Below are positions 1-64,000 of a stretch of 64,000 bases of DNA, piece after piece. The translations under genes were made by a program, and so were the position numbers. The DNA is taken from positions 1-64,000 of IMG/VR virus record IMGVR_UViG_3300027712_001262; one strand, 5' to 3'. Source of the stretch: a virus. Positions within the stretch are counted from its first letter, which is position 1. Each line of letters begins with the position of its first letter. Below the pieces are notes generated by a model. It was given only the letters and a program-made list of their open reading frames with translations, was not told where the DNA came from and ran no database searches.

Positions 1-20
1 TTACGAAGTATGTTTATATA

Positions 21-96
21 TGGCGTCCCTAACGAGATTCGAACTCGTGTACCCGACGTGAAAGGCCGGTGTCCTAGGCCTCTAGACGATAGGGAC
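21..96 (-). tRNA. tRNA-Glu (UUC)
   Basis: The minus strand folds as a complete cloverleaf with anticodon loop CTTTCAC, a normal TTCGAAT T-loop and an encoded CCA end. A consensus sigma-70 promoter lies just upstream at 151-179. A second tRNA-Glu(UUC) is in the main array at 21822. Confidence 0.95.
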
Positions 97-150
97 AAAA
101 TTTTATTGTTAATTGTTAAAGAGCGTATGTTAATTTCTTAACATGTGTTT

Positions 151-179
151 ATTATAGCACAGTTTTCTATCTGTGTCAA
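151..179 (-). promoter_or_regulatory. sigma-70 promoter
   Basis: The minus strand has a perfect TTGACA (174-179), a 17-nt spacer and a perfect TATAAT (151-156), pointing at tRNA-Glu. This is a host-RNA-polymerase promoter, so expression is expected early. Confidence 0.85.
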
Positions 180-180
180 G

Positions 181-254
181 TGGTGCTCTAGGAAAGAATC
201 GAACTTTCTATTCAGTCTTACCAAGACTGTGTTATGCCATTTAACTACAAGAGC
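181..254 (-). tRNA. tRNA-Thr (GGU)
   Basis: Minus-strand cloverleaf with anticodon loop TTGGTAA, TTCGATT T-loop and encoded CCA. There is one T-T mismatch in the acceptor stem. Confidence 0.93.
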
Positions 255-321
255 TAGGATATCAAGAAAACAGGGAGTGTAATATACACATGTACACAGT
301 AATAAATAATTAAATATTCAC

Positions 322-807
322 ATGAACGATTACTTTTATCAATTGACTATCCAAGACGATCTTCTCTCAGCACTAAGAGAAGAATCAAAAAAAGAAGGTT
401 GGCAAGAAAAATATAACTTTCCTATAAGAGTACTACCTCCGGTCTTCTTTAAAGATAGTTTATTATTTAAGTTAATTTTAAAGTTTAACGGAACTCCTGT
501 TATTATTAAACTTGAACCAATGACATGGTATAATTGGCACATTGACGCAGTTAGGCAATGCTCTATTAATATGCTAATAGAGGGCAAAGATAGTCAGAGC
601 TTCTTTGGTGAAAAAGTTAATTCAGATATACTAGCATTAACTGAATTAATATACGAACCAAATATCTATTACTTACTAAACACGCAGAAAACACATGCTG
701 TACTGAATAGGCACAACATACGATATATGTTAAGTATTGGGTTTGAGTATCCAAACACATACGAATTAATTTTAACAGAATGTAAAAAATTAGTTAACAC
801 GGAGTGA
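322..807 (+). CDS. Fe(II)/2OG oxygenase-fold protein
   Basis: 161 aa, probably a double-stranded beta-helix iron/2-oxoglutarate dioxygenase. The iron triad is visible as H73-x-D75 (in WHID) and a distal H125, followed by R134, which would bind 2-oxoglutarate. The substrate is unknown; relatives hydroxylate proteins or small molecules. It is the first of four such genes in the first 3 kb. Family confidence is good, function is not assignable. Confidence 0.7.
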   Translation: MNDYFYQLTIQDDLLSALREESKKEGWQEKYNFPIRVLPPVFFKDSLLFKLILKFNGTPVIIKLEPMTWYNWHIDAVRQCSINMLIEGKDSQSFFGEKVNSDILALTELIYEPNIYYLLNTQKTHAVLNRHNIRYMLSIGFEYPNTYELILTECKKLVNTE

Positions 808-812
808 GTGTA

Positions 813-878
813 ATGGAAATATCAAAAGCAGAACAACGTGTTATAAAATATAACCTAAAACAATATAGAGTAGATTAG
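813..878 (+). CDS. very small ORF, 21 aa
   Basis: ATG at 813 with GGAG seven bases upstream, just after the 161-aa oxygenase. The peptide is lysine- and glutamine-rich and not recognised. It may be a real mini-gene or a remnant. Confidence 0.3.
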   Translation: MEISKAEQRVIKYNLKQYRVD

Positions 879-901
879 GTTCGTTTGAAATTCAAAAAGT
901 A

Positions 902-1528
902 TTAGACTTTAATTAACGGTTTAAAAAAATCAACAGCTTCTTCCCATGTACTAAAGTCGGGATCAAATCTAATACTGATACAACATCGTGTTTGACTAGG
1001 ATAAGATTCTTTCTTAGGTATTGTTACAGTATGAGGGATATTTGTTCTAATCAATAGTGGTGTAGATAATGTGTTAACGCTATCTAACTTAATATCTGTA
1101 GATAGGTCTACACCAAACTTTAATCGTTCTTGGTAATGTATGCCATGTGGATTTAAGTTAAAGTATTTAGGATCAGTGGGGTATAGCGCCTGTTTGCTTG
1201 TTGACCACCATGTAAGTTCTGCATCTATATCTGTAATTTCCCAATTAATTCCGCAATTAATTATTTTCCAGTCATTGTTATCTCTGATAATATCAGTATG
1301 CATCAGTGCTTGAGAATAATCTCGACCCGCAGCTTCCATTTTAAAAACTACCATAACTGAGGGTTTAACCCCAAGATTATAAAATATATCTAAAATTTCA
1401 TCTGTTAACCATTCATACGGATCCATTGTTATCTGTGGCATTACATTTTTGTTAACCGTTTCTAGTAGATTAACTTTATCTTTTAAAGGACTATTTGGTA
1501 AATTTAAAAATTTATAATATTTAGACAT
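902..1528 (-). CDS. Fe(II)/2OG oxygenase-fold protein
   Basis: 208 aa from the ATG at 1528. H77-x-D79 (MHTD), H166 (PHTV) and R181 in an RCCISIRF strand give the dioxygenase metal and co-substrate pattern. A longer start at 1585 is possible but would overlap the divergent gene; I prefer 1528 because a late-promoter octamer TATAAATA ends 4 nt before it. The divergent neighbour has exactly the same TATAAATATTTCATG start arrangement. Substrate unknown. Confidence 0.7.
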   Translation of the reverse strand: MSKYYKFLNLPNSPLKDKVNLLETVNKNVMPQITMDPYEWLTDEILDIFYNLGVKPSVMVVFKMEAAGRDYSQALMHTDIIRDNNDWKIINCGINWEITDIDAELTWWSTSKQALYPTDPKYFNLNPHGIHYQERLKFGVDLSTDIKLDSVNTLSTPLLIRTNIPHTVTIPKKESYPSQTRCCISIRFDPDFSTWEEAVDFFKPLIKV

Positions 1529-1532
1529 GAAA

Positions 1533-1540
1533 TATTTATA
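1533..1540 (-). promoter_or_regulatory. T4-type late promoter octamer
   Basis: TATAAATA on the minus strand, 4 nt from the ATG at 1528. Transcription would start at or very near the start codon. Confidence 0.6.
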
Positions 1541-1555
1541 AGTAGTCTCTCCTAT

Positions 1556-1563
1556 TATAAATA
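1556..1563 (+). promoter_or_regulatory. T4-type late promoter octamer
   Basis: TATAAATA on the plus strand, 4 nt before the ATG at 1568. With 1533-1540 it makes a divergent pair in a 39-nt gap. Confidence 0.6.
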
Positions 1564-1567
1564 TTTC

Positions 1568-2443
1568 ATGACAAGACAAAAACACACTGGTGGAACTATA
1601 AACTTTCCAGGGACATCATTCCCGTCATTTGATTATATAGAATACGATGTTAAGGGTGTTGGTGTGAATCATTCTCCGTTAGTAAACATGGACAAATATA
1701 TCGATCATAGCCAGGATGAAGAACTACATCGTGAATGCTGTATAGGTCTATCTAAAGTTGAATCGTATAACATGTCTATGTTCTGGGGAGCATTACCACC
1801 AGAGGTTAGATTACAATTTAATAATAAAGATAGCTGGTCTGAAATGATAAGATATTTAGATCAGTATGACCCCACTGGATTTCATCGGAAATCTTTAGAA
1901 GAAATAGTAGAAACATCTGAACCGAATCAAAGAATTTCTAGAATGTACAAATATGCATATTTTGCCATGGGGGCAGTTATTCCTTGGTTTTTTGAAGTGA
2001 CTTTAAAATCAAACTGGTTTAGTTCAAAATCAAAACACGGAACATGGACCCACGCTTCTCAACATTTTCCAAAACTTATAAAATATTTAGACACGCTACC
2101 ATTTAAAGAAATTGGAAGAGTTTTGTTTTTTGCCACTTATCCTAATGCAGGGGTTGCAATACATCGAGACAGTTTTGTTGAAGAGCATAAAGATCATAAT
2201 ATTAACTTATTTTTTACAAGTGGTGATAGGCCTAGTTTCATATGGGATGCAAAAAATAAAAACAAGATATATTTAGAACAAGGATCTACTAGCTATTTTT
2301 TTAATAATAGAGATTATCACGGCGTAGACCCTGAACCGGTATTTAGATATACGCTAAGAATTGATGGTGTATTTACTGATGAATTGCAAGAGGAACTTGG
2401 CCTCGATAATTCTTACGTATGGAAACCATCGTATGACAAGTAA
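1568..2443 (+). CDS. Fe(II)/2OG oxygenase-fold protein
   Basis: 291 aa. H199-R-D201, H251 (DYHGVD) and arginines in FRYTLRIDG fit the aspartyl/asparaginyl-hydroxylase-like double-stranded beta-helix. The N-terminal 150 residues are specific to this protein and not recognised. It starts right behind a late-promoter octamer and lies 8 nt from the next oxygenase gene, so the two are probably co-transcribed. Confidence 0.7.
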   Translation: MTRQKHTGGTINFPGTSFPSFDYIEYDVKGVGVNHSPLVNMDKYIDHSQDEELHRECCIGLSKVESYNMSMFWGALPPEVRLQFNNKDSWSEMIRYLDQYDPTGFHRKSLEEIVETSEPNQRISRMYKYAYFAMGAVIPWFFEVTLKSNWFSSKSKHGTWTHASQHFPKLIKYLDTLPFKEIGRVLFFATYPNAGVAIHRDSFVEEHKDHNINLFFTSGDRPSFIWDAKNKNKIYLEQGSTSYFFNNRDYHGVDPEPVFRYTLRIDGVFTDELQEELGLDNSYVWKPSYDK

Positions 2444-2451
2444 TATGAACT

Positions 2452-3006
2452 ATGTTTACCGCTAAAACAAATTTACCATTTTGTAAATTACCCAACGAGA
2501 TTGAACAAAATGTATTAACGGTTGTAAAAAACAATGCAAAACCCTTTCTAGAATATAGGTCCGGAGCGGGACTTTTTGAAATGAAGAAATCATCTTCTGA
2601 AATTTTTTATATAATTTGGGCTAAAGAAGCTATTGATAAATCAATAGATAATTGTGCTATTCAAACTGTTAGTCAAGGCACATTTGAACCACATATTGAT
2701 GGTCCTTCATCCAGGGGTGCGCCGAGAGATTATAATCTAATGTATGTATTAGACCCCGGTGGAGATTGCGTAACAACTACATTTTATAAAACAACAGATG
2801 AATTAAAAAGTAAAATTCTCAGCCCAGGTAATAGATTAGAAAGAAGTTTGGCAGAACCTATAGATGTTTTTGAATTTAAAAAACACGAATGGATACTTAT
2901 GAATAATAAATGTTTTCACAGCGTTGAAGGAATAACTAGAAAACGAATATGTTTAAGTATATCGTTATATAACAAAATTCCAGAATTTTTAATTAAGGTG
3001 CTATGA
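2452..3006 (+). CDS. Fe(II)/2OG oxygenase-fold protein
   Basis: 184 aa with H81-I-D83, H156 and R165, again the dioxygenase metal triad plus 2OG arginine. It overlaps the following GNAT-like gene by 4 nt, suggesting translational coupling. Substrate unknown; it could act on a product of the neighbouring acyl cluster, but that is only inference from position. Confidence 0.68.
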   Translation: MFTAKTNLPFCKLPNEIEQNVLTVVKNNAKPFLEYRSGAGLFEMKKSSSEIFYIIWAKEAIDKSIDNCAIQTVSQGTFEPHIDGPSSRGAPRDYNLMYVLDPGGDCVTTTFYKTTDELKSKILSPGNRLERSLAEPIDVFEFKKHEWILMNNKCFHSVEGITRKRICLSISLYNKIPEFLIKVL

Positions 3007-3539
3007 AAGAAATTCATAGGATCACAGATGATACTAACTATGCTGTCATAGAGATTTTAAAAAATGGTCTCAGGATGATGGAAAATAACAACGATATTAT
3101 TAAAAATTATCATCCTGATTACGCATCGTCAAGTTCAAATTTATTTTACATCCTTAAAGAGGGCAGATATAAAACTGGAGGTTATTTTGTTATAACCGAA
3201 GATGGAAAGTATATTGCTAGTGCCGGATGGAATCCTTACCACAATGACACTGTATTATTGGGCACACGTTTTTATGTATTACCTCAATATAGACATCAAA
3301 CTATTATTTCAACAAATATTCTTCCTATATGTATTAACGAATCTTGGGAATATCACCATCAGTGGATAACTATTAACCAGTATAATCATACATGGTACAA
3401 AGCATTATCTAGAAAAAGATGGAGTCATGTACCTCTTATTAAACATCTAATGCCATTGGGAATGAAGGAAATATATTATACCGATCAATGGGTATTAGAA
3501 TTGAATAAAGAATCGTATCTAAAAGACGGACTACTCTAA
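3003..3539 (+). CDS. GNAT-like N-acyltransferase
   Basis: 178 aa. The stretch GTRFYVLPQYRHQ followed by a helix resembles the acyl-CoA/ACP-binding motif A of GNAT-fold enzymes. It is coupled to the upstream oxygenase (4-nt overlap) and converges on another GNAT-like gene. GNAT enzymes can transfer acetyl groups or, in FeeM and LuxI types, long acyl chains from acyl carrier protein; an ACP is encoded 13 kb downstream. Donor and acceptor are not visible here. Confidence 0.5.
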   Translation: MKEIHRITDDTNYAVIEILKNGLRMMENNNDIIKNYHPDYASSSSNLFYILKEGRYKTGGYFVITEDGKYIASAGWNPYHNDTVLLGTRFYVLPQYRHQTIISTNILPICINESWEYHHQWITINQYNHTWYKALSRKRWSHVPLIKHLMPLGMKEIYYTDQWVLELNKESYLKDGLL

Positions 3540-4112
3540 TATATTTTTTCTATATTCAGCAGGTAAAAATCTATGCACTACTACTACATCATTGGGTTTA
3601 CATCTATTATTAAATAGCCAATCCCAATATACTCCAGTAACAGGTCTAGAAGATGCCTTTACATATTCATCAATACTTTTTTGATATCTAGACCATAGGA
3701 ATTGATTGCTATCTTTTTTACCCCAACTCTTGTCCATCATTAATTTATCAAATGCTCTAATGTAATAATACTGATAAAACCCTTTAGCTTCTGCATAATC
3801 GATCATTTCAGATATTAACATAGAAGTAATTTTACCGCCTGAGAAATTCTTTAGATCAGATAAAATTAATTCAATCTTCCATGCGTTAATGTAAAAGTTA
3901 AAATGTGCAAATAACGCAGCACGTATAATACCGTCATCTTCATATACTAATGTCTTAGTGTACGGGTCATCAATCCACTGAGTATAATTAGAAATTTTCA
4001 TATCTAATATATGCCTGGATTCTTTATCAAATTCTCCATCCATAACAGTATTCTGATTATGTAATAATTTAAAGATACTGTCAGTATCACTGGGTAGTAA
4101 TGATCTAATCAT
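3531..4112 (-). CDS. GNAT-like acyltransferase
   Basis: 193 aa with an N-terminal start (MIRSLLPSD) and a central AEAKGF-type helix typical of GNAT-fold proteins. It resembles the gene at 5111 (M-D-M-x-I-S segment, then a YYYIRA/FYYVTR strand). It overlaps the downstream end of the convergent GNAT gene by 9 nt and the upstream asparagine-synthetase-like gene by 4 nt. Confidence 0.5.
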   Translation of the reverse strand: MIRSLLPSDTDSIFKLLHNQNTVMDGEFDKESRHILDMKISNYTQWIDDPYTKTLVYEDDGIIRAALFAHFNFYINAWKIELILSDLKNFSGGKITSMLISEMIDYAEAKGFYQYYYIRAFDKLMMDKSWGKKDSNQFLWSRYQKSIDEYVKASSRPVTGVYWDWLFNNRCKPNDVVVVHRFLPAEYRKNILE

Positions 4113-5065
4113 AATGGCATTAACCTATTTTGAAACTGTGTAAATGATTCTTTCCATATATCCAAATATGGAATCATTCTAGACATTGTGTGAGTGAACA
4201 TAAATTTATAATGTAACCCTCTCGAAAGCTCTCCACCATCATACTTGATTCTATCTTCAAGATCGGGCCAATATTTTTTATAAATGAGATATTTTGTAGA
4301 CCTAGAACTCATTCGATATTGATTATTATTATTGCACACATTCTGTATCTCAGGTTCTAAAATCATACTAAGTGTAATTTCGGGAGTGTGTTGGAAAAAA
4401 CCTATCCCTCCTAGTATTTGTTTTGCAATAGCAAATCTAAACCATGCTAAGATATATTCATATTCCAAATAATTCCACACATATTTTTCAGCATTGTTAT
4501 CGTATAATCTCCAAATAGGATTAATTTCTCTCGATACATATAAATCACCGTTGCCTAATATAGGAAGTCCATTCCAGTTGTTCCATACAATGTCCATTAA
4601 TTTCATGTGGGGCAGCATTTCTGGAAAATGGCAATGACTAATATTGAACATCTCAAGTGCTTCGGGGTTAACCAACCATTCTTGTATATCTATATCAACA
4701 TACATAACATTAAGATTATGACGTTTGGAAAATTTATCTACATAGTACATCTCATGACGATTGAGACCATTTTTGAATCTAAAAGTAACAAGTTGAAAAT
4801 CTAAATTAGTTTCTATAAATGATTTAGCCACTACTTCGCTATCATAACCTCCGCTAAGGAACACCATAGGTGTTCTGTTCAATCTCTGAGATTCTACAGA
4901 CAGTAGTTTTGCAACTGCATGACATTCTTCCTGAAACGTTCTAGGAATCCTTTGTGCTCTGGCATAGGAGCATTGTAAAGCGTCAATCTTAATTTTGTCG
5001 TTGGGGTTAAATATTCCATTATTATACCCGTATACTAAATTATTATCTAATGTATATGGTTTCAT
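4109..5065 (-). CDS. asparagine-synthetase-like ATP pyrophosphatase
   Basis: 318 aa. The PP-loop SGGYDS (about residues 70-75) is the AMP-forming ATP site of the asparagine-synthetase/N-type pyrophosphatase family. The glutaminase half of true AsnB is missing, so it probably activates a carboxylate for attack by another amine, as in beta-lactam-synthetase-like or amide-forming enzymes. Coupled by a 4-nt overlap to a GNAT-like gene; together they could form an amide or N-acyl bond (inference). Confidence 0.65.
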   Translation of the reverse strand: MKPYTLDNNLVYGYNNGIFNPNDKIKIDALQCSYARAQRIPRTFQEECHAVAKLLSVESQRLNRTPMVFLSGGYDSEVVAKSFIETNLDFQLVTFRFKNGLNRHEMYYVDKFSKRHNLNVMYVDIDIQEWLVNPEALEMFNISHCHFPEMLPHMKLMDIVWNNWNGLPILGNGDLYVSREINPIWRLYDNNAEKYVWNYLEYEYILAWFRFAIAKQILGGIGFFQHTPEITLSMILEPEIQNVCNNNNQYRMSSRSTKYLIYKKYWPDLEDRIKYDGGELSRGLHYKFMFTHTMSRMIPYLDIWKESFTQFQNRLMPL

Positions 5066-5110
5066 TTTTAAAAATAAATATCTGCATCAACTACTTATAT
5101 AAATATTGGT

Positions 5111-5695
5111 ATGGAAGAAATTTATTTGTGCGATCAACAAGATCGAGAAAGTATTGTAAAAGTAATACAGGACAATGCACAACTATACGGCATCGATACT
5201 AGGTCGTCTGGAATTATGGATATGCATATTTCAAAAATTGATGAGGTGTTGTTAGGGAAATTTCCTGGAAAAGTTATAGGACATCAAATAGATGATAAAT
5301 TTATAGGGTTTGGTACAATGTATTTTTGGGCAAAAATCCCATTTTGGTCTATACCAATTTCTTATACATCGTATGATTTAACACAAAGCAAGAAAATTTC
5401 TAGAAGTTATAGTATGGTTATGAATAAAATGATGCTGATAGCAGAAGAACAACATGCTTACGACTTCTATTATGTAACTAGACATGTTCCGGCACATATT
5501 TCCAGAAACAGATTATTATTACAAGAACTTACATTTGACAGATATCATTTTTACCCTGCAGAAATTATAGAACCGTTCAGTAATTCAAAATATGAAATTT
5601 ATCAATCTCTTGTGTCGTCAGTTGCATACAAGAGCAGACATTCATTAGTAATAACACATGCCTGTTGTAAAAATGAATTTAGGAAATTAATATGA
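5111..5695 (+). CDS. GNAT-like acyltransferase
   Basis: 194 aa, related to the product of 3531-4112 by the shared M-D-M-x-I-S-K and YDFYYVTR regions. It overlaps the start of the holo-ACP synthase gene by 4 nt, tying it to the acyl cluster. A TATAAAATA sequence, close to the late octamer, sits just before it. It might transfer an ACP-bound acyl chain to an amine; not proven by sequence. Confidence 0.45.
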   Translation: MEEIYLCDQQDRESIVKVIQDNAQLYGIDTRSSGIMDMHISKIDEVLLGKFPGKVIGHQIDDKFIGFGTMYFWAKIPFWSIPISYTSYDLTQSKKISRSYSMVMNKMMLIAEEQHAYDFYYVTRHVPAHISRNRLLLQELTFDRYHFYPAEIIEPFSNSKYEIYQSLVSSVAYKSRHSLVITHACCKNEFRKLI

Positions 5696-5988
5696 TAGGC
5701 TGCGATGTTGTTAAAATTAATAGATTTTCAAAAAAGTTAGATAGGTGGGCAGTAAAGGTACTTACACCGTTAGAATTAGAAGAATATTCTAAAAAAACAA
5801 ATAAGCTAGAATATCTGTCAGGAAGATGGGCTGTTAAAGAAGCAATTTTTAAAGCAGCCGGAGTAGTTAACATTAGCATTTTGACTGATAATTTAGGAAA
5901 ACCTTATGTATTAGAGAATGATAATCTAGCAGTTAGTATAAGTCACGAAAAAGCATATGCGTTTGCAGTGGCTTTTTTAAATAAATAA
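5692..5988 (+). CDS. acpS: holo-ACP synthase (phosphopantetheinyl transferase)
   Basis: 98 aa, a little shorter than usual AcpS (about 120). It carries the three family motifs: IGCDVVKI at the N-terminus with D5, RWAVKEA with E50 (both magnesium-binding positions) and SISHE at 82-86. AcpS moves 4-phosphopantetheine from CoA to the serine of an acyl carrier protein; a matching ACP is encoded at 16758. Holo-ACP synthase is very unusual in a phage and argues the cluster is functional. Confidence 0.88.
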   Translation: MIGCDVVKINRFSKKLDRWAVKVLTPLELEEYSKKTNKLEYLSGRWAVKEAIFKAAGVVNISILTDNLGKPYVLENDNLAVSISHEKAYAFAVAFLNK

Positions 5989-6035
5989 TTATATCTAAGG
6001 ATTAATTATACCCAAGTAATTTAGGAAAAATAAAC

Positions 6036-6395
6036 ATGACAATAAAAATAAAAATGTGGAGAGAAGAAATTAGGCCAAATGTGGATGTGTCTTTTTGGGA
6101 GAGATCACAGGCAGATGAAGATTATTATACAGAGACATATAAAGTTACGAACTTGTTAGAATCAGAAAGTGCAACTCTGAGCGAAGACGGATTAACTAGA
6201 TTAAAGGTCCAATGGTGGAATGCAACTCCTGGATTAACAGAAATATTAGCGGAAGATCTTTATATTAAAAGTGTTTTAAAAAGAAATAAAGAATATAATG
6301 ATTCATTAGGAATAGAAAAAAGTTTATTGAATTTTGAAATATATGATAGTAGTGGAGTAATTATTTCAGCGGGGTCCTTCCCTGGAGTTGAATAA
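6036..6395 (+). CDS. unknown protein, tandem paralog A
   Basis: 119 aa. Not recognised. It shares a start pattern (I-K-I-K-M, then R-P-N-x-x-V-x-F-W-E) and overall length with the next gene, so the pair arose by tandem duplication. Predominantly beta-strand-like with no signal peptide or membrane segment. Its stop overlaps the next gene's start by 1 nt. Confidence 0.65.
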   Translation: MTIKIKMWREEIRPNVDVSFWERSQADEDYYTETYKVTNLLESESATLSEDGLTRLKVQWWNATPGLTEILAEDLYIKSVLKRNKEYNDSLGIEKSLLNFEIYDSSGVIISAGSFPGVE

Positions 6396-6757
6396 TGTTA
6401 ACTAAAATAAAAATGCAAACAATAGAACACCGACCTAACACATCTGTAGTTTTTTGGGAAAATCCTTCTGAATACTCAGAGCACATACAATCAACATACA
6501 TAGATATAGATGTGTTATTGACACCTACAGTAGAGTTAAGTGAGGACCAATTAACTAAGACTATTACATACATTTGGGAATTTTCTCCAGGACTTCTTGT
6601 CACGTTATCAAAAGATCAGAACATTATCGACAATTATACTGCAAATACAACCTATAATGAAGGCGCGGGCATTACTAGAGAAGTAACAAAATTTGTAAAT
6701 TACGATCCCAACAATAATTTTACTGCTGTGGGAACTATTAAAAACATTAACCTCTAA
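6395..6757 (+). CDS. unknown protein, tandem paralog B
   Basis: 120 aa, paralog of the preceding gene (IKMQTIEHRPNTSVVFWE segment). Soluble, no recognised motif. Position between AcpS and the ATP-grasp ligase suggests a link with the acyl cluster, but these may also be ordinary phage structural proteins. Confidence 0.65.
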   Translation: MLTKIKMQTIEHRPNTSVVFWENPSEYSEHIQSTYIDIDVLLTPTVELSEDQLTKTITYIWEFSPGLLVTLSKDQNIIDNYTANTTYNEGAGITREVTKFVNYDPNNNFTAVGTIKNINL

Positions 6758-6823
6758 AAAATTCAAAAAAATCTGTCGTACTTTCTTAAGTATTAAATAC
6801 AGTTATAATAGGAAGAAAATATT

Positions 6824-6991
6824 ATGACCAATGACGCACTAACAGAACTGCAATCTCTAAAATCTAGAGTAGATAACCTAGAGAAACACCTAGAATTGAG
6901 AAATAAAGAAGTTCAAAAAATACTGCATTATGCCCAATCAGTAATGAAACCTCCTTCTAGTAAAGAATCTCTTGACGATTATTCCATTTAA
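6824..6991 (+). CDS. small coiled-coil protein, 55 aa
   Basis: ATG at 6824 with AGGAAG about ten bases upstream. Residues 6-35 have regularly spaced leucine and charged residues, predicting a short coiled coil. No known family. Confidence 0.5.
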   Translation: MTNDALTELQSLKSRVDNLEKHLELRNKEVQKILHYAQSVMKPPSSKESLDDYSI

Positions 6992-7014
6992 ATTTTTTAA
7001 TTTTAAAAAAATTT

Positions 7015-7941
7015 ATGATTTATTTGTCTTTTAATGTTCCGCAGGCATTTTTTCCTATTAGAATTGAAGAAATGCACATATGGAATGATATGTCAAAAAA
7101 ATTCAATGTTCCTATTGTTCCCGTTTTTCCTGGAGTTTTATATTCTCAAAAAACTGATCCAATAGGCGTATTCAATATGATGGGACCCGTGAATACTTCT
7201 CATTATAGATTTTTAAAAACTCTAGAATCAAGAGGTGTAAGGTACATAAATGATATTGAAAATTCTACAAGGGCCGACGATAAGTTTTTGTCAGCATTAG
7301 AGTGCAGTAAATTTAATATCAGGACTCCAAAGAATGTTGATCTAAATATCCTTGCAGGTATTGGTGCAAACTTAAAAGGTGAAGTAACAGAAAGAATTGA
7401 ATCCCAATTAGGTTTTCCATGTGCGATAAAATATCCAGTTGGGGGTTATGGCCAAGGACATTTTCTTGCAAAAGACAAGGTGGAATTTGGAGATTTATAT
7501 TCAATTATTTCATTAACTAATAGCAAATTTGGTTTACAGGAATCGGGTATAGATTTTTTTGCACAAGAATTTATCAATAATGACGGAAAGTTTTGTCCTA
7601 GTATAAGAATTCTGATGTGGAAGGGAGAAATTGTACATTGCTTTGTAAGACAGAGTAGCACACATTGGAAGACAAATTTAACATTGCCGGCCAGTAATAC
7701 AACTGCAGATCATTTTCATGATATTAACAGGCCAATAGATAGTGAATTACAGTACATTGCTGATACAGTCTATAAAATCTATAAACTAAATCTTGCAGGG
7801 TTAGATATTTTTGAAACTAATAACGGATATGTATTAGGAGAAATTAATTCTAGTCCTTCAATATATAGTAATACATTTAACGTTTTTGGAAAATCAGGGT
7901 TCAATCCCTTTGAAGAGATAGTCAAAGAGCTGCTAAGGTAA
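7015..7941 (+). CDS. ATP-grasp (RimK-like) ligase
   Basis: 308 aa. CAIKYPVGGYGQGHF (about 131-145) is the ATP-binding lysine/glycine loop, FAQEFI the base-binding strand, and LDIFETNNGYVLGEINSSPS (about 263-282) the metal-binding E/N segment of ATP-grasp ligases. Such enzymes join a carboxylate to an amine through an acyl-phosphate. Located 57 nt before the first desaturase, it could condense the acyl product with an amino acid, or act on a ribosomal or peptide substrate. Confidence 0.75.
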   Translation: MIYLSFNVPQAFFPIRIEEMHIWNDMSKKFNVPIVPVFPGVLYSQKTDPIGVFNMMGPVNTSHYRFLKTLESRGVRYINDIENSTRADDKFLSALECSKFNIRTPKNVDLNILAGIGANLKGEVTERIESQLGFPCAIKYPVGGYGQGHFLAKDKVEFGDLYSIISLTNSKFGLQESGIDFFAQEFINNDGKFCPSIRILMWKGEIVHCFVRQSSTHWKTNLTLPASNTTADHFHDINRPIDSELQYIADTVYKIYKLNLAGLDIFETNNGYVLGEINSSPSIYSNTFNVFGKSGFNPFEEIVKELLR

Positions 7942-7998
7942 TAAAAATCTCCCCCAGTTTATAAAAAATAAATATTGTTATAAACCGGTACCTAGCAT

Positions 7999-8763
7999 AT
8001 GACTAACTTTCTTCCCAAAACATTCAATGAACAGATTAAAATTTTACAGGGTATTAATCTGATACTATCCGTAATTGGAATAGTTTTACTTGTCACCAGC
8101 TTTAACATCTTTTATTTCTTAACTGCTATTTTAACATTTTTACTGTTTGGAATTGTAGGAGCGAACGCAGGATTCCACAGATACTTTAGCCATAGATCTT
8201 ACACTACATCTAGACCAGTTGCAATTTTTCTTGCTGTCACTGGAACACTAGCCACATTAGGTTCCATCATTAGTTGGGTCGCAATTCATAGGTATCATCA
8301 TTTACACGCAGATACTGAAAGAGATCCACATAGTCCAAGATACATAGGCTGGTGGAGAGCCTATACTTATGATTGGAATAGGACTGAAATTAGTAAAAAA
8401 TTCATTCGAGATGTCATTAAGGACCCAGTAGTTGTATTTTTGCACAAACATTATTTCAAAGTAATCTTTACATACGTCATACTTCTTGCTATAATAAACC
8501 CATGGCTGGTTATATTTGCTTATGCAATTCCTGCAACAGGTTGTCTAAACGGTGTTGCTGCTGTAACAGTCATTGGACACATTCATGGATATGAGACTCA
8601 TAAAACCAATGATACTGCTAAGAATAGTTGGATTGCAAATATAATGAGTTTAGGTGAGGGATGGCATAACAACCATCATGCACACCCATATCATTGGAAA
8701 CAAGGTGAGAAATGGTGGGAAATTGATCCGGCGTCATGGATTATCCGAATGGTAAAAAAATGA
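7999..8763 (+). CDS. membrane fatty-acyl desaturase 1
   Basis: 254 aa, acyl-CoA/ACP delta-9-type integral membrane desaturase. The three histidine boxes are H60RYFSH, H97RYHH and H223NNHH, with hydrophobic segments at about 20-55, 75-95 and 155-190. The family uses a dinuclear iron centre, O2 and electrons from ferredoxin or cytochrome b5 to put a double bond (sometimes a triple bond or hydroxyl) in an acyl chain. No electron donor is in the cluster. Its TGA overlaps the KS start (ATGA). Confidence 0.92.
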   Translation: MTNFLPKTFNEQIKILQGINLILSVIGIVLLVTSFNIFYFLTAILTFLLFGIVGANAGFHRYFSHRSYTTSRPVAIFLAVTGTLATLGSIISWVAIHRYHHLHADTERDPHSPRYIGWWRAYTYDWNRTEISKKFIRDVIKDPVVVFLHKHYFKVIFTYVILLAIINPWLVIFAYAIPATGCLNGVAAVTVIGHIHGYETHKTNDTAKNSWIANIMSLGEGWHNNHHAHPYHWKQGEKWWEIDPASWIIRMVKK

Positions 8764-9920
8764 AGACTATAATTAATTCAATTGAACTATTGGATGCAAA
8801 CGGAACCTCTTATAACTCCTGCATAGATACTTTTAAGAAAGGTAATGCTGCAAATGTTACTCAACATACGGATCCAATATTAATTGGTCTACCTAAATTT
8901 GACATACCATTAACTGATGACGAGTTGCAAACTGAGTTAGAATTAGAAAATTACGAAGAACATTATATGCCCAGAGCTATTAAGCTAGCGGTATTATCTT
9001 CCATTCGAGCCTGCAAGAATATTGATATTCCTAAAAATACTGCGGTCATTGGGGTAACACTGCAGGGTTCTCAAGAAACAGGTGGACAAATTTGGAAAGC
9101 ATTGTTTAATGAAAAAAAGTTTATAAGTCCCAGGTGGGGCGCTACGGTTACGCAGAGTGCAATATGCACAACTGTTAGTCGGACGTTAGGTTTAACAGGA
9201 CCTAGTTTTATGATTAATCAGGCGTGCAGTGCATTTATTACCGCAATGAACGTTGCAGATTTACTACTAAATTCTGGGCAGGTAGAAGCAGTAATTGTAG
9301 TAGGAGTTGACTGTGCTACTCATCCTTTTACATCATACATCTTTAGCTCAATGAGTGTTTATACTAATGATGTTGTTAAACCATTTGATAAAAATAGATC
9401 GGGTATGGCGCTCGGCGAAGCCACAGTATGCTATGTATTAACAAAAGAAAATCGTGCAAGGCAAGCTCTTGCTAATTTAGCTAAGATGAGCGTTTATAAT
9501 GATTATTACAATTTAACAGCTCCCAGTCCAGATGGATCTGCTGGTAAAATTTTGTTAAATGACATAACCAATAACAATGATATTATGTTAGACTCAATTA
9601 ATTGCCATGTTACTGCCACAAAAGTAGGTGACGAAGCCGAAATATTGAGTCTCGAAAACTTACCATATTCTTGTCCAATATACGGACTAAAAGGATCAGT
9701 CGGACATACTATGGCCAGTTCAGCAGGAGTCGAAATTGCATATTCAATTGCAGGTCTTAATAACGGATGGGTTCCATATACTTCATCAACAACTGATCCT
9801 GTAGATTCTAAACATCAAATTGTATTACATAATATTTTAGAAAAAGAACAAACTAATTTTGCAAAGTTGAGTTTTGGATTCGGCGGAGTAAGTGCTGCGG
9901 TAAGGATAGAAAAGATATGA
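8760..9920 (+). CDS. beta-ketoacyl-ACP synthase-like condensing enzyme
   Basis: 386 aa from the ATGA-overlap start at 8760 (a longer ORF begins at 8736). Thiolase fold with the full catalytic triad: C156 in QACSAF, H283 in CHVTAT and H316 in SVGHT, plus the late GFGG motif. It condenses acyl-thioesters with malonyl-ACP. It is the only chain-elongation gene here, with no ketoreductase, dehydratase or enoyl reductase, so it either loads or extends a host-made chain once. Coupled on both sides to desaturases. Confidence 0.88.
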   Translation: MKTIINSIELLDANGTSYNSCIDTFKKGNAANVTQHTDPILIGLPKFDIPLTDDELQTELELENYEEHYMPRAIKLAVLSSIRACKNIDIPKNTAVIGVTLQGSQETGGQIWKALFNEKKFISPRWGATVTQSAICTTVSRTLGLTGPSFMINQACSAFITAMNVADLLLNSGQVEAVIVVGVDCATHPFTSYIFSSMSVYTNDVVKPFDKNRSGMALGEATVCYVLTKENRARQALANLAKMSVYNDYYNLTAPSPDGSAGKILLNDITNNNDIMLDSINCHVTATKVGDEAEILSLENLPYSCPIYGLKGSVGHTMASSAGVEIAYSIAGLNNGWVPYTSSTTDPVDSKHQIVLHNILEKEQTNFAKLSFGFGGVSAAVRIEKI

Positions 9921-10714
9921 TTAAATTTCACACAAAGTTAATGTCACTGCTAGCGGTACATACTGTATTGTATATATATGCTGTAGTATTTCACTGGGAT
10001 TGGAAAATATTCCTTACTATGTTTTTAATACACAAGGTTTGGCACTTGATTGGAAATGAAGCAGGATTGCATAGACTATGGGCACACAAGTCTTACGAAA
10101 CACCTAGATGGAAAGAATTTGTATTACATATCTTTTCAATACCGTTGTTGTATGGAACTAGTATTACTTACGCAGGGGTACATCGACAGCATCATGCATA
10201 CAGTGATACTGAAAGAGACCCGCATGTAACAAGACCGTGGTGGAAAGTTGCATTCTATGTAAGAAACAAAGAATACGAAGTGGAAACTAGATTTGTAAAA
10301 GACCTAATTAGAGATCCATGGCATAAATGGACACATAAGCATTATTTTACTATCAATATATCGTTGTTGATACTTTCTTTAGCTGTAGTTGGGCCAGTAT
10401 GGACAGGATGGATTCTTAGCTACATAGTTGTCCATAGTTTTATTGCAGCCGCTGTATTAAATGTTGTGGGACATAGGCCAGAATATAAACTAAGTTCAAG
10501 ATCATTTAAAACCGATGATCAAAGTTCTAATAATTGGATCGTACAGATTTTTAGTCTAAATGAAGGATTACATAACCATCATCATGCAAATCCCGGCTCG
10601 TGGACGTTTATGATTAAAAAAACCAACTTAGATGTCGGTGCTTGGATAATCTATTATCTTTTTATGACAGCTGAACAAAGGAAGACTGCAAAATTTATTT
10701 GGAGTGTTGAATAA
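9917..10714 (+). CDS. membrane fatty-acyl desaturase 2
   Basis: 265 aa with boxes HRLWAH, HRQHHAYSDTERDPH and HNHHH. It is very similar to desaturase 3, including near-identical DNA around the second box (an LLYGTSITYAG segment), so the two are a recent duplication. Four hydrophobic segments. ATGA-type overlap with KS; its stop overlaps the diiron gene start by 1 nt. Confidence 0.92.
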   Translation: MIKFHTKLMSLLAVHTVLYIYAVVFHWDWKIFLTMFLIHKVWHLIGNEAGLHRLWAHKSYETPRWKEFVLHIFSIPLLYGTSITYAGVHRQHHAYSDTERDPHVTRPWWKVAFYVRNKEYEVETRFVKDLIRDPWHKWTHKHYFTINISLLILSLAVVGPVWTGWILSYIVVHSFIAAAVLNVVGHRPEYKLSSRSFKTDDQSSNNWIVQIFSLNEGLHNHHHANPGSWTFMIKKTNLDVGAWIIYYLFMTAEQRKTAKFIWSVE

Positions 10715-11613
10715 TGGCAAGCACATTACCTACATGCTCTAATTTAAGTCTAGATACAAATTTTAATTTACCTAAATGCGTTATTGATAAGAATAGTGTC
10801 AATCCATTAGGATTAAATCATTATTCTTATTTTGAAAATTTAAATTTAAACACAGAAGATAAAGAAAAGATGTCTTCGTTTGTTGATACAAACGCACTCA
10901 TTATAATGGCATGGAAGGAAGAAAATGCTGCATTTTGGCTAACTGAGCTTTATAAACTAACCACAGATCCTGTTAAGAGATTATTCTTCCTTAAAGAAGC
11001 ATATGAAGAACAAGAGCATTTTTCATTATTAGTTGGTATTATCAATCAATTATTCGATAGCGAAACACTGAATAAAGAATTTTTATTTTTTAAGAATAAC
11101 TACAACAATGTAAGAAAATTTGAATATCAGAATGAAAAGTTATCCTCATCTTTATTTGAGTACACAATTAAAGAAATTGAAGTGTTGGTTTATATTGATC
11201 AGATTAAACAAAACACAACTTTAGAACCTTTAAAGGAGGTTCTAAAATCTATTGTGTCTGACGAAATAGAACACTTACAATACGGTACTATTTTTATCGA
11301 AGAAGAAAAAATTGAACGCTACAAACCTATGTATAAGGATACACTTTATGCAAGTTTCCGGGCATTGTTTTCAAAATTCTATCCCAGTTTCCTATTGCAT
11401 TACATTAAGCAGTATTGTCAACAATTTAATCTTGATTACAATAATGTGGTAAAAAACATAAAAGATAGTAACAGAAATAAAGATTTTATATTAACAATGG
11501 TCCTAATGTATTATAAGTATGGTCAGCTATTTGGAATAGTAGATAGTGACTTTGAAACAACGTTAAAAAATGCAGGTGTATTGGACCAGTACTATAAATT
11601 AAAAAATGAATAA
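10714..11613 (+). CDS. ferritin-like diiron oxidase A
   Basis: 299 aa, helical and soluble. Two E-x-x-H motifs (E99-H102 in EEQEH; E184-H187 in DEIEH) plus glutamates near 70 and 155 give the carboxylate-rich four-helix diiron site of soluble oxygenases/desaturases (AurF-like or acyl-ACP-desaturase-like). An N-terminal NPLGLNHYSYFE motif and a C-terminal helical domain are shared with 11606 and 14293. Likely oxidises an ACP-bound intermediate; exact reaction unknown. Confidence 0.7.
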   Translation: MASTLPTCSNLSLDTNFNLPKCVIDKNSVNPLGLNHYSYFENLNLNTEDKEKMSSFVDTNALIIMAWKEENAAFWLTELYKLTTDPVKRLFFLKEAYEEQEHFSLLVGIINQLFDSETLNKEFLFFKNNYNNVRKFEYQNEKLSSSLFEYTIKEIEVLVYIDQIKQNTTLEPLKEVLKSIVSDEIEHLQYGTIFIEEEKIERYKPMYKDTLYASFRALFSKFYPSFLLHYIKQYCQQFNLDYNNVVKNIKDSNRNKDFILTMVLMYYKYGQLFGIVDSDFETTLKNAGVLDQYYKLKNE

Positions 11614-12046
11614 CAATCAAATAAAATTTAGTAATCTTGAAAATCTTCCTAATTTAAAAAGTTTAACAGGAATTTCTAGAGATACCACAATTATAGATTT
11701 AAATGATCCGTTAGGAACTAGTCATTATACATACACCGAACATTGCAATTTAAGTAAAGATCTTCGGGACACTATTGAATACGAACTAGGATTGCAAAGA
11801 TTGTTAACTCAGGGTATGAATCATTATAGTAGTAACAGATATAAGAAAATTTTTAAAAAATACAATATCGATTATTATGAAATGCTCCCAGCTATTAAGC
11901 AAAGTCAAAAATCAAAAGACTATGTAGTATCTGTCATAAAGGGCATGTTCAATTTGGCCAAATCACTAAATATTATTGAACATGATGATTTTGAAAAATA
12001 CTTAGATGATGCTAAAATAACAGAACGATATAACGCATACCTATGA
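11606..12046 (+). CDS. internally deleted diiron-enzyme paralog
   Basis: 146 aa. The first half matches the N-terminal DPxGxxxYxYxE region of the two diiron proteins and the second half (from about residue 78, NIDYYEM then KQSQKSKD) matches the C-terminal domain of 14293. The whole ExxH-containing iron-binding core is missing in frame. It is still coupled (8-nt overlap before, 4-nt after), so it may serve as a non-catalytic partner rather than being decayed. Confidence 0.75.
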   Translation: MNNNQIKFSNLENLPNLKSLTGISRDTTIIDLNDPLGTSHYTYTEHCNLSKDLRDTIEYELGLQRLLTQGMNHYSSNRYKKIFKKYNIDYYEMLPAIKQSQKSKDYVVSVIKGMFNLAKSLNIIEHDDFEKYLDDAKITERYNAYL

Positions 12047-12801
12047 AATCAATCACATTTCACCAAAAATTGATGAGTTTACTCTTCATTCATTTTGTAC
12101 TAGTGAGTTACGCTATGTACTCCACATGGAATTGGGGATGGCTGTTGGTTATATTTTTTATATCTAAAATATTCAATGCAGTAGGAAATGAAATAGGATT
12201 ACACAGACTATGGTGTCATAAATCTTTTTCTACTCAAAGATGGAAAGAGATAGTACTGCACATATTTTCAATACCCTTGTTATATGGAACTAGTATTACT
12301 TACGCAGGAATTCATAGGCAACATCATGCCTATTCTGATACTGAACGCGATCCGCATATTACTCGCCCTTGGTGGAAAGTTGTTTTTTATGTAAGAAATA
12401 AAATGTATGCTATAGAAAATAGATTTGTTTCAGACCTACTTAGAGACCCGTGGCACAAGTGGACACATAAGAATTACTTTAAAATTAATACAGCATTGCT
12501 GATTATATTTTTAATAACATTTGGCCCAGTATTCACTGGTTGGTCCTTAAGTTTTGTAGTAATTTATAATTTTATTGCGGCTGGTCTAGTAAATGTGTTA
12601 GGTCACAAGCCTGCATACGGTACTAGAACCTTTAATACAGATGACCAAAGTACTAATAATAAATTCTTACAATGGTTAACATGGAATGAAGGACTACATA
12701 ACCATCATCACAAAAACGCAGGTTCTTATACCTATGTAGTTAACAAAGGTGATATTGATTTCCCTGCATTTTTGATTGAAAAACTTTTTATGAAAAAATG
12801 A
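12043..12801 (+). CDS. membrane fatty-acyl desaturase 3
   Basis: 252 aa, close paralog of desaturase 2, with boxes HRLWCH, HRQHHAYSDTERDPH and HNHHH. All histidine ligands are kept. Overlaps its neighbours by 4 nt at both ends. Confidence 0.92.
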   Translation: MKSITFHQKLMSLLFIHFVLVSYAMYSTWNWGWLLVIFFISKIFNAVGNEIGLHRLWCHKSFSTQRWKEIVLHIFSIPLLYGTSITYAGIHRQHHAYSDTERDPHITRPWWKVVFYVRNKMYAIENRFVSDLLRDPWHKWTHKNYFKINTALLIIFLITFGPVFTGWSLSFVVIYNFIAAGLVNVLGHKPAYGTRTFNTDDQSTNNKFLQWLTWNEGLHNHHHKNAGSYTYVVNKGDIDFPAFLIEKLFMKK

Positions 12802-13565
12802 ACAATACTATTTTATTAAGAATTATACAACAAATAACAACATGGGGAATTATTCCCGGGTTAGCATATCTATTTTACCTTAACTATCTTCCTTACTATC
12901 TAGTACTAATTCTTTCAATTATTTTAATTAGTAAGATCGGAGCAAGCATAGGTCAACATAGATACTTTACTCATAAAAGTTTTAAAATGGTGCAGTGGAA
13001 AGAGAACATAGTTGCAGTCTTGGCCGCGTTGAGCACCACAGGAACTACTCTCCAATATGTGACTGTACATAGATACCACCATGGCAATAGCGATAATGGA
13101 AAGGATTTACATAGTCCTCACGAAATAGGATATTGGAGAAGTTTTTGGCATTGGTATAAAACCAATCCTATAGATCTAGCAGGACCTGCAACTATAAAAG
13201 ATTTATTAAGAAAACCGTTATTGATACATTTACACAAATATTACTTTGCCGTGATTTTTACATATATCCTAATGTTAACTGTAATTGATCCTAACTTAGT
13301 TGTTTTTTGCTATATCATTCCTGCAGGATTTAGTTGGTGGTCAAGTGCAGTTCTAAGTCTTCCTTTGCACTTAGAGAGTCAAGGATATAGAAATTTTGAA
13401 ATATCTGATATAACAGTTAACAGTCATCTTTGGAATTGGCTAACATTGGGGGAAGGACTTCATAACAACCATCATGCTAGGCCGGGCGAATATAATTTTG
13501 CATTTACAAAGAAACCCGGCGAATGGGACCTTAGTGCAATAATTGTAGATAAATTTTTGAAATGA
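12798..13565 (+). CDS. membrane fatty-acyl desaturase 4
   Basis: 255 aa with boxes HRYFTH, HRYHHGNSDNGKDLH and HNNHH. The second box departs from the usual D-T-E-R-D-P-H (here D-N-G-K-D-L-H), suggesting a shifted substrate or regiospecificity. Membrane segments before and between boxes. 4-nt overlaps on both sides. Confidence 0.9.
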   Translation: MNNTILLRIIQQITTWGIIPGLAYLFYLNYLPYYLVLILSIILISKIGASIGQHRYFTHKSFKMVQWKENIVAVLAALSTTGTTLQYVTVHRYHHGNSDNGKDLHSPHEIGYWRSFWHWYKTNPIDLAGPATIKDLLRKPLLIHLHKYYFAVIFTYILMLTVIDPNLVVFCYIIPAGFSWWSSAVLSLPLHLESQGYRNFEISDITVNSHLWNWLTLGEGLHNNHHARPGEYNFAFTKKPGEWDLSAIIVDKFLK

Positions 13566-14296
13566 ACGAACTGTCAAAAAAGTCTAGATACTATTACCTT
13601 CTTTTTAATTTGCCAATTCAACTGACTGCTGTTTTGGCAACTTTCTACGGATTAATTAATTGGCCAAGTGTGTTGGGTTTTTATATACTAGTGTCCTGGC
13701 TAGGTATTCAAGCAGGTTCTCATAAATTATTCACACATAAAAGCTGGGAGCCTAGATATAGTTGGGTAAAATATCTAGTAGCAATAATTTCGTGTTTTGG
13801 TATGATGGGGGGTCCGGTAATATGGGCCAGTATGCACAGATGGCATCACGCTAACTCTGATACTGATAAAGATCCTCATAGTCCTAACAGTGGGCTAATT
13901 CATGCATATGCTGGATGGTTATTAAATCCTCCCTTGCCACCTATGACAATTGTTAAGGATCATATTAGAGATCATTTACTTATAAAGATAGACAAGTACT
14001 GTAGAGAGATTGTATTAATTGGAATTGTATGTTTAATGTTGGTTGATTATAGCATTGCATTTTCATTAATGTTAGCAATGAGTATAACATTCCACCTTGA
14101 GATGTTAGTCAATACATTTTTACACTCAAAGAAAGAAGGAACGTGGAGTTCCAGAAACAATATATGGTTGTCCCTAGTTGCAGGCGGTAGTACATTACAT
14201 AAAAATCATCACGACAATCCTGCAAATTTTACTTTTAGTAAATATTGGTACGAATTAGATCCATCTGCGTGGATTATAAAGATATTAAAAAAATGA
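13562..14296 (+). CDS. membrane fatty-acyl desaturase 5
   Basis: 244 aa, the most divergent copy: first box HKLFTH, second HRWHHANSDTDKDPH, third HKNHH. All iron-binding histidines remain. ATGA overlap with the next diiron gene at 14293. Confidence 0.9.
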   Translation: MNELSKKSRYYYLLFNLPIQLTAVLATFYGLINWPSVLGFYILVSWLGIQAGSHKLFTHKSWEPRYSWVKYLVAIISCFGMMGGPVIWASMHRWHHANSDTDKDPHSPNSGLIHAYAGWLLNPPLPPMTIVKDHIRDHLLIKIDKYCREIVLIGIVCLMLVDYSIAFSLMLAMSITFHLEMLVNTFLHSKKEGTWSSRNNIWLSLVAGGSTLHKNHHDNPANFTFSKYWYELDPSAWIIKILKK

Positions 14297-15207
14297 ACAA
14301 TTTATTTTCTGCATTTGATATTGTGCATAGATACATAGCACTGTCTAAACCAAACGTCCAATTAGCCAATTTATCTTTGTTTAAAAAGACATCAAGTCAA
14401 ATTAATTATGATGACCCTGTTGGATTAGCTGATTATAGTTATTTTGAAAAATGCAAAATTGACAAAAACATTTTGCAGGCAATAGAATATGAAGTAAATT
14501 CTAAGGCTTTAGCTCATTTGTCGATTGTAGAAGAATTATCTGCTTATTGGTTAATTCATTCGTCAAATAGAATAACAGAACCTGAACTCAAACATACTTT
14601 ATTAAAAATGGGTACAGAAGAATACGAGCACTTTCTGTTTTTTACAAATTTATTGATCAATAATTTTTCAGATATAGATGCTGCTAAATTAGTCCAAGAT
14701 ATGCGTAATTTAATTTTTGATCACAATATAGATACGAAACCTATTGAAGAATTTATTGCAATACATTGTATAGGAGAAGCAATTATTCCAAGTGAACTGA
14801 AACATCTATACAAAAATACAACCAACGAATATATGCGTAATACTTTAAAGGTAGTACTGTCTCAAGAGGCAAACCATGCAATAGCAGCAAGACAGTTTAA
14901 ACCTTTGTTAAATAATATTAATAACAACAAACCTAAAATAATAATTTATATGTTAGCACAAATAGTTGTTAATTCTGGATTTGGATTCACTTATTGCCGA
15001 TATAAGGAAGCATTAGCTGACCATGGGATAGATTACGAAACTATGAAGAAAGAAATTAAACAAAGCAGGCGATCAAAAGACGTGGTAATAAGCACTGTAG
15101 AAGAATTATTTCAACTAGCAAAAACATTAAATTATGCAGACGAGGATTTTGATAAATTTTTATATCAATCTAAAATAGCAAACTCTTATAAAGAATACAC
15201 CCAATGA
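14293..15207 (+). CDS. ferritin-like diiron oxidase B
   Basis: 304 aa from the ATGA-overlap start at 14293 (an upstream in-frame ATG at 14245 lies inside the desaturase). E110-H113 (EEYEH) and E192-H195 (QEANH) form the paired ExxH iron sites, with further glutamates between. N-terminal DDPVGLADYSYFE and C-terminal KQSRRSKD motifs are shared with the other two members. Probably a soluble oxygen-activating enzyme acting on the same acyl chain as the desaturases. Confidence 0.7.
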   Translation: MNNLFSAFDIVHRYIALSKPNVQLANLSLFKKTSSQINYDDPVGLADYSYFEKCKIDKNILQAIEYEVNSKALAHLSIVEELSAYWLIHSSNRITEPELKHTLLKMGTEEYEHFLFFTNLLINNFSDIDAAKLVQDMRNLIFDHNIDTKPIEEFIAIHCIGEAIIPSELKHLYKNTTNEYMRNTLKVVLSQEANHAIAARQFKPLLNNINNNKPKIIIYMLAQIVVNSGFGFTYCRYKEALADHGIDYETMKKEIKQSRRSKDVVISTVEELFQLAKTLNYADEDFDKFLYQSKIANSYKEYTQ

Positions 15208-16016
15208 CCACAGAATGGAAACATAGAATATTATTATCAGCTGCTTGGCTGAGTATCCCATTTACATTATGGTATTGCCATAGTATTGGAGATTACACAC
15301 TATTTTGGGTATCTTACATCATTGCACAATTTAATAAAGTTATTGGAAACAATATTGCATTCCATCGATATTTTACCCATAGAAGTTTCAAAACAACTGC
15401 TTTTAAACATAAATTACTAGCATTTTGGACAATCCCATTAGCATCAAAAAGCCCTGTAGTATATGCAATGAACCACAGACATCACCATTTGTATGCAGAT
15501 ACAGAACGAGACACCCACAGTCCTGTGACTAGTTTTTGGCACACAATAACAGGCGCATGGGAGTTTAGGGGATATAAGTGGTTTGCTGACAAAGGCGTAG
15601 AGTTTAGAGTTAAAGATCTAGTACGAGATCCCACATTAAAATTTATTGAAAGACATTATTTTAAATTTTGGTACATTACTGCAATTATTACATTGTGCAT
15701 AGACTGGAGGCTTTTTGTGTTCGGTTTCCTCCTACCAGCAGGTCATTACCATCTAGCGGCCAATCTTGCTGTTGTAGGGTTAGATCATTTAAAAATTCCA
15801 GGCAGTTATAGATCATACAATACTCCAGACAATAGCCATAATAATCATTTTATGGCTTGGGGCAGTTTAGGTGAAGGATATCATAATAATCATCATCAAG
15901 ATCCTACAAAGTACAATCAAGCATTTAATAAAGGCGAATATGATATATGTGCATGGTTTGTTGACAAATTTTTTAAAGCAAAAGATGAAAAACACAACAC
16001 AACATATAATTTTTAA
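15204..16016 (+). CDS. membrane fatty-acyl desaturase 6
   Basis: 270 aa with boxes HRYFTH, HRHHHLYADTERDTH and HNNHH. Membrane helices near 10-45, 70-85 and 155-195. Overlaps the diiron gene by 4 nt and the next desaturase by 32 nt. Confidence 0.92.
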   Translation: MTTEWKHRILLSAAWLSIPFTLWYCHSIGDYTLFWVSYIIAQFNKVIGNNIAFHRYFTHRSFKTTAFKHKLLAFWTIPLASKSPVVYAMNHRHHHLYADTERDTHSPVTSFWHTITGAWEFRGYKWFADKGVEFRVKDLVRDPTLKFIERHYFKFWYITAIITLCIDWRLFVFGFLLPAGHYHLAANLAVVGLDHLKIPGSYRSYNTPDNSHNNHFMAWGSLGEGYHNNHHQDPTKYNQAFNKGEYDICAWFVDKFFKAKDEKHNTTYNF

Positions 16017-16761
16017 TTTTGCATATATTACATTTGGTATACTATCTCTATTTCTAATTAAAGATATATCCCTGTTATTATATGTTTGGCTTTTTATTGC
16101 ATTTGGAAACGGCACAATAGGACACCGCTATTTTTCACATAACCAATTTAGTGTGCATAAAACATTACATTGGCCTTTAGCATGTTGGTCTACTATTTCT
16201 GCGTACAGCAATACTGGATATTGGATTGCACAACATAGACACCATCATAGACACACTGATACTGAAAAGGATATACACAGCCCAGTAAATGGTGTTCTAC
16301 AATCTTTTATATTTTGGCCTTTTAATAATAAACGGATAGATAGCGTATTCAAAGATAGAACTACAATAATTAATATGGCAACAGCCATGCGGGACCCGGC
16401 TATTAGTTTTACTACAAAGTATTTTATACCAATTAACTTGATTTTTATAATATTATTTTGTATAATTGATATTAACATAGCATACTGTTTTGGAATATCT
16501 GTTATCATAGAACATGTTCGATTAGGGCTAATTAATACTATAACCCATACAGATAATTTTCTAGGTAACTATAGAAATCACAACACAAAGGATAAAAGTT
16601 ATAATAACTTATTACTGGGAATAATATCATTAGGATTTGGATGGCATAATAACCATCATGCTAACGCAAGTAAATTAATTTTAACTGAGCGTTGGTGGGA
16701 AATTGATCTCGAAGGGTATCTAGGTAAATTATTATCATTAACTGCAAGAGGAAAAAAATGA
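15985..16761 (+). CDS. membrane fatty-acyl desaturase 7
   Basis: 258 aa from the ATG at 15985; the open frame extends to 15871 but that part lies antiparallel to conserved coding of desaturase 6 and is not family-like. Boxes HRYFSH, HRHHHRHTDTEKDIH and HNNHH. ATGA overlap with the ACP gene. Confidence 0.88.
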   Translation: MKNTTQHIIFNFAYITFGILSLFLIKDISLLLYVWLFIAFGNGTIGHRYFSHNQFSVHKTLHWPLACWSTISAYSNTGYWIAQHRHHHRHTDTEKDIHSPVNGVLQSFIFWPFNNKRIDSVFKDRTTIINMATAMRDPAISFTTKYFIPINLIFIILFCIIDINIAYCFGISVIIEHVRLGLINTITHTDNFLGNYRNHNTKDKSYNNLLLGIISLGFGWHNNHHANASKLILTERWWEIDLEGYLGKLLSLTARGKK

Positions 16762-17006
16762 CTGAACAAACTTTAGAAATTGTATTAAAAATTACGGCAA
16801 AGCACTTTAAGAAAAATATAGAGACTCTAAATGAATCTACGCATATTATTAATGATCTAAAAGGAGACAGTTTAGATGCTGTTGAATTAGTAATGAACAT
16901 CGAGGATCATTTTAGCATCGAAATTCCAGAAGATGATATGACTGGCGTTAGAACACTAGGCAGTATTGCAGAAGTAGTTGCACAAGTTATATCTAAAAAG
17001 AAATAA
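16758..17006 (+). CDS. acpP: acyl carrier protein
   Basis: 82 aa, acidic, with the GDSLDAVEL phosphopantetheine motif (attachment at S38) and normal ACP length. It presumably carries the chain acted on by the KS and the desaturases, after activation by the AcpS at 5692. Last clear gene of the coupled operon. Confidence 0.93.
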   Translation: MTEQTLEIVLKITAKHFKKNIETLNESTHIINDLKGDSLDAVELVMNIEDHFSIEIPEDDMTGVRTLGSIAEVVAQVISKKK

Positions 17007-17020
17007 CACCGCAAGGGAGT

Positions 17021-17173
17021 ATGACTATTTCGAAAAACCCTAAACGGCATACCTTCCAGCAAGAGAATTATGTTAAACGTTGTGAAGAGGAAGGTAAAGA
17101 GCCTAATACAGATTACTTAGATCTTTTTAAATCATATCGTCGGCAAGACGAAGAAAACATGGTTGATCGTTAG
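17021..17173 (+). CDS. small unknown protein, 50 aa
   Basis: ATG at 17021 with a GGGAG ribosome site, 14 nt after the ACP gene. Charged, no membrane segment. Its end overlaps the convergent oxygenase gene by 4 nt. It could be the last gene of the acyl operon or an unrelated phage micro-protein. Confidence 0.55.
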   Translation: MTISKNPKRHTFQQENYVKRCEEEGKEPNTDYLDLFKSYRRQDEENMVDR

Positions 17174-17664
17174 TTGGGATCATTCACTACTCCAATTAAA
17201 TGTAATCTCGGATTACTTGAACAATTCATAAAGGTATGCTGTTTAGTAGTATTAACCCAATATATTGCACCTACGGGCATATGTTGTGCAAAGCCTAGTT
17301 TAAAAACAAAATAACATTCTGAATTAGTTATTAACGGTATATGAATCCTCGGAGTTTGGTCTCGGTGCATACTATAACATGCATATGGTCCAACCCACAT
17401 TAGTCTAGTTCTAAGTAACCTATATTTATTAATCACTTCTTCAAATACAGTATCTTTGAAAAATGGATTTAGATTATTATAATCAATTTCTTGCCCTTTG
17501 TTTTTTCCAACTGCACTTGACCACGGATCTTCATCCATTTTATATTGCAGTCCTGTTTGTTTTCCTTTATGCCCGTACTCTGTCCATTGTATATCTTTTG
17601 CAATTTGAAAATAGCAATCTAAAAGAGTAGTAATAGAATATGGCTCAATGATCTTTATCATCAT
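17170..17664 (-). CDS. aspartyl/asparaginyl-hydroxylase-like oxygenase
   Basis: 164 aa from the ATG at 17664 (an upstream ATG at 17715 is possible). H100-R-D102 in the MHRDQTPRIHIPL strand, H143 (KQHTF) and R153 (RLHLIGVV) match the aspartyl/asparaginyl beta-hydroxylase fold. It is the fifth 2OG-oxygenase-fold gene in the window, next to the tRNA array. Confidence 0.68.
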   Translation of the reverse strand: MMIKIIEPYSITTLLDCYFQIAKDIQWTEYGHKGKQTGLQYKMDEDPWSSAVGKNKGQEIDYNNLNPFFKDTVFEEVINKYRLLRTRLMWVGPYACYSMHRDQTPRIHIPLITNSECYFVFKLGFAQHMPVGAIYWVNTTKQHTFMNCSSNPRLHLIGVVNDPN

Positions 17665-17732
17665 GTATTTAACTTGAAAAAACACCCAACAATGTTTCCT
17701 ACTATTTTGGATCACAAATCATAGATGTTGTA

Positions 17733-17807
17733 TGGTTTCGCCGGGCAGAGTCGAACTGCCGCCAAAAGTTTAGGAAACTTCTATTCTATCCATTGAACTA
17801 CAGCGAG
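17733..17807 (-). tRNA. tRNA-Arg (CCU)
   Basis: Minus-strand cloverleaf with loop TTCCTAA, T-loop TTCGACT and encoded CCA; the first acceptor pair is C-A. The 3' end of the homing-endonuclease ORF (to 17770) lies inside it. Confidence 0.88.
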
Positions 17808-18537
17808 GTGTGTGGTCTGGCGTGAAATTGTTACATTCTTCTAAACTCTTAATTATTATAAGATTTTTTATCTGAGTTGTAAGGCAATCAATTTTTAATT
17901 GCTGTGCTTTAATGGCATACGGATTTTTTGGATCTAAATACAAATCATATTCAGGCAAATAAAAATCTGGAAAATAATTATGTGTTACATTCTGTTTGTC
18001 AGTCCATCTAATCGGATCAGGTCTTTTCCATTCTACATTAATACTATCAAGTCGAATTGCTAATGCTTCCTCCCAAGAAGAATCCAAACTAATAATAGTA
18101 CCATTTTTTTGAGTATATTTTTTAATAGATCTTACAAGGCGCCTATGTGGACTTGCTAATGCTTTTTCTCTAAGATGCTGTTTAGTTTCTTCAGAATGTT
18201 TCCACCCAGGATAAGAATGATTTACTCCATTATACTTGCCATCGGCCCATGCTTGCTTAATTCCAATAGTGCGTTTAGCAATTGATTCAGTTGTTTGCAT
18301 CTGCAAACAATTTGCTGCTTCTGTATACATTTTTCTTTTAGGATTACAACTGCACCATCTAACATGGTTTGCTCTATTAGCAATATTAAATATGCTTAAA
18401 TCAACCGCGCAATGTGGACATACACTTAACTTAATAAATTTAACTGCCGGTCCAGTACCATTACATGCTTTATGATGTTGGGCAAACCCTTTGTTATTAA
18501 TTTTAATATTGCACTTGTTGCACTCGGTAGTTTTCAT
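17770..18537 (-). CDS. Vsr-like homing endonuclease
   Basis: 255 aa. Zinc-binding CxxC pairs in the first 65 residues, a NUMOD3-like GWKHSEETKQ segment near 111-120, and a C-terminal nuclease core (SSWEEALAIRLD ... PDFYLPEYDLYLDPK) like the Vsr/EDxHD homing endonucleases of phages. It sits between two tRNA-Arg genes; the start has AAGGAAA and follows tRNA-Arg(UCU) by 23 nt, and the stop lies in tRNA-Arg(CCU). Such elements spread by cutting copies of the locus that lack them. Confidence 0.72.
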   Translation of the reverse strand: MKTTECNKCNIKINNKGFAQHHKACNGTGPAVKFIKLSVCPHCAVDLSIFNIANRANHVRWCSCNPKRKMYTEAANCLQMQTTESIAKRTIGIKQAWADGKYNGVNHSYPGWKHSEETKQHLREKALASPHRRLVRSIKKYTQKNGTIISLDSSWEEALAIRLDSINVEWKRPDPIRWTDKQNVTHNYFPDFYLPEYDLYLDPKNPYAIKAQQLKIDCLTTQIKNLIIIKSLEECNNFTPDHTPRCSSMDRIEVS

Positions 18538-18546
18538 GTTTTCCTT

Positions 18547-18649
18547 AGTAGAGTGCTTAGTGCGGCTGGCAGGATTCGAACCTGCGGCAAACCGGGTAGA
18601 AGCCGGTTACTCTATCCAACTGAGTTACAGCCGCACTAAGCACTCTACT
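18547..18649. repeat. long inverted repeat extending a tRNA acceptor stem
   Basis: Perfect 21-bp inverted arms at 18547-18567 and 18629-18649. The inner 7 bp are the tRNA-Arg(UCU) acceptor stem; the outer 14 bp extend it. The left arm directly precedes the AAGGAAA ribosome site of the homing endonuclease, and a TATAAATA octamer begins at the outer end of the right arm. Confidence 0.85.
18561..18634 (-). tRNA. tRNA-Arg (UCU)
   Basis: Cloverleaf with loop CTTCTAC and T-loop TTCGAAT; no encoded CCA. The acceptor stem continues into the 14-bp extension described above. Confidence 0.93.
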
Positions 18650-18657
18650 TATTTATA
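18650..18657 (-). promoter_or_regulatory. T4-type late promoter octamer
   Basis: TATAAATA on the minus strand, upstream of tRNA-Arg(UCU) and the homing endonuclease. Confidence 0.5.
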
Positions 18658-18701
18658 CCTAGTTCCCTGTATTTTCCACTATACGAACGCCAGAGATTGT
18701 T

Positions 18702-18778
18702 TGGTACCCCGTGTCTGATTCGAACAGACATCCAACTCCTTTTGAGAGAATCCGCACTACCAATTAGCGTAACGGGGC
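18702..18778 (-). tRNA. tRNA-Leu (CAA), short variable loop
   Basis: Acceptor, D arm and T arm are clear, CCA is encoded. Best anticodon loop is CTCAAAA (CAA). The variable region is about five bases, not the long arm usual for leucine tRNAs; the D arm is identical to that of the neighbouring Leu(UAG) gene. Confidence 0.75.
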
Positions 18779-18885
18779 ATATATAGAAACACATTGATGT
18801 TTTGAGGCACTTAAACTAGGCACGTCACGTCTTAGGTCAAATGCCACGGACTTCTCGGTCCTGATCTCAATGTGTTTTTATATAT
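18779..18885 (-). ncRNA. structured RNA within a 19-bp inverted repeat
   Basis: Arms 18779-18797 and 18867-18885 pair with one mismatch. Inside are a GGAC/GTCC hairpin and a longer arm with nine pairs including G-U. No clear anticodon or T-loop, so it is not an ordinary tRNA. It could be a degenerate tRNA or a small RNA. Confidence 0.4.
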
Positions 18886-18961
18886 GGTACCTTCGGGCGG
18901 ATTCGAACCCCCAACCACCTGCTTCTAAGGCAAGCCGCACTACCAATTAGCGTACGAAGGC
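18885..18961 (-). tRNA. tRNA-Leu (UAG), short variable loop
   Basis: Anticodon loop CTTAGAA with a CTTGC/GCAGG stem, encoded CCA, A73. Variable loop about five bases. Confidence 0.87.
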
Positions 18962-18970
18962 ATTATAGGT

Positions 18971-19120
18971 TTTCGAGAGACCAGCTATCTTTCTGAAGGA
19001 CTCACTGGCGTGTCTCGTATGAGCGAGTTTAAACTACCTTGTATAATTCTACTGGTGTGTCATGCATCAGCCTAATGCACTAGAATACAAGGGACTCGAA
19101 TCTCTACGTCTATCTCGAAA
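18971..19120 (-). ncRNA. multibranched structured RNA in tRNA array
   Basis: The outer stem TTTCGAGA/TCTCGAAA is perfect (18971-18978, 19113-19120). Inside, 19038-19051 pairs with 19081-19091 around a TGCAT/ATGCA hairpin, and CTCG/CGAG (19014-19027) and a CCAG/CTGG arm follow. No coding potential seen. Length and branching are unlike a tRNA; identity unknown. Confidence 0.45.
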
Positions 19121-19121
19121 C

Positions 19122-19242
19122 TGGTGCCGCTGCTTGGATTCGAACCAAGATAACCCCCTAGACATGGATTAAGAAAATTGCTGAACGTACTCTGCACAGA
19201 GTCACCCTTTTATAAGGCGTCCTACCATTAGACGACAGCGGC
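19122..19242 (-). tRNA. tRNA-like gene with about 45-nt insertion
   Basis: Perfect 7-bp acceptor stem, D arm (GTCT/GGAC), T arm with TTCGAAT and encoded CCA, but the anticodon region holds CCTTATAAAAGG plus about 45 extra bases with an ACTCT/AGAGT hairpin and a GTTCAGCAA motif. The anticodon cannot be read. Either an intron-like insertion or a damaged tRNA. Confidence 0.45.
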
Positions 19243-19249
19243 ATTGATT

Positions 19250-19324
19250 TGGCGGTAATGACTGGACTCGAACCAGTAACACTCTCCGTATGAAGGAGGA
19301 AGACTACCATTGTCCTACATTACC
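19250..19324 (-). tRNA. tRNA-Met (CAU)
   Basis: Loop TTCATAC, TTCGAGT T-loop, encoded CCA. Elongator, initiator and lysidine-modified Ile tRNAs cannot be told apart here. Confidence 0.88.
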
Positions 19325-19333
19325 ATATAGAAA

Positions 19334-19410
19334 CACACTCCAGGAATCGAACCTGTTACCTCGTTCAACAAGGCTATACTAACAAACCAATGGCCATTGA
19401 TCTGAGTATG
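19334..19410 (-). tRNA. atypical tRNA-like gene
   Basis: Acceptor CATACTC/GAGTGTG and a T arm with TTCGATT are present, and the acceptor pairing continues outward (19325-19340 with 19404-19420). The D region is about ten bases too long and holds a CAATGGCCATTG palindrome. A UGA anticodon is possible. No CCA encoded. Confidence 0.45.
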
Positions 19411-19424
19411 TTTTTATATAGAAA

Positions 19425-19498
19425 TGGTGAGACCGGAAGGTACTGCCCCTTCTTAGTCGGATTAAAAGTCCGATACTTTACTTTTAAGTTACGATCCC
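19425..19498 (-). tRNA. tRNA-Lys (UUU), unusual T-loop
   Basis: Loop CTTTTAA with perfect TCGGA/TCCGA stem, encoded CCA. The T stem GAAGG/CCTTC encloses GGCAGTA instead of TTCRANY. Confidence 0.87.
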
Positions 19499-19502
19499 AT
19501 AT

Positions 19503-19576
19503 TGGTCCCACACCACGGTAACGATCCGTGTTTTACCGGTTAAGAGCCGGTTACATCACCTTAATGTTTGTGAGGG
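19503..19576 (-). tRNA. tRNA-Lys (CUU), unusual T-loop
   Basis: Loop CTCTTAA with ACCGG/CCGGT stem, encoded CCA. T stem CACGG/CCGTG encloses ATCGTTA. Confidence 0.87.
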
Positions 19577-19637
19577 TTAGTTGTATTAAATTGATTTAAT
19601 GTGCCAACCCTAGACCAATACGGGATCTAGAGCGACA

Positions 19638-19658
19638 CTAACGTTTAGCACGTTTCAT
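19638..19658 (-). CDS. six-codon minigene MKRAKR
   Basis: On the minus strand ATG AAA CGT GCT AAA CGT TAG follows AAAGGAG with a good 7-nt spacing, inside the tRNA array. Too short for any family; might be a minigene or leader. Confidence 0.25.
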   Translation of the reverse strand: MKRAKR

Positions 19659-19686
19659 ATCGTTCTCCTTTGAACATAATTAAAAT

Positions 19687-19762
19687 TGGTACCAAGAGTC
19701 GGGATCGAACCGACCACACCCGATTCTTCAGACCGGTGCTCTACCAACTGAGCTATCTTGGC
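19687..19762 (-). tRNA. tRNA-Phe (GAA)
   Basis: Canonical cloverleaf with loop CTGAAGA, TTCGATC T-loop and CCA. Confidence 0.95.
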
Positions 19763-19773
19763 ATTGATGAATA

Positions 19774-19866
19774 TGATAATAGGGGTGACCACTGAGAAGT
19801 CTCACTCAGACTACAACTTTCACAGAGTTGGGTGCCAATTTTACACTATGGTCACCCCTATTATCA
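19774..19866. repeat. 18-bp inverted repeat around tRNA-His
   Basis: Perfect 18-bp arms at 19774-19791 and 19849-19866, of which the inner 7 bp are the tRNA-His acceptor stem. Confidence 0.85.
19785..19856 (-). tRNA. tRNA-His (GUG), unusual T-loop
   Basis: Loop CTGTGAA with CAACT/AGTTG stem, C73 and a G at -1 as expected for histidine. T stem CTGAG/CTCAG closes an 8-nt loop TGAGACTT. CCA not encoded. Confidence 0.83.
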
Positions 19867-19873
19867 CATAAAC

Positions 19874-19948
19874 TGGCAGGGGCTGAAGGTAACGCTCCTT
19901 CTCACCTAGTTTCAAAGACTAGTATCTGCTCTTATCGATTTAACCCCT
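19874..19948 (-). tRNA. tRNA-Gln (UUG), unusual T-loop
   Basis: Loop CTTTGAA with perfect CTAGT/ACTAG stem, G73 and CCA. T-loop is AGCGTTA. Confidence 0.87.
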
Positions 19949-19957
19949 AAATATAAC

Positions 19958-20013
19958 AGGATGCTTATTTTTCAATTAAAAGTTGAATTGTATAAGTTTG
20001 CTGAACGCATCCT
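19958..20013 (-). ncRNA. GTTCAGCAAACTTA hairpin element 1
   Basis: Closed by AGGATGC/GCATCCT; just inside the 5' arm is GTTCAGCAAACTTA, followed by a CAATT/AATTG hairpin. The same motif recurs at 20273-20332 with different closing stems. Confidence 0.45.
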
Positions 20014-20018
20014 AAAAC

Positions 20019-20093
20019 TGGTAGCCACGGACAATTTCGAAATGTCGACTTATCGCTTATCGGGCGATTACTCTGCCTCTGAGTTACGCGGCT
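20019..20093 (-). tRNA. tRNA-Ile (GAU) with C33
   Basis: Perfect ATCGC/GCGAT stem and loop CCGATAA, which reads GAU but has C instead of the near-universal U at position 33. Acceptor and D arms are sound, CCA encoded. Confidence 0.8.
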
Positions 20094-20098
20094 ATATT

Positions 20099-20176
20099 TG
20101 GTGCGTCCCGAGAGGTTCGAACTCCCGACCCCCGGCTTCGTAAACCAGTGCTCTAATCCAGCTGAGCTAGGGACGC
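20099..20176 (-). tRNA. tRNA-Arg (ACG)
   Basis: Loop TTACGAA, normal T arm, CCA encoded. A34 would normally become inosine by host TadA. Confidence 0.92.
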
Positions 20177-20184
20177 ATTAAATT

Positions 20185-20261
20185 TGGAATCTGGGGTCGG
20201 AGTCGAACCGACGGTTTTGAGGATTTGCAATCCCGTGCATTGGGCCACTCTGCCACCCAGA
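20185..20261 (-). tRNA. tRNA-Cys (GCA)
   Basis: Loop TTGCAAA, TTCGACT T-loop, CCA encoded. Confidence 0.9.
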
Positions 20262-20272
20262 CATAATAAAAC

Positions 20273-20332
20273 AGGATCAACTTTTTAGTTTCTGGATAAA
20301 AGAAAGTTGTTTAAGTTTGCTGAACTGATCCT
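20273..20332 (-). ncRNA. GTTCAGCAAACTTA hairpin element 2
   Basis: Closed by AGGATCA/TGATCCT, containing GTTCAGCAAACTTA and a CAACTTT/AAAGTTG-type inner stem. The stems differ from element 1 while pairing is kept, which suggests a conserved RNA fold. Confidence 0.45.
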
Positions 20333-20337
20333 AAAAC

Positions 20338-20414
20338 TGGTGCGGGGTACAGGGTTCGAACCTGCGACCTTCGAGTTGGCAACCCGATGCTCTACCAAAC
20401 TGAGCTAACCACGC
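20338..20414 (-). tRNA. tRNA-Gly (GCC)
   Basis: Loop TTGCCAA, TTCGAAC T-loop, CCA encoded; one acceptor mismatch. Confidence 0.92.
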
Positions 20415-20424
20415 ATACTAAAAC

Positions 20425-20500
20425 TGGTCTCTCCTGTGGGACTCGAACCCACGAAATCCTCGCCCCAAACGAGGTGGCATAGCCGCTAACCGAAAGAGAG
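20425..20500 (-). tRNA. tRNA-Pro (UGG)
   Basis: Loop TTTGGGG with perfect CCTCG/CGAGG stem, CCA encoded. Confidence 0.94.
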
Positions 20501-20507
20501 ATAAAAT

Positions 20508-20581
20508 TGGCATCCCCCCAAGGATTCGAACCCTGATGAACGGTGTTGGAGACCGTGATCTTGCCATTAGATGAGAGAGAT
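20508..20581 (-). tRNA. tRNA-Trp (CCA)
   Basis: Loop CTCCAAC with ACGGT/ACCGT stem, ATCTCTC acceptor, CCA encoded. Confidence 0.93.
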
Positions 20582-20586
20582 ATATT

Positions 20587-20674
20587 TGGCGGAGCGTGTA
20601 GGAATCGAACCTACTCACCCATTTCTGGATGACGGGTTAGCAACCCGCTGCCTTGACCGGTCGGCCAACGCTCC
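20587..20674 (-). tRNA. tRNA-Ser (GCU)
   Basis: Loop TTGCTAA, normal long variable arm, TTCGATT T-loop, CCA encoded. Confidence 0.94.
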
Positions 20675-20684
20675 TAAAATTATT

Positions 20685-20792
20685 ACGACTGGTAGGTCTT
20701 GAACCTACAAAGGCTATGACTATGTCTTCGCCCCGTCCCCATTCTATGCTATGAGCATAGCGGGAGGTCTTCCATATTCCACTCACAGTCGC
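20685..20792 (-). tRNA. 108-nt tRNA-like gene, possible CAU anticodon
   Basis: Acceptor GCGACTG/CAGTCGT and T arm GTAGG TTCAAGA CCTAC are clear. A CTATG/CATAG stem closes loop CTCATAG (CAU). About 35 extra bases lie between anticodon and T arms. No CCA. A perfect sigma-70 promoter lies immediately upstream. Confidence 0.5.
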
Positions 20793-20798
20793 AAGTAT

Positions 20799-20827
20799 AT
20801 TATATACTTATTTGCTGGGTGTGTCAA
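20799..20827 (-). promoter_or_regulatory. sigma-70 promoter inside tRNA array
   Basis: TTGACA at 20822-20827, 17-nt spacer, TATAAT at 20799-20804 on the minus strand. It overlaps the end of the zinc-protease-like gene and drives the left part of the tRNA array. Confidence 0.8.
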
Positions 20828-21545
20828 CTGATTTTACATGAGTTAGTTCTTTATTAATAAAGTCCCATGCTCTTTGTAACAGTCGTTTGTAGTGGGGACT
20901 ATCTGTTTTTTCTGGATATAAGTCTGCTATGTGTTTAATTTCAAATGCTTTGTTTAAATATGCTGTCATTTTTGTTCTAAATGCAGTTGGATCTAAATTA
21001 ACCAGTTTAGGTATTATTGGTATCAATACGTGCAATGCTTCAACAAATCGAGCATTAATTTCTGCAGGTTCTGCTCGATAAGCAGTATCCGGATTTGCAC
21101 GATCTGCTGGATTCCTTGCTGTACGATATCGTGTACTTTGGTTAGCCCTGTTCAACGATTTCATATCGTCCATAGCGTGTCTTAGCTCGTGTGCAATAGT
21201 ATTACGCATACGTTTAGTAGACAGATAATCTGCGTTTAACGATATTGCCTTTTCCATTGGATCCCATTGTCCGAGATGGGAGTCTGCCGGTGTGGCTTTT
21301 CCATTTAATCTACGTACAAGATCTACAATAGCGTCATCTGAAGATATTTCTAAACGAATTCTATCCATAGCAGGAATTGGAGTATTAAACAAATCCCCAA
21401 TACGCCCAATATGTATCACGCCCGTTTCATCGTAGTCTAAATCAGTATCAGCGTATTGCTGTAGATAGTCATAGACTGTGTCAGCAAGACTCATGATAGC
21501 ACGATCTTCTTCAGCGGTTTCAACCAGTAATTCATGTATTCTCAT
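20808..21545 (-). CDS. zinc-protease-like protein with possible capsid-targeting start
   Basis: 245 aa. IAHELRHAMDD (about residues 118-128) holds an HExxH zinc-protease motif. The start MRIHELLVET resembles the short N-terminal capsid-targeting sequences of T4 internal proteins and the start of 30947-32077 (MRAREFLPET). It interrupts the tRNA array. It may be packaged in the capsid or injected; function unproven. Confidence 0.6.
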   Translation of the reverse strand: MRIHELLVETAEEDRAIMSLADTVYDYLQQYADTDLDYDETGVIHIGRIGDLFNTPIPAMDRIRLEISSDDAIVDLVRRLNGKATPADSHLGQWDPMEKAISLNADYLSTKRMRNTIAHELRHAMDDMKSLNRANQSTRYRTARNPADRANPDTAYRAEPAEINARFVEALHVLIPIIPKLVNLDPTAFRTKMTAYLNKAFEIKHIADLYPEKTDSPHYKRLLQRAWDFINKELTHVKSVDTPSK

Positions 21546-21557
21546 ACACTTATTTAG

Positions 21558-21652
21558 TGGTGGAAAGCGGAGGAGTCGAACCCCACCCTGTTCTTCACAA
21601 GGACCCAGTTTTCAAGACTGGTCGGGGAACCAACTCCCCTGCATCACTTTCC
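21558..21652 (-). tRNA. tRNA-Ser (UGA)
   Basis: Loop CTTGAAA with CCAGT/ACTGG stem, long variable arm, CCA encoded. Confidence 0.94.
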
Positions 21653-21657
21653 ATGTT

Positions 21658-21734
21658 TGGCAATCCTGCGGGGAATCGAACCTCTGCCGACGGCGTGACA
21701 AGCCGCTGTACTGACCAGGCTATACTATGGGACC
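21658..21734 (-). tRNA. tRNA-Asp (GUC), copy 1
   Basis: Loop TTGTCAC with GCGGC/GCCGT stem, TTCGATT T-loop, CCA encoded; acceptor pairing is imperfect. Confidence 0.85.
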
Positions 21735-21740
21735 TAAAAC

Positions 21741-21816
21741 TGGCGCCACAGACGGGAATCGAACCCGCCTCGATCGGATAGACAATCCGGTGCCCTACCC
21801 AGAGGACTACTGTGGC
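21741..21816 (-). tRNA. tRNA-Asp (GUC), copy 2
   Basis: Loop TTGTCTA, perfect acceptor GCCACAG/CTGTGGC, CCA encoded. A second isoacceptor with different arms from copy 1. Confidence 0.87.
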
Positions 21817-21821
21817 AAAAT

Positions 21822-21896
21822 TGGCATCCTGCACGGGTATCGATCCCGTTCCTACACCTTGAAAGGGTGTTGATCTAGCCAGTAATCTAGCAGGAT
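21822..21896 (-). tRNA. tRNA-Glu (UUC), copy 2
   Basis: Loop CTTTCAA with ACACC/GGTGT stem and ATCCTGC/GCAGGAT acceptor; T-loop ATCGATA. CCA encoded. Confidence 0.9.
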
Positions 21897-21902
21897 ATAA
21901 TT

Positions 21903-21976
21903 TGGTGCTCCATGACAGAATCGAACTGCCGTAACCTGATTACAAAACAGGTGTAATACCATTATACTAATAGAGC
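21903..21976 (-). tRNA. tRNA-Thr (UGU)
   Basis: Loop TTTGTAA, TTCGATT T-loop, CCA encoded. Confidence 0.9.
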
Positions 21977-21981
21977 TAATT

Positions 21982-22056
21982 TGGTGGACCATGGGGGAAT
22001 CGAACCCCTCAAGACATGATCATTGCAAGTGATCACCGTAACCCATTACTCAGCCC
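21982..22056 (-). tRNA. tRNA-Ala (UGC)
   Basis: Loop CTTGCAA with GATCA/TGATC stem, TTCGATT T-loop, CCA encoded. Confidence 0.9.
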
Positions 22057-22153
22057 ATATAAAAACACACTACCAGTCCCGGGGATTCGAACCCCTTTCT
22101 CTTGTAGTTTACCACGACCTTTTCAGTCAGGCAAGTAATGTGTTTGCATATGG
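22055..22153 (-). tRNA. tRNA-like RNA in inverted repeat
   Basis: Arms 22055-22073 and 22135-22153 pair almost fully and their outer ends reach into the adjacent tRNA genes. A TTCGAAT T-arm (GGGG/CCCC) is visible but it is not next to the acceptor stem and no convincing anticodon arm can be drawn. Unclear whether functional. Confidence 0.4.
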
Positions 22154-22226
22154 CTCCATCTGTTGGATTCGAACCAACCTCTTCCGGTTAACAGCCGGGG
22201 GTACTCACCGAGAATACTAAGATGGA
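22151..22226 (-). tRNA. tRNA-Asn (GUU)
   Basis: Loop CTGTTAA with CCGG/CCGG stem, TTCGAAT T-loop, CCA encoded. Confidence 0.93.
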
Positions 22227-22237
22227 ATAGAATATTT

Positions 22238-22324
22238 TGGTGGAACCCCAAGGAATCGAACCTCTTGCCTCCACCCACCTTATTTTGGCTACGATTTTAC
22301 AGACCGCAAGCGGGAAAGGGCTCC
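22238..22324 (-). tRNA. tRNA-Tyr (GUA), reduced D arm
   Basis: Loop CTGTAAA, long variable arm, TTCGATT T-loop and CCA. Only about ten bases separate the acceptor and anticodon stems, so the D arm seems reduced. Confidence 0.82.
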
Positions 22325-22328
22325 ATTA

Positions 22329-22457
22329 AACACACTCTAACAGTTTATCTTTCTGCCTCTCTGTACTATGTACATTGAACAAGTGTGTGTATTAAAGCAC
22401 TCTTCATGGATGAACCCACGTGTGTCCTTGCGGATAGAGAATGCTTTAATACGTAAC
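22329..22457 (-). ncRNA. two hairpin-rich RNAs at head of tRNA array
   Basis: 22391-22457 contains an 11-bp perfect stem (GTATTAAAGCA/TGCTTTAATAC) closing smaller hairpins; to its left, ACACACT/AGTGTGT arms enclose a GTAC-ATA-GTAC hairpin. An overlapping 90-codon frame is considered spurious. Confidence 0.35.
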
Positions 22458-22565
22458 CATTTTCTTTCCACAAGAGGAAATGCCATCCGGTACGCCGCCC
22501 GTTTGCTCCAATGTTTTAAGTGCGGAGCCAGGACCTCGTTTCCTGTATATTCACACTTTGCGATA

Positions 22566-22718
22566 TTAACGGCCTCCGCAGAGATCCTCTCGCTTTCTAA
22601 AAGCTTCATAACTTTGAGCAGCTCTTGCTAACTTGTTCTGAATAAGTTGTTTAACCTGTTCAGGAGTTAGTGTGTGCTGTCGAAGCCATTCTGCTTGTTT
22701 GATCTGTTTAGTATCCAT
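22566..22718 (-). CDS. small unknown protein, 50 aa
   Basis: ATG at 22718 with AAGGAA just upstream. Helical, Gln/Lys-rich (starts MDTKQIKQAEW), followed by the tRNA genes on the same strand. Family unknown. Confidence 0.5.
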   Translation of the reverse strand: MDTKQIKQAEWLRQHTLTPEQVKQLIQNKLARAAQSYEAFRKREDLCGGR

Positions 22719-22734
22719 GTTCCTTGCGGAAAAC

Positions 22735-22763
22735 AAAAAACCCCAGGGTTTCTAATCCTGGGG
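22735..22763 (-). terminator. rho-independent terminator
   Basis: On the minus strand CCCCAGG/CCTGGGG with a 9-nt loop is followed by six T. It would end transcripts coming from the promoters at 22993-23125, at least in part, before the tRNA array. Confidence 0.8.
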
Positions 22764-22789
22764 TCCTTGGAAGTTAAAATGTAAACTTG

Positions 22790-22933
22790 TTACACTTTGG
22801 TCTCCTGGGACCCCGAGCTAATCTCCGGTGTGCGATCATAACTTGACAGACTATTAATCGCTAACCAGCTGGCGGACATGCATCCAACCTGTTTGGCTAT
22901 CGTATTAAAATGTTGTCTTTGTTGCGATTGCAT
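22790..22933 (-). CDS. small unknown protein, 47 aa
   Basis: ATG at 22933 preceded by AAAGAG; ends just before the terminator at 22735. Ser/Gln-rich, no family. It lies directly downstream of two strong sigma-70 promoters, so it would be an early transcript. Confidence 0.42.
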   Translation of the reverse strand: MQSQQRQHFNTIAKQVGCMSASWLAINSLSSYDRTPEISSGSQETKV

Positions 22934-22992
22934 TTTGTTTTCTCTTTAAACCTTTTGTTTACATCAACAGCACCATTGCTGCCTATGTGTTA

Positions 22993-23021
22993 ATTATACA
23001 TTTATTTAGTCTCGTTGTCAA
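22993..23021 (-). promoter_or_regulatory. sigma-70 promoter P1
   Basis: Perfect TTGACA (23016-23021), 17-nt spacer and TATAAT (22993-22998) on the minus strand. Confidence 0.87.
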
Positions 23022-23096
23022 CCACTATTTGTAATTTTGACAAAATATTTTAATTTATTTTATCTAGTTGCCTACGGTACTTGCTAACTTAACTCT

Positions 23097-23125
23097 ATTG
23101 TACATTTATTTGTCTATCTTGTCAA
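23097..23125 (-). promoter_or_regulatory. sigma-70 promoter P2
   Basis: TTGACA (23120-23125), 17-nt spacer, TACAAT (23097-23102), a tandem partner of P1 104 bp away. The spacers share AAATAAATG next to the -10 box, suggesting duplication. The rest of 22960-23200 is AT-rich and noncoding. Confidence 0.82.
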
Positions 23126-23208
23126 ATACTTTTGGTAATTTATTTTGTTGTATTTTTACAACATTTTGTTGCCTGTTGTTCTTACTAACAAATCTCCATT
23201 GTATATTG

Positions 23209-24000
23209 TCATAACCTCAATGCTTTACGAATCTTAGTAGCACTAATATCAGTTACTTTTTTATCAAATGTTTCCTCACCTACGGTGTAGCCAACTCCTC
23301 GACCCCAACCAATATGTACGATGTTAGGAACAACTTGTATTTCGTATTGTCCTTGATACAACGGATCTAGATCACGACGAATAAAACTTTTAACTTTTGC
23401 CACTTCAAATGGATTGTTTCCTTGCCATCCTTGTACATCACGTACTTGAATAATAACTTGTCCAGTCTTGGCCAATAGCCTTTCAAACAATGCACGATGT
23501 CCTTCATGCCATGGTTGCCAACGCCCTAGCATTTGTACTGTGGGTTTTTTCCAATCAAATACAGGACGCAGTCTATTGTCCAATATGTGTGCTGCAACAA
23601 ACTCTCCCCACTTAACAGCATTTTGTTCTGTTATTCTGAAGTCGTATACCTCAGGTTCTACAAACATGGCATTAGTATCAGCATAACGGCTTTCACGGAT
23701 AGTGTCTACCCATACTGTCCAATCTGCTTTGAAGTTGTTACGCATTTCGACTAATGGTGCAACAAAGTCGCAGATCACATAGTCCATATCAATCATGGCA
23801 TCTGCTAGATCACGCATACGTTTACTTTGACGAATACGGCCAGTTTCACTAAAATCCCAATCGTCATATTTTTTACGGACATCATCGGCATTTAGCCAAC
23901 CTACACGTTTCCTATCTGCTTGTAGATGATCCACGATGTGTTGTGCTAGATAAGTCTTGCCTGCTCCAGGCAGGCCCATTATTAATATTTTTTTTGTCAT
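23209..24000 (-). CDS. P-loop kinase / nucleotidylyltransferase fusion
   Basis: 263 aa. N-terminal half is APS-kinase-like, with Walker A GLPGAGKT at about 9-16. The C-terminal half (from about 155) is a cytidylyl/NMN-adenylyltransferase-like domain with the HxGH-type site WHEGH and an ISATKIR loop near the end. It overlaps a sulfotransferase gene by 4 nt, so one possibility is making the sulfate donor PAPS; NAD-related chemistry is the alternative. Confidence 0.72.
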   Translation of the reverse strand: MTKKILIMGLPGAGKTYLAQHIVDHLQADRKRVGWLNADDVRKKYDDWDFSETGRIRQSKRMRDLADAMIDMDYVICDFVAPLVEMRNNFKADWTVWVDTIRESRYADTNAMFVEPEVYDFRITEQNAVKWGEFVAAHILDNRLRPVFDWKKPTVQMLGRWQPWHEGHRALFERLLAKTGQVIIQVRDVQGWQGNNPFEVAKVKSFIRRDLDPLYQGQYEIQVVPNIVHIGWGRGVGYTVGEETFDKKVTDISATKIRKALRL

Positions 24001-24620
24001 GGGTAGAAATGTTTAAGTAATTTGTAAGTGAGAGAATAGTTATCTGGGCATGGAGTTTTAATTGAATTAATTTTTTCACTAAACACTAAATCTTCATAAT
24101 GTAAATCTAAATCAAATGTAGCAGGATACTCATCTAATATTTTATTGAAATATTGTATTGTTCTGTTTATTTTATGAATTTGCATTATATTGATATTTGG
24201 AACATTTTTTTCATAGGGGGTATCTTGATTATAACCATAGGTTTTTCTTTGATGTGCAATATACAGACTTGTGGCTTGTGCAATAACATCTCTTCTTCGA
24301 ATTCTTATTAAACAACAATTATGTTCACTAATAACATCTTTAACAATATCCGAGTATACCATACGTCTTTTTACAGTATTAGATTTTATCAGATCGCCTG
24401 CGTGAAGTTTTAATACATATGGATCTTTATTATTAATAGAAGTAATTAATGATGCAAGACTATCTGGTTGACCCGGTTCTATAAAAAGTTTCAAGCTAGG
24501 ATATGAGGTTAATAATTGCTGAAAAATATCATATGTAAGAGCAGTTGAACCTGTACGTAGACTAGATAAAATAATAACCGGTACTTTATTTATATTGTAT
24601 AACAATTTATTTAACTCCAA
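23997..24620 (-). CDS. sulfotransferase-like protein
   Basis: 207 aa. SSLRTGSTAL near residue 19 is a PAPS 5'-phosphosulfate-binding loop and LIRIRRRDVIAQATSLY (about 103-119) fits the 3'-phosphate-binding strand/helix of Stf0-like sulfotransferases. It overlaps the kinase fusion by 4 nt and the methyltransferase by 14 nt. Acceptor unknown, perhaps a surface glycan or lipid. Confidence 0.65.
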   Translation of the reverse strand: MELNKLLYNINKVPVIILSSLRTGSTALTYDIFQQLLTSYPSLKLFIEPGQPDSLASLITSINNKDPYVLKLHAGDLIKSNTVKRRMVYSDIVKDVISEHNCCLIRIRRRDVIAQATSLYIAHQRKTYGYNQDTPYEKNVPNINIMQIHKINRTIQYFNKILDEYPATFDLDLHYEDLVFSEKINSIKTPCPDNYSLTYKLLKHFYP

Positions 24621-25149
24621 TGATCATGTATCTGGTAAATTCCCAAGTAGGATATTTAAATTCTTTAAATCCTTTAAAGTAATATGTAGTTAACGGATAC
24701 TGATTTACAAAACTATCTAATGTTGTACTATGTATTATATGATCATCATGTGGCATATTATTGCCTTGTAATGCAACATGTGTACCATAGGGTATGTTAT
24801 TCCACCAATCCATACTTTCAAAATGTTCTGTACTTGTATTAATTATAACATCAACATCTATTGGAACAACAGTATTACAATCCATTGTAACTGCTTTGAA
24901 TTTCCAATCTTGCCATTTCCAATTTTCATTGATCATATCCGCCATAGCTTCACAGGTTGGATCAATATCTATGCTACGAATTTCTTTTATTTGAATATTA
25001 TTACGACTATATAACAAAAATCCAGTTAGGCCATACCAACCGCCATAGATCCATATTGTGTCTACTGAGTTAACTATTTTTTCTAACTCTTCACACAACC
25101 AAATTTTACTACCGATCTGTCCACTAGAGAAAGCATCTTTGTTTAACAT
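24607..25149 (-). CDS. class I SAM methyltransferase-like protein
   Basis: 180 aa. IYGGWYGLTGFLL is the glycine-rich motif I, SIDIDPTC the acidic motif II, and NTSTEHF a motif IV variant. Found in aquatic phages as a conserved protein of unknown target. Confidence 0.62.
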   Translation of the reverse strand: MLNKDAFSSGQIGSKIWLCEELEKIVNSVDTIWIYGGWYGLTGFLLYSRNNIQIKEIRSIDIDPTCEAMADMINENWKWQDWKFKAVTMDCNTVVPIDVDVIINTSTEHFESMDWWNNIPYGTHVALQGNNMPHDDHIIHSTTLDSFVNQYPLTTYYFKGFKEFKYPTWEFTRYMIIGVK

Positions 25150-25243
25150 TATCTCTCCATCGGTGTGTTAACAACATCTAATTGTAGTGTGGGGTAAAAT
25201 GAACTCCATGTCAGTGTCCTTTCATTAAATACCACTATTTAAT

Positions 25244-25265
25244 AAAAAAGAGCCTTTCGGCTCTT
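25244..25265 (-). terminator. rho-independent terminator
   Basis: AAGAGCC/GGCTCTT with a 4-nt loop followed by a T-run on the minus strand, 83 nt after the Ala-rich gene. Confidence 0.85.
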
Positions 25266-25347
25266 AGTACTGGTTACGCGAATCCAGCGACACGCTATTT
25301 TGTGCCCGATTTAATTATGTTTCCAAAAAAATTTCAGAAGCTAGGAA

Positions 25348-25992
25348 TTACTTCCCTAACAGACTGTCGACCTTTGCTTCGGCAAGGGTTAGACGATATT
25401 CGATGCTATCTAGTGCTGGGTCAGATGGGGTAGCAACTGCTTCAGCAACTTGCTCATGTACTTCAGCGGCAACTTCTTCACCTGTTGCATTTGCAATAAC
25501 TTCAGCAACTGCGGCTGCAACTTCAGCGTGAACTTCTGGTGCTGGAGCCGGCATGTCAGCAACTGCGGCCAAAATAGCCTCTGTGATTGCAGCTGGGTCA
25601 ACTACAACGTCTGGTCCAGCTGTAACAACTGCCAAGACAGCGGCTGCAATAATATCAGCAACTTCTTGTTGAGTAACTGGCGCTGCTTCAAGTTGTGCTG
25701 AAACAACGTCAGCAACAATGTCAGAGGCTTCTGCGTGGTCAGCACTTGGTGATAGTGCAACTACTTCTTCAACATCTACGGGTGCGTCACCAGCAGGTGC
25801 TGCAACAATAGCGTCAATGTGCTCTTGAGTTTGAACAGCAATCAACTGATCAACTTGAACTTCAACAAGTGTTAATCTTGCGTCTAGTTCTTCGATGCTT
25901 GTGGCAAAGTCTGTGTTAACTGTGGTTCCAGTTAGGTTGGCTAACTTAACTTCTACGGATACTAATCGTCCGGCTAGGTCGTCTAATCTCAT
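25348..25992 (-). CDS. alanine/valine-rich coiled-coil protein
   Basis: 214 aa, strongly acidic, built from A/V/E-rich repeats between two similar ends (ELDARLTLVEVQVDQL and EYRLTLAEAKVDSLL) that look like short coiled coils. Strong AAGGAG ribosome site and its own terminator imply high expression. Probably structural; no recognised family. Confidence 0.65.
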   Translation of the reverse strand: MRLDDLAGRLVSVEVKLANLTGTTVNTDFATSIEELDARLTLVEVQVDQLIAVQTQEHIDAIVAAPAGDAPVDVEEVVALSPSADHAEASDIVADVVSAQLEAAPVTQQEVADIIAAAVLAVVTAGPDVVVDPAAITEAILAAVADMPAPAPEVHAEVAAAVAEVIANATGEEVAAEVHEQVAEAVATPSDPALDSIEYRLTLAEAKVDSLLGK

Positions 25993-26076
25993 GTGGTTCT
26001 CCTTAAGGTTTTATGAGTGTGTACCATTATAGTACACTATTATTTATCTATTAACTTATTACACAATTATTACAAT

Positions 26077-27086
26077 TTAATATTTTTCAACCAAATTATC
26101 ACGGAATATTTCCCAAGCTCGTTGCCAACTCCAACGATAGCTTACTCTATGCACATCAGCTCTATTAATTTTCAAACACTTGTCAACAGCTACTCGTAGA
26201 CCTTCTCTACCTTCAGCCATAAATCCAGTTATACCTTGATCAATTACATCTTTGGGGCCTTGACAGTTATAGGCAGCAACCGGAGTGCCACAGGCCATGG
26301 ATTCAATCATCACAATGCCAAATGTTTCCCACTTACTAGGAAACACAAAAACTTCAGCATTGGCATAATAACGTGCTAGATCTACGCCGGTCTTAATCCA
26401 GTGAATGTAACATCTGGATATTGTTTCTTGTATGTTTCCAGCATCGGTCCGTCACCCACCATGATCTTTTGGTAACCAGGATAATCTAATTCTAAGAAAT
26501 CTTCTAGATTCTTTTCTTTACTAACACGGCTAACACATAACAAATATTTGCTAGGTAGCTGCTCTCTTAACTCTGGTTTAAAGATCGTTCTATCAACGCC
26601 GCGTGTCCAAGGAATAACTTCGCCCTTAAATCCGTGTGCTTGTAATTCTGTTACCATGCTGTCCGTAGTGGTCAACACCTTGCCACTGTGTTTGTGGAAC
26701 CAGCGAACAAAGTGCCAAGTTAAGAATTCTGGGATTCCAAATAGTTTTTTTAACCCTTCAGGAAATTTAGTATGATAAGCGGAATTATGCCTAATATTAG
26801 CCAATGACAAATACTTTCTAGCCCAACAACCAAGAGGACCTTCTGTCGCGATGTGTATATAATCCGGAGCAATCTCCTTGATCTTCTTGCCCATGTTACG
26901 GGGGTAGGCAAGTTTGACTTCGTTATATTTAGGGCAATCAATGTAGCTGAACCACCCGGGATGCAACACCACAAACTTATAACCATCCAAAATCGCACAT
27001 GCCTCAATATTCGTATAGGTCGTGACCACGCCATTAATTTGCTCCGGTAAATTATCCGTTATGATTAGGATTGTTTTTTGTTTCAT
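26077..27086 (-). pseudogene. GT4 glycosyltransferase split by a frameshift
   Basis: The N-terminal part (26382-27086, 234 aa) has GT-B features and ends at TFTGLRPA-stop. The next frame continues TGVDLARYYANAEV and then FPSKWETFGIVMIES, the nucleotide-sugar site (26077-26346). A single -1 shift near 26385 restores one intact 335-residue enzyme. The rest shows no decay, so it may be a recent mutation, a sequencing error or a recoding site. Confidence 0.8.
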
Positions 27087-27142
27087 ATTGTATTTACTAA
27101 TAATAAATTAAGCCATTGTCTAATAGGTTTCTCCGTCATTTA

Positions 27143-27150
27143 GATAAATA
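27143..27150 (+). promoter_or_regulatory. late-promoter-like octamer
   Basis: GATAAATA, 5 nt before the ATG at 27156. Confidence 0.4.
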
Positions 27151-27155
27151 AAAGT

Positions 27156-28121
27156 ATGAAACAACAAATATTAGAATACCTACAAGCATCTACTCTACAG
27201 AAGAAACTGATCTTTAGTCTGCGTAAGGCTTCTTGGTTTGGAGAGTTAGAAAAACAATTTGTTCAATTGAACTTGCCAGCAGAGTGGAATCTACAGAGAA
27301 AACTGTGGCATTATTGGAACGAAACTAATATTGTTCCTTTATGCCCAATCTCGGGTAGGGAAAGAAAATGGAGAGACGGAGCGGCTGTTGAACGTATAGA
27401 TATGCCCGGAATGAGCGAGGGATACAGTATGTTTGCTGATTACAAAGTAGCAGGCAAAGGTATTAAAAAATTAGCCAAACAAACTCTGCTAGAAAAATAC
27501 GGAGTAGATAACCCTATGAATCTACCCGGGATGTCAGAACAAAGAAAGAAACACTTTATTGAAAAATACGGTGTAGAAAATCCCAGTAGCAACGAACAAG
27601 TAAAACAAAAAAGAATCAATACTATGATGGAAAGACACGGGATTCCACATAATTTAGTAAATTGGCAGGAAAAGTTTTTTAATAAGTTTGGAGTCCGTAA
27701 CCCTGCCCATGTTCCGGAAATTGCCGAAAAATTATGCTACAACAGATTTAAGAAAAGAAAAGAATATACGCTATCAACAGGCGAAATCATACATCTACAA
27801 GGATACGAACCGTTTGGGTTTGACTACTTGAAGACAAAATACCAAGAAAATCAAATACAATATCGTAAAAAAGATATGCCAGAACTATGGTATAACTGGC
27901 AGGAAAAAACTCGTAGATATTATTGTGATTTCTTTGTAGCAGACGATAACCTGGTAGTAGAGATTAAAAGTCCATTTACTTTGAGTCGCGATCTTGATAT
28001 CGTAAAACAGAAAATCCGTTCTGCTCAAACCAAGGGACACAAAGTTCTCCTGTTAGTATTTGATCGCTATGGACAGGTCGCACTGTTACCGGCTGAAATT
28101 GATTTCCTACTAACTGAATAA
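27156..28121 (+). CDS. phage nuclease with KYGVxNP repeats
   Basis: 321 aa. Three imperfect repeats around KYGV(D/E)NP at 115-210 (probable DNA-contact modules seen in phage endonucleases) precede a C-terminal restriction-fold core: YYCDFFVADDNLVVEIKS gives the D-x(n)-E-x-K site. Probably a free-standing homing or restriction-like endonuclease. Its last 146 nt overlap the convergent phosphoesterase gene. Confidence 0.65.
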   Translation: MKQQILEYLQASTLQKKLIFSLRKASWFGELEKQFVQLNLPAEWNLQRKLWHYWNETNIVPLCPISGRERKWRDGAAVERIDMPGMSEGYSMFADYKVAGKGIKKLAKQTLLEKYGVDNPMNLPGMSEQRKKHFIEKYGVENPSSNEQVKQKRINTMMERHGIPHNLVNWQEKFFNKFGVRNPAHVPEIAEKLCYNRFKKRKEYTLSTGEIIHLQGYEPFGFDYLKTKYQENQIQYRKKDMPELWYNWQEKTRRYYCDFFVADDNLVVEIKSPFTLSRDLDIVKQKIRSAQTKGHKVLLLVFDRYGQVALLPAEIDFLLTE

Positions 28122-28854
28122 TAATCCAATCACCGTTGTGTGTTTCACACAAGGCAGTACAACTTTCTACCCAGTCCCCGGTATTACTGTACCAAACTCC
28201 ATCTATTAGTTTTATTTCGGCCAAGTGTATATGGCCACATATAATACCATCATATCCGCGTTTCTTACAATACGCTGCCAGATTCCGTTCAAAGTGGAAT
28301 ATAAAATCCACAGCTTTTTTTACTCGTCCTTTAAGATACTGGCTAAGACTAAAGTACCCAAAACCAAAGCGATGGCGTATCCAATTGAACCTACTATTAA
28401 GCGATAAAATGATATCATATGCTCGATCTCCTAAAAATGCTATCCAGGGTGCTAGTCTGGTGATGCCATCAAACAAGTCACCGTGAATGACTAGATAATG
28501 CTTACCATCGGCACCTATATGCTCTATTTGATTGTGTATTTCTACTAGACCAAAACTGAAACCATACGGAATCATTGGTCTTAAAAATTCGTCGTGATTA
28601 CCTGCAATGTATACTACTCTGGTGCCACGTTTGGCATGACCTAAGACCCTACGAACAACATTGGTGTGACTTTGTTTCCATCGCCATTTGTTCTGCTGTA
28701 TGCGCCAGGCATCGATGATGTCGCCGACCAGGTACAAAGTCTCACAAGAGTTATGCTTCAAAAAATTATCAAGTTGCTCCGCCTTGCAATCTCTTGTTCC
28801 TAAATGTACATCACTCACACATATTGTTCTATAAGTTTTGAGTTTATTTGACAT
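27976..28854 (-). CDS. LpxH-like metallophosphoesterase
   Basis: 292 aa with all calcineurin-fold metal motifs: SDVHLG (14-19), GDIIDAW, GNHDE, HGD and GHIH. Closest in style to UDP-2,3-diacylglucosamine hydrolase (LpxH) of lipid A synthesis. The last approximately 48 residues are encoded opposite the end of the nuclease gene. Could modify host lipopolysaccharide, but other phosphoesters are possible. Confidence 0.75.
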   Translation of the reverse strand: MSNKLKTYRTICVSDVHLGTRDCKAEQLDNFLKHNSCETLYLVGDIIDAWRIQQNKWRWKQSHTNVVRRVLGHAKRGTRVVYIAGNHDEFLRPMIPYGFSFGLVEIHNQIEHIGADGKHYLVIHGDLFDGITRLAPWIAFLGDRAYDIILSLNSRFNWIRHRFGFGYFSLSQYLKGRVKKAVDFIFHFERNLAAYCKKRGYDGIICGHIHLAEIKLIDGVWYSNTGDWVESCTALCETHNGDWIIIQLVGNQFQPVTVRPVHSDQILTGELCVPWFEQNGFSVLRYQDRDSK

Positions 28855-29007
28855 ACAGATATTTATTGTAAAATGTTTACCAGAATATTACAACTGTGTT
28901 ACAAATATAAATTGCAAATACAAAGATCATAAATATCTACACTTAACACTACTGCTGATAAATATCTTTGAGACTTGCAGGATTTCATTAATTCAAGGAA
29001 ACTTAAC

Positions 29008-29643
29008 ATGAAAAAAATTGTATCGCTATTTTTATTGACAGCATTAACAGCCTGTGGCGGTGGAGGTACTTCAACAGACGTATCAACACCACAAGCAGTG
29101 AAATCATCAGTGGAAACAACCACTGATCTACCAACATTTATTCAACTAACTCCCGGCATGGCCACTATTAGTGGATTTGTTGCTGGACCGGTCAGAGAAC
29201 CAATCCCAGTGATAAAATTATCGGTGGAGACACTTGCTCAAATGCCTCCACCGTTTGTAACTGGTCCAAATCCTGATGGATCACCGTCTGGCCCGTTTGT
29301 TGCTGGGCCTGTACCGTTTGTTACAGGACCACAACCGCAAACACCCTGTGCGCCTCAGTTTGTAGCTGGACCTGTTGTTGGGCCTACACCCTGTACTGTG
29401 CCAGTTCCCAGTGTGCCAGTAGTTGGACCGGGTCCTGTAGCCCAGTTGCCTTTTGTGATTGGTCCTATCGCAGGTCCTGTTGTTACATTAACTCCGCCCG
29501 TAGTAATTGGACCCAGCATTGTAACACAACCTGTGATCAATTACTGTACCAATGGATTTGTAGTTGGACCGTGTACACCACTGCCCACTACATGTAAACC
29601 GGATACCCCCGGTGGATTTGTAACAGGCCCTTGCTCGCCGTGA
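29008..29643 (+). CDS. lipoprotein with [FV]VxGP repeats
   Basis: 211 aa from the ATG at 29008 (AAGGAA upstream; an earlier ATG at 28975 would bury the signal). A lipoprotein signal peptide with lipobox LTAC is followed by GGGG and about 14 copies of a (F/V)V(A/T/V/I)GP motif in a Pro/Gly/Val-rich, flexible body. It would be anchored to the outer or inner membrane. Phage lipoproteins often block superinfecting phages; that role is inference. Ends at a strong terminator. Confidence 0.72.
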   Translation: MKKIVSLFLLTALTACGGGGTSTDVSTPQAVKSSVETTTDLPTFIQLTPGMATISGFVAGPVREPIPVIKLSVETLAQMPPPFVTGPNPDGSPSGPFVAGPVPFVTGPQPQTPCAPQFVAGPVVGPTPCTVPVPSVPVVGPGPVAQLPFVIGPIAGPVVTLTPPVVIGPSIVTQPVINYCTNGFVVGPCTPLPTTCKPDTPGGFVTGPCSP

Positions 29644-29644
29644 A

Positions 29645-29664
29645 AAAGCCCCTTGCGGGGCTTT
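29645..29664. terminator. bidirectional terminator
   Basis: AAAGCCCC/GGGGCTTT with a 4-nt loop between convergent genes ending at 29643 and 29675; A-run on one side and T-run on the other. Confidence 0.85.
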
Positions 29665-29674
29665 CATCTCTGTG

Positions 29675-29833
29675 TTAAATCTGAACTATGGTCCACTTGT
29701 GTGTGAATGGTTTGCCTTCGGCCTTGTGTTTCAAGATTTTGGCGAATTCTTTCTTACGAAGTTCAAGCTGTTTCTCGGCATCGTGGTCGAAGCATGCCTT
29801 ATACAACTCAGAAATTAATTTTCGTTGTTTCAT
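29675..29833 (-). CDS. small conserved phage protein, 52 aa
   Basis: ATG at 29833 with a strong AAGGAGG ribosome site and a TATAAATA octamer 22 nt upstream. Very basic, starts [19 protein letters not shown] and ends in THKWTIVQI; this type of micro-protein occurs in marine T4-like phages. Function unknown. Confidence 0.75.
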
Positions 29834-29854
29834 AGGTTGCCCCTCCTTGAAAAC

Positions 29855-29862
29855 TATTTATA
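29855..29862 (-). promoter_or_regulatory. T4-type late promoter octamer
   Basis: TATAAATA upstream of the 52-aa gene, with a normal leader and ribosome site. Confidence 0.6.
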
Positions 29863-29915
29863 CCGTTTTGAGTTAAAACAAGATTTTCTAGCCAAATTAT
29901 GTACGATTAACAATA

Positions 29916-30563
29916 TCAACGTGACATTAAATTATTAACAAAGTCCAGCAGTAGGGTATGATGTTGGCCGTGATGCCAATGCCGCTTTAAGTACGGCGTT
30001 GCATACCAAGATTCTAAACTGTCGGGACATGCTCCCATAAGTCCAATTCTATTCTGTATTATGGCCATTGGGTCACCGTTTGCATATGAAGCAATGGTGG
30101 TGAATTTTTTAGCATCACCTACAAAAGCACATCCATCGCGGAAGAACATTTTCTGAGGCGTATTATTCCATATGACCGATGCAACTGTATTATAACTACG
30201 TCTGATATCAGCAGTGGGGCGTTTAATGTATTGCACAGCATCTACACCGTCTAATATGTCAAAGAAGTGTTTTCCGGCCCAGTATGCACCAATGCATATT
30301 CCCAGATAACGGCCGCCATTACTAACATAGTCTGCCATTGCGTTTGCGGATTTTCTTAGAAAATATCCATCATAGTCGTCGGCTTCTCCCACACCACCAG
30401 GCAATGCAACCATGTCTACATTCTTAAATGTACTAGAATTGCATTGTGCGTGACTAAACATTTTAATATTGTAGTATGGTGAAAGCACTTTAACCACACC
30501 ATCGCAGCATTCTTCTGCTTCTTTGGAAGAATAATCTTTAAGCAGGGCAATAGTAGGCTTCAT
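29916..30563 (-). CDS. class I glutamine-amidotransferase-like protein
   Basis: 215 aa, BPL_N/DJ-1-type fold. GGVGEADDYD and the nucleophile elbow LGICIGAYWAG (C about 90) are clear. No synthetase domain is attached. It overlaps two upstream mini membrane-protein genes in an operon. Confidence 0.65.
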   Translation of the reverse strand: MKPTIALLKDYSSKEAEECCDGVVKVLSPYYNIKMFSHAQCNSSTFKNVDMVALPGGVGEADDYDGYFLRKSANAMADYVSNGGRYLGICIGAYWAGKHFFDILDGVDAVQYIKRPTADIRRSYNTVASVIWNNTPQKMFFRDGCAFVGDAKKFTTIASYANGDPMAIIQNRIGLMGACPDSLESWYATPYLKRHWHHGQHHTLLLDFVNNLMSR

Positions 30564-30691
30564 TTGAATATTGTATGTTCTGAATTAATCCACATGATCA
30601 ATATTATTAGCCATAATATTCTTAATATATGGTCGACGATTATTTCATACCAATCAAACCATGTTTTTTTATTTTGATCTTGTTGTGTCAT
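30560..30691 (-). CDS. small membrane protein, 43 aa
   Basis: ATG at 30691. A hydrophilic start (MTQQDQNKKTWFDWYEI) precedes one transmembrane helix (LRILWLIILIMWI). Its TGA overlaps the ATG of the amidotransferase-like gene, and its start lies within the end of the 48-aa gene. Confidence 0.65.
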   Translation of the reverse strand: MTQQDQNKKTWFDWYEIIVDHILRILWLIILIMWINSEHTIFK

Positions 30692-30815
30692 GTTGTATTG
30701 CCGGTTGTTCTATATTAATTTCGGGTTCAATATATTTGTCCCAAACTTTTTGACCAGCATTCCAGCCAAATACTGTACAAAATCCTATAATAACATATGT
30801 AAGAATAAATTCCAT
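30669..30815 (-). CDS. small membrane protein, 48 aa
   Basis: ATG at 30815 with TTAGGAGA. An N-terminal helix (FILTYVIIGFCTVFGW) anchors it; the rest is polar. First gene of a three-gene operon. Confidence 0.65.
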   Translation of the reverse strand: MEFILTYVIIGFCTVFGWNAGQKVWDKYIEPEINIEQPAIQHDTTRSK

Positions 30816-30904
30816 TGTTGTTCTCCTAACTGTATTTATTGGGGAAGTTTCTAGGGATTAATTTTCTTTAATAGCAAGCGGGATATCTGTATGCTACATA
30901 TTGG

Positions 30905-30937
30905 TCAGTGCATGAACAAGGCAATAGTAGGTTTCAT
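30905..30937 (-). pseudogene. duplicated start of the amidotransferase-like gene
   Basis: ATG-AAA-CCT-ACT-ATT-GCC-TTG encodes MKPTIAL, matching the first seven residues of 29916-30563 with nearly the same DNA, then stops after ten codons. It looks like a scar of a duplication/deletion. The rest of 30816-30946 has nothing recognisable. Confidence 0.4.
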
Positions 30938-30946
30938 AATGTTTTG

Positions 30947-32077
30947 TTAAATTTTAATAATAGATTCAGGGCCCATTAATTCTTTAGATCCCTGCATGGT
31001 TCGATCTTGATTACGAATTCCCGGTGTACTTGTATCTTGTACTGGTGCTGCTCCGGGTACTGATTGTGTTGTTGTTGTTGTTGCTGTAGTAACGGGTGGT
31101 GCGGGTGGTGCTTCGGGTGGAGATAGTGTAAGGTCATCTAGCCATTTGACTTTTCTAGTTTCGTTCTTTGTATTAGTTTCTGCTCTAGCATTCTTAAGAC
31201 CTAGATCCGGTCTACCTGTCATGTACCTAACTGTAAGATAGGGTTCGTATATACCAGTAGGAGTAACACCATTATCATACACAGTGTCACCATTTAATTT
31301 AAACACACCCGAACCTGCTGGAGCTATAGAAACTTTACCTACTAGAACGCAATTAACATTAGAAACTCCAACATCTTGTCCAAAATCTTTTCCAAAAACA
31401 ATTTTATTTTTAATTTCATTGTTGTTGAGGTGAAGTCCAAATGATTCTCGTGGACCTAATTCTCCTCCTGTAATTTCTTTTATCTTATCGACCCATGCTT
31501 TTATAGTTGGATATGATCCGACTAAATGTGTAAAACCACCCCACTTTTTAAAATTATCTGCTTTTAGACTGACATATGCAACCGGCTCATTATTTTCATT
31601 AACGACCGTCATATCGCTTTTTACCCTTCCAGGCGTTTTTTCAAATCTTGCTGCATTAACTATTGATCCCTTGCCGACTATTAATTTAATAAAAGGTTGA
31701 CCTGCTTTTAATTTTTCTAATTCTTCAGATAACCCGGCAATTTGAGCTTGTTCTTTTCTTTCTCGAGAGAATGAACCTTCTCCGCCAAACTCTTTTGTTT
31801 TTTTAATTTTACCAAATGAAATAAACCTTGGTGGCTCTTCTATTGTTTTTAATTGGAAATTGGTGTTGTTTTGTTCCAAATTTTGAGCAATTTCGTCGTA
31901 TTGGGTGGGATCAAATATAACTTTTTCTTCGCCCGCTGCTGTTTTAATTGTAAAAGGTGTCTGCATTATTATTTTATCTAAGAAAATAGGAACTCTATCT
32001 CTGTTAGGATGGTCCTTGTACTTGAACATTTCCTTATTGGTCAAATATGTTTCTGGTAAAAATTCTCTTGCTCTCAT
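30947..32077 (-). CDS. restriction-fold nuclease-like protein with possible capsid-targeting start
   Basis: 376 aa. KSDMTVVNENNEPVAYVSLKA (split: D in KSDMTV, then SLK) resembles a PD-(D/E)xK nuclease core at about 170-190. The C-terminal 70 residues are Pro/Thr-rich and flexible. The start MRAREFLPET resembles phage capsid-targeting peptides and the gene at 20808. A late octamer lies 6 nt before the ATG, consistent with a virion protein. Confidence 0.6.
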   Translation of the reverse strand: MRAREFLPETYLTNKEMFKYKDHPNRDRVPIFLDKIIMQTPFTIKTAAGEEKVIFDPTQYDEIAQNLEQNNTNFQLKTIEEPPRFISFGKIKKTKEFGGEGSFSRERKEQAQIAGLSEELEKLKAGQPFIKLIVGKGSIVNAARFEKTPGRVKSDMTVVNENNEPVAYVSLKADNFKKWGGFTHLVGSYPTIKAWVDKIKEITGGELGPRESFGLHLNNNEIKNKIVFGKDFGQDVGVSNVNCVLVGKVSIAPAGSGVFKLNGDTVYDNGVTPTGIYEPYLTVRYMTGRPDLGLKNARAETNTKNETRKVKWLDDLTLSPPEAPPAPPVTTATTTTTQSVPGAAPVQDTSTPGIRNQDRTMQGSKELMGPESIIKI

Positions 32078-32083
32078 AACAAG

Positions 32084-32091
32084 TATTTATA
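32084..32091 (-). promoter_or_regulatory. T4-type late promoter octamer
   Basis: TATAAATA within the last codons of the bilin-reductase gene, 6 nt before the ATG at 32077. Confidence 0.65.
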
Positions 32092-32752
32092 CCACTTCTG
32101 GAAACAGAATTTCGCTAACAAATTTTTTCATTTTAGATTCTTCTACACCCATAGCAACCATACTTTTAATTACGTGAGGATTCTGCTTTTGATAATGACA
32201 ATACCGATTCTGTGCCATGTGATAATCTGCTAGATCTTGCTGTGTGTTTCCCACATGTTTTAGGTAATAATCTAATGTTCTAGTGGCTAATTCGCATAAG
32301 TTATCTAATTCTTCACCTATTCTTACATTACCTGCGGCAACCATGGCAGGACTGAATATACTACTTGCCCACTCAGGAAGGTTTCTAGGTCGTTGCCAGT
32401 TGTAATATAGTGTTTCATTAGCGAACCAATGCATCATAGGATGACTAGGATCGCCTGCTGAACTATAATCACAGAATGCACCTGTAATTTTGTTTGGACC
32501 GCATACAGCATCAAACCCAAAAATAGGACTAGAGTCGTTGAAATGTGGAAACACCGTACAATGTAGAATGTATATATTGTGACTTTCTCTATTGTCTACA
32601 ATTTCTATATGTGCTCTACGATATCGAGGACTTGCCCAAAGTTGATTATGCCACTCGTAATCTAAATTACCAGTTATCGGTTCACCGGTAGCATTGAATC
32701 GATCTTCAAACTTCTTGGCTAATTCTTCAATTTTGTCCCAAACTGCTGTCAT
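32087..32752 (-). CDS. ferredoxin-dependent bilin reductase (PcyA/PcyX type)
   Basis: 221 aa. Family signatures are the central HCTVFPHFNDSSPIFGFD strand pair and the C-terminal NRYCHYQKQNPH ... FVSEILFPE helix. These enzymes reduce biliverdin with ferredoxin electrons to phycobilins; phage PcyX makes phycoerythrobilin. It overlaps the heme oxygenase gene by 26 nt, so heme to biliverdin to bilin is encoded as one unit. Assigning the PcyX subfamily is inference. Confidence 0.85.
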   Translation of the reverse strand: MTAVWDKIEELAKKFEDRFNATGEPITGNLDYEWHNQLWASPRYRRAHIEIVDNRESHNIYILHCTVFPHFNDSSPIFGFDAVCGPNKITGAFCDYSSAGDPSHPMMHWFANETLYYNWQRPRNLPEWASSIFSPAMVAAGNVRIGEELDNLCELATRTLDYYLKHVGNTQQDLADYHMAQNRYCHYQKQNPHVIKSMVAMGVEESKMKKFVSEILFPEVV

Positions 32753-33269
32753 ATGATTCCATTATTTTAATTGCCCATTCAAAGGCTATGTTGGCTTCAA
32801 CAGCCATATCGTCTGAAAGCATAGTACGTACAGTTTTAATTAACTCAGCACGATCTTCAAACTCTAAATGTGAGTGAGGTGCTTGCACAATTTTTTTAAT
32901 CATTTGGCCGCCATGTAGATCTCCCATGTGCCATGTATAAAGATGTGCCATAATACGTTTAGGATCATCTAACGACCTTATATAACTAGCATAATCTTTA
33001 GTTATTGATTTATATGTATTAAAACTTCCTATAGGTTTATCCATAGCTTTGTAGTCGTCCATGATTAATCCTGCACGTTCAAACCCCGGTAATGCATCTA
33101 ACAATCCTGCTTGACGAGCAGCATGTTCGATCTCGTTATACCATAGTTGTTTTTGGTAAGTGAAATCTACCCATAAATCAAAAGGCAGGGTTTTTGCAAA
33201 CACTGCCTTCATAAAAGGGGTATCTTCCGCTTGTTGATGTTTTTCAGCGGTTAATTCTTTTAAGCTCAT
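32727..33269 (-). CDS. ho1: heme oxygenase
   Basis: 180 aa HO1-type all-helical protein. AEKHQQAEDTPFMK carries the proximal heme-ligand histidine region and HMGDLHGGQMIKK the distal G-x-x-x-G/S helix. It opens heme to biliverdin, Fe and CO, feeding the adjacent bilin reductase; overlapping genes make co-translation likely. Starts 10 nt after ClpS. Confidence 0.9.
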   Translation of the reverse strand: MSLKELTAEKHQQAEDTPFMKAVFAKTLPFDLWVDFTYQKQLWYNEIEHAARQAGLLDALPGFERAGLIMDDYKAMDKPIGSFNTYKSITKDYASYIRSLDDPKRIMAHLYTWHMGDLHGGQMIKKIVQAPHSHLEFEDRAELIKTVRTMLSDDMAVEANIAFEWAIKIMESYDSSLGQN

Positions 33270-33278
33270 AATATTTTC

Positions 33279-33581
33279 TCATTCTGCGGTTATCTTAATT
33301 ATCAAAGGCCAACCGTGCAGCCTTGCTAAATTGGTTCCATCTAATTGTTTTTGCTCTGCAACCTCATGAGTATATGTGCCAACAATTGCACTTTCTTCAT
33401 TATGAATTTTTAAAGTTAATTCCATTGCTGTGCTTTCATTATGCCTAAATATTAAAATTAACATTGCAATAACAAATTCCATGGGGGTGGAATTATCATT
33501 ACAAACAATAACATTAAATTTTCCAGGTTCTTTTACATTTGTAGTTTTAGACTTTTTTTCAATGATTGTATCAGTGGTCAT
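33279..33581 (-). CDS. clpS: ClpS adaptor
   Basis: 100 aa. VCNDNSTPMEFVIAML and HNEESAIVGTYTHEVAEQK match the N-degron pocket and Clp-docking parts of ClpS. It delivers N-end-rule substrates to ClpA; no clpA or clpP is here, so it would act on the host ClpAP. Sits with Hsp20 and DnaK. Confidence 0.88.
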   Translation of the reverse strand: MTTDTIIEKKSKTTNVKEPGKFNVIVCNDNSTPMEFVIAMLILIFRHNESTAMELTLKIHNEESAIVGTYTHEVAEQKQLDGTNLARLHGWPLIIKITAE

Positions 33582-33621
33582 AATTTTATTTAATTTAGTG
33601 GGGGCAAATGCCCCCGGGGGT

Positions 33622-34056
33622 TTACTCAGCTTTAATTTTTAATACACGAGGTTTTAATGCATCGGGAACAATACGCTTTAATTCAATTGTAAGCACGCCA
33701 TTCTTAATCTTACCCTCGCCAACTTCCATGTGTTCAGCTAATGTCCAGCTACGTGTGAAATCGCGGAATGAAAGTCCACGATGTAAAAACTCAGCAGTTA
33801 TATCATTGCTCTTGTCTCGAACACCCTTAACAATGAGTTGATTCTGATCAATCTCAACTGTGACTTCATCCTTAGCAAAACCTGTAACAGCGATTTCAAT
33901 CTCGTAAGAGGCATCGTCGTGTTTAACAATATTGTAAGGTGGGTAATTGTCTTTGAGTTGATTTGCAAAACGATGTTCAAAATCGTCAAACATTGAATCA
34001 AATCCTAAGAGTGCTCTGTTTAGAGCGTTGGTATCAAAACGTACTAATTGTGTCAT
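33622..34056 (-). CDS. Hsp20-family small heat shock protein
   Basis: 144 aa with an alpha-crystallin domain (YEIEIAVTGFAKDEVTVEID, then FRDFTRSWTLAEHMEVGEGKIKNGVLTIEL) and the C-terminal extension. Similar proteins are common in marine T4-like phages and stabilise virion or host proteins. A GGGGGC hairpin (33598-33614) separates it from clpS. Confidence 0.92.
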   Translation of the reverse strand: MTQLVRFDTNALNRALLGFDSMFDDFEHRFANQLKDNYPPYNIVKHDDASYEIEIAVTGFAKDEVTVEIDQNQLIVKGVRDKSNDITAEFLHRGLSFRDFTRSWTLAEHMEVGEGKIKNGVLTIELKRIVPDALKPRVLKIKAE

Positions 34057-34141
34057 AATTTTCTCCTTTAAAAGTAAGTGACAACATTGGGCACTATGCC
34101 CTAAAGTGGGACCCTTAATAGGTATCCCACGATATTATTTA

Positions 34142-36073
34142 TTAAGCAGCCTTTTTAGCTTGCTCAGTTGTTTCTTTAAAATCTACATCAACTATATTAT
34201 CATCTGCGGGTTTCTCAGACTCGCCAGATGCGGTTTTTTCTTCCTCTTCTGCTTTAAGTTTTGCAGCAGTAATAGAACCCATGCATTCGTAAAGAGTTGA
34301 AATACTTTTTTGTATTGCTTCAACATCGTCCCCCTTGACAGCATCGTTGATACCTTTGATTGCATCTTCAACCTTGGTCTTTTCTTCAGGTGGAACTTTA
34401 TCGCCGTATTTTTCAATATCATCTTTAAATCCGTGAACAGTAGATTCGGCAGTATTTCGAGCATCAACTAACGCACGTTGCGTTTTATCTGCTTCTGCAT
34501 TGAGTTCAGCATCTTTGATCATATCTTGGATTTCCGATTCACTCAAACCACTGTTAGATTTAATGGTGATTTTGTTTTCTTTACCAGTATTTTTATCTTT
34601 GGCACTTACGTGCATGATACCATTTGCGTCAATATCAAATGTAATTTCAATTTGAGGAATTCCCCGACGTGCAGGTGGAATTCCTTCTAGATTAAATTCA
34701 CCTAACAATTTGTTATGTTGTACAAACTCGCGCTCGCCTTGGAATGCTTTGATAGTAACAGCTGGCTGATTGTCGTCAGCAGTTGAAAACGTTTGTGAGG
34801 CCTTAGTAGGGATAGTTGTATTCTTTTGAATCAACTTGGCCATTACGCCACCCTGTGTTTCAATACCAAGACTCAACGGAGTAACGTCTAGCAATAAAAC
34901 GTCATTACGTCCACCACCTAGAACATCACCTTGGATAGCTGCACCTGCGGCCACTGCTTCGTCTGGGTTAACATCTTTACGTGGTGCTTTGCCAAACAAT
35001 TTTTCAACTGTTTCAACAACTTTGGGCATACGTGTCATACCACCAACGAGGATAACTTCATCGATATCACTGGCAGTAACGCCTGCATCTGCCATAGCAG
35101 TTTTACAAGGTGCAACACTACGCTGAATTAGTTCTTCAACAAGTTGTTCTAATTTAGCACGGGTGATCTTAACATTCATATGTTTCGGACCGCTTGCATC
35201 TGCTGTGATATAAGGCAAGTTAACATCTGTTTGTGCAGAACTTGAAAGTTCAATCTTGGCTTTTTCAGCAGCTTCTTTCAAACGCTGAAGCGCCAGCATG
35301 TCCTTCTTAAGATCAACGCCCGAGTCTTTCTTAAATTCATTAACCAAGAAATCCATAATACGTTGGTCAAAGTCTTCACCACCCAAGAACGTATCGCCGT
35401 TAGTACTCAGTACTTCAATTTGTTTATCGCCGTCGATGTGTGCAATTTCAATAATACTAACATCAAATGTACCACCACCCAAGTCGTAAACTGCAATCTT
35501 ACGATCTCTTTTATCAGTTTTATCAACGCCATACGCAAGAGCTGCCGCAGTTGGTTCGTTGATAATACGTAGAACTTCAAGTCCTGCAATTAAACCAGCG
35601 TCTTTAGTTGCCTGTCTTTGACTGTCATTAAAGTATGCAGGAACTGTGATAACTGCTTGTGTAACTTCGTGTCCTAGATAATCCTCTGCTGTCTTTTTCA
35701 TTTTACGTAGCACTTCTGCACTAATTTGTGGAGGTGCCAGTTTTTCATTATTCACATCTATCCAAGCATCGCCGTTTTCTGCTTCTACAATTTTGTAGGG
35801 CATTAGGTCAATGTCTTTTTGCACAGCTTCTTCTTTAAATTTACGTCCAATTAGACGTTTAGCTGCATAGATTGTATTTTTTGGATTTGTAACTGCTTGG
35901 CGTTTTGCGCTAGCACCTACAAGGATCTCATCATTGGCATATGCAACAATACTTGGGGTAGTGCGATTGCCTTCTGAATTTTCTATAATTTTTGTGACGC
36001 CATTTTCAATAACTGCCACACAGGAATTTGTAGTTCCAAGGTCGATACCTATAACATGATTTCTTTTGCTCAT
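34142..36073 (-). CDS. dnaK: DnaK chaperone (Hsp70)
   Basis: 643 aa, full length. ATPase signatures [25 protein letters not shown] and [10 protein letters not shown] are intact, followed by the substrate domain and an acidic, Lys-ended tail unlike the EEVD-type. A perfect sigma-70 promoter lies 72 nt upstream. No dnaJ or grpE is present, so host cochaperones must serve it. Full-length DnaK is rare in phages. Confidence 0.97.
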
Positions 36074-36144
36074 TAATTTCTCCTTAGTAAGTGAGCGGGC
36101 ATTGTGCCCATGTAAAAGCCATAAGGTCTTTTACAGCTTTATTT

Positions 36145-36173
36145 ATTATACCACTATAATAAATAATTGTCAA
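36145..36173 (-). promoter_or_regulatory. sigma-70 promoter of dnaK
   Basis: TTGACA (36168-36173), 17-nt spacer, TATAAT (36145-36150) on the minus strand. Confidence 0.85.
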
Positions 36174-36451
36174 TTGATTGTATCATCAATATGATCTGAT
36201 GCTCTTGGCACCTGATCAATAAACTTGTCTTTGTATTCTTTTTTACCTCCTTCTACATCATAGGTAGATTCGGTGTTGGCTATGGCTTTGTATATAGGGT
36301 GCAATAGTTTATCCATAATCCTACGTGCCATTTCTTCCAATACTCGATCTACATCTTTGCCCTGTGCAATCTGCATCATAGCGTGGCCGTGTTCAAACAT
36401 GCGGACACGGTTGCTCCACGATTCCATAGATTCGTTGGGATTAGGTTTCAC
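36170..36451 (-). CDS. small phage protein with GluTR-dimerisation-like segment
   Basis: 93 aa, GTG start at 36451. The segment DKLLHPIYKAI is reminiscent of the dimerisation helix of glutamyl-tRNA reductase, but catalytic domains are absent. Its end overlaps the -35 of the dnaK promoter. Function unknown. Confidence 0.6.
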   Translation of the reverse strand: MKPNPNESMESWSNRVRMFEHGHAMMQIAQGKDVDRVLEEMARRIMDKLLHPIYKAIANTESTYDVEGGKKEYKDKFIDQVPRASDHIDDTIN

Positions 36452-36455
36452 ACGG

Positions 36456-36557
36456 TCACGACCACTTTAAAATAAACATTGTAGCATCTCTAGGGTCTTT
36501 GAACAACCACTGTCCTTTCGACAACTTATATTCATCTTTGAAATACAATTTCTTATC
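36456..36557 (-). pseudogene. 3' fragment of a small paralog
   Basis: An open frame without a start codon encodes WLFKDPRDATMFILKWS at its end, matching the C-termini of 36561-36815 and 36812-37117. It appears to be a truncated family member. Confidence 0.5.
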
Positions 36558-36560
36558 TTA

Positions 36561-36815
36561 CTATACCCATTTTAAAATAAAATTAACAGCATCTTTTTTA
36601 GATTTAAAAATAAAATCTCTACCATTGCGCTCATAATTTTTAACATTTTCTTCTAGCCAATAAGTTATGTCTATTGCATGTTTATTATCTTGAAATCTTG
36701 ATATACTAACACAAGTCCAGCCTTGGGCTTTAAGCATATTCCACATAACGTCTTGATCAATTGCTTCTTGCATTTCTTTAGCAATCTTAGTTAGTATTTG
36801 ATCTTGTAAATTCAT
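36561..36815 (-). CDS. small paralog-family protein, 84 aa
   Basis: Start at 36815 forms an ATGA overlap with the previous stop. Ends FIFKSKKDAVNFILKWV, the shared family signature (F-x-F-K-x-x-x-D-A-x-x-F-x-L-x-W). Function unknown. Confidence 0.65.
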   Translation of the reverse strand: MNLQDQILTKIAKEMQEAIDQDVMWNMLKAQGWTCVSISRFQDNKHAIDITYWLEENVKNYERNGRDFIFKSKKDAVNFILKWV

Positions 36816-37117
36816 GACCATTTCAAAATAAACATAGTACGATCACGTTCATCACGGAACCAATACTTTTGATCACTACCAACCCAACGAGCGTTTTCTG
36901 TAAACCAATTACAATTGCCCATTGTTTCTATTAACCAATTGGTCATCTCTTGAAATTCTGTCGTAGAGTAGTAGTAAGGTCGAACCCAATAGGGCCATTT
37001 AAGTTGAGTATCGGCATATCCAGTTTCGAGGTATTTCGCATTTGTATAATAATAGACATCGTACGAAGAATCTATTAACATGTCTCTTGAGGCGGACAAG
37101 GCACGTTTCTTAAGCAT
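36812..37117 (-). CDS. small paralog-family protein, 101 aa
   Basis: Start taken at 37117 (8-nt overlap with the previous gene); the open frame continues upstream to 37333 but that part lies out of frame over a better-supported gene. Aromatic-rich middle and C-terminal RDERDRTMFILKWS family signature. Confidence 0.6.
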   Translation of the reverse strand: MLKKRALSASRDMLIDSSYDVYYYTNAKYLETGYADTQLKWPYWVRPYYYSTTEFQEMTNWLIETMGNCNWFTENARWVGSDQKYWFRDERDRTMFILKWS

Positions 37118-37364
37118 TGAACATCTTACCAACATGTTCCACTGCGAGTCTGTCGTCTGGAACAATTTGAGCATTCCACATGATTGCCATGACCAATGCA
37201 TCCTTGTTGCTTTCAAAGATGAAATCCATATATATCTCGTTGGCATGGGCAAAAAACTTTCCGCCAGGCAAACCAAATCGTTCGATTGCCCAAGCACAGA
37301 CGTTGCCCCACCAGACGCCCTTATCTGTTTCAATGGTCCAAGGTATTCTTACAGTGCTAGACAT
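37110..37364 (-). CDS. small paralog-family protein, 84 aa
   Basis: Starts MSSTVRIPWTIETDKGVWW and includes MDFIFESNKDALVMAIMWN, the same C-terminal module as its neighbours. ATG overlaps the previous TGA. Family seen in phages, role unknown. Confidence 0.65.
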   Translation of the reverse strand: MSSTVRIPWTIETDKGVWWGNVCAWAIERFGLPGGKFFAHANEIYMDFIFESNKDALVMAIMWNAQIVPDDRLAVEHVGKMFNA

Positions 37365-37477
37365 CATGCCTCCACAATTCTATACTGAGAGTTTGGATAA
37401 TTTTCCTGCAACCATTCCAACATACCTTCCTCACAGGGCAGTCGAATAGAATCAAATTTGTTAGTAATGTATCTCAT
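37364..37477 (-). CDS. small unknown protein, 37 aa
   Basis: ATG at 37477; stop overlaps the next start. Begins MRYITNKFDSIRLPCEEG. Coupled into the small-gene operon. Confidence 0.5.
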   Translation of the reverse strand: MRYITNKFDSIRLPCEEGMLEWLQENYPNSQYRIVEA

Positions 37478-37484
37478 TTTATCC

Positions 37485-37880
37485 TTAATATAAATGTGGT
37501 TCTACTGTGTGTTCATCTTTTAGAATCAACATGACTTCTTCTTTGCTGGTATAGATCAACCGGTGTTCTTCCAAAATACTTCTACGTTGCTCTTCATCAC
37601 AGCTGGACCAAAACAAAATCTGTTTATGACTGCCACGTGCTACTTCTGGTACTGTGCTGTCAATCCAACCCACTAAGGCCTTGAACGCAGGAACAGTATT
37701 GCCAGGATGGCTACGTCGGATTGCTTTGGCAAAGTCGTTGCACAGGATTGCCTCAAAACAGCCGCCTGGTCTAAAACCCCAGACTAGATAGTTGTAAAAC
37801 GGTTCAGCAAACTCCTCGGGCACATCCCAACGTTTAAAGGTTTGCAAGAGTTTGTTTCTACTGTGGACTGTTAGTTTCAT
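37485..37880 (-). CDS. unknown phage protein, 131 aa
   Basis: Starts MKLTVHSRNKLLQTFKRW. Soluble, no motif recognised. Overlaps the upstream gene by 4 nt. Confidence 0.65.
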   Translation of the reverse strand: MKLTVHSRNKLLQTFKRWDVPEEFAEPFYNYLVWGFRPGGCFEAILCNDFAKAIRRSHPGNTVPAFKALVGWIDSTVPEVARGSHKQILFWSSCDEEQRRSILEEHRLIYTSKEEVMLILKDEHTVEPHLY

Positions 37881-38131
37881 TCTTCAACTCCAAAATGTTT
37901 GCTAATACCATGCCCTGCTTCCAACGAAGCCATATCCCACGTGTGTCCAAGCCGCTGTCTTACTTCATCTTCTTCGTACGGACAAGGGGTTGCTCGTGCA
38001 ATGCGGGCGCATTCTTTCACAATCAACTCGGCGAACTTTTCTTTGTCAAAGATCCATCCTTCGCCACTGTTGGATGTTGGTTCAATACGAGTAGTAGCCT
38101 GTTCAGCAAGTTGTCTAATTCGTTCGTTCAT
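37877..38131 (-). CDS. MNERI-family small protein A
   Basis: 84 aa, begins MNERIRQLAEQA, contains FAELIVKECAR and ends KHFGVEE. Paralog of the next upstream gene; common in marine T4-like phages, function unknown. Confidence 0.72.
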   Translation of the reverse strand: MNERIRQLAEQATTRIEPTSNSGEGWIFDKEKFAELIVKECARIARATPCPYEEDEVRQRLGHTWDMASLEAGHGISKHFGVEE

Positions 38132-38337
38132 AGCTCAACTCCAAAATGTTTCATAAGAGCCTGATATCCGTTTGGACTAGCAGTTGCTTTACCAACAACA
38201 TCAATACATTCTTTAATAATCAACTCGGCAGTACGATTTTGAATTTCTTTGATTTTATCGTAGCCCAACGCCACCCAAGTCTCGGGCACTATCTCATCTA
38301 GCACCTGTCCTGTGATTTGTTTAATTCGTTCGTTCAT
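38128..38337 (-). CDS. MNERI-family small protein B
   Basis: 69 aa from the ATG at 38337 (MNERIKQITGQ), which overlaps the phosphoesterase stop. TAELIIKECIDVV and KHFGVEL match its neighbour. Confidence 0.72.
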   Translation of the reverse strand: MNERIKQITGQVLDEIVPETWVALGYDKIKEIQNRTAELIIKECIDVVGKATASPNGYQALMKHFGVEL

Positions 38338-38338
38338 A

Positions 38339-39166
38339 TCATACCTCAATTGTAAAGTTTGGATCAAAACCATTACCGGATTCCCATGGAATATATCCTC
38401 TGGGATTACTTATTACTCTTGTCGTTCCTATATTGTAACTTACTGGGTCATGCATGTGACCGTGAAGAAAGTATTTTATATTAGGAAAATCTAAAATAAA
38501 CTCACTCATGTCACTAGCATAGGCACCATTACTAGTAGTCTCATGTTTATACTTTTCATGTATACTCATGTAGCTAGGAGCCATATGTGTAATAATCACA
38601 AAAGGTTTATCTCTGTTCATTTCCAACACAGACTTAAAATACTGTTTGGTCTTACGATGAATAGCCACAGTATGTTCCGGTGTCAATTTATGATAGAGAC
38701 TTTTAGCAGGATAGAAGTTTTGAATAACCTTGTAGTCATTTATAAAACTTCTCATGGAATGAAGGGTAATAGGATCACCCTTGTTCATGTCGGTCCATAA
38801 TGTAGCACCCATGAACATGACACCTTCATACTCTACTACTTCATCTTCCAGAATGGTCACGTTGGGGGGCATCAAGGATTTTAAATCATTATAAGTTTTA
38901 TCCAATCTATGATTATAGAATTCGTGATTTCCTAGCACATAGAACACTTTCTTATATTTGGCACATTCGTGATAAAAGAAATCATAGGCATTCAATCCAC
39001 CGGGAGTATAAGGAACTACGCGGGTGCTGTGAAAGTCCTTTTTGAGAGTTCGGTATTCACAGATATCTCCGGCTAATATCAATAAATCTCCTCCGGGAAG
39101 TGATTGGTATCCAAATTCAAGGTGAATATCGGAAACAAGGGATGCGTTAATTTTAGTGTTTATCAT
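38339..39166 (-). CDS. metallophosphoesterase
   Basis: 275 aa calcineurin-like fold: SDIHLEF (12-18), GDICEY, GNHEF, ITHMAPS and HGHMHDP are all present. A second, unrelated-looking copy to the LpxH-like enzyme at 27976. Substrate unknown. Confidence 0.85.
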   Translation of the reverse strand: MINTKINASLVSDIHLEFGYQSLPGGDLLILAGDICEYRTLKKDFHSTRVVPYTPGGLNAYDFFYHECAKYKKVFYVLGNHEFYNHRLDKTYNDLKSLMPPNVTILEDEVVEYEGVMFMGATLWTDMNKGDPITLHSMRSFINDYKVIQNFYPAKSLYHKLTPEHTVAIHRKTKQYFKSVLEMNRDKPFVIITHMAPSYMSIHEKYKHETTSNGAYASDMSEFILDFPNIKYFLHGHMHDPVSYNIGTTRVISNPRGYIPWESGNGFDPNFTIEV

Positions 39167-39516
39167 GTTATCTTTACCTTATATGTTTCTGCTCTATCAC
39201 TATATAATTGATGACCCCGCTGTCTAATTAAGTCTGCTGTTTCTTGCGGGCATTCATTCCATTGTTTCCACCAAAATGTTTCATCCATCTCTTTGGTGCA
39301 ATCAATGGCATAGATTTCATAATGCCTGTGTGTATTAAATCTAGCCCGCAATAACAAACTTCGAACAATATTGTCAAGAGGGTTTGGTATAGTTGTTTCG
39401 TCTTTTAGTAAACGCATTGTATTATCTCTGTCAACATGTTCATACTGAGAGATGGGTATAATTGCTTCGATACCTAACCGATCCCAACTAAATATAAATG
39501 CATTTTGCGTTGACAT
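39163..39516 (-). CDS. unknown phage protein, 117 aa
   Basis: Start at 39516 (MSTQNAF); the open frame reaches 39531 but that overlaps the promoter -10 box. The ATG falls at the expected transcription start, so the mRNA would be leaderless. Confidence 0.62.
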   Translation of the reverse strand: MSTQNAFIFSWDRLGIEAIIPISQYEHVDRDNTMRLLKDETTIPNPLDNIVRSLLLRARFNTHRHYEIYAIDCTKEMDETFWWKQWNECPQETADLIRQRGHQLYSDRAETYKVKIT

Positions 39517-39522
39517 GTTAAT

Positions 39523-39551
39523 ATTATACACTCAACTAATAATTTTGTCAA
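39523..39551 (-). promoter_or_regulatory. sigma-70 promoter
   Basis: TTGACA (39546-39551), 17-nt spacer, TATAAT (39523-39528), then ATTAAC and ATG. Confidence 0.82.
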
Positions 39552-39590
39552 GTGATTCTGTCTCACTAACTACTAAAAAGGAACTGTTAC

Positions 39591-40013
39591 ATGATAGCAA
39601 AAATTAAAAAAACACTTTGGTTTGCCGCAGGGATATTATTCTTAGGTATAGCCTATATTGGTGTAATTGTTCCGGGCATCCCATGGTCTACCCCCAGTTT
39701 AATTGCCACCTATTGCTTTGCTCGTAGTAGTAAACGGTTTCATGACTACATGATAAATCATAAATTATTTGGACCTTTTATCCGAGATTGGCAAGAAGGT
39801 AGCGTATTTCCAACCAAAGGTAAATGGTTTATGTTTATTAGTATGGATGTTAGCCTTGTATTATTTTATCTAGCAACTCAAAATTGGAAAGCCACCATGG
39901 GTATGGGTATATTCTTTGCACTGATCATACTCTGGGCAAGTCGTTTGCCGGGTAGTAGGGAAGAAGCCGAACGCAGAAAAGAATCCGGCCAAAAATTGGG
40001 TTGGTTCAAATAA
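39591..40013 (+). CDS. YbaN-like (DUF454) inner-membrane protein
   Basis: 140 aa. GIAYIGVIVPGIPWSTPSLIATYCFARSSKRF (split at its proline) is the DUF454 signature, with helices at about 8-30, 82-98 and 100-120 and a basic tail. AAGGAA ribosome site. A bacterial family; unusual for a phage. It is the only plus-strand gene for many kilobases. Confidence 0.78.
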   Translation: MIAKIKKTLWFAAGILFLGIAYIGVIVPGIPWSTPSLIATYCFARSSKRFHDYMINHKLFGPFIRDWQEGSVFPTKGKWFMFISMDVSLVLFYLATQNWKATMGMGIFFALIILWASRLPGSREEAERRKESGQKLGWFK

Positions 40014-40044
40014 TGCTGATTACAATATAATTAAAAAATGTAGA

Positions 40045-40440
40045 TTACTTTGTCAAACTTGCTAGACGCTTATATTCTCTAGCAGTAGGATGCACATGAT
40101 CCTTACTTAACTCTGCAATAGATATAGACTTATCTTCAAACTTATCTGCAACAATACTCACGGCTTCGGCGGCTGTTTTATTGTTAGCGGGTAATATCCA
40201 AACTACGTGTTTAGAACCAATTACTTGTCGTAGTGCAAACAATTCTTTAAGAGTTTTGATGTTCTTAGAATCATTTGCACCCAAACTGACTACAACCGTA
40301 TTAGCATTTAGATCACCTGCAATATGCTGATCAACAAACTTGCGACTTGTAATACCTACAGTAGCATAGGCAATGCACTCCGGACGGTGTTGTGCTATAC
40401 CAACTGCGATACTATCTCCTAAGATTAGGCACCCTAACAT
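40045..40440 (-). CDS. SGNH/GDSL hydrolase
   Basis: 131 aa, small. GDSIAVG (block I Ser), LGANDS (block III) and DHVHPT (catalytic Asp/His) are visible. Might deacetylate or de-esterify a surface polymer. Confidence 0.78.
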   Translation of the reverse strand: MLGCLILGDSIAVGIAQHRPECIAYATVGITSRKFVDQHIAGDLNANTVVVSLGANDSKNIKTLKELFALRQVIGSKHVVWILPANNKTAAEAVSIVADKFEDKSISIAELSKDHVHPTAREYKRLASLTK

Positions 40441-40685
40441 TACATTTCCTTTAATTTCTTTATATCTTTATGTTTGACTATAATGATGTTGTTTATAACA
40501 TCGTTAAACTTGATTGGCAAATCTAAATGTATAGTAATACGAGGTCCTTCGATCTCATTGATCACAGTATCATTACCCACTGTACCAATGAATGGGATTT
40601 TATTCCATTTGCCAAATACTCGATCACCTAAGAAATAAGATGGCCAGTATTTGGTCTTGTTAAAATAATCAGTCTGATTTGCCAT
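40440..40685 (-). CDS. unknown phage protein, 81 aa
   Basis: Start at 40685 (MANQTDYF) chosen because the longer frame runs back over the next gene. Beta-rich with FLGDRVFGKWN; could be a small SH3-like fold. Overlaps its neighbours. Confidence 0.6.
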   Translation of the reverse strand: MANQTDYFNKTKYWPSYFLGDRVFGKWNKIPFIGTVGNDTVINEIEGPRITIHLDLPIKFNDVINNIIIVKHKDIKKLKEM

Positions 40686-40956
40686 ACGTTTCCCAACAAT
40701 TGTTCTTGTAATCCCAATGACGGCTGTCATAGATACTGATATCCAATTGATAACCAAATAGTCCTAATTCAAAACGAACACCTGCATGGTCATGTTGTAC
40801 AGTCCAATTAAACTCAATTCGAAATAGTTCCGGAGTTTTCATAAACTGAACTTCCCAGAATTTATGCTGGAAAGGAGTTTTTCCAGACTTGCACCAACGG
40901 CTCTCAAATCGATCCCACCATTTGGGATTTTGGATATTGAGATTAAGGTATATCAT
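40669..40956 (-). CDS. unknown phage protein, 95 aa
   Basis: Begins MIYLNLNIQNPKWWDRF; Trp-rich, typical of conserved but uncharacterised T4-like phage proteins. 4-nt overlap with the upstream gene. Confidence 0.68.
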   Translation of the reverse strand: MIYLNLNIQNPKWWDRFESRWCKSGKTPFQHKFWEVQFMKTPELFRIEFNWTVQHDHAGVRFELGLFGYQLDISIYDSRHWDYKNNCWETYGKSD

Positions 40957-41177
40957 ACAATGTGACCAAGCACTTGGTAAATCAACCGATCCAATTCTAT
41001 TTGGTAATCGTGATTACCTAGACGGCGTTTGAGCCAGATCTTTTCTACTAAATCTTTAATGTTTGATGGATTACTCACTTGCATTAAACCGCGTGATTCT
41101 AGTTCGTCAATCAATTCAGAGTCGTCAAACTCTTCCAAGTCAACTTCAACTTCTGTATAAACTGTTTTATAGGTCAT
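40953..41177 (-). CDS. unknown acidic protein, 74 aa
   Basis: Begins MTYKTVYTEVEVDLEEFDD, a DDELIDEL-type start frequent in phage small proteins. Follows the exonuclease by 1 nt. Confidence 0.65.
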   Translation of the reverse strand: MTYKTVYTEVEVDLEEFDDSELIDELESRGLMQVSNPSNIKDLVEKIWLKRRLGNHDYQIELDRLIYQVLGHIV

Positions 41178-41178
41178 A

Positions 41179-41709
41179 TTATCTTTCTCTTATTTTAAGT
41201 TTAGCGTAGATGTTTTGCACACCTACACTTTGCCGAATAGCATCCTGCAGAGCATCGTGTTTGGCACCCTGTGGCATCTCTGGATCATAGCCTAGATCGA
41301 ACAGTGTGCGAGTGTCACGTAGTTGCCAATAGTTCCAAGGCAGTGGTTTGCCAAGCTGACTATAGATATCTTGGATAATCATTAAGTCAAAGGTAGCACC
41401 GTGACTCCAAAATGTGTCACATCCCCAAGCAAACTTGTGGAATTGGTCGATAGCATCGACTAAAGGAATTCTGCCTTCTTCGCTGAATGCTTCTTCCATA
41501 ATTACTGGATCTTGCCGCCCCCACCATTCCAAAGTTTTTGGATCCACTTCTCTACCCAATGCATCTTGATCGTCAATATTAATTTTAAAATAGAGCTTGT
41601 CCCCGTATCCGTTTCCATATGGATTAAAGTGTACCGCACCTAGGGATAATACAGTAGCTTTTGGAGAGACTGCCATAGTCTCTAAATCTAGCATCATATG
41701 ACGAGACAT
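41179..41709 (-). CDS. DexA-like 3'-5' exonuclease
   Basis: 176 aa DEDD-fold nuclease: DLETM near the start, SHGATFDL in the middle and HDALQDAIRQ near the end hold the four acidic metal ligands. Like T4 exonuclease A and Rv2179c-type enzymes; probably degrades RNA or DNA for nucleotide recycling. Confidence 0.85.
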   Translation of the reverse strand: MSRHMMLDLETMAVSPKATVLSLGAVHFNPYGNGYGDKLYFKINIDDQDALGREVDPKTLEWWGRQDPVIMEEAFSEEGRIPLVDAIDQFHKFAWGCDTFWSHGATFDLMIIQDIYSQLGKPLPWNYWQLRDTRTLFDLGYDPEMPQGAKHDALQDAIRQSVGVQNIYAKLKIRER

Positions 41710-41735
41710 AAATTACTTTCTATATGTAAAAGTAT

Positions 41736-41764
41736 AGTTTAACAGGATATATTATATTTGTCAA
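41736..41764 (-). promoter_or_regulatory. sigma-70-like promoter
   Basis: TTGACA (41759-41764), 17-nt spacer, TAAACT (41736-41741), upstream of the exonuclease. Confidence 0.5.
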
Positions 41765-41768
41765 CCGC

Positions 41769-42194
41769 TTAACAATCTAAATGTGCGTTCATCCAATCTC
41801 TAAATTGGATCCATTCTTCTTTGAGTATATCTCGTTTCCAAATGTTATAGATCAAAGGAACAATAACCAAATTATCAATTGTCAATGCTCCGCCTTTGAC
41901 TCTGGGTATTTTATGATCCGGACTAGGCATATGCATAAAATCATCTGTAACTTTATTAGCACCCATTCCATAACAGACTTTTCTATCTCCAAAGTAGTCC
42001 GGACTAATTGCATACAGCTCCTCGGGTGTTGCATCGTAATCGGGTTGCCTACTCCAATAAATACAACGTAGCATTTTCAAATCCATACGCCCTTCCATAA
42101 CTGCCAGATGGTAGTCACCGTTAATATAGGTGGCTGCATCTGGCATCTTGTTAGGACGAGCCTCGATAGCTAGGATCAGCTCGTTAGTTGTCAT
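41769..42194 (-). CDS. HNH nuclease-like protein
   Basis: 141 aa from the ATG at 42194, which overlaps the previous stop (TAATG). SPDHKIPRVKGGALTIDNL then NIWK is an HNH-type core (D-H, N, and a terminal N/K). No CxxC zinc pairs. Probably a homing endonuclease or an accessory nuclease. Confidence 0.65.
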   Translation of the reverse strand: MTTNELILAIEARPNKMPDAATYINGDYHLAVMEGRMDLKMLRCIYWSRQPDYDATPEELYAISPDYFGDRKVCYGMGANKVTDDFMHMPSPDHKIPRVKGGALTIDNLVIVPLIYNIWKRDILKEEWIQFRDWMNAHLDC

Positions 42195-43420
42195 TATGAC
42201 GTCAACCAACTATGTACACGGATTGTCTCACCGTACTTGTTCACCGGAGCAGTCATTGAGTATTTGTTACCTTTTGACACATAGACATGATACAATGCAT
42301 GTCCAACTTTAATCTCAGGACCAATGCCGTTACCTTTGCCGTACTCGTCATTAACCGCTTTCTTACAGCTAGCATGAAGACTTTCACTACCTGTACCAAA
42401 CTCGTCTAAAACAATCGTTGACAGGTGTTCCAGTTTGGGATTAGTCAAACTGCCTTTATCAAAAGATGTCTTTAAATCTGGAATAGTCCAAGTTACATCT
42501 TGTTGACTGATCAAATTAGTTAATCCCAGCAAGTTTGCAGACTTGATAGTTTGATCATCGTAGCATCGAATATGCACTGCGGCGGCAATGTCCATGTTTG
42601 CAATGCCCATACGAGCCGACTTCAACAAATCGCCCATGTGACTAATACCTCGATTGCTACTAGCTGCCGGATCATTAGCACGGCAAATACGAATCTTCCA
42701 ACGAGTCGCCCAATGTTTAATATCCAACATTTCTTGATCTTCGCGGAATGGCTTCTTACCGCCATTGATATAAATTTCTGCACGGCTTGAGCGATTACGA
42801 TAGTTGTCATACGGCTCGCTGGGCAAGTTATCTACATTACATGCACAGAACTGATCAATATCAACTGTGATGTCGTCACTGATACGATATTGCACAGCCA
42901 TATATCGCATACCAAAGAACAAACAAGCAACAGTGCGATGTTGGCCGTCGTTAACATAAACATAGTTGGATGAGTCTTTACGACCGATAGCGTTAAACAC
43001 ACTCCATGGGTCAAACTTAAAAACAATGCCAATACAATGGCGAAGATACAAGATACGCTGACTGCCATAATTAATCATCAAAATTTCTACAGGATGCCGT
43101 TCTGTTCCTTCCATGGGCATGATATTAAATTGTGGGAAATCAACACCCCACAGAGCTTTGCTGTCGGCAAGATTCCGCAAGGCCAATTTCCAGCTATCAA
43201 GGATTGACAGCATTCCTCCTCGGGTTTGGTCCACCCACAATTTTTCTGGAATCTTTTCAAGACGTTCTGCTATGTCTTTTTGACTGAGTTGTCGATAATC
43301 AACTCGTTGATTTTTTGGACCAAAAATCAATTCTAGATTTTCTCCAAATTCTTCTTTAATTGTATCAGCGTATCCATAGTTTGGAAATGGATTGGCCATA
43401 ATTTGAGATGCTTGTGTCAT
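42194..43420 (-). CDS. ParB/DGQHR-like protein
   Basis: 408 aa. YVNDGQHRTVACLFFGMR (about 153-170) holds the DGQHR signature related to ParB-nuclease and DndB proteins. Related phage proteins occur without a partition system. Possibly DNA-binding or involved in DNA modification control. Has its own sigma-70 promoter. Confidence 0.6.
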   Translation of the reverse strand: MTQASQIMANPFPNYGYADTIKEEFGENLELIFGPKNQRVDYRQLSQKDIAERLEKIPEKLWVDQTRGGMLSILDSWKLALRNLADSKALWGVDFPQFNIMPMEGTERHPVEILMINYGSQRILYLRHCIGIVFKFDPWSVFNAIGRKDSSNYVYVNDGQHRTVACLFFGMRYMAVQYRISDDITVDIDQFCACNVDNLPSEPYDNYRNRSSRAEIYINGGKKPFREDQEMLDIKHWATRWKIRICRANDPAASSNRGISHMGDLLKSARMGIANMDIAAAVHIRCYDDQTIKSANLLGLTNLISQQDVTWTIPDLKTSFDKGSLTNPKLEHLSTIVLDEFGTGSESLHASCKKAVNDEYGKGNGIGPEIKVGHALYHVYVSKGNKYSMTAPVNKYGETIRVHSWLTS

Positions 43421-43474
43421 AATGTTTTCTTATCCAAAAGAGTTAAACTTGTTAGCACCACGCTAACAGTATAT

Positions 43475-43503
43475 ATTATACACTAAACTTAGAAGGCTGT
43501 CAA
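43475..43503 (-). promoter_or_regulatory. sigma-70 promoter
   Basis: TTGACA (43498-43503), 17-nt spacer, TATAAT (43475-43480), upstream of the DGQHR gene and overlapping the end of the bS21 gene. Confidence 0.82.
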
Positions 43504-43733
43504 TACATTTTTTTAGGTAATTGCTGATCGCGTAGCTTTTTATTCCAGCGAGCCTTGGCAGCTCCCTTTTTACGCTTACGCTCAGTAGTGGGTTTTTCAT
43601 AAAACATTTTGGCTCGTACAGTTTCCAGTACTCCTGAATCTTCTACTTTTTGTTTGAACTTTCTAAGTGCAACTGCTAGGGGTAAATCTCCTACAAGTAT
43701 TTTATTACCTAGTAATTTATTTTGTTTGCTCAT
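43500..43733 (-). CDS. rpsU: ribosomal protein bS21
   Basis: 77 aa from the ATG at 43733. [35 protein letters not shown] is the bS21 core (given here only as a landmark at about 22-56), with a basic end. bS21 binds near the anti-Shine-Dalgarno of 16S rRNA; phage copies may replace the host protein and favour phage mRNAs. Overlaps clpX by 17 nt. Confidence 0.9.
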
Positions 43734-44949
43734 TTTTATTTTTATCAAAAATCATCGTGGCTGATTTGCCATCAATCGTATCTTTAGTTATCCGAATTGT
43801 ATTCAAACCGCGTTCTACTAAATCAACAGCATCAAATTGATAGGGCAATAGGACTTTTTCAATTATGTTTTTTAATCCGCGAGCATTTGTTTCTAGTTCT
43901 TTAGCTTTGGCTGCAATACTGAGCATTGAGTCATGGTCAAATTCTAATGTAATATTATCCAAATTAAACATATATTCATATTGTTTAATTGGGCTATTCT
44001 TTGTTTTGGTAAGAATTTCTACTAACTGTTCTTCGGTAAGTTCATCGACGTTGGTAATGAGTCCAAACCTTCCAACGAATTCTGGGATAAGACCAAATTT
44101 AATAAGATCTTTAGTAATTACTTCTTGAAATACATTTTTATCATCTTCTGCATTACTAAAGTTTGCATGAAATCCCACTGAACGTTTACCCATTCGTTGC
44201 TTAATAATTTTATCTAAACCAACAAACGCACCTCCGCAAATAAACAATATACTTCGAGTATCAATTTCTTGCATATCGCTACCAGGATGCTTTCTTTTAC
44301 TATTTGAAGGTATTCGCATTACACAACCTTCGATCATTTTTAACAATGCTTGTTGTACACCCTCACCACTTACGTCTCTGGTAATACTGGCACTTTCGCC
44401 TTTACGTGCAATTTTGTCGATTTCATCAATGTAAACAATACCTCTACTAGCTTTTTCAATATCGCCATCGGCTTCGCTGATTAAACGAGTAAGAATACTT
44501 TCTACATCATCACCCACATATCCTGCTTCTGTAATTCCTGTTGCATCACATATAGCAAATGGGAGGTCTAGATATTGTGCAATTTTCCTAGCCATCATTG
44601 TTTTACCACAACCAGTTGGACCAAGTAATAACACATTGGTTTTTTCTAATTCGATAGAAGTACTAGGGTTGTTTATTCTTTTAAAATGTTGACTAACTGC
44701 TACACTTAAAGAAATTTTAGCCTGGTCTTGTCCTATAATGTATTCGTCTAAATAGTCTTTGATCAACACTGGATTTAGTAATTTACTTGTATCGGCGGGA
44801 ACTTTTACTTTTTCGTCTACAAGTATATCAACACAGAGATCAACACAATCATTACAAATTGCTGCAAGGCCACCGACAATTAACTTCTCTACATCTTCTT
44901 TACTTTTTCCGCAAAAATCACAACTGTGAGTTTTTTCCGATTTTGCCAT
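43717..44949 (-). CDS. clpX: ClpX unfoldase
   Basis: 410 aa, full length. Zinc-binding C10, C13, C32, C35; Walker A GPTGCGKT (110-117); GYVG pore loop; Walker B IVYIDEID (171-178); RKHP substrate loop; C-terminal domain intact. It needs a ClpP, not encoded here, so it must pair with host ClpP or act alone. Overlaps the upstream gene by 32 nt. Confidence 0.96.
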
Positions 44950-45331
44950 TAAATGTTCTTTCTAAAAAGGTTTGTATAGTAGTTATTCGATTTTGATTTA
45001 TGTAATGATAAACTGCGGATTCATTTTCATCGTCGGTTTTATAATATGTATTTTTCTTACCTACTATATACCCGCTCAATGCAGAGGTAGCATAGTTAAG
45101 TCCGTCTAGGTCTATATACTTATATTCGCATCTTGCCAAGGCGTGCAAGAACCATGGTACATCTATTTCATGATCATAAAAATATATATTCACATGCTCG
45201 GTTAAATCAGCCTTGGCTAGCCATTCGCTAACTGTAGCTTGATCATCATCACTAAGGTGAATGAACAATATACTAAATGATTCATTCTCAAAAAAATCAG
45301 GAGGAGTTATTAATGTTATTTTGTTATTCAT
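44918..45331 (-). CDS. unknown phage protein, 137 aa
   Basis: Conserved-looking soluble protein (VPWFLHALARCEYKYIDLD, then GKKNTYYKT). No enzyme motif. Sits between clpX and a membrane protein, coupled by overlaps. Confidence 0.68.
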   Translation of the reverse strand: MNNKITLITPPDFFENESFSILFIHLSDDDQATVSEWLAKADLTEHVNIYFYDHEIDVPWFLHALARCEYKYIDLDGLNYATSALSGYIVGKKNTYYKTDDENESAVYHYINQNRITTIQTFLERTFNGKIGKNSQL

Positions 45332-46674
45332 TATATACGTTTTTTAACTGCTTCCATCATATCAGGATGTAATTCTGACAGACGAATTTTTTTGGCTTTT
45401 ATAAGATCAATATATTTTTGAACTTCTGGTGAGGGACGATCGTTATATGGGTCTTCGTTATTTGTAGCTGTTTCACTGGTCTTTATATATTCTTCTTTGC
45501 TTATTAAATTAGACGACCAAAGATTGCTTTCGTTTTGTTCTTCATTTTGAATATATACTGATTCTTTAATTTGTTCAATTTGAATATTAGTTATTGGAAC
45601 ATTATCCAGCTCGTACACAGGTTCTTCAATTACACCACATTTTTTGTTAGGGCAGAATAATCCTATACCTGGTACATTAATTAGTTCAGTTTCACACTTG
45701 TTACAATCAATAGGTTCAAATTGTGTAATAGTAGTGCCAACACTAACTACGTTAGTAGGTTCTTGACGGTCATCCTCCGCTAATTTTTTTAATTGTTCAG
45801 TTTGTTGATCTGTTAATGGTCCGTTATCAGGTTCATAATCGAGCATTAAATTTTTACGGTCTCTAAACTCTTGAAAACTTGTTTGACTAGCTAATAATAG
45901 TATAACTGCTAATGGATCAAACACCACAATTAATGTAATGATAACCCACGTAACTGATTTTTCTAAAACACTAGGATCAGTGTTACCATAGAAGAATGCG
46001 GCTATATATTTTATTGGTCCTACTTCAGCTTCTACCTTGCGGACCTCGGCCGCAATTGGCGCACGTTCTTCGCTAAGTGCGGCAATAGTTTTCTGTTCGG
46101 CTTGGATCTCAGACTGAAGGCGGGCACGTTCTTTAAGTTGTGAGCGGCGTAGCCCAACTGCTTTGTCCGCACCTGTTTCCGAACTGCTTCTTGCCATGAC
46201 CTGGTCCACAGCTTCATCCATCTGTTTAAGAGCCTGACGGTTTGCATCGATATTGTCCTTACTGGTTTTAATTTTTTCATCATATATTGCAATCTTACTG
46301 ATAACATCCCCACTAACTAAATTTTGATCACTATGTGCCTTACTTAAGAATCCAAAGATTCCTATGCTGGTAATGATCATCAATACCACAATAGCAGTAA
46401 AAAGATATGTTTTAATTAAAAGTGGAGCAGTCTTCCAATTTTGTTTGAGCCAAACTGTGGCTACTAACTTACTGATTTCTAATGTAGTTCCCATAATGAT
46501 AATAGGAATAATAGCCGCGGCAAAAATAGCAGTAAGACCTACTACGCTATAATAAACTGCTACTGCTGAAATTGATAATCCACTTAGTAGTGCTAGGTAT
46601 GCTATAAATTTTTCAATGAGTGTAGGTTTCATAAGGTATTTATCGGCGTAATTTTGCCTGGTTTGATTATACAT
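45331..46674 (-). CDS. membrane protein with coiled coil
   Basis: 447 aa. Three hydrophobic helices at about 22-115, a long charged coiled coil (130-220), another helix pair near 240-270, then a cytoplasmic tail with a CxxC zinc pair (CNKCE ... CPNKKC). Conserved in aquatic T4-like phages, role unknown. An internal ATG at 46632 has a GATAAATA octamer 4 nt upstream and may be a late start. Confidence 0.7.
   Translation of the reverse strand: MYNQTRQNYADKYLMKPTLIEKFIAYLALLSGLSISAVAVYYSVVGLTAIFAAAIIPIIIMGTTLEISKLVATVWLKQNWKTAPLLIKTYLFTAIVVLMIITSIGIFGFLSKAHSDQNLVSGDVISKIAIYDEKIKTSKDNIDANRQALKQMDEAVDQVMARSSSETGADKAVGLRRSQLKERARLQSEIQAEQKTIAALSEERAPIAAEVRKVEAEVGPIKYIAAFFYGNTDPSVLEKSVTWVIITLIVVFDPLAVILLLASQTSFQEFRDRKNLMLDYEPDNGPLTDQQTEQLKKLAEDDRQEPTNVVSVGTTITQFEPIDCNKCETELINVPGIGLFCPNKKCGVIEEPVYELDNVPITNIQIEQIKESVYIQNEEQNESNLWSSNLISKEEYIKTSETATNNEDPYNDRPSPEVQKYIDLIKAKKIRLSELHPDMMEAVKKRI
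46637..46644 (-). promoter_or_regulatory. late-promoter-like octamer
   Basis: GATAAATA inside the 5' part of 45331-46674, 4 nt before ATG 46632. Confidence 0.35.
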
Positions 46675-46694
46675 ATCATCTTATTACCAGTGTA

Positions 46695-47084
46695 TTAACG
46701 TCTCATTCGGGCAATATCTACAATGTGATCACTATTGAATACAGGCACGGCGTTTGATTTGGCCATTTGGGATATTCCTAACATTTCAGTTCCAGTATAC
46801 ATCTGTGTAGGTTTAAGAATAGCCACACCCCCACTATCCCTACTAGGGATATGTTTTGTATTTGTACGTCCAATTGGAGTTTCAAGTTTGTAGACTAAGG
46901 GTTCAGCAACCATTGCTCTTTTTCTTTTTTTCTCTTCTTGCTCAATACCTTGACGTTTGAGCAAATCTTTCCAATCTGATTCTAACTCTCGATGTTTACG
47001 AGCTGCTTCAGCATTACGGAATTTAAATTTACCTCGTGATTTTCCATTAGTGGTCAGTGCGGGTCCTGCAAGATGAAATGACAT
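46695..47084 (-). CDS. conserved phage protein (MSFHLAGPALTT family)
   Basis: 129 aa from the ATG at 47084. The start MSFHLAGPALTTNGK, a KRKRAM middle, and an end with YTG(T/D) and AKSNAVPVF followed by MRR are recurrent in many tailed phages. Basic; function unknown. Confidence 0.78.
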   Translation of the reverse strand: MSFHLAGPALTTNGKSRGKFKFRNAEAARKHRELESDWKDLLKRQGIEQEEKKRKRAMVAEPLVYKLETPIGRTNTKHIPSRDSGGVAILKPTQMYTGTEMLGISQMAKSNAVPVFNSDHIVDIARMRR

Positions 47085-47157
47085 ACAAAAACTCAATTGT
47101 TGATATGTTACTATTATATAACAGAATTAATAAAAAAGCAAGAGTAATTTTTCCAAC

Positions 47158-47186
47158 AAAAAAGGGTTCCTCAAGGAACCCTTTTT
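47158..47186. terminator. bidirectional terminator
   Basis: AAGGGTTCC/GGAACCCTT with loop TCAA, flanked by A-run and T-run, 3' of the sugar operon. Confidence 0.87.
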
Positions 47187-47228
47187 ATACTAAAACGCAA
47201 GAGAATTTGGTAATTTATTCTATTAAAT

Positions 47229-47714
47229 TTAAAAAACTTTTCTAGCTAAACTTAAAAACGATGGATTTTTATTAGTTATAAAGTCGTCAAATTGATCCGT
47301 TAACTCTTCTAACGATTGTGGTTTATATATCTTGATATTTGGCAAACATGCTAGGATCTCATCTGCATCATGTGCCCAATGTGATAGTCCATCATGAGAG
47401 TAATCTTTATTTCTTCCACTTCCAATTAGTTTGACTGGAATATTTTCTGCATCAAGATAATTACGCAAGAATTCGAATGGACGATATAGAACAAAACTAC
47501 TCATACTATAGCAAACAGGAATTTTACCTTGCTCAGCAAGGCCGATACCAGCACCAATCAGTAATTGCTCTGCTGCACCAACATTGTAGAATCTGTCTGG
47601 ATGTGTATCACGCACCACATCGAGCAATCCAAATCCTAAATCTGCGGTAAGCAAAATCACATCTTTGTTTTCTGTCATCTTTTGTGACAGGAGATTCATG
47701 CATGTTTTTCTCAT
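47229..47714 (-). CDS. transketolase-like pyrimidine-binding subunit
   Basis: 161 aa. LLTADLGFG, NVGAAEQLLIGAGIGLA and the HDGLSHWAHDADEI region match the central (PYR) domain of transketolase; the C-terminal third domain is missing. Pairs with the TPP subunit encoded next to it (4-nt overlap). Such split pairs in surface-sugar loci probably make unusual branched or octulose-type sugars. Confidence 0.78.
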   Translation of the reverse strand: MRKTCMNLLSQKMTENKDVILLTADLGFGLLDVVRDTHPDRFYNVGAAEQLLIGAGIGLAEQGKIPVCYSMSSFVLYRPFEFLRNYLDAENIPVKLIGSGRNKDYSHDGLSHWAHDADEILACLPNIKIYKPQSLEELTDQFDDFITNKNPSFLSLARKVF

Positions 47715-48325
47715 AATGTATTATACTCTTCAGGTTTAATTACATGATAATGAGATTCAAGACCCTTTGTGAAACCCAAATCAGTTGGCAAACTTATTCT
47801 TAAATTAATTGTAGGCAGGAACGCTTTAAGCCTATTTGATAGATTCTCAACATCGATATATTCATATGCACCCATGCCATTAATATTTACGTAAACATGA
47901 ATATTATTAAGTTTTTGTTTATTAATAAATGCAAGTGATTCCCAAATACTACCTTCAGCACATTCGCCATCACTAATCATACAGTAGACAGATTTATCTT
48001 TATTAGCTAATGCATGACCCACTGCAATTGGAAGTCCAGAACCTAAACTGCCGGTAGAGCAATATAGTTTGTTCTCCAAATCTTTTCCTGGATGAATTCC
48101 ATGCTTATGAAGGAGCATTACTGGATCAATTCCATATCTAAATTCAAGTTCACAATATAGTGCCAGCCCAGCATGTCCATTACTGAGGATGAATACATCA
48201 TCCTCTTTCTTGATATTATAAATTTCATGAATGATGGGCCATGCACTAAGACAACTGCTTAGATGGCATAATTTTTCTTGATATGTAATATCCACAATTC
48301 TCTTTTCAATTTGATGCATGATCAT
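47711..48325 (-). CDS. transketolase-like TPP-binding subunit
   Basis: 204 aa (or 202 from the ATG at 48319). SNGHAGLALY, GSLGSGLPIAVGHA and ISDGECAEGSIWESL (thiamine-PP/Mg site GDG-like) define the N-terminal PP domain. Overlaps the upstream glycosyltransferase end by 20 nt. Confidence 0.8.
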   Translation of the reverse strand: MIMHQIEKRIVDITYQEKLCHLSSCLSAWPIIHEIYNIKKEDDVFILSNGHAGLALYCELEFRYGIDPVMLLHKHGIHPGKDLENKLYCSTGSLGSGLPIAVGHALANKDKSVYCMISDGECAEGSIWESLAFINKQKLNNIHVYVNINGMGAYEYIDVENLSNRLKAFLPTINLRISLPTDLGFTKGLESHYHVIKPEEYNTL

Positions 48326-49106
48326 CTTTCATTATTGTTTTATTAAACCAATTCACAATTTCTGGCGAAAAAAGTTCATCTAGTCTCGGCTTTCTTGCTC
48401 TGCCGCCTGGCGCAGAAATTGGATTCCCATGTGCCACATGATAACTTCTCATAGGTTTTCCATCTAGAATTACTTGTCCATTAACTAGGCTACATGTATT
48501 TTCTCTACCTAAACTTGCACAATTATAATATCGCAAAAATTTAGTGCTTCTGTAATCATAGTCACCATCTAGTAATTTAGTCTTATATTTTCCACTGTGC
48601 CATAAAATATTTAGAGTATCATTTTCATACAATCGCAATTTTAATCCTAAGTCTCTCGTAACGTTGTAATATTCATCCCAAAATTCTTTGCTTGTGCTTG
48701 CAACTAGGCCAGCTTGAACGTATTCAATTTCACTAACATACGGAATATCATATCCGTCTATTGTTTTCTTTTCTATCCCAACATTCATTTTTGCATTGTA
48801 GTTGCTACATGCTGCAATATCATAGTCTGCTTCTAAAATTTCATGGCATCTATCGAAAAAGTAAAAGTCTGCATCTACATTTACGACAAGGTCATACTGC
48901 TCATAAAGTTTTTTTGCAAAGGCAGCTTTACATGTACTGTGCATTATCCAAGGTTCTGATCCAAAGACTTTTGCAATATCATCATCTGTGTAGATTTTTA
49001 AATCGATATCAGGATGAAAATGTTTGAAACTTTTATAGAATCCTTTAAAGTCTACTACCGTATCTTTAAAGTCTTCTGTTATCCAGGCAAAAAAGACAGT
49101 CTTCAT
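48306..49106 (-). CDS. GT-A glycosyltransferase-like protein
   Basis: 266 aa from the ATG at 49106 (MKTVFFAWIT), a few nt after the FkbM gene end region. VVNVDADFYFFD is the nucleotide-sugar DxD strand; HVAHGNP near the end is a typical C-terminal His region. Confidence 0.65.
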   Translation of the reverse strand: MKTVFFAWITEDFKDTVVDFKGFYKSFKHFHPDIDLKIYTDDDIAKVFGSEPWIMHSTCKAAFAKKLYEQYDLVVNVDADFYFFDRCHEILEADYDIAACSNYNAKMNVGIEKKTIDGYDIPYVSEIEYVQAGLVASTSKEFWDEYYNVTRDLGLKLRLYENDTLNILWHSGKYKTKLLDGDYDYRSTKFLRYYNCASLGRENTCSLVNGQVILDGKPMRSYHVAHGNPISAPGGRARKPRLDELFSPEIVNWFNKTIMKDDHASN

Positions 49107-49110
49107 TTGA

Positions 49111-49803
49111 TTACGACTTGAAAACGCGGAGACCATCCGCTTCATAATATTCTGTTTGATATCCAGCTTTTTCAAACACTTCTTTTAGTCTATTTCTATT
49201 GTCATGAGTATAGCCAGTTGATGTATTGTGAGATTCAATGAACCATGCACCAACTCTATCCTTTGTTTCTCCAATTGTCTGATCATTGATTGCAATCATT
49301 TCACTGCCTTCAATATCACACTTGATAAAATCAACATAATCTAATCCTAGCATGTCTAAAACAGATGATAGCTTTTTACCAGAAACAACAACTTCAGCGC
49401 CGTATCTATTTGCAATGCTATTCATTGTAGAGTTTTCTGTAGAGAGATATAATGTAATGTCGCCATCTTCTCCACTCAACGCAAGATTTTGCGGATGAAT
49501 ATTTGAATGTGCTTCTGTCAGTTCACTTAGAATTTCAAAGTGAGCAGGAGTTGGTTCTATTGCATAGATTGCTTTAGCACAATCTGATACATGCAAAGAA
49601 AATAGTCCAATGTTTGCACCAATATCTAAAATAGTTAGATCATTTCCTTTCGGAACAATGTCTGCGTACATATTTTTGATGTTCATCTGTCCAATAATAA
49701 AGTCTGCGTAATTAGTACCATTAGCAAAATGAGCATTGGTAGCGACATTTTCAGATTGAATTTCTATTGTATTTCCTCGAATTGTATTAATTTGTCTTTT
49801 CAT
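49111..49803 (-). CDS. FkbM-family methyltransferase
   Basis: 230 aa. LDIGANIGLFSL (SAM motif I), YAIEPTP (motif II) and VDFIKCDIEGSE (family hallmark) are clear. O-methylates a sugar or polyketide hydroxyl; here probably a surface glycan. Confidence 0.87.
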   Translation of the reverse strand: MKRQINTIRGNTIEIQSENVATNAHFANGTNYADFIIGQMNIKNMYADIVPKGNDLTILDIGANIGLFSLHVSDCAKAIYAIEPTPAHFEILSELTEAHSNIHPQNLALSGEDGDITLYLSTENSTMNSIANRYGAEVVVSGKKLSSVLDMLGLDYVDFIKCDIEGSEMIAINDQTIGETKDRVGAWFIESHNTSTGYTHDNRNRLKEVFEKAGYQTEYYEADGLRVFKS

Positions 49804-49812
49804 ATTTTCCTA

Positions 49813-50637
49813 TTAGTTTGTGTATTCTAAAAATTCTTTGATACCGTCTCTTAATATGTATTTTGCTTCAAACGCATATGCACTTTTGGCATATTCAGTG
49901 TCACATTTCCATACTTCCGATTCAAAGTTCTTACTTAGCGTATGCATTATATTAACATTGCCTTTGCGATTTGTCAACTCTTTAAAGATGTCGTAGACAC
50001 CATTTTTGCCAAAATTAGGCGATTGTATTCCAGAACCTAGATTAATGATATCACCTGGATTCTTTTCAGAGTTAGCAATAATATTTAGACCACGAATAAA
50101 GTCATCAATGTAAATAAAGTCGTGATATCCTTGCCATAGTGTCATCTCTTGATCTTTAAAGAATGACCTCCACATAGTAGGAAATAGTCGATGACTTCTT
50201 TCAAATCTTCCGTATACACTATATGGTCTTGCAATCTTTATGTCTAAATCATAATGTCTAGCATAACCTTGACATAGTAATGTAGCAGCGCCCTTAGTTG
50301 CTTGATACATATCTACAGGATTTATCCTATCAGTTTCTGCACTTGCTCTAGGGACTTTTCCATATTCACTGCTTGACCCTATATATATCAGTTTAGTTTT
50401 TGGATTTAATTTAACGTACTCAAGAATATCTTTAGTCATAAGAACGTTAGTTGATATCATAAGATTATCTTTATAAATCTCACCTGCACAATGAAAAATT
50501 AAATCTGGACAACAATTATTTAATGCAGTCGATATACATTCACCACGTTTGTACTCGATAATAGTGTTTGTGGTATTGTAGTATCTAATTAAGTTTAGAC
50601 CTATAAATCCAGTCGATCCTGTGATAAAGATTTTCAT
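49813..50637 (-). CDS. NAD(P)-dependent sugar epimerase/reductase
   Basis: 274 aa SDR: FITGSTGFIG dinucleotide loop, YIGSSSEYG and the YQATK (YxxxK) catalytic pair. Acts on a nucleotide sugar, perhaps reducing the GDP-mannose dehydratase product. 4-nt overlap with the upstream gene. Confidence 0.85.
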   Translation of the reverse strand: MKIFITGSTGFIGLNLIRYYNTTNTIIEYKRGECISTALNNCCPDLIFHCAGEIYKDNLMISTNVLMTKDILEYVKLNPKTKLIYIGSSSEYGKVPRASAETDRINPVDMYQATKGAATLLCQGYARHYDLDIKIARPYSVYGRFERSHRLFPTMWRSFFKDQEMTLWQGYHDFIYIDDFIRGLNIIANSEKNPGDIINLGSGIQSPNFGKNGVYDIFKELTNRKGNVNIMHTLSKNFESEVWKCDTEYAKSAYAFEAKYILRDGIKEFLEYTN

Positions 50638-51296
50638 AATATAACGTGTTGAGAATATTCTTCAGCCAATTGCAATCGTCTACTTAATGACATTCCGGGC
50701 CAATGAATTAACAAATCCCCAGGTTTCCACATTCCTTCCCATGGAGGAGGCTGATAAATAACTCTTTCTTTATACATAATTTCATAATCATATGAATTAA
50801 AAGTTTTTTGATGAACTATTTTTATAATATTGTTAAATTCTTTTAGATTATCAATCACACATTGTTGTTCAGCTAAACAATGAGCTTTATATTTTTCATA
50901 GTTTGATGCAATAAGGTCTATAAAAGATCTACCCTCTTGAGAATTTTTAACTAGAAAACTATCCATATTAATTCCATTCACATCTTTTGCAATAATGAAA
51001 TGAAAATTTTCATCGATAATTGATTCCAATTTTATATTAAAGTTTGTGATTATAGAATCACATCCTGTTACCCACACCCAATCAGGATTGTCCTCATTAA
51101 AGATTTTCTGTAGATGATATATCTTTTTAAATCCATGAAATGATAATGAATGTGGGGTATTAGCTTCATTTTGATAGATGTTTAATCTAGTGTCGTATCC
51201 ATGCTTAGCCGCATATGCAATTTTATTTTTATGCCAAGTTAAATTTCCTAAAGAAATATAATTGTCTGCATAACAATTTTGCAATATAATTTTCAT
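50634..51296 (-). CDS. GT34-like glycosyltransferase
   Basis: 220 aa. WVWVTGCDSII (DxD-like) and LLIHWPGM near the end resemble the galactosyl/xylosyl transferase GMA12/MNN10 family. In the sugar operon with 4-nt overlaps on both sides. Confidence 0.65.
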   Translation of the reverse strand: MKIILQNCYADNYISLGNLTWHKNKIAYAAKHGYDTRLNIYQNEANTPHSLSFHGFKKIYHLQKIFNEDNPDWVWVTGCDSIITNFNIKLESIIDENFHFIIAKDVNGINMDSFLVKNSQEGRSFIDLIASNYEKYKAHCLAEQQCVIDNLKEFNNIIKIVHQKTFNSYDYEIMYKERVIYQPPPWEGMWKPGDLLIHWPGMSLSRRLQLAEEYSQHVIL

Positions 51297-52258
51297 GTTG
51301 TATGTACCTGATTGTTAATCCAGTTATACGTAGCAGTTAGTCCTTTTTTCAAATCTTGTGGTGGCTTCCACTTTAGTTTTTCTTTAATTAAATCGTTATT
51401 ACTATTTCTACCACGCACGCCTTGGGGGCCATCGATGTGTTTAATTTTTATATCTTTTTTTGCAATACTAGCAATTAATGTTACTAGGTCGTTGATTGAA
51501 ATTAAATGATCTGAACCTAAGTTTACTGGACCATTGAATGTTTTATGTTTCATTAAACGCATAACGCCTTCAACACAATCGTCTATATAAAGAAAACTTC
51601 GAGTTTGTTCCCCATCGCCCCATACTTCAATTTCGTCCCCATCTTTTGCATATGCAATTTTTCTACATATTGCCGCTGGCGCTTTTTCTCTACCACCTTG
51701 CCATGTTCCATTTGGCCCAAATATGTTATGGAATCTTGCAACTTTATTCTCCATACCATGTTGACGATTATATGACATAATTAATCTTTCGGTGAATAGT
51801 TTTTCCCATCCATAATCACTGTCAGGGTGTGCAGGATATGCAGACGCTTCTCTGCAATCAGGATTTTGAGTATCTAGCTGTAGTTCTTCATTATAGACAC
51901 AGGCGCTACTACTGAAAAATACTTGTGGTACATTTCTTCGATGTGCCGCATCTAATACATTTAAATTTATAATGGCACTGTTATGCATAACATCTGCATC
52001 GTATAAATTTGTATTAATATAGCCTGCGCCACCCATGTCAGCAGCTAATTGATATACTTCGTCAAATCCTCTATCAACAGCACTCCGGACTACGTATTGC
52101 TCTCTCAAGTCTCCGAGTAAAAAATCATCTGCTTGAGTTGATTCAAACTCACATTTTTTAATATCAACTCCACGAACCCAATAGCCATTCTTTTTTAAAC
52201 GATTAACAATGTGCCCACCAATGAATCCACCGGCGCCTAATACTAATGCTGTTTTCAT
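51293..52258 (-). CDS. GDP-mannose 3,5-epimerase-like SDR
   Basis: 321 aa. VLGAGGFIG, SSSACVYNE, DYGWEKL (YxxxK) and the GVRGRNSNN motif are those of GDP-mannose 3,5-epimerase. It would make GDP-L-galactose or a related sugar from the GDP-mannose pathway. Confidence 0.82.
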   Translation of the reverse strand: MKTALVLGAGGFIGGHIVNRLKKNGYWVRGVDIKKCEFESTQADDFLLGDLREQYVVRSAVDRGFDEVYQLAADMGGAGYINTNLYDADVMHNSAIINLNVLDAAHRRNVPQVFFSSSACVYNEELQLDTQNPDCREASAYPAHPDSDYGWEKLFTERLIMSYNRQHGMENKVARFHNIFGPNGTWQGGREKAPAAICRKIAYAKDGDEIEVWGDGEQTRSFLYIDDCVEGVMRLMKHKTFNGPVNLGSDHLISINDLVTLIASIAKKDIKIKHIDGPQGVRGRNSNNDLIKEKLKWKPPQDLKKGLTATYNWINNQVHTT

Positions 52259-52275
52259 TTTTTATCCTAATAATT

Positions 52276-53232
52276 TTATATTATACTTTTTAATACTTCT
52301 TTGCAAGCCTCAGGCGACCAATCTTTTTGCATTTGTTCAATATTTTGAGCACCATTGAGAATTGCGTCTTTCAATGATTGTGCTGGGTAAGGTTGTACAT
52401 ATTTATGGATGTGTCTAAATGTAGTGTTAGAAGAAACTAATAACGGTGCGCCTGACATTACTACTTGATCAGTAGTCGCCGCCAATCCCGGCAGGTCTCT
52501 GGTATAGAAAAAACAATTTAACGTATTTTCTGCACACCAATCAATTAATTGGTCATCAGAAAAATAGTCACGTGTAAATTGTAGTTCGATACCGACTTTT
52601 AAATTTGCTCTACATTGATCTTCAATCATTGTTTTGTAATCAGCACCAAAGTGTCTATTGACTGCAACATCTGCAAATGTTGACGGAGGAAGATTTATTC
52701 TAAGTATTGCTTTATCGAATTCATGAGAAACTGCTGCTGCAATTAAATGAAACCCTTTGTCAAAAGTTGCATATCCAAAACTTCCAATTACAGGAACTTC
52801 TGGTATACTATCATAGTGTTTAATACTTCTAAAATTAGAAAGTGGACGAGAGAAAGCATGTATATTATTTTGTTTAGATTCAAATGTTGGATCTAAAACA
52901 AGAAACTCATCAAAGCCTTCAGGACGCATAAAGATAAAAGGATCATCTGCTGTCATCTCTAAAATTATACAAATCTTTTTGCCTGGTAGATTTACAAAAT
53001 ATCTGGAATCTACTCCTTCATGTAACCGCATAGTATTGTGATGGTAATTAAAAATATAGAAGTCATAAGGTTTATAATTACCGCTATGTAATGAATTAAC
53101 ATCTATATGACTAATTTCTTTATATGTTAGTTCATAGTCGACGCTGTCTTTTAATGCATTGTATATCATCAATCCACTACTATAAATGCTACAATTTGCT
53201 TTTCTAGTATTAACAAACAATCCCTTTTTCAT
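52276..53232 (-). CDS. GT-B-like glycosyltransferase
   Basis: 318 aa. IGSFGYATFDKGFHLI resembles the start of a GT4 C-terminal domain and QVVMSGAPLLVSSNTTFRHI the nucleotide-sugar region. Acceptor and donor unknown. Confidence 0.55.
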   Translation of the reverse strand: MKKGLFVNTRKANCSIYSSGLMIYNALKDSVDYELTYKEISHIDVNSLHSGNYKPYDFYIFNYHHNTMRLHEGVDSRYFVNLPGKKICIILEMTADDPFIFMRPEGFDEFLVLDPTFESKQNNIHAFSRPLSNFRSIKHYDSIPEVPVIGSFGYATFDKGFHLIAAAVSHEFDKAILRINLPPSTFADVAVNRHFGADYKTMIEDQCRANLKVGIELQFTRDYFSDDQLIDWCAENTLNCFFYTRDLPGLAATTDQVVMSGAPLLVSSNTTFRHIHKYVQPYPAQSLKDAILNGAQNIEQMQKDWSPEACKEVLKSII

Positions 53233-53247
53233 TATTAAATTCCTTAA

Positions 53248-54471
53248 TTATTTTGAAATAATTTCAAAAACAGGACATGGTACGATAAAGGAACCACCTG
53301 CCTCTAGGAATGCTCGTTCTCTAGTTTGGAATTCACTGATAAAATGCCATGGAAGAACTAGTGCATAATCTGGATTTGCATCACGCATTTCTTCTTCGCT
53401 GATGATTGGAATATTTGTTCCAATCGTTTTGTATCCAAATTTGTACGGACTACGCTCTGCAATTGCAGCAATATGGCTACTATCTAACCCAAAGTACTGT
53501 AACAACGTGTTACCTTTAGTACTAGCACCATACCCATATACCTTTTTACCTTCAGCTTTGGCTGTATTAATAAACGAGTTAACATTATTTTTTAATGTAT
53601 CAAGTCTAAGTTTGAAATCATCCCATGCTGCCGCACTCGAAATATCAACTACATTAGTTTCATAATTAAGAATAGTTTCTACACGATAATCACAAACATC
53701 ACGCAAAGGAGAAGTTCCAAAACTAGTAACTAGTGCAGTTTCTTTTTGGAAGTAAATTCTAAAACTACCACCATTTGTATCATTAACGCTACAATCAACA
53801 ACACGGAAACCATGTTGTGAAAATAGTTTATTGATGCTCTTTAGGTCATAATAATACACATGCTCATGACAGATATTATCAAATGCCAATTGATTCATCA
53901 TCAATGGAGTATAACTCATTTGAAGAACAGCAACACCATCATCGTCAAGAATATCATACAAGTCTTGTACAAATGGATGTGGATTATCTAAATCATAAAA
54001 CATCGCAATACAAGTAATAACTTTAGCTTTCTTATCTGCAAATGGTGTTTTGTTCCATGCATCCTTACTAAAGAAGTCTTGGACAACAGTGGCTACTTTA
54101 CTGCTTTCAGCATAGAAAGATTCGTCACATGGATCAATACCCACTTTGGTTAAGTTGTTTGGTACAGCTTTTAACAATGTTCCGTCATTACACGCAATGT
54201 CAAGCCAAATATCATCATCTTTTAATTTAACTCTAGAAGTAATTTCTTTAACAATCCCCTGAAGTTCAATAGTCATGCTGGTATTAATAGCACTACGGTA
54301 CCAATATTTGCCCCACATGGTATGTGCTGGCGCAATGTTCATTAATCGAGGAGCTCCTAGGTCTTCATCTAGGTATAGATCTAAACTATACTTTGTACGT
54401 CCCTCCATTTCGCTGTCTTCTTTAATAAAATCACTTACATAGTGATTGCCGAGTTCAAGTAATTTTTTCAT
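53248..54471 (-). CDS. sugar C-methyltransferase-like protein
   Basis: 407 aa. SAM motif WLDIACNDGTLL (about 97-108), CHEHVYYYDL catalytic region and C-terminal VYGYGASTKGNTLLQYF domain match NDP-hexose C-methyltransferases of the TylC3/CloU class. The usual N-terminal zinc domain is reduced. Likely makes a branched sugar. Confidence 0.82.
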   Translation of the reverse strand: MKKLLELGNHYVSDFIKEDSEMEGRTKYSLDLYLDEDLGAPRLMNIAPAHTMWGKYWYRSAINTSMTIELQGIVKEITSRVKLKDDDIWLDIACNDGTLLKAVPNNLTKVGIDPCDESFYAESSKVATVVQDFFSKDAWNKTPFADKKAKVITCIAMFYDLDNPHPFVQDLYDILDDDGVAVLQMSYTPLMMNQLAFDNICHEHVYYYDLKSINKLFSQHGFRVVDCSVNDTNGGSFRIYFQKETALVTSFGTSPLRDVCDYRVETILNYETNVVDISSAAAWDDFKLRLDTLKNNVNSFINTAKAEGKKVYGYGASTKGNTLLQYFGLDSSHIAAIAERSPYKFGYKTIGTNIPIISEEEMRDANPDYALVLPWHFISEFQTRERAFLEAGGSFIVPCPVFEIISK

Positions 54472-54473
54472 AA

Positions 54474-54851
54474 TTAGTCCTTATAAGATTTTTCTTCAAT
54501 TAGTTCAGAATTGCAAAGGATGTTTATTTCCTTTTTAATTTTGCTTCGTTTGTCATTCATTTTGAATATCATTCTCGATGTTTCAAGATATTCTTCGCCG
54601 ATGTTATTATCGTTTTCAAGTCGTCTAATATCTTCGCCACCGAACCATATTTTATAATTTACAGTAAGAAGATCTTTTAGATGCTTGGCAAACTTTTCTT
54701 GAACATTTATAAATTCAGGTAAAGCAGTTAATACATCATATTCTTTTGTAATGTTTTTTAATTTATCAGCATCGGTTATTTCCATAGATTTAATCTTAAG
54801 AACTGTGATCTTATCTACAAGTTCGCCGATGCTAGCGGGTACGTTAATCAT
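54474..54851 (-). CDS. DUF6165-like protein
   Basis: 125 aa, helical. VPASIGELVDKITVLKIK is the family start. Found in surface-polysaccharide loci; function unknown. Overlaps the cytidylyltransferase gene by 4 nt. Confidence 0.7.
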   Translation of the reverse strand: MINVPASIGELVDKITVLKIKSMEITDADKLKNITKEYDVLTALPEFINVQEKFAKHLKDLLTVNYKIWFGGEDIRRLENDNNIGEEYLETSRMIFKMNDKRSKIKKEINILCNSELIEEKSYKD

Positions 54852-55708
54852 TTGCGTTCGATATCCTCTTCAATACACTTATCACCATATTGAATTTCTA
54901 TAACTCGTAATGGTAAATCAGTTTCATTGCATAGCTTGTGCCATTGCTCATTACTGATATGTAAATTTTGAAACTTATTAAAGTTACCAACTAATTCCAT
55001 ATCTGTACTAGCACTATCTAATGTGTATACTGTTGCAGTACCTTCAGCGACAAACCAATGCTCTGCTCTGTCTTTATGTTTTTGCATACTTAAACAAGTC
55101 TTTGGCATTACAGTTAATTCTTTAACTTTAATTTCTTTACCTTGCTCATGTAATACACGATAGTATCCCCATTCACGAGAAGTTTTAGGAGCCTTCCATT
55201 CTTCAAGTATCCACGATGATGAATTCATTTTATTATCGCCACCGACACTAAATTCAAATGATACGCCTTCTACAGACATCTCTGAAATATTCTCACTAGT
55301 CCTATCTCCACCATTAGCAAATACTATTTTTGATACTGGAAATTGTTTTTTAATTAGTTCAATAGCATTAATGGAATTATTAGTGTCATCATTAAATTCA
55401 ATGACATGGTCTACCATACTTAGATTGCTAATAATAGCAAAGCGTTCTTGCCAAGTATAAAATGCTCGGCCTTTTTTTCTTTTCAACCAAGCATCTGAAT
55501 TAATGCCTACAACTAGTACATCGCCTAATGCTTTGGCAGCATTAAAATATGCAATATGTCCAGAATGTAACGGATCAAATCCGCCAGTTACTATAATAAC
55601 TCGTTCGTCTTTGGAAAGAAGCGTCCGCTCAAGTTTTCCAAAGTCTCTAACATAAACAGTTTTTCCTTTATCAGGACTTTCGTATATTTTAGCTGTTGGC
55701 GATTGCAT
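54848..55708 (-). CDS. nucleotidylyltransferase-cupin fusion
   Basis: 286 aa. Residues 30-155 are an RfaE2-type nucleotidylyltransferase (GGFDPLHSGH with HxGH at 47-50; later NGGD). Residues 185-280 are a cupin like the type II mannose-6-phosphate isomerase domain (KHKDRAEHW, metal His). Joins nucleotide-sugar activation with isomerisation. Confidence 0.82.
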   Translation of the reverse strand: MQSPTAKIYESPDKGKTVYVRDFGKLERTLLSKDERVIIVTGGFDPLHSGHIAYFNAAKALGDVLVVGINSDAWLKRKKGRAFYTWQERFAIISNLSMVDHVIEFNDDTNNSINAIELIKKQFPVSKIVFANGGDRTSENISEMSVEGVSFEFSVGGDNKMNSSSWILEEWKAPKTSREWGYYRVLHEQGKEIKVKELTVMPKTCLSMQKHKDRAEHWFVAEGTATVYTLDSASTDMELVGNFNKFQNLHISNEQWHKLCNETDLPLRVIEIQYGDKCIEEDIERK

Positions 55709-56726
55709 GTTGTTGGGCTTTCATTTCAGTTTCACACATTTCAAAAACTAAATCTTTAAATGTGTAAGCAGGTTTCCAGTTTAACTTTGTGTGCGCTTTA
55801 GAGCAATCACCGAAGATATTCGGCACTTCAGCCCTGCGATAGAAATCTGAGTTTACTCTAACCACTGTCTTACCTGTAGTTTTGTTAATGCCGATTTCAT
55901 CTAATCCAGTACCTTGCCATTCAATTTCAAATCCAAGATATGTAGCAACATCATTACAGAAATCTCTAACTGAATGCTCTTCACCACTAGAGATAACAAA
56001 ATCTTCAGGTGTGTCTTGTTGTAGGATCGCCCACATTGCAACAACATAGTCCTTGGCATGTCCCCAATCTCTACGTGCATCTAAGTTGCCTAATTCTAGA
56101 ATGTCCTGGAGGCCAAGGTGTGTACGGATCATTCCCAGTACAATCTTACGTGTTACAAACTCTGATCCCCTACGTGGGCTTTCGTGATTAAACAAAATAC
56201 CATTACATGCATATAAATTAAAACTCTCACGATAATTTACTGTGATCCAATAGCCAAACAATTTTGCAACTGCATATGGGCTTCTTGGATAGAATGGAGT
56301 ATTTTCTGTTTGTGGAATTTCTTTAACCTTGCCATACAACTCACTAGTTGACGCTTGATAGAATCTAACTTCCTTATGATCAGAAAGTTTCTTAACTGCT
56401 TCTAATAATTTTAAAACACCGATTGCATTTACATCGCCTGTATAAGTTGGGCAATCATAACTAACACTTACATGACTTTGAGCGCCTAAGTTATATACTT
56501 CATCTGGTTTAACTTTTAAAAGAATATCATTTAAATTAGCGCAATCTGTTAAATCACTATAGTGAAAATGTATTTTATCTTTAATCGATTCAATGTTTGC
56601 AGTGTTTAATCCTGTGCTAGATCTACGAACCAAGCCATGAACTTCGTAATCTTTCTCTAGCAAAAGTTCTGCTAAGTAGCTTCCGTCTTGTCCAGTGATG
56701 CCTGTGATCAGCGCAATTTTTTTCAT
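55689..56726 (-). CDS. gmd: GDP-mannose 4,6-dehydratase
   Basis: 345 aa, full length. ITGITGQDGSYL, LVRRSS, YNLGAQSHV, YAVAK (YxxxK) and NHESPRRG are all diagnostic. First step to GDP-fucose, colitose, perosamine and rhamnose-type sugars. Preceded by a sigma-70 promoter. Confidence 0.97.
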   Translation of the reverse strand: MKKIALITGITGQDGSYLAELLLEKDYEVHGLVRRSSTGLNTANIESIKDKIHFHYSDLTDCANLNDILLKVKPDEVYNLGAQSHVSVSYDCPTYTGDVNAIGVLKLLEAVKKLSDHKEVRFYQASTSELYGKVKEIPQTENTPFYPRSPYAVAKLFGYWITVNYRESFNLYACNGILFNHESPRRGSEFVTRKIVLGMIRTHLGLQDILELGNLDARRDWGHAKDYVVAMWAILQQDTPEDFVISSGEEHSVRDFCNDVATYLGFEIEWQGTGLDEIGINKTTGKTVVRVNSDFYRRAEVPNIFGDCSKAHTKLNWKPAYTFKDLVFEMCETEMKAQQHAIANS

Positions 56727-56769
56727 TTGTAATTCCTTTAATTATTTGCCTTTTGCGTCAGCGTGTTAT

Positions 56770-56799
56770 ATTATATATGCTTTTTAAAGCCGCTGTCAA
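56770..56799 (-). promoter_or_regulatory. sigma-70 promoter of sugar operon
   Basis: TTGACA (56794-56799), 18-nt spacer, TATAAT (56770-56775) before gmd. Confidence 0.78.
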
Positions 56800-56844
56800 T
56801 AAGATATTGGCTTTTAATAAAGAAAACCTGCCAAAGCAGATTAA

Positions 56845-57540
56845 TTATTTTACATAGAGAGCAGGAGGGTATCTAGTTTGATAGTGATTAGTATTGTTAT
56901 CGTGTGACTCATGGAAACTATATGCATTTGGCTTTCCTAAGCCGATCCAAAATTCTGCATCCATTCTATGCATATAGCCATGCGGTCCAAAATTAAATTG
57001 ACCAAAATAATTATTGTCTTCTGGCATCCGGAATGGCGGCAATTTTTTAATATAGCTACTAGTTGCCCACCAAAAATTTCCACTATAATGTAAATGGTGA
57101 TAATCACCTCGCCATATTACTCCAGCAGTATCATATCCTTGATCTAATTTATCAACACAATCTTTCCATTGTGTAACATTAAAATACATCATTAAATCGC
57201 GCCAATCATCTACTGATGGATTACCCATATGTGTTATACCTTTCTGATGTATATATAACACATATGTTTCTTCAGAAACATTATCGCAATATTCTTTAAG
57301 ACGTTTAAGTGTAGGGATTTCCCAATCTTCTGGTTTTATACGTTGATCAATATAAGATATATTTTTATAATCTTTTAATCGATCCTTTAACCAATCATAG
57401 TTAGCAATGTCATAATTGCAATAAAAAAACAATTCACTATGATCTATAATACCTGAATTAACAATTGTATTAATTTGAGATTCAATAATAGGACGACCGA
57501 CAGGAAAGTCGGTCATGTGATAAAATACCGCTAATTTCAT
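56845..57540 (-). CDS. glycosyltransferase-like protein
   Basis: 231 aa. YIHQKGITHMG then DWRDLMMYF, and GNFWWATSSYIKKLP, recur in a putative glycosyltransferase family of bacterial and phage sugar loci. No clear DxD. Ends 46 nt before the gmd promoter. Confidence 0.55.
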   Translation of the reverse strand: MKLAVFYHMTDFPVGRPIIESQINTIVNSGIIDHSELFFYCNYDIANYDWLKDRLKDYKNISYIDQRIKPEDWEIPTLKRLKEYCDNVSEETYVLYIHQKGITHMGNPSVDDWRDLMMYFNVTQWKDCVDKLDQGYDTAGVIWRGDYHHLHYSGNFWWATSSYIKKLPPFRMPEDNNYFGQFNFGPHGYMHRMDAEFWIGLGKPNAYSFHESHDNNTNHYQTRYPPALYVK

Positions 57541-57546
57541 TTTTAC

Positions 57547-57612
57547 TTATTTCTTTTTCCTAATAACTTGTGTAGCAAGTCTTTCCATTAGGGTTAGATT
57601 TTTACATGACAT
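57547..57612 (-). CDS. small ORF, 21 aa
   Basis: ATG at 57612 (MSCKNLTLMERLATQVIRKKK is 21 residues long; shown here by its start MSCKNL and basic end). Lies between the structured leader RNA and the glycosyltransferase gene; weak ribosome site. Confidence 0.3.
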   Translation of the reverse strand: MSCKNLTLMERLATQVIRKKK

Positions 57613-57630
57613 AATTTTTTTATTGAAATG

Positions 57631-57718
57631 ACGGACTCCTTAGGGATTGAATATAGCCTCCGCCTAGCCGATGTAGTTTTTCACTACCCCAAGCCGCTAT
57701 GCAACTTTAGCCCTACAA
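57631..57718 (-). ncRNA. structured leader RNA (riboswitch-like)
   Basis: On the minus strand, four nested stems can be drawn: TAGGG/CCCTA, ATAGC/GCTAT, CTTGG/CTAGG (G-U allowed) and GTAGT/ACTAC with a GAAAA loop, with an AAGGAG sequence directly after the outer stem. It precedes the 21-codon ORF and the sugar genes. Could be a cis-regulator; ligand unknown. Confidence 0.45.
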
Positions 57719-57728
57719 GATATAATAT

Positions 57729-57875
57729 TTAATCAATCCGGCTGTAGTTAAGTACAGTACCTGAACCATATTGTGATTCGGCAATCATTTTGGCTTGCCA
57801 ATCATTATCTGCATTAACCACAACATTGGCGGTTTGATATTGATTAAGTCTAATCCAAACTGTATATTTGTACAT
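57729..57875 (-). CDS. small phage protein, 48 aa
   Basis: ATG at 57875 with AAGGAT. Starts MYKYTVWIRLNQYQTANVVV; beta-rich, similar small proteins occur in marine phages. Follows cspA. Confidence 0.65.
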   Translation of the reverse strand: MYKYTVWIRLNQYQTANVVVNADNDWQAKMIAESQYGSGTVLNYSRID

Positions 57876-57884
57876 GATAAATCC

Positions 57885-58091
57885 TTACTTTACTAGTTGA
57901 ATGTTTTGAGCCTGTTTTCCATTTTTACCATCGATGATTTCAAATTCTACAAGATCGTCTGGTTTCAAACTTTTGTATCCCTCTATTTGAATTTGACTAT
58001 AATGTGCAAACACATCATCGCTACCCGATTCTGGAACAATAAATCCAAAACCTTTGGAATTATTAAACCATTTTACCTTACCTTTTACCAT
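57885..58091 (-). CDS. cspA: cold-shock-domain protein
   Basis: 68 aa. [19 protein letters not shown] and DVFAHYSQI are the RNP1 and RNP2 nucleic-acid-binding motifs. Melts RNA structure; has its own strong sigma-70 promoter. Confidence 0.95.
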
Positions 58092-58116
58092 ATTACTTTG
58101 CCTTCTTTATGTATTT

Positions 58117-58145
58117 ATTATACTGTGTTTTAGTCAACTTGTCAA
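58117..58145 (-). promoter_or_regulatory. sigma-70 promoter of cspA
   Basis: TTGACA (58140-58145), 17-nt spacer, TATAAT (58117-58122). Confidence 0.83.
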
Positions 58146-58148
58146 CCA

Positions 58149-59012
58149 TTATGTTTTAGTTGGGCGCCAGCAACTTACCCAATTTGCATTATCTGCGGTC
58201 ATTCCGTTTGGATATGACTTAGTTAGATCGCCATCATCTGGATTATTTTTACCACCGCTAGGAGTTTGATTGCCGCCTACAAATGTATACTTTCCATTTA
58301 CCGCAGTATAAACAAAGTTAACATGCCTATAACTCCAAAATGCAATATCGCCGGGCTGAGCTTGATTCTTTGGAACCGATGTGGCACCCCATTTTTCTGG
58401 ATTAGTTGTAATTGCGGCTGCACTGGCAGTTTGAAAATATCTATAGCCTGAACTTTTAAGGGCATAATTTACAAATCCCATACACCAAGCAGTTTGATCT
58501 GTAGTCCACGGGTTGTTTTTTGGATATCCTAAATTTTGCCAAATTCCTGTAATAGTAGGATTACTTGGTTTACCGCCTTGGCCGGTTTCTCTCCATTTAC
58601 CTTGTGCTGCCTCATCAAGACACTGTGTTAAGAATGGAACAATGCTTGTAAAAGTACTATCAGTTGAAATACTTGATGTTGCAGTTGTTGATGTTGTACT
58701 GTCATCAACTGTTCCGGCGCCTGCATTGCCCTTAACTCCATCAGCTGTGGCCGCTGCACTATATGACGGGCCCGGTTGTCCTGGATTTGTAACTTGTTGT
58801 GCTATTAGTGAATCTATCTGACTAGCTGCTGCGGCTTGAACTGTGGAATCTAAAGCCACTGCAACACTAACACTGACACTACCAAATGTTCCGCTTTCTC
58901 CAGGGGGTTTCCACAATGCTACTAATGTATTGTTTATATAAACATTCCCGGTATGATAAACGTCAGCTACGTGAACTACCCCGTGTGCTACTGATCCTGG
59001 CTGGTATGGCAT
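58149..59012 (-). CDS. PAAR-like/CHAP tail-tip lysin
   Basis: 287 aa. Residues 5-40 (GSVAHGVVHVADVYHTGNVY then INNTLVALW) resemble a PAAR spike-tip repeat. A Ser/Thr/Ala linker follows, then a CHAP-type domain from about 160: AWCMGFVNYAL with the catalytic Cys and RHVNFVY with the His. Probably pierces the cell wall during infection. Confidence 0.7.
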   Translation of the reverse strand: MPYQPGSVAHGVVHVADVYHTGNVYINNTLVALWKPPGESGTFGSVSVSVAVALDSTVQAAAASQIDSLIAQQVTNPGQPGPSYSAAATADGVKGNAGAGTVDDSTTSTTATSSISTDSTFTSIVPFLTQCLDEAAQGKWRETGQGGKPSNPTITGIWQNLGYPKNNPWTTDQTAWCMGFVNYALKSSGYRYFQTASAAAITTNPEKWGATSVPKNQAQPGDIAFWSYRHVNFVYTAVNGKYTFVGGNQTPSGGKNNPDDGDLTKSYPNGMTADNANWVSCWRPTKT

Positions 59013-59035
59013 AAAGTTAATTTCCTATCACTTAT

Positions 59036-59329
59036 TTAACTCAATGCAATACCAGTAGTACCTTCTAGATATTGTTTAGCTGCTTCGCCCTTACTTTCTA
59101 CAACAAAAAATGTGTTGCTTCTGCTAAGTGTAACAGCAGAGTCTTTACCTAAGAACACCCAAGGAATCATTCCAAGTCCTTGACCGTTCATGGTCAATGC
59201 TAGAGGGCGACTAACTGTAACAGTATCTGCGTCCTCTTTTTCAAACCTAGCAATAATTTCATCACCGTTGATTAGTTTGATACTTACTACATCTCCACTG
59301 GAGAAATTCTTACTGACATTGATTAGCAT
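59036..59329 (-). CDS. Sm/Hfq-like small protein
   Basis: 97 aa. SGDVVSIKLINGDEIIARFEKED and SRPLALTMNGQGLGMIPWVF look like Sm1 and Sm2 strands of an LSm fold. Conserved in T4-like marine phages; may bind RNA. Confidence 0.6.
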   Translation of the reverse strand: MLINVSKNFSSGDVVSIKLINGDEIIARFEKEDADTVTVSRPLALTMNGQGLGMIPWVFLGKDSAVTLSRSNTFFVVESKGEAAKQYLEGTTGIALS

Positions 59330-59330
59330 T

Positions 59331-59807
59331 TTATTCCTTTGTTTCTTTTGGTAAATCGCACAAGGCTTCTAGAGTCTTGTAATTGTTGTAGGCTTTCTTT
59401 AGTGCCTCAAAGTGTTCTAACTTGGCAGGGTCTGGCACTAGTATGGCCAACCGACTCTGTATATCATCTAATATTTTGGCAATACTAACGCCTTTGATTT
59501 TAACATCACCCTCAAAGTTAGCATCGCCGCTGACACTTAATGATGGGGGGGTAGATGACGATGTTACTATACTTGGAGCACTGCTCCAAGTAGTTCCATT
59601 CATTCCGTTATATAGATACTGACCAGCGGAACCTGTAGAATTTATAGTATAATTTGATGTATTCCATAATGATGTATCGAGGGTAATAGTATTAGATGCT
59701 GCTTCCTCAATTTCTTGAGTTGCAATCTCTGTCTCGTCTGCCCATTTAAACTCGTTTGGTTTAATGTTTGCTAGAGCTTCTTTGATTTTATCAAACCCAT
59801 TAACCAT
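59331..59807 (-). CDS. structural-type protein, 158 aa
   Basis: A Ser/Thr-rich middle (YLYNGMNGTTW) and SGDANFEGDVKIKGVSIAKIL, a phage tail-fibre/neck-like repeat, suggest a virion protein. Overlaps the glutaredoxin gene by 8 nt. Confidence 0.6.
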   Translation of the reverse strand: MVNGFDKIKEALANIKPNEFKWADETEIATQEIEEAASNTITLDTSLWNTSNYTINSTGSAGQYLYNGMNGTTWSSAPSIVTSSSTPPSLSVSGDANFEGDVKIKGVSIAKILDDIQSRLAILVPDPAKLEHFEALKKAYNNYKTLEALCDLPKETKE

Positions 59808-60024
59808 TTAAATGTGCCTTTAATTCAGTAAAGCCGCCAATTACCACATCGTCGATAATAATTTGTGGAACTGACCGGGCAGTTGGGATTGCTTCTAGCA
59901 ATTCTTCTCTACTATATCCATCACCAATTTTACGTTCTTCAAATGCGATATCACGTTGACCTAACAATGCTTTGGCCTGATCACAATATGGGCAGTGATA
60001 CTTACTCCATACAACAACTTTCAT
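59800..60024 (-). CDS. glutaredoxin
   Basis: 74 aa. CPYCDQAKALL active site near residue 12 and TARSVPQIIIDD cis-proline loop. Reduces ribonucleotide reductase; located next to iscU and nrdB. Confidence 0.93.
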   Translation of the reverse strand: MKVVVWSKYHCPYCDQAKALLGQRDIAFEERKIGDGYSREELLEAIPTARSVPQIIIDDVVIGGFTELKAHLNG

Positions 60025-60037
60025 TTTTATTTTCCTT

Positions 60038-60421
60038 TTAAATTATATTATGTTTCTTTTTATAGTCTTCAACGGCTGCAGAAATTGCTGATTCTGCCAA
60101 AATACTACAATGTATCTTAACTGGGGGCAGGGCTAGTTCTTCTGCAATTTGATTGTTTTTGAGTTTAATAGCATCATCAATATGCATACCTTTAACCCAC
60201 TCTGTAACCAACGAGCTACTGGCAATTGCTGAACCACATCCATATGTCTTGAAACGAGCATCTCTAATAATACCATTTTCATCTACCTTTATCTGTAATT
60301 TCATCACATCCCCGCAAGCAGGGGCCCCGACCATACCTGTACCAACTGTATCGTCGATTTCAAACTTACCCACATTACGAGGGTTTTCATAGTGGTCAAT
60401 TACGGCAGCTGAATAAGACAT
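60038..60421 (-). CDS. iscU: IscU-like Fe-S scaffold
   Basis: 127 aa. The three cluster cysteines are in PACGDVM, YGCGSA and IHCSIL. Builds Fe-S clusters; no IscS is here, so sulfur must come from the host. Its link with nrdB and ferredoxin-dependent enzymes elsewhere is notable. Confidence 0.93.
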   Translation of the reverse strand: MSYSAAVIDHYENPRNVGKFEIDDTVGTGMVGAPACGDVMKLQIKVDENGIIRDARFKTYGCGSAIASSSLVTEWVKGMHIDDAIKLKNNQIAEELALPPVKIHCSILAESAISAAVEDYKKKHNII

Positions 60422-60425
60422 AATT

Positions 60426-61517
60426 TTACAAGTCCGGTAATTCTTCGTATGTTACAGAGTCCGACATTACCCCAATAACATAATTCGTACTTTCAGTTTC
60501 CTGAAGTGCCGACTGCTTCTTGCCGATGTTGACATGCTTATTAAACCATGGGATAGGACTAGATTTAGGATGTTCACCTAGATACTTAATGCCAATATCC
60601 TTGAGACGATTAAATGCGGTATAATCAACAAAATCGCTTAGGATAGCGGCATTAAGACCAATAACTGGTCCTAGTTTAAACAAATAGGTTGCCCAGGCCT
60701 TTTCTTCTTTTATAACTTCCATATACATAGCATAAACTTCATCTCGACATTCTTCAACTAGATTAGCAAAATCAGCATCATCTTTTACTACATTATTAAT
60801 AATCCAGGCAGTCCAATCTGCGTGTAGGATTTCGTCTTGTAGGATCAAGCTGATAATGTTGCCATTACCGATGTAGATTTTATTCTCTACCATGGCTAGA
60901 CTTGTGGCAAATGAAACCATAAAGCGGAACGCTTCTAATGCATAGCTAGCATGTAATGCAAGCCAAATGGCTTTCTTATGTTCGTGTAGATCAATATCCT
61001 CACCACATGCTTTTCGACAATTGAGAATGTGTAAGGCTTCGTAGTAGCGACCAATACTAGCAGCCATTTCTACAATTTCTGTAGTGTCGTGAATCTTATT
61101 AAATTCTTCTTTAGGTACTCCATATACGTTACGAATAATGTGACTGTAGCTTTTGCTATGAATATTTGTCTCGAACATCGACCAAATAGATACTAACGAC
61201 TCAAGTTCAGGTAAACTAACAACGGGACTAAAAATTTGAACCGGTGCTCGACCCTGAATGCTGTCTAATGCTGTCTGTCTTAACAAGTTACTGGTAAAAA
61301 TATGTTTAACTGCCTCACTTGCATCTTTGTGGTCCATTTTGTCTTTAGTGAGACTAATTTCCTCCGGCACCCAAAAAAATCCTCTTTGTAGTTCTTCAAA
61401 CTTTGCAATTTTAGGCTGTCGATATTCTTCAAATCGTTGCACAGTTACTACACCATCTAAAAACATTTTTCGTTTTAAATAGTTAGTAGGTTTAGATAGG
61501 TCATATGTATTTGTCAT
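60426..61517 (-). CDS. nrdB: ribonucleotide reductase small subunit
   Basis: 363 aa class Ia beta. FETNIHSKSYSHII and the HADWTAWI helix include metal-ligand Glu/His positions; the C-terminal tail ends SVTYEELPDL, fitting NrdA docking. Generates the tyrosyl radical for dNTP synthesis. Confidence 0.95.
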   Translation of the reverse strand: MTNTYDLSKPTNYLKRKMFLDGVVTVQRFEEYRQPKIAKFEELQRGFFWVPEEISLTKDKMDHKDASEAVKHIFTSNLLRQTALDSIQGRAPVQIFSPVVSLPELESLVSIWSMFETNIHSKSYSHIIRNVYGVPKEEFNKIHDTTEIVEMAASIGRYYEALHILNCRKACGEDIDLHEHKKAIWLALHASYALEAFRFMVSFATSLAMVENKIYIGNGNIISLILQDEILHADWTAWIINNVVKDDADFANLVEECRDEVYAMYMEVIKEEKAWATYLFKLGPVIGLNAAILSDFVDYTAFNRLKDIGIKYLGEHPKSSPIPWFNKHVNIGKKQSALQETESTNYVIGVMSDSVTYEELPDL

Positions 61518-61708
61518 TATTTTTCCTTACAGTTATCAAAATGCCAACGACCCATTGATATTGCGCCACCCTCTTTATTACAATGAGGACAGATTTTATT
61601 AGGCCTTGGTTTGTTCTTTAGTGTTTCTCTTATTTTATTCTTTGTGTCTTCAGAATGGAAAACAGGACCATTCCCGCCATTCTTTTTTTGTGTTTTGCTA
61701 ATGTTCTG
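61517..61708 (-). pseudogene. 3' remnant of a NUMOD/zinc homing endonuclease
   Basis: An open frame without start codon encodes NGGNGPVFHSEDTKNKI (NUMOD3-like) and CPHCNKEGGAISMGRWHF (zinc knuckle), then stops at the nrdB start (TAATG). It is the tail end of a phage homing endonuclease whose body is gone. Confidence 0.6.
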
Positions 61709-62201
61709 TCACTTTGAATATTTGTTCTAACCATAATTTACAGTCATTCCATTTTTTATATATGTGTGACTGTCCGCCCGCATTTTCCCATTCTTGACAA
61801 TTGCTGATTCTATCATCTATCAATATGTCTCCTGATTTGCAATGCTTCCATTTGTCGGTACTGTAAGGACCAAGGAAAACAGGAATACCGGGAAAATGTT
61901 CTTGCGCCCAAAAAACTTTATCTTGTATGGCCCATTGCATGTCGTTGTTGCGCGGTAATGCTGATAGAAAAAATAAATTCTCTACTTTGCCAGATTCAAC
62001 AAGATCACGACAATATTGCACTAGGTCATGTGCATTATCTTTCAAAGGCAAATGGCGATAAAATCTAGAGTTCATTTTGATTTTATCCCAATCCTCCTGG
62101 GGAATACGGCCGCCTTCTCTTTCCCATTTCATTTTAAGAAATTCTTCTGCACTAGTATGCCAATCGGCTACTACGTCATCCATGTCTAAATATATGTTCA
62201 T
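61698..62201 (-). CDS. 5'(3')-deoxyribonucleotidase (HAD)
   Basis: 167 aa from the ATG at 62201 (ATGA overlap). DMDDVVADW is the HAD nucleophile motif I, FFLSALP motif II and DILIDDRISNC motif IV. Removes phosphate from dNMPs; helps control nucleotide pools beside nrd genes. Confidence 0.82.
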   Translation of the reverse strand: MNIYLDMDDVVADWHTSAEEFLKMKWEREGGRIPQEDWDKIKMNSRFYRHLPLKDNAHDLVQYCRDLVESGKVENLFFLSALPRNNDMQWAIQDKVFWAQEHFPGIPVFLGPYSTDKWKHCKSGDILIDDRISNCQEWENAGGQSHIYKKWNDCKLWLEQIFKVTEH

Positions 62202-62887
62202 AATTTCATCCATTCATTGTCTTGTATTGGAATCCAACCTTTTCTAAAATACTTTATCATATTCATAAAAGGCCCTGCCTCTTTGCCGTCATCTTTCCAG
62301 TTATAATTTTTATTCATAGTCAATCCGTATAACTTACAATACGATGGTTTATTATTGTTAATCCATATATTGTAAATCTCATCGGCTCTTTTCCATAATG
62401 CTCGAGTAACATCGGTCGCCCTAGGATGATTCCAGGGCTTGACTCCAGCATTTGGATTCTTTTCGCCGCGCTTTGCTTCAGACATGGATTTCAATCCAGA
62501 TTCTGTAAAACACGATGCATCAAAAGGCATACCAAATTTCCAATGTGCAGATCCCCTTGGCTGATTTTTTCCAGGATTATTAGGACCACGCATATATTCG
62601 GAATATTGTCGTTTTAGCCAACCATATGCTTTATTGTTACGTTGTACATTGCTGTTTGATGATACCATAAACATAGCGGCTTTGACAAGGCGTATATTGT
62701 TAGGATGTATTTTAACTAACAACAGATGACACAAGTAATGTTCTTCTGGTGTAAGTGATACTAAGTTAGTTGCTTCATCTGTTCCTTCCATACATCGTGG
62801 AACAATATGATGCTTTTCCTTATATCCTTCTAATATTCTGTTTTGTCCTCTCCTTATTATATTATTATATATTTTTTGGTAATCCAT
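62198..62887 (-). CDS. HNH homing endonuclease
   Basis: 229 aa. KHHIVPRCMEG and TPEEHYLCHLLLVKIHP form the HNH core (residues 25-62) of the T4 MobE/SegH type, followed by a NUMOD3-like SEAKRGEKNPNAG segment and a C-terminal helix-turn-helix region. It sits between nrdA and nrdB, the classic insertion place in T4-like phages, with hairpin/late-promoter control at 62897-62924. Confidence 0.82.
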   Translation of the reverse strand: MDYQKIYNNIIRRGQNRILEGYKEKHHIVPRCMEGTDEATNLVSLTPEEHYLCHLLLVKIHPNNIRLVKAAMFMVSSNSNVQRNNKAYGWLKRQYSEYMRGPNNPGKNQPRGSAHWKFGMPFDASCFTESGLKSMSEAKRGEKNPNAGVKPWNHPRATDVTRALWKRADEIYNIWINNNKPSYCKLYGLTMNKNYNWKDDGKEAGPFMNMIKYFRKGWIPIQDNEWMKL

Positions 62888-62896
62888 ACAAGTCTC

Positions 62897-62924
62897 CTGT
62901 AAGTTTATTTATCACAACTTACAG
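62897..62924 (-). promoter_or_regulatory. RBS-blocking hairpin with late promoter in its loop
   Basis: CTGTAAGTT/AACTTACAG (9 bp; 62897-62905 and 62916-62924) holds GATAAATA (62906-62913) in the loop, and the 3' arm touches the AGGAGA ribosome site. Early read-through RNA would fold and hide the site; a late transcript starting in the loop would not. Confidence 0.72.
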
Positions 62925-62943
62925 AAAACTTATAATTTACAAC

Positions 62944-63924
62944 TCAAAGTTTGCAGGCTAAACAATCCTCTTCTTCTTCATATATTGTAACAGGTTCTGC
63001 TGTTACTAATCTATCACTTTGTGTATTTAAAATATTCTTACTGCCCACTTTATCTATCAGACTATAGTACATTGTCTTTAAACCCCACTTGTAGGCCAAC
63101 ATTAAATTCTTTGCTATTAATGTGCCCGGCACCTTGCCATCTTTAAAATGCCTTGGACTATAGAATGTATTAGTACTCAAACTTTGATCAACATACACTG
63201 CAAGTACAGCGGATGTCTTTAAGTATTCAACACAATCCTTTTGATCCCACATCATTTGATAACGATTCTTTAAACGGCGATATTCTGGAACCACTTGTAC
63301 AAAACTACCTGCCTTGCTTTCTTTAACACTGATCAGTTCCATGGGCATTTCAATACCATTGGTAGAATTTAATACAACACTACTAGACTCAACAGGAGCA
63401 ACTGCCATAAGTGTAGCATTACGAATACCATACTTGATCATACGAGCACGTAGTGGTTCCCAATCCATGCTAGAAGTAAAGTCAGTTAATTCGTTAACAC
63501 CGTTGGCTCTACGTTCCCAAGGAAATACTCCCCGACCGTAGTAAGTGTGTTCGCTACGCAGACAGGGGCCGCGCTCTTGGGCCAATTCCACACTGGTTTC
63601 GGTTAGGTAGTATGCCTGGTGTTCCATCCAACGTTTGACTTCGGCCAGTGCTTCAGGTGTTCCATACTTGAAACTTTTGCGAGCATGCCAGTAGGCCAGA
63701 TTTGTGATGCCAACTCCCAACGGTTCAAAGTCTTCGTTAGCCAGTTTACTTTGAATGCTCAAGAAGTCTTGATACTGCAATAGGTTGCTTAAACTACGCA
63801 CCAGCACACGACAGGCTTTTCTCATTTCCTGTGGATTACGGAACGCTCCCCAATTGATTGATCCCAACGTGCATAAGGCTATCTTTGGTACAGCTCGTGT
63901 ACATTCTTTTTTAACTATTTTCAT
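62944..63924 (-). CDS. nrdA: C-terminal half of a split NrdA
   Basis: 326 aa from the ATG at 63924. It begins 12 residues before IALCTLGSINWGAFR, in the middle of the barrel, and goes through ATLMAVAPVESSSVV to the redox tail ending CLACKL. The N-terminal half is not fused: another frame with a stop lies upstream. Compare the genes-in-pieces NrdA of phage Aeh1. Needs the N-terminal half from outside the window. Confidence 0.87.
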   Translation of the reverse strand: MKIVKKECTRAVPKIALCTLGSINWGAFRNPQEMRKACRVLVRSLSNLLQYQDFLSIQSKLANEDFEPLGVGITNLAYWHARKSFKYGTPEALAEVKRWMEHQAYYLTETSVELAQERGPCLRSEHTYYGRGVFPWERRANGVNELTDFTSSMDWEPLRARMIKYGIRNATLMAVAPVESSSVVLNSTNGIEMPMELISVKESKAGSFVQVVPEYRRLKNRYQMMWDQKDCVEYLKTSAVLAVYVDQSLSTNTFYSPRHFKDGKVPGTLIAKNLMLAYKWGLKTMYYSLIDKVGSKNILNTQSDRLVTAEPVTIYEEEEDCLACKL

Positions 63925-64000
63925 TTTTTAATGTTCTTCCTCTATAATAATTTTTATTTTCTTCTAGAAAATTATCCATAATAGATAACTCAATCCTGCA
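63911..64000 (-). CDS. end of an ORF cut by the window edge
   Basis: 29 codons read to a TAA at 63911, ending in NFLEENKNYYRGRTLKNENS; overlaps the NrdA-b start by 14 nt. Possibly the tail of the endonuclease that split nrdA. Cannot be identified. Confidence 0.4.
   Translation of the reverse strand, partial: CRIELSIMDNFLEENKNYYRGRTLKNENS

Follow-up and report, generated by a model that had tools for sequence, protein, structure and literature searches.

A candidate phage-borne gene cluster for a multiply unsaturated fatty-acyl product

We describe here a 12-kb run of genes in a 64,000-nucleotide stretch of viral DNA (positions 1 to 64,000 of IMG/VR record IMGVR_UViG_3300027712_001262, hereafter the window), which we interpret from its predicted genes, with a probability of roughly 0.55, as a biosynthetic cluster, carried by a phage, that makes a fatty-acyl product with multiple unsaturations. 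The usual effect of phage auxiliary genes is to tweak single steps of host metabolism, and multi-unsaturation chemistry of this kind is normally known from antibiotic-making bacteria. If the interpretation is true, phages would be able to build specialised acyl metabolites of their own with a conserved set of carrier protein, activating and condensing enzymes and seven distinct desaturases, and the cluster would give enzymology a new set of desaturases.

Gene content and layout

The run occupies the plus strand from 5111 to 17006, the 3' limit of the cluster, with all frames open and mostly 4-bp overlaps between neighbours (Table 1). It consists of the gene at 5111, AcpS, two small alpha/beta-barrel paralogues, a RimK-type ATP-grasp enzyme, a FabF-type ketosynthase (KS), seven desaturases of the stearoyl-CoA desaturase (SCD) type, three ferritin-like diiron proteins, one of them core-deleted, and an ACP. 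Across 7999-17006 the genes overlap by 1-8 bp, and by 32 bp at FADS6/7, a pattern as in one transcription unit; a promoter scan gave no useful signal, with 80 found against 73 expected. Several gene calls have been corrected: the true ATG of the KS lies at 8760 inside the reading frame opening at 8736, which yields a 4-bp overlap, the starts of diiron protein 2 and FADS7 lie nearer 14293 and 15985, and the two 119-aa paralogues at 6036 and 6395 were missing from the gene list of the preliminary description.

Table 1. Predicted genes of the cluster and its immediate flanks
Feature	Position	Strand	Evidence or remark
QueC/asparagine-synthase-like ATP pyrophosphatase, SGGYDSE motif	4109..5065	-	divergent neighbour; Pfam QueC 9e-4, below cut-off
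First cluster gene (earlier label GNAT-like)	5111..5695	+	no Pfam/NCBIfam/PHROG match
AcpS-type 4'-phosphopantetheinyl transferase	5692..5988	+	PF01648 1e-11; TIGR00556 5e-19
Small protein A, predicted ferredoxin-like alpha/beta-barrel (ABM-like)	6036..6395	+	AlphaFold pLDDT 91; Foldseek
Small protein B, paralogue of A, 32% identity	6395..6757	+	
RimK/LysX-type ATP-grasp ligase	7015..7941	+	PF08443 1e-13; TIGR00768 1e-21; PDB LysX 5e-7
FADS1 membrane desaturase	7999..8763	+	PF00487 1e-16; three His boxes
FabF-type ketosynthase	8760..9920	+	PF00109/PF02801 (N 4e-19, C 5e-11); FabF structures to 6e-21; C156/H283/H316
FADS2 membrane desaturase	9917..10714	+	PF00487 1e-13; best solved relative SCD1
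Ferritin-like diiron protein 1	10714..11613	+	complete E, EXXH, E, EXXH
Remnant diiron paralogue	11606..12046	+	internal deletion, all EXXH motifs gone (aligned to intact copies)
FADS3 membrane desaturase, sister of FADS2	12043..12801	+	PF00487 1e-15; tree
FADS4 membrane desaturase	12798..13565	+	PF00487 3e-13
FADS5 membrane desaturase	13562..14296	+	PF00487 3e-11
Ferritin-like diiron protein 2	14293..15207	+	complete ligand motifs
FADS6 membrane desaturase	15204..16016	+	PF00487 4e-11
FADS7 membrane desaturase, start uncertain within 15871-15991	15985..16761	+	PF00487 5e-10
ACP with DSL phosphopantetheine site	16758..17006	+	PF00550 5e-11; PHROG 5934 1e-15
Phage gene fragment, 50 of about 179 aa	17021..17170	+	72% identity over 47 aa vs intact L017 gene

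The KS has the thiolase fold and retains its Cys-His-His triad and K311, as in FabF/KAS II enzymes; the DSL motif of the ACP and the D/E/K motifs of AcpS are intact, and His boxes 1, 2 and 3 are complete in all seven desaturases, as in the SCD/DesC type. Each desaturase matches the FA_desaturase Pfam family above the cut-off (1e-16 to 5e-10). Two diiron copies carry the full ligand set of a four-helix bundle; the predicted model has a pLDDT of 77 and structure matches of E 0.03 and weaker, and the fold predicted for diiron protein 1 is nearest to R2/NrdF, aldehyde-deformylating oxygenase and VlmB (E 0.03-0.2). The preliminary description had reported a coupled plus-strand block with AcpS, ACP, KS, ATP-grasp and seven desaturases, catalytic residues intact, and two soluble diiron enzymes, all of which the Pfam matches, open frames and motifs bear out, with the addition of a third diiron paralogue whose metal-binding core has been deleted. 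The GNAT-like genes that it placed inside the cluster are not supported, and a GNAT identity for the 5111 protein was supported neither by Pfam, NCBIfam or a PDB profile nor by hhalign against phage GNATs.

Phage origin, conservation and selection

The window belongs to a phage contig of 112,863 bp, and the virus infects aquatic bacteria. Two further IMG/VR phage contigs (L001 and L002) hold this cluster with its gene order unchanged, their desaturases numbering 9 and 11, and their cluster genes are mostly 47-90% identical to the window's at the amino acid level, FADS6 being the best-conserved core gene (87% between phages). Three independently assembled contigs with the cluster, together with tail/virion genes in the window's record and in that of G001, lead us to reject cellular contamination and the cellular chimera that the preliminary description had named as a danger to its phage assignment. 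All three carriers are incomplete genomes, and no terminase was found in these contig fragments. No comparable cluster was found elsewhere among 50,697 phage records, and wider viral scans with diiron protein 1, FADS6 and the aminotransferase returned the same contigs only. Two limited scans of 84,980 cellular genomes gave no cellular relatives, with peptide patterns so narrow that absence from bacteria is unproven; in plasmid searches with KS and FADS all relatives were below 60% identity, and among the matches listed mostly 22-33%.

The dN/dS ratios (0.02-0.32 where synonymous sites are unsaturated; dN 0.09-0.46 where they are saturated) point to purifying selection on the cluster. In a phylogenetic tree FADS1-7 fall into separate three-member ortholog groups, which argues for seven maintained specificities and not for gene dosage; dosage through recent duplication is ruled out by the tree, with the exception of the sole sister pair, FADS2 and FADS3, which stems from one older duplication. 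The same groups bear on the alternative that the desaturases remodel membranes, acting on host phospholipids or acyl-CoA and altering fluidity (cold, lysis, superinfection exclusion), while KS, ACP and AcpS merely raise the supply of fatty acids. We regard this as unlikely, though it deserves attention: the closest solved relative is SCD1, single desaturases occur widely among aquatic phages, and cyanophages are reported, in a paper title, to encode membrane desaturases described as lipid desaturases (Roitman et al. 2018, cited in PMC11480375). Seven separately conserved ortholog groups in a fixed order nevertheless argue against dosage, and fluidity needs no dedicated ACP, AcpS, ATP-grasp or diiron genes. 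That KS, FADS1-7 and ACP have stayed coupled and in the same sequence in three phages beyond synonymous saturation also makes it improbable that the region is a hypervariable collection of morons, in which oxygenases and desaturases accumulate and act separately with no single pathway, even though other aquatic phages scatter desaturases among Rieske, FA_hydroxylase, hydroxylase-like and pyrophosphatase-like genes and one diiron copy here is already broken. The tailoring genes, on the other hand, are not fixed, as L002 lacks the diiron genes and only in L001 and L002 is the ACP followed (after FADS8) by a compact aminotransferase-like gene; cassettes are exchanged between phages. An anti-phage defence role was discarded, the cluster having no PADLOC match.

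Proposed pathway and known systems

In the biosynthetic pathway that we propose, AcpS would activate the phage's own ACP, host FabD, FabG, FabZ and FabI would supply malonyl-ACP and the reductive steps, and the KS would extend or prime a chain on the phage ACP, to which the seven desaturases, each with a distinct conserved specificity, would add successive double (possibly triple) bonds with electrons from host ferredoxin or another host donor. The diiron proteins would further oxidise the chain, which the ATP-grasp enzyme, possibly with the pyrophosphatase-like neighbour, would couple to an amine or an amino acid. The dedicated ACP, AcpS and intact KS suggest ACP-bound substrates; frequent substrates of SCD-type desaturases are acyl-CoA or membrane lipids, so the proposed link of the cluster's desaturases to its ACP is based on co-localisation. 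The reductive steps noted earlier as missing are indeed so, with no FabG-type, FabZ/A or malonyl transferase (AT) gene in any of the three cluster-bearing records, from which the ferredoxin, fatty acyl-AMP ligase (FAAL) and hydrolase families searched are also absent; no release enzyme of known type was found. A bolder proposal, which we offer tentatively and at less than even odds, is that lytic phages possess a natural-product pathway that is complete and open to recombination: working on a phage ACP during infection, 7-11 non-redundant desaturases would make a new polyunsaturated (polyene/polyyne-like) acyl class, diversified by swaps of tailoring cassettes.

RimK-type ligases modify amines and carboxyls of peptides or carriers, and this chemistry would also suit the attachment of the unsaturated chain, by the ATP-grasp enzyme or the 5111 protein, to a phage or host protein, e.g., a small alpha/beta-barrel or tail protein. 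The small-protein family does adjoin desaturases elsewhere, but mainly in one other phage lineage, and the small proteins have a compact predicted fold resembling cofactor-free oxygenases/cyclases with no evident modification tail, so that we give protein acylation little credence. Foldseek matches the model of small protein A to dimeric alpha/beta barrels (E 0.007-0.1) and to proteins of uncultured phages (best 3e-7).

Bacterial polyyne/alkyne clusters (jamABC, caryoynencin, protegencin) likewise combine several membrane desaturases with a dedicated ACP, and to this extent the polyyne likeness drawn in the preliminary description holds, the phage cluster sharing with them the ACP (jamC) and a minimum of three membrane desaturases. 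The polyyne cassette, which is transmissible, is defined by a FAAL and a rubredoxin (PMC8406139). The FAAL (jamA, PF00501; control found in 12 of 14 genomes) and the alpha/beta-hydrolase thioesterase PF12697 are absent from all three phage records, and rubredoxin (PF00301) is absent from the window's record; G002 has a single weak match, located behind a rubrerythrin gene. In their place the phage cluster has KS, AcpS, ATP-grasp and diiron proteins, and it has 7-11 desaturases as compared to 3. A Streptomyces plasmid cluster (FAAL, three desaturases, ACP) ranks with the top bacterial matches to FADS2. In the tree, two polyyne desaturases group with an ACP-linked bacterial enzyme and with cyanobacterial and Neochlamydia enzymes, and this group contains no FADS of the phage cluster; the placement of a third polyyne desaturase and of other long branches is unsure. 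Membership in the polyyne clusters is thus ruled out by the missing families and the position of the desaturases, and the analogy is one of function only.

The earlier statement that no phage cluster like this had been described stands for the phage records searched and is tempered by partial precedents, namely phages with single desaturases and pelagimyophages with FabF and a desaturase. Freshwater pelagimyophages (PMP-D) share a FabF-type KS (fabF) and an SCD-type desaturase, although these genes are reported, in the description on which our comparison is based, without a many-desaturase cluster, ACP or AcpS (PMC7029224). Pelagibacter phage Mosig EXVC030M has a desaturase beside an Asp/Arg hydroxylase, a GNAT and a compact aminotransferase that shares 39% identity with the L001 gene downstream of the ACP; unlike the present cluster, that stretch has one desaturase and no annotated KS, ACP, AcpS or ATP-grasp.

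Genes at the cluster edges

The family of the 5111 gene also occurs in other phages, and all four of its occurrences lie within two genes of a desaturase (p 0.023). The neighbouring pyrophosphatase has an 89% identical counterpart in L001, and in L002, too, the cluster is flanked by a homologue (25%); the association of its family with desaturases is not significant (p 0.37). Farther out, at 3003-3539, there is a sub-threshold GNAT match outside the cluster. The partial gene at 17021-17170 has an intact version in four other contigs (L017, L037, L055 and L057), and the fragment marks the recombination edge at the 3' end of the cluster.

Layout and phage setting of the cluster

The cluster consists of 17 ORFs, all on the plus strand within 5111-17006, which from position 7999 onward overlap by 1-8 bp, or by 32 bp at FADS6/7, and these overlaps read as the signature of coupled translation. 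Pfam and NCBIfam profiles recognised AcpS, a RimK/LysX-like ATP-grasp ligase, a FabF-type ketosynthase (KS), seven FA_desaturase proteins (FADS1-7) and an ACP. Much of the preliminary description was upheld: alignment recovered three complete histidine boxes in each of the seven desaturases and the intact Cys-His-His set of the KS, which marks it as a condensing enzyme and rules out a chain-length-factor-like partner, and the two soluble diiron enzymes are intact proteins, each with E, EXXH, E, EXXH. Its GNAT label for the first cluster gene found no support in Pfam, other profile searches or comparison with GNATs.

This is a phage cluster. The window covers bases 1-64000 of a virus record of 112,863 bases, in which genes for tail fibre, virion and exonuclease proteins and for RNR are present; the small subunit of this RNR is closest to those of Xanthomonas and Stenotrophomonas phages. 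A scan of 2.9 million viral contigs yielded two further contigs with the cluster, G001 (locus L001) and G002 (locus L002), the first of which has baseplate/tail and minor coat protein genes. Desaturases number 8 in G001 and 10 in G002 by Pfam, and 9 and 11 by alignment. No comparable cluster was found in GenBank phage records, and no description of such a phage cluster turned up in literature searches of open-access papers.

Coordinates of cluster genes and of other features in the window and related phage loci
Feature	Locus	Position (strand)	Remark
First cluster gene	window	5111-5695 (+)	
119-aa paralogues	window	6036, 6395 (+)	starts
Coiled-coil-like 55-aa ORF	window	about 6823-6990 (+)	in 257-bp gap preceding ATP-grasp gene, where window-L001 similarity falls
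KS	window	8760-9920 (+)	
Diiron 1, diiron 2	window	10714, 14293 (+)	starts
Third diiron copy	window	11606-12046	ends kept, core lost
Truncated phage gene	window	17021-17170	adjoins cluster 3' end; intact copies elsewhere
23 tRNA genes	window	17733-22226 and 21-254 (-)	interspersed with a metalloprotease-like gene and one for a 255-aa CxxC-motif protein
Heme oxygenase, ferredoxin-dependent bilin reductase	window	32087-33269 (-)	adjoining; Pfam 2e-12, 5e-19
ClpS, Hsp20, DnaK, ClpX	window	33279-36073, 43717-44949 (-)	host-like protein-quality set
Transketolase-like protein	window	47229-48325 (-)	spread over a pair of neighbouring ORFs; Pfam identifies the N-terminal part
IscU/NifU-N iron-sulphur scaffold protein	window	60038-60421 (-)	Pfam 1e-51; adjoins RNR small subunit
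ClpP-like protein	L017 (G001)	11789-12385	assigned by eye
Aminotransferase-like protein	L001; L002	18550-19371; 16763-17587	SKMFGL lysine motif; not in window
Rieske proteins and an FA_hydroxylase protein	L002; L037; L057	6104-6991; 8118-8981; 11245-11676	near desaturases

Desaturase ancestry and cassette exchange

In a tree of 73 desaturase sequences (LG+C20) the seven SPECIFICITIES, FADS1-7, each occupy a three-member group of their own with their L001 and L002 counterparts, that of FADS3 with moderate support only; FADS2 and FADS3 are the sole sister pair among them, and long deep branches leave the relations between groups unsure. The paralogues predate the split of the phages and have stayed in a fixed order, which makes gene dosage hard to invoke as an explanation.

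All gene pairs with unsaturated synonymous sites gave dN/dS of 0.02-0.32 (Nei-Gojobori). Divergence among the three clusters is a mosaic, which means that entire cassettes are swapped. The window and L001 share 88-90% DNA identity over 891-5989 (left flank to AcpS, broken at 1541-2436), and their diiron 1 genes are close (dS 0.41); strong divergence, for the most part reaching saturation, separates their ATP-grasp, KS, FADS and ACP genes. Between L001 and L002, a stretch of 89% identity runs from the ATP-grasp gene to past FADS9, with the two diiron genes present in L001 as its sole interruption, and the left flanks of these two loci are unlike each other. Unlike the window's 3' end, both continue past the ACP, where a compact aminotransferase-like protein is encoded between FADS8 and FADS9.

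Candidate pathway and the polyyne analogy

From the protein families, holo-ACP produced by the phage AcpS would carry an acyl chain, which the KS would lengthen using host malonyl-ACP. The reductive steps noted earlier as missing are indeed so (FabG, FabZ and AT functions are absent) and the host would supply them. The desaturases would work serially, with electrons from a host donor (neither ferredoxin nor rubredoxin was found in the window's record); the diiron proteins would oxidise, and the ATP-grasp ligase would join the acid to an amine. More speculatively, the beta-keto product could be a substrate of the aminotransferase in L001 and L002, which would make reduction unneeded there. Candidate roles are a membrane effect, an effect on competing phages or cells, a signal and virion lipidation.

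The predicted model of diiron 1 (pLDDT 77) has a ferritin-like fold, and its nearest folds (ribonucleotide-reductase R2, aldehyde-deformylating oxygenase and the azoxy synthase VlmB) match at E-values of 0.03 and above, which limits support to fold class. The first 119-aa paralogue was modelled confidently (pLDDT 91) as a ferredoxin-like alpha/beta-barrel type; ABM-type oxygenases and a polyketide cyclase are among its weak PDB matches, and both paralogues resemble uncharacterised phage proteins.

The likeness to bacterial polyyne clusters drawn previously holds for the common logic of desaturases and ACP but not for family membership: the FAAL of the polyyne cassette is absent, as is its rubredoxin from the window's record, no alpha/beta-hydrolase of the family searched was found, and the desaturases belong to another clade.

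Related modules and accompanying genes

Other aquatic phages carry one to three desaturases close to relatives of the first cluster gene or of the 119-aa paralogues. In small samples of loci collected via their desaturases, the former lie within two genes of a desaturase in 4/4 (p 0.023) and the latter near desaturases in 6/9 (p 0.013; largely one lineage). Rieske, FA_hydroxylase and pyrophosphatase-like genes also accompany desaturases in such phages, and with the Rieske and FA_hydroxylase neighbours the phage repertoire of lipid-type, oxygen-dependent chemistry is a wider one. The desaturase of Pelagibacter phage Mosig adjoins an aminotransferase homologous, at 39% identity, to the L001 gene downstream of ACP. 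The window's cluster looks like an elaborated version of a looser phage module, with ketosynthase, ACP and AcpS added. The nearest published phage precedent found is the fabF and desaturase reported from freshwater pelagimyophages (PMC7029224).

On a pelagiphage scaffold reported in PMC11480375, a desaturase occurs together with FDBR and HemO, the pair of families also seen side by side in the window. The window's ClpS, Hsp20 and DnaK have best phage-record matches of 64-69% identity, and the transketolase-like ORFs fall in a sugar-metabolism/glycosyltransferase-like region at 47-57 kb.
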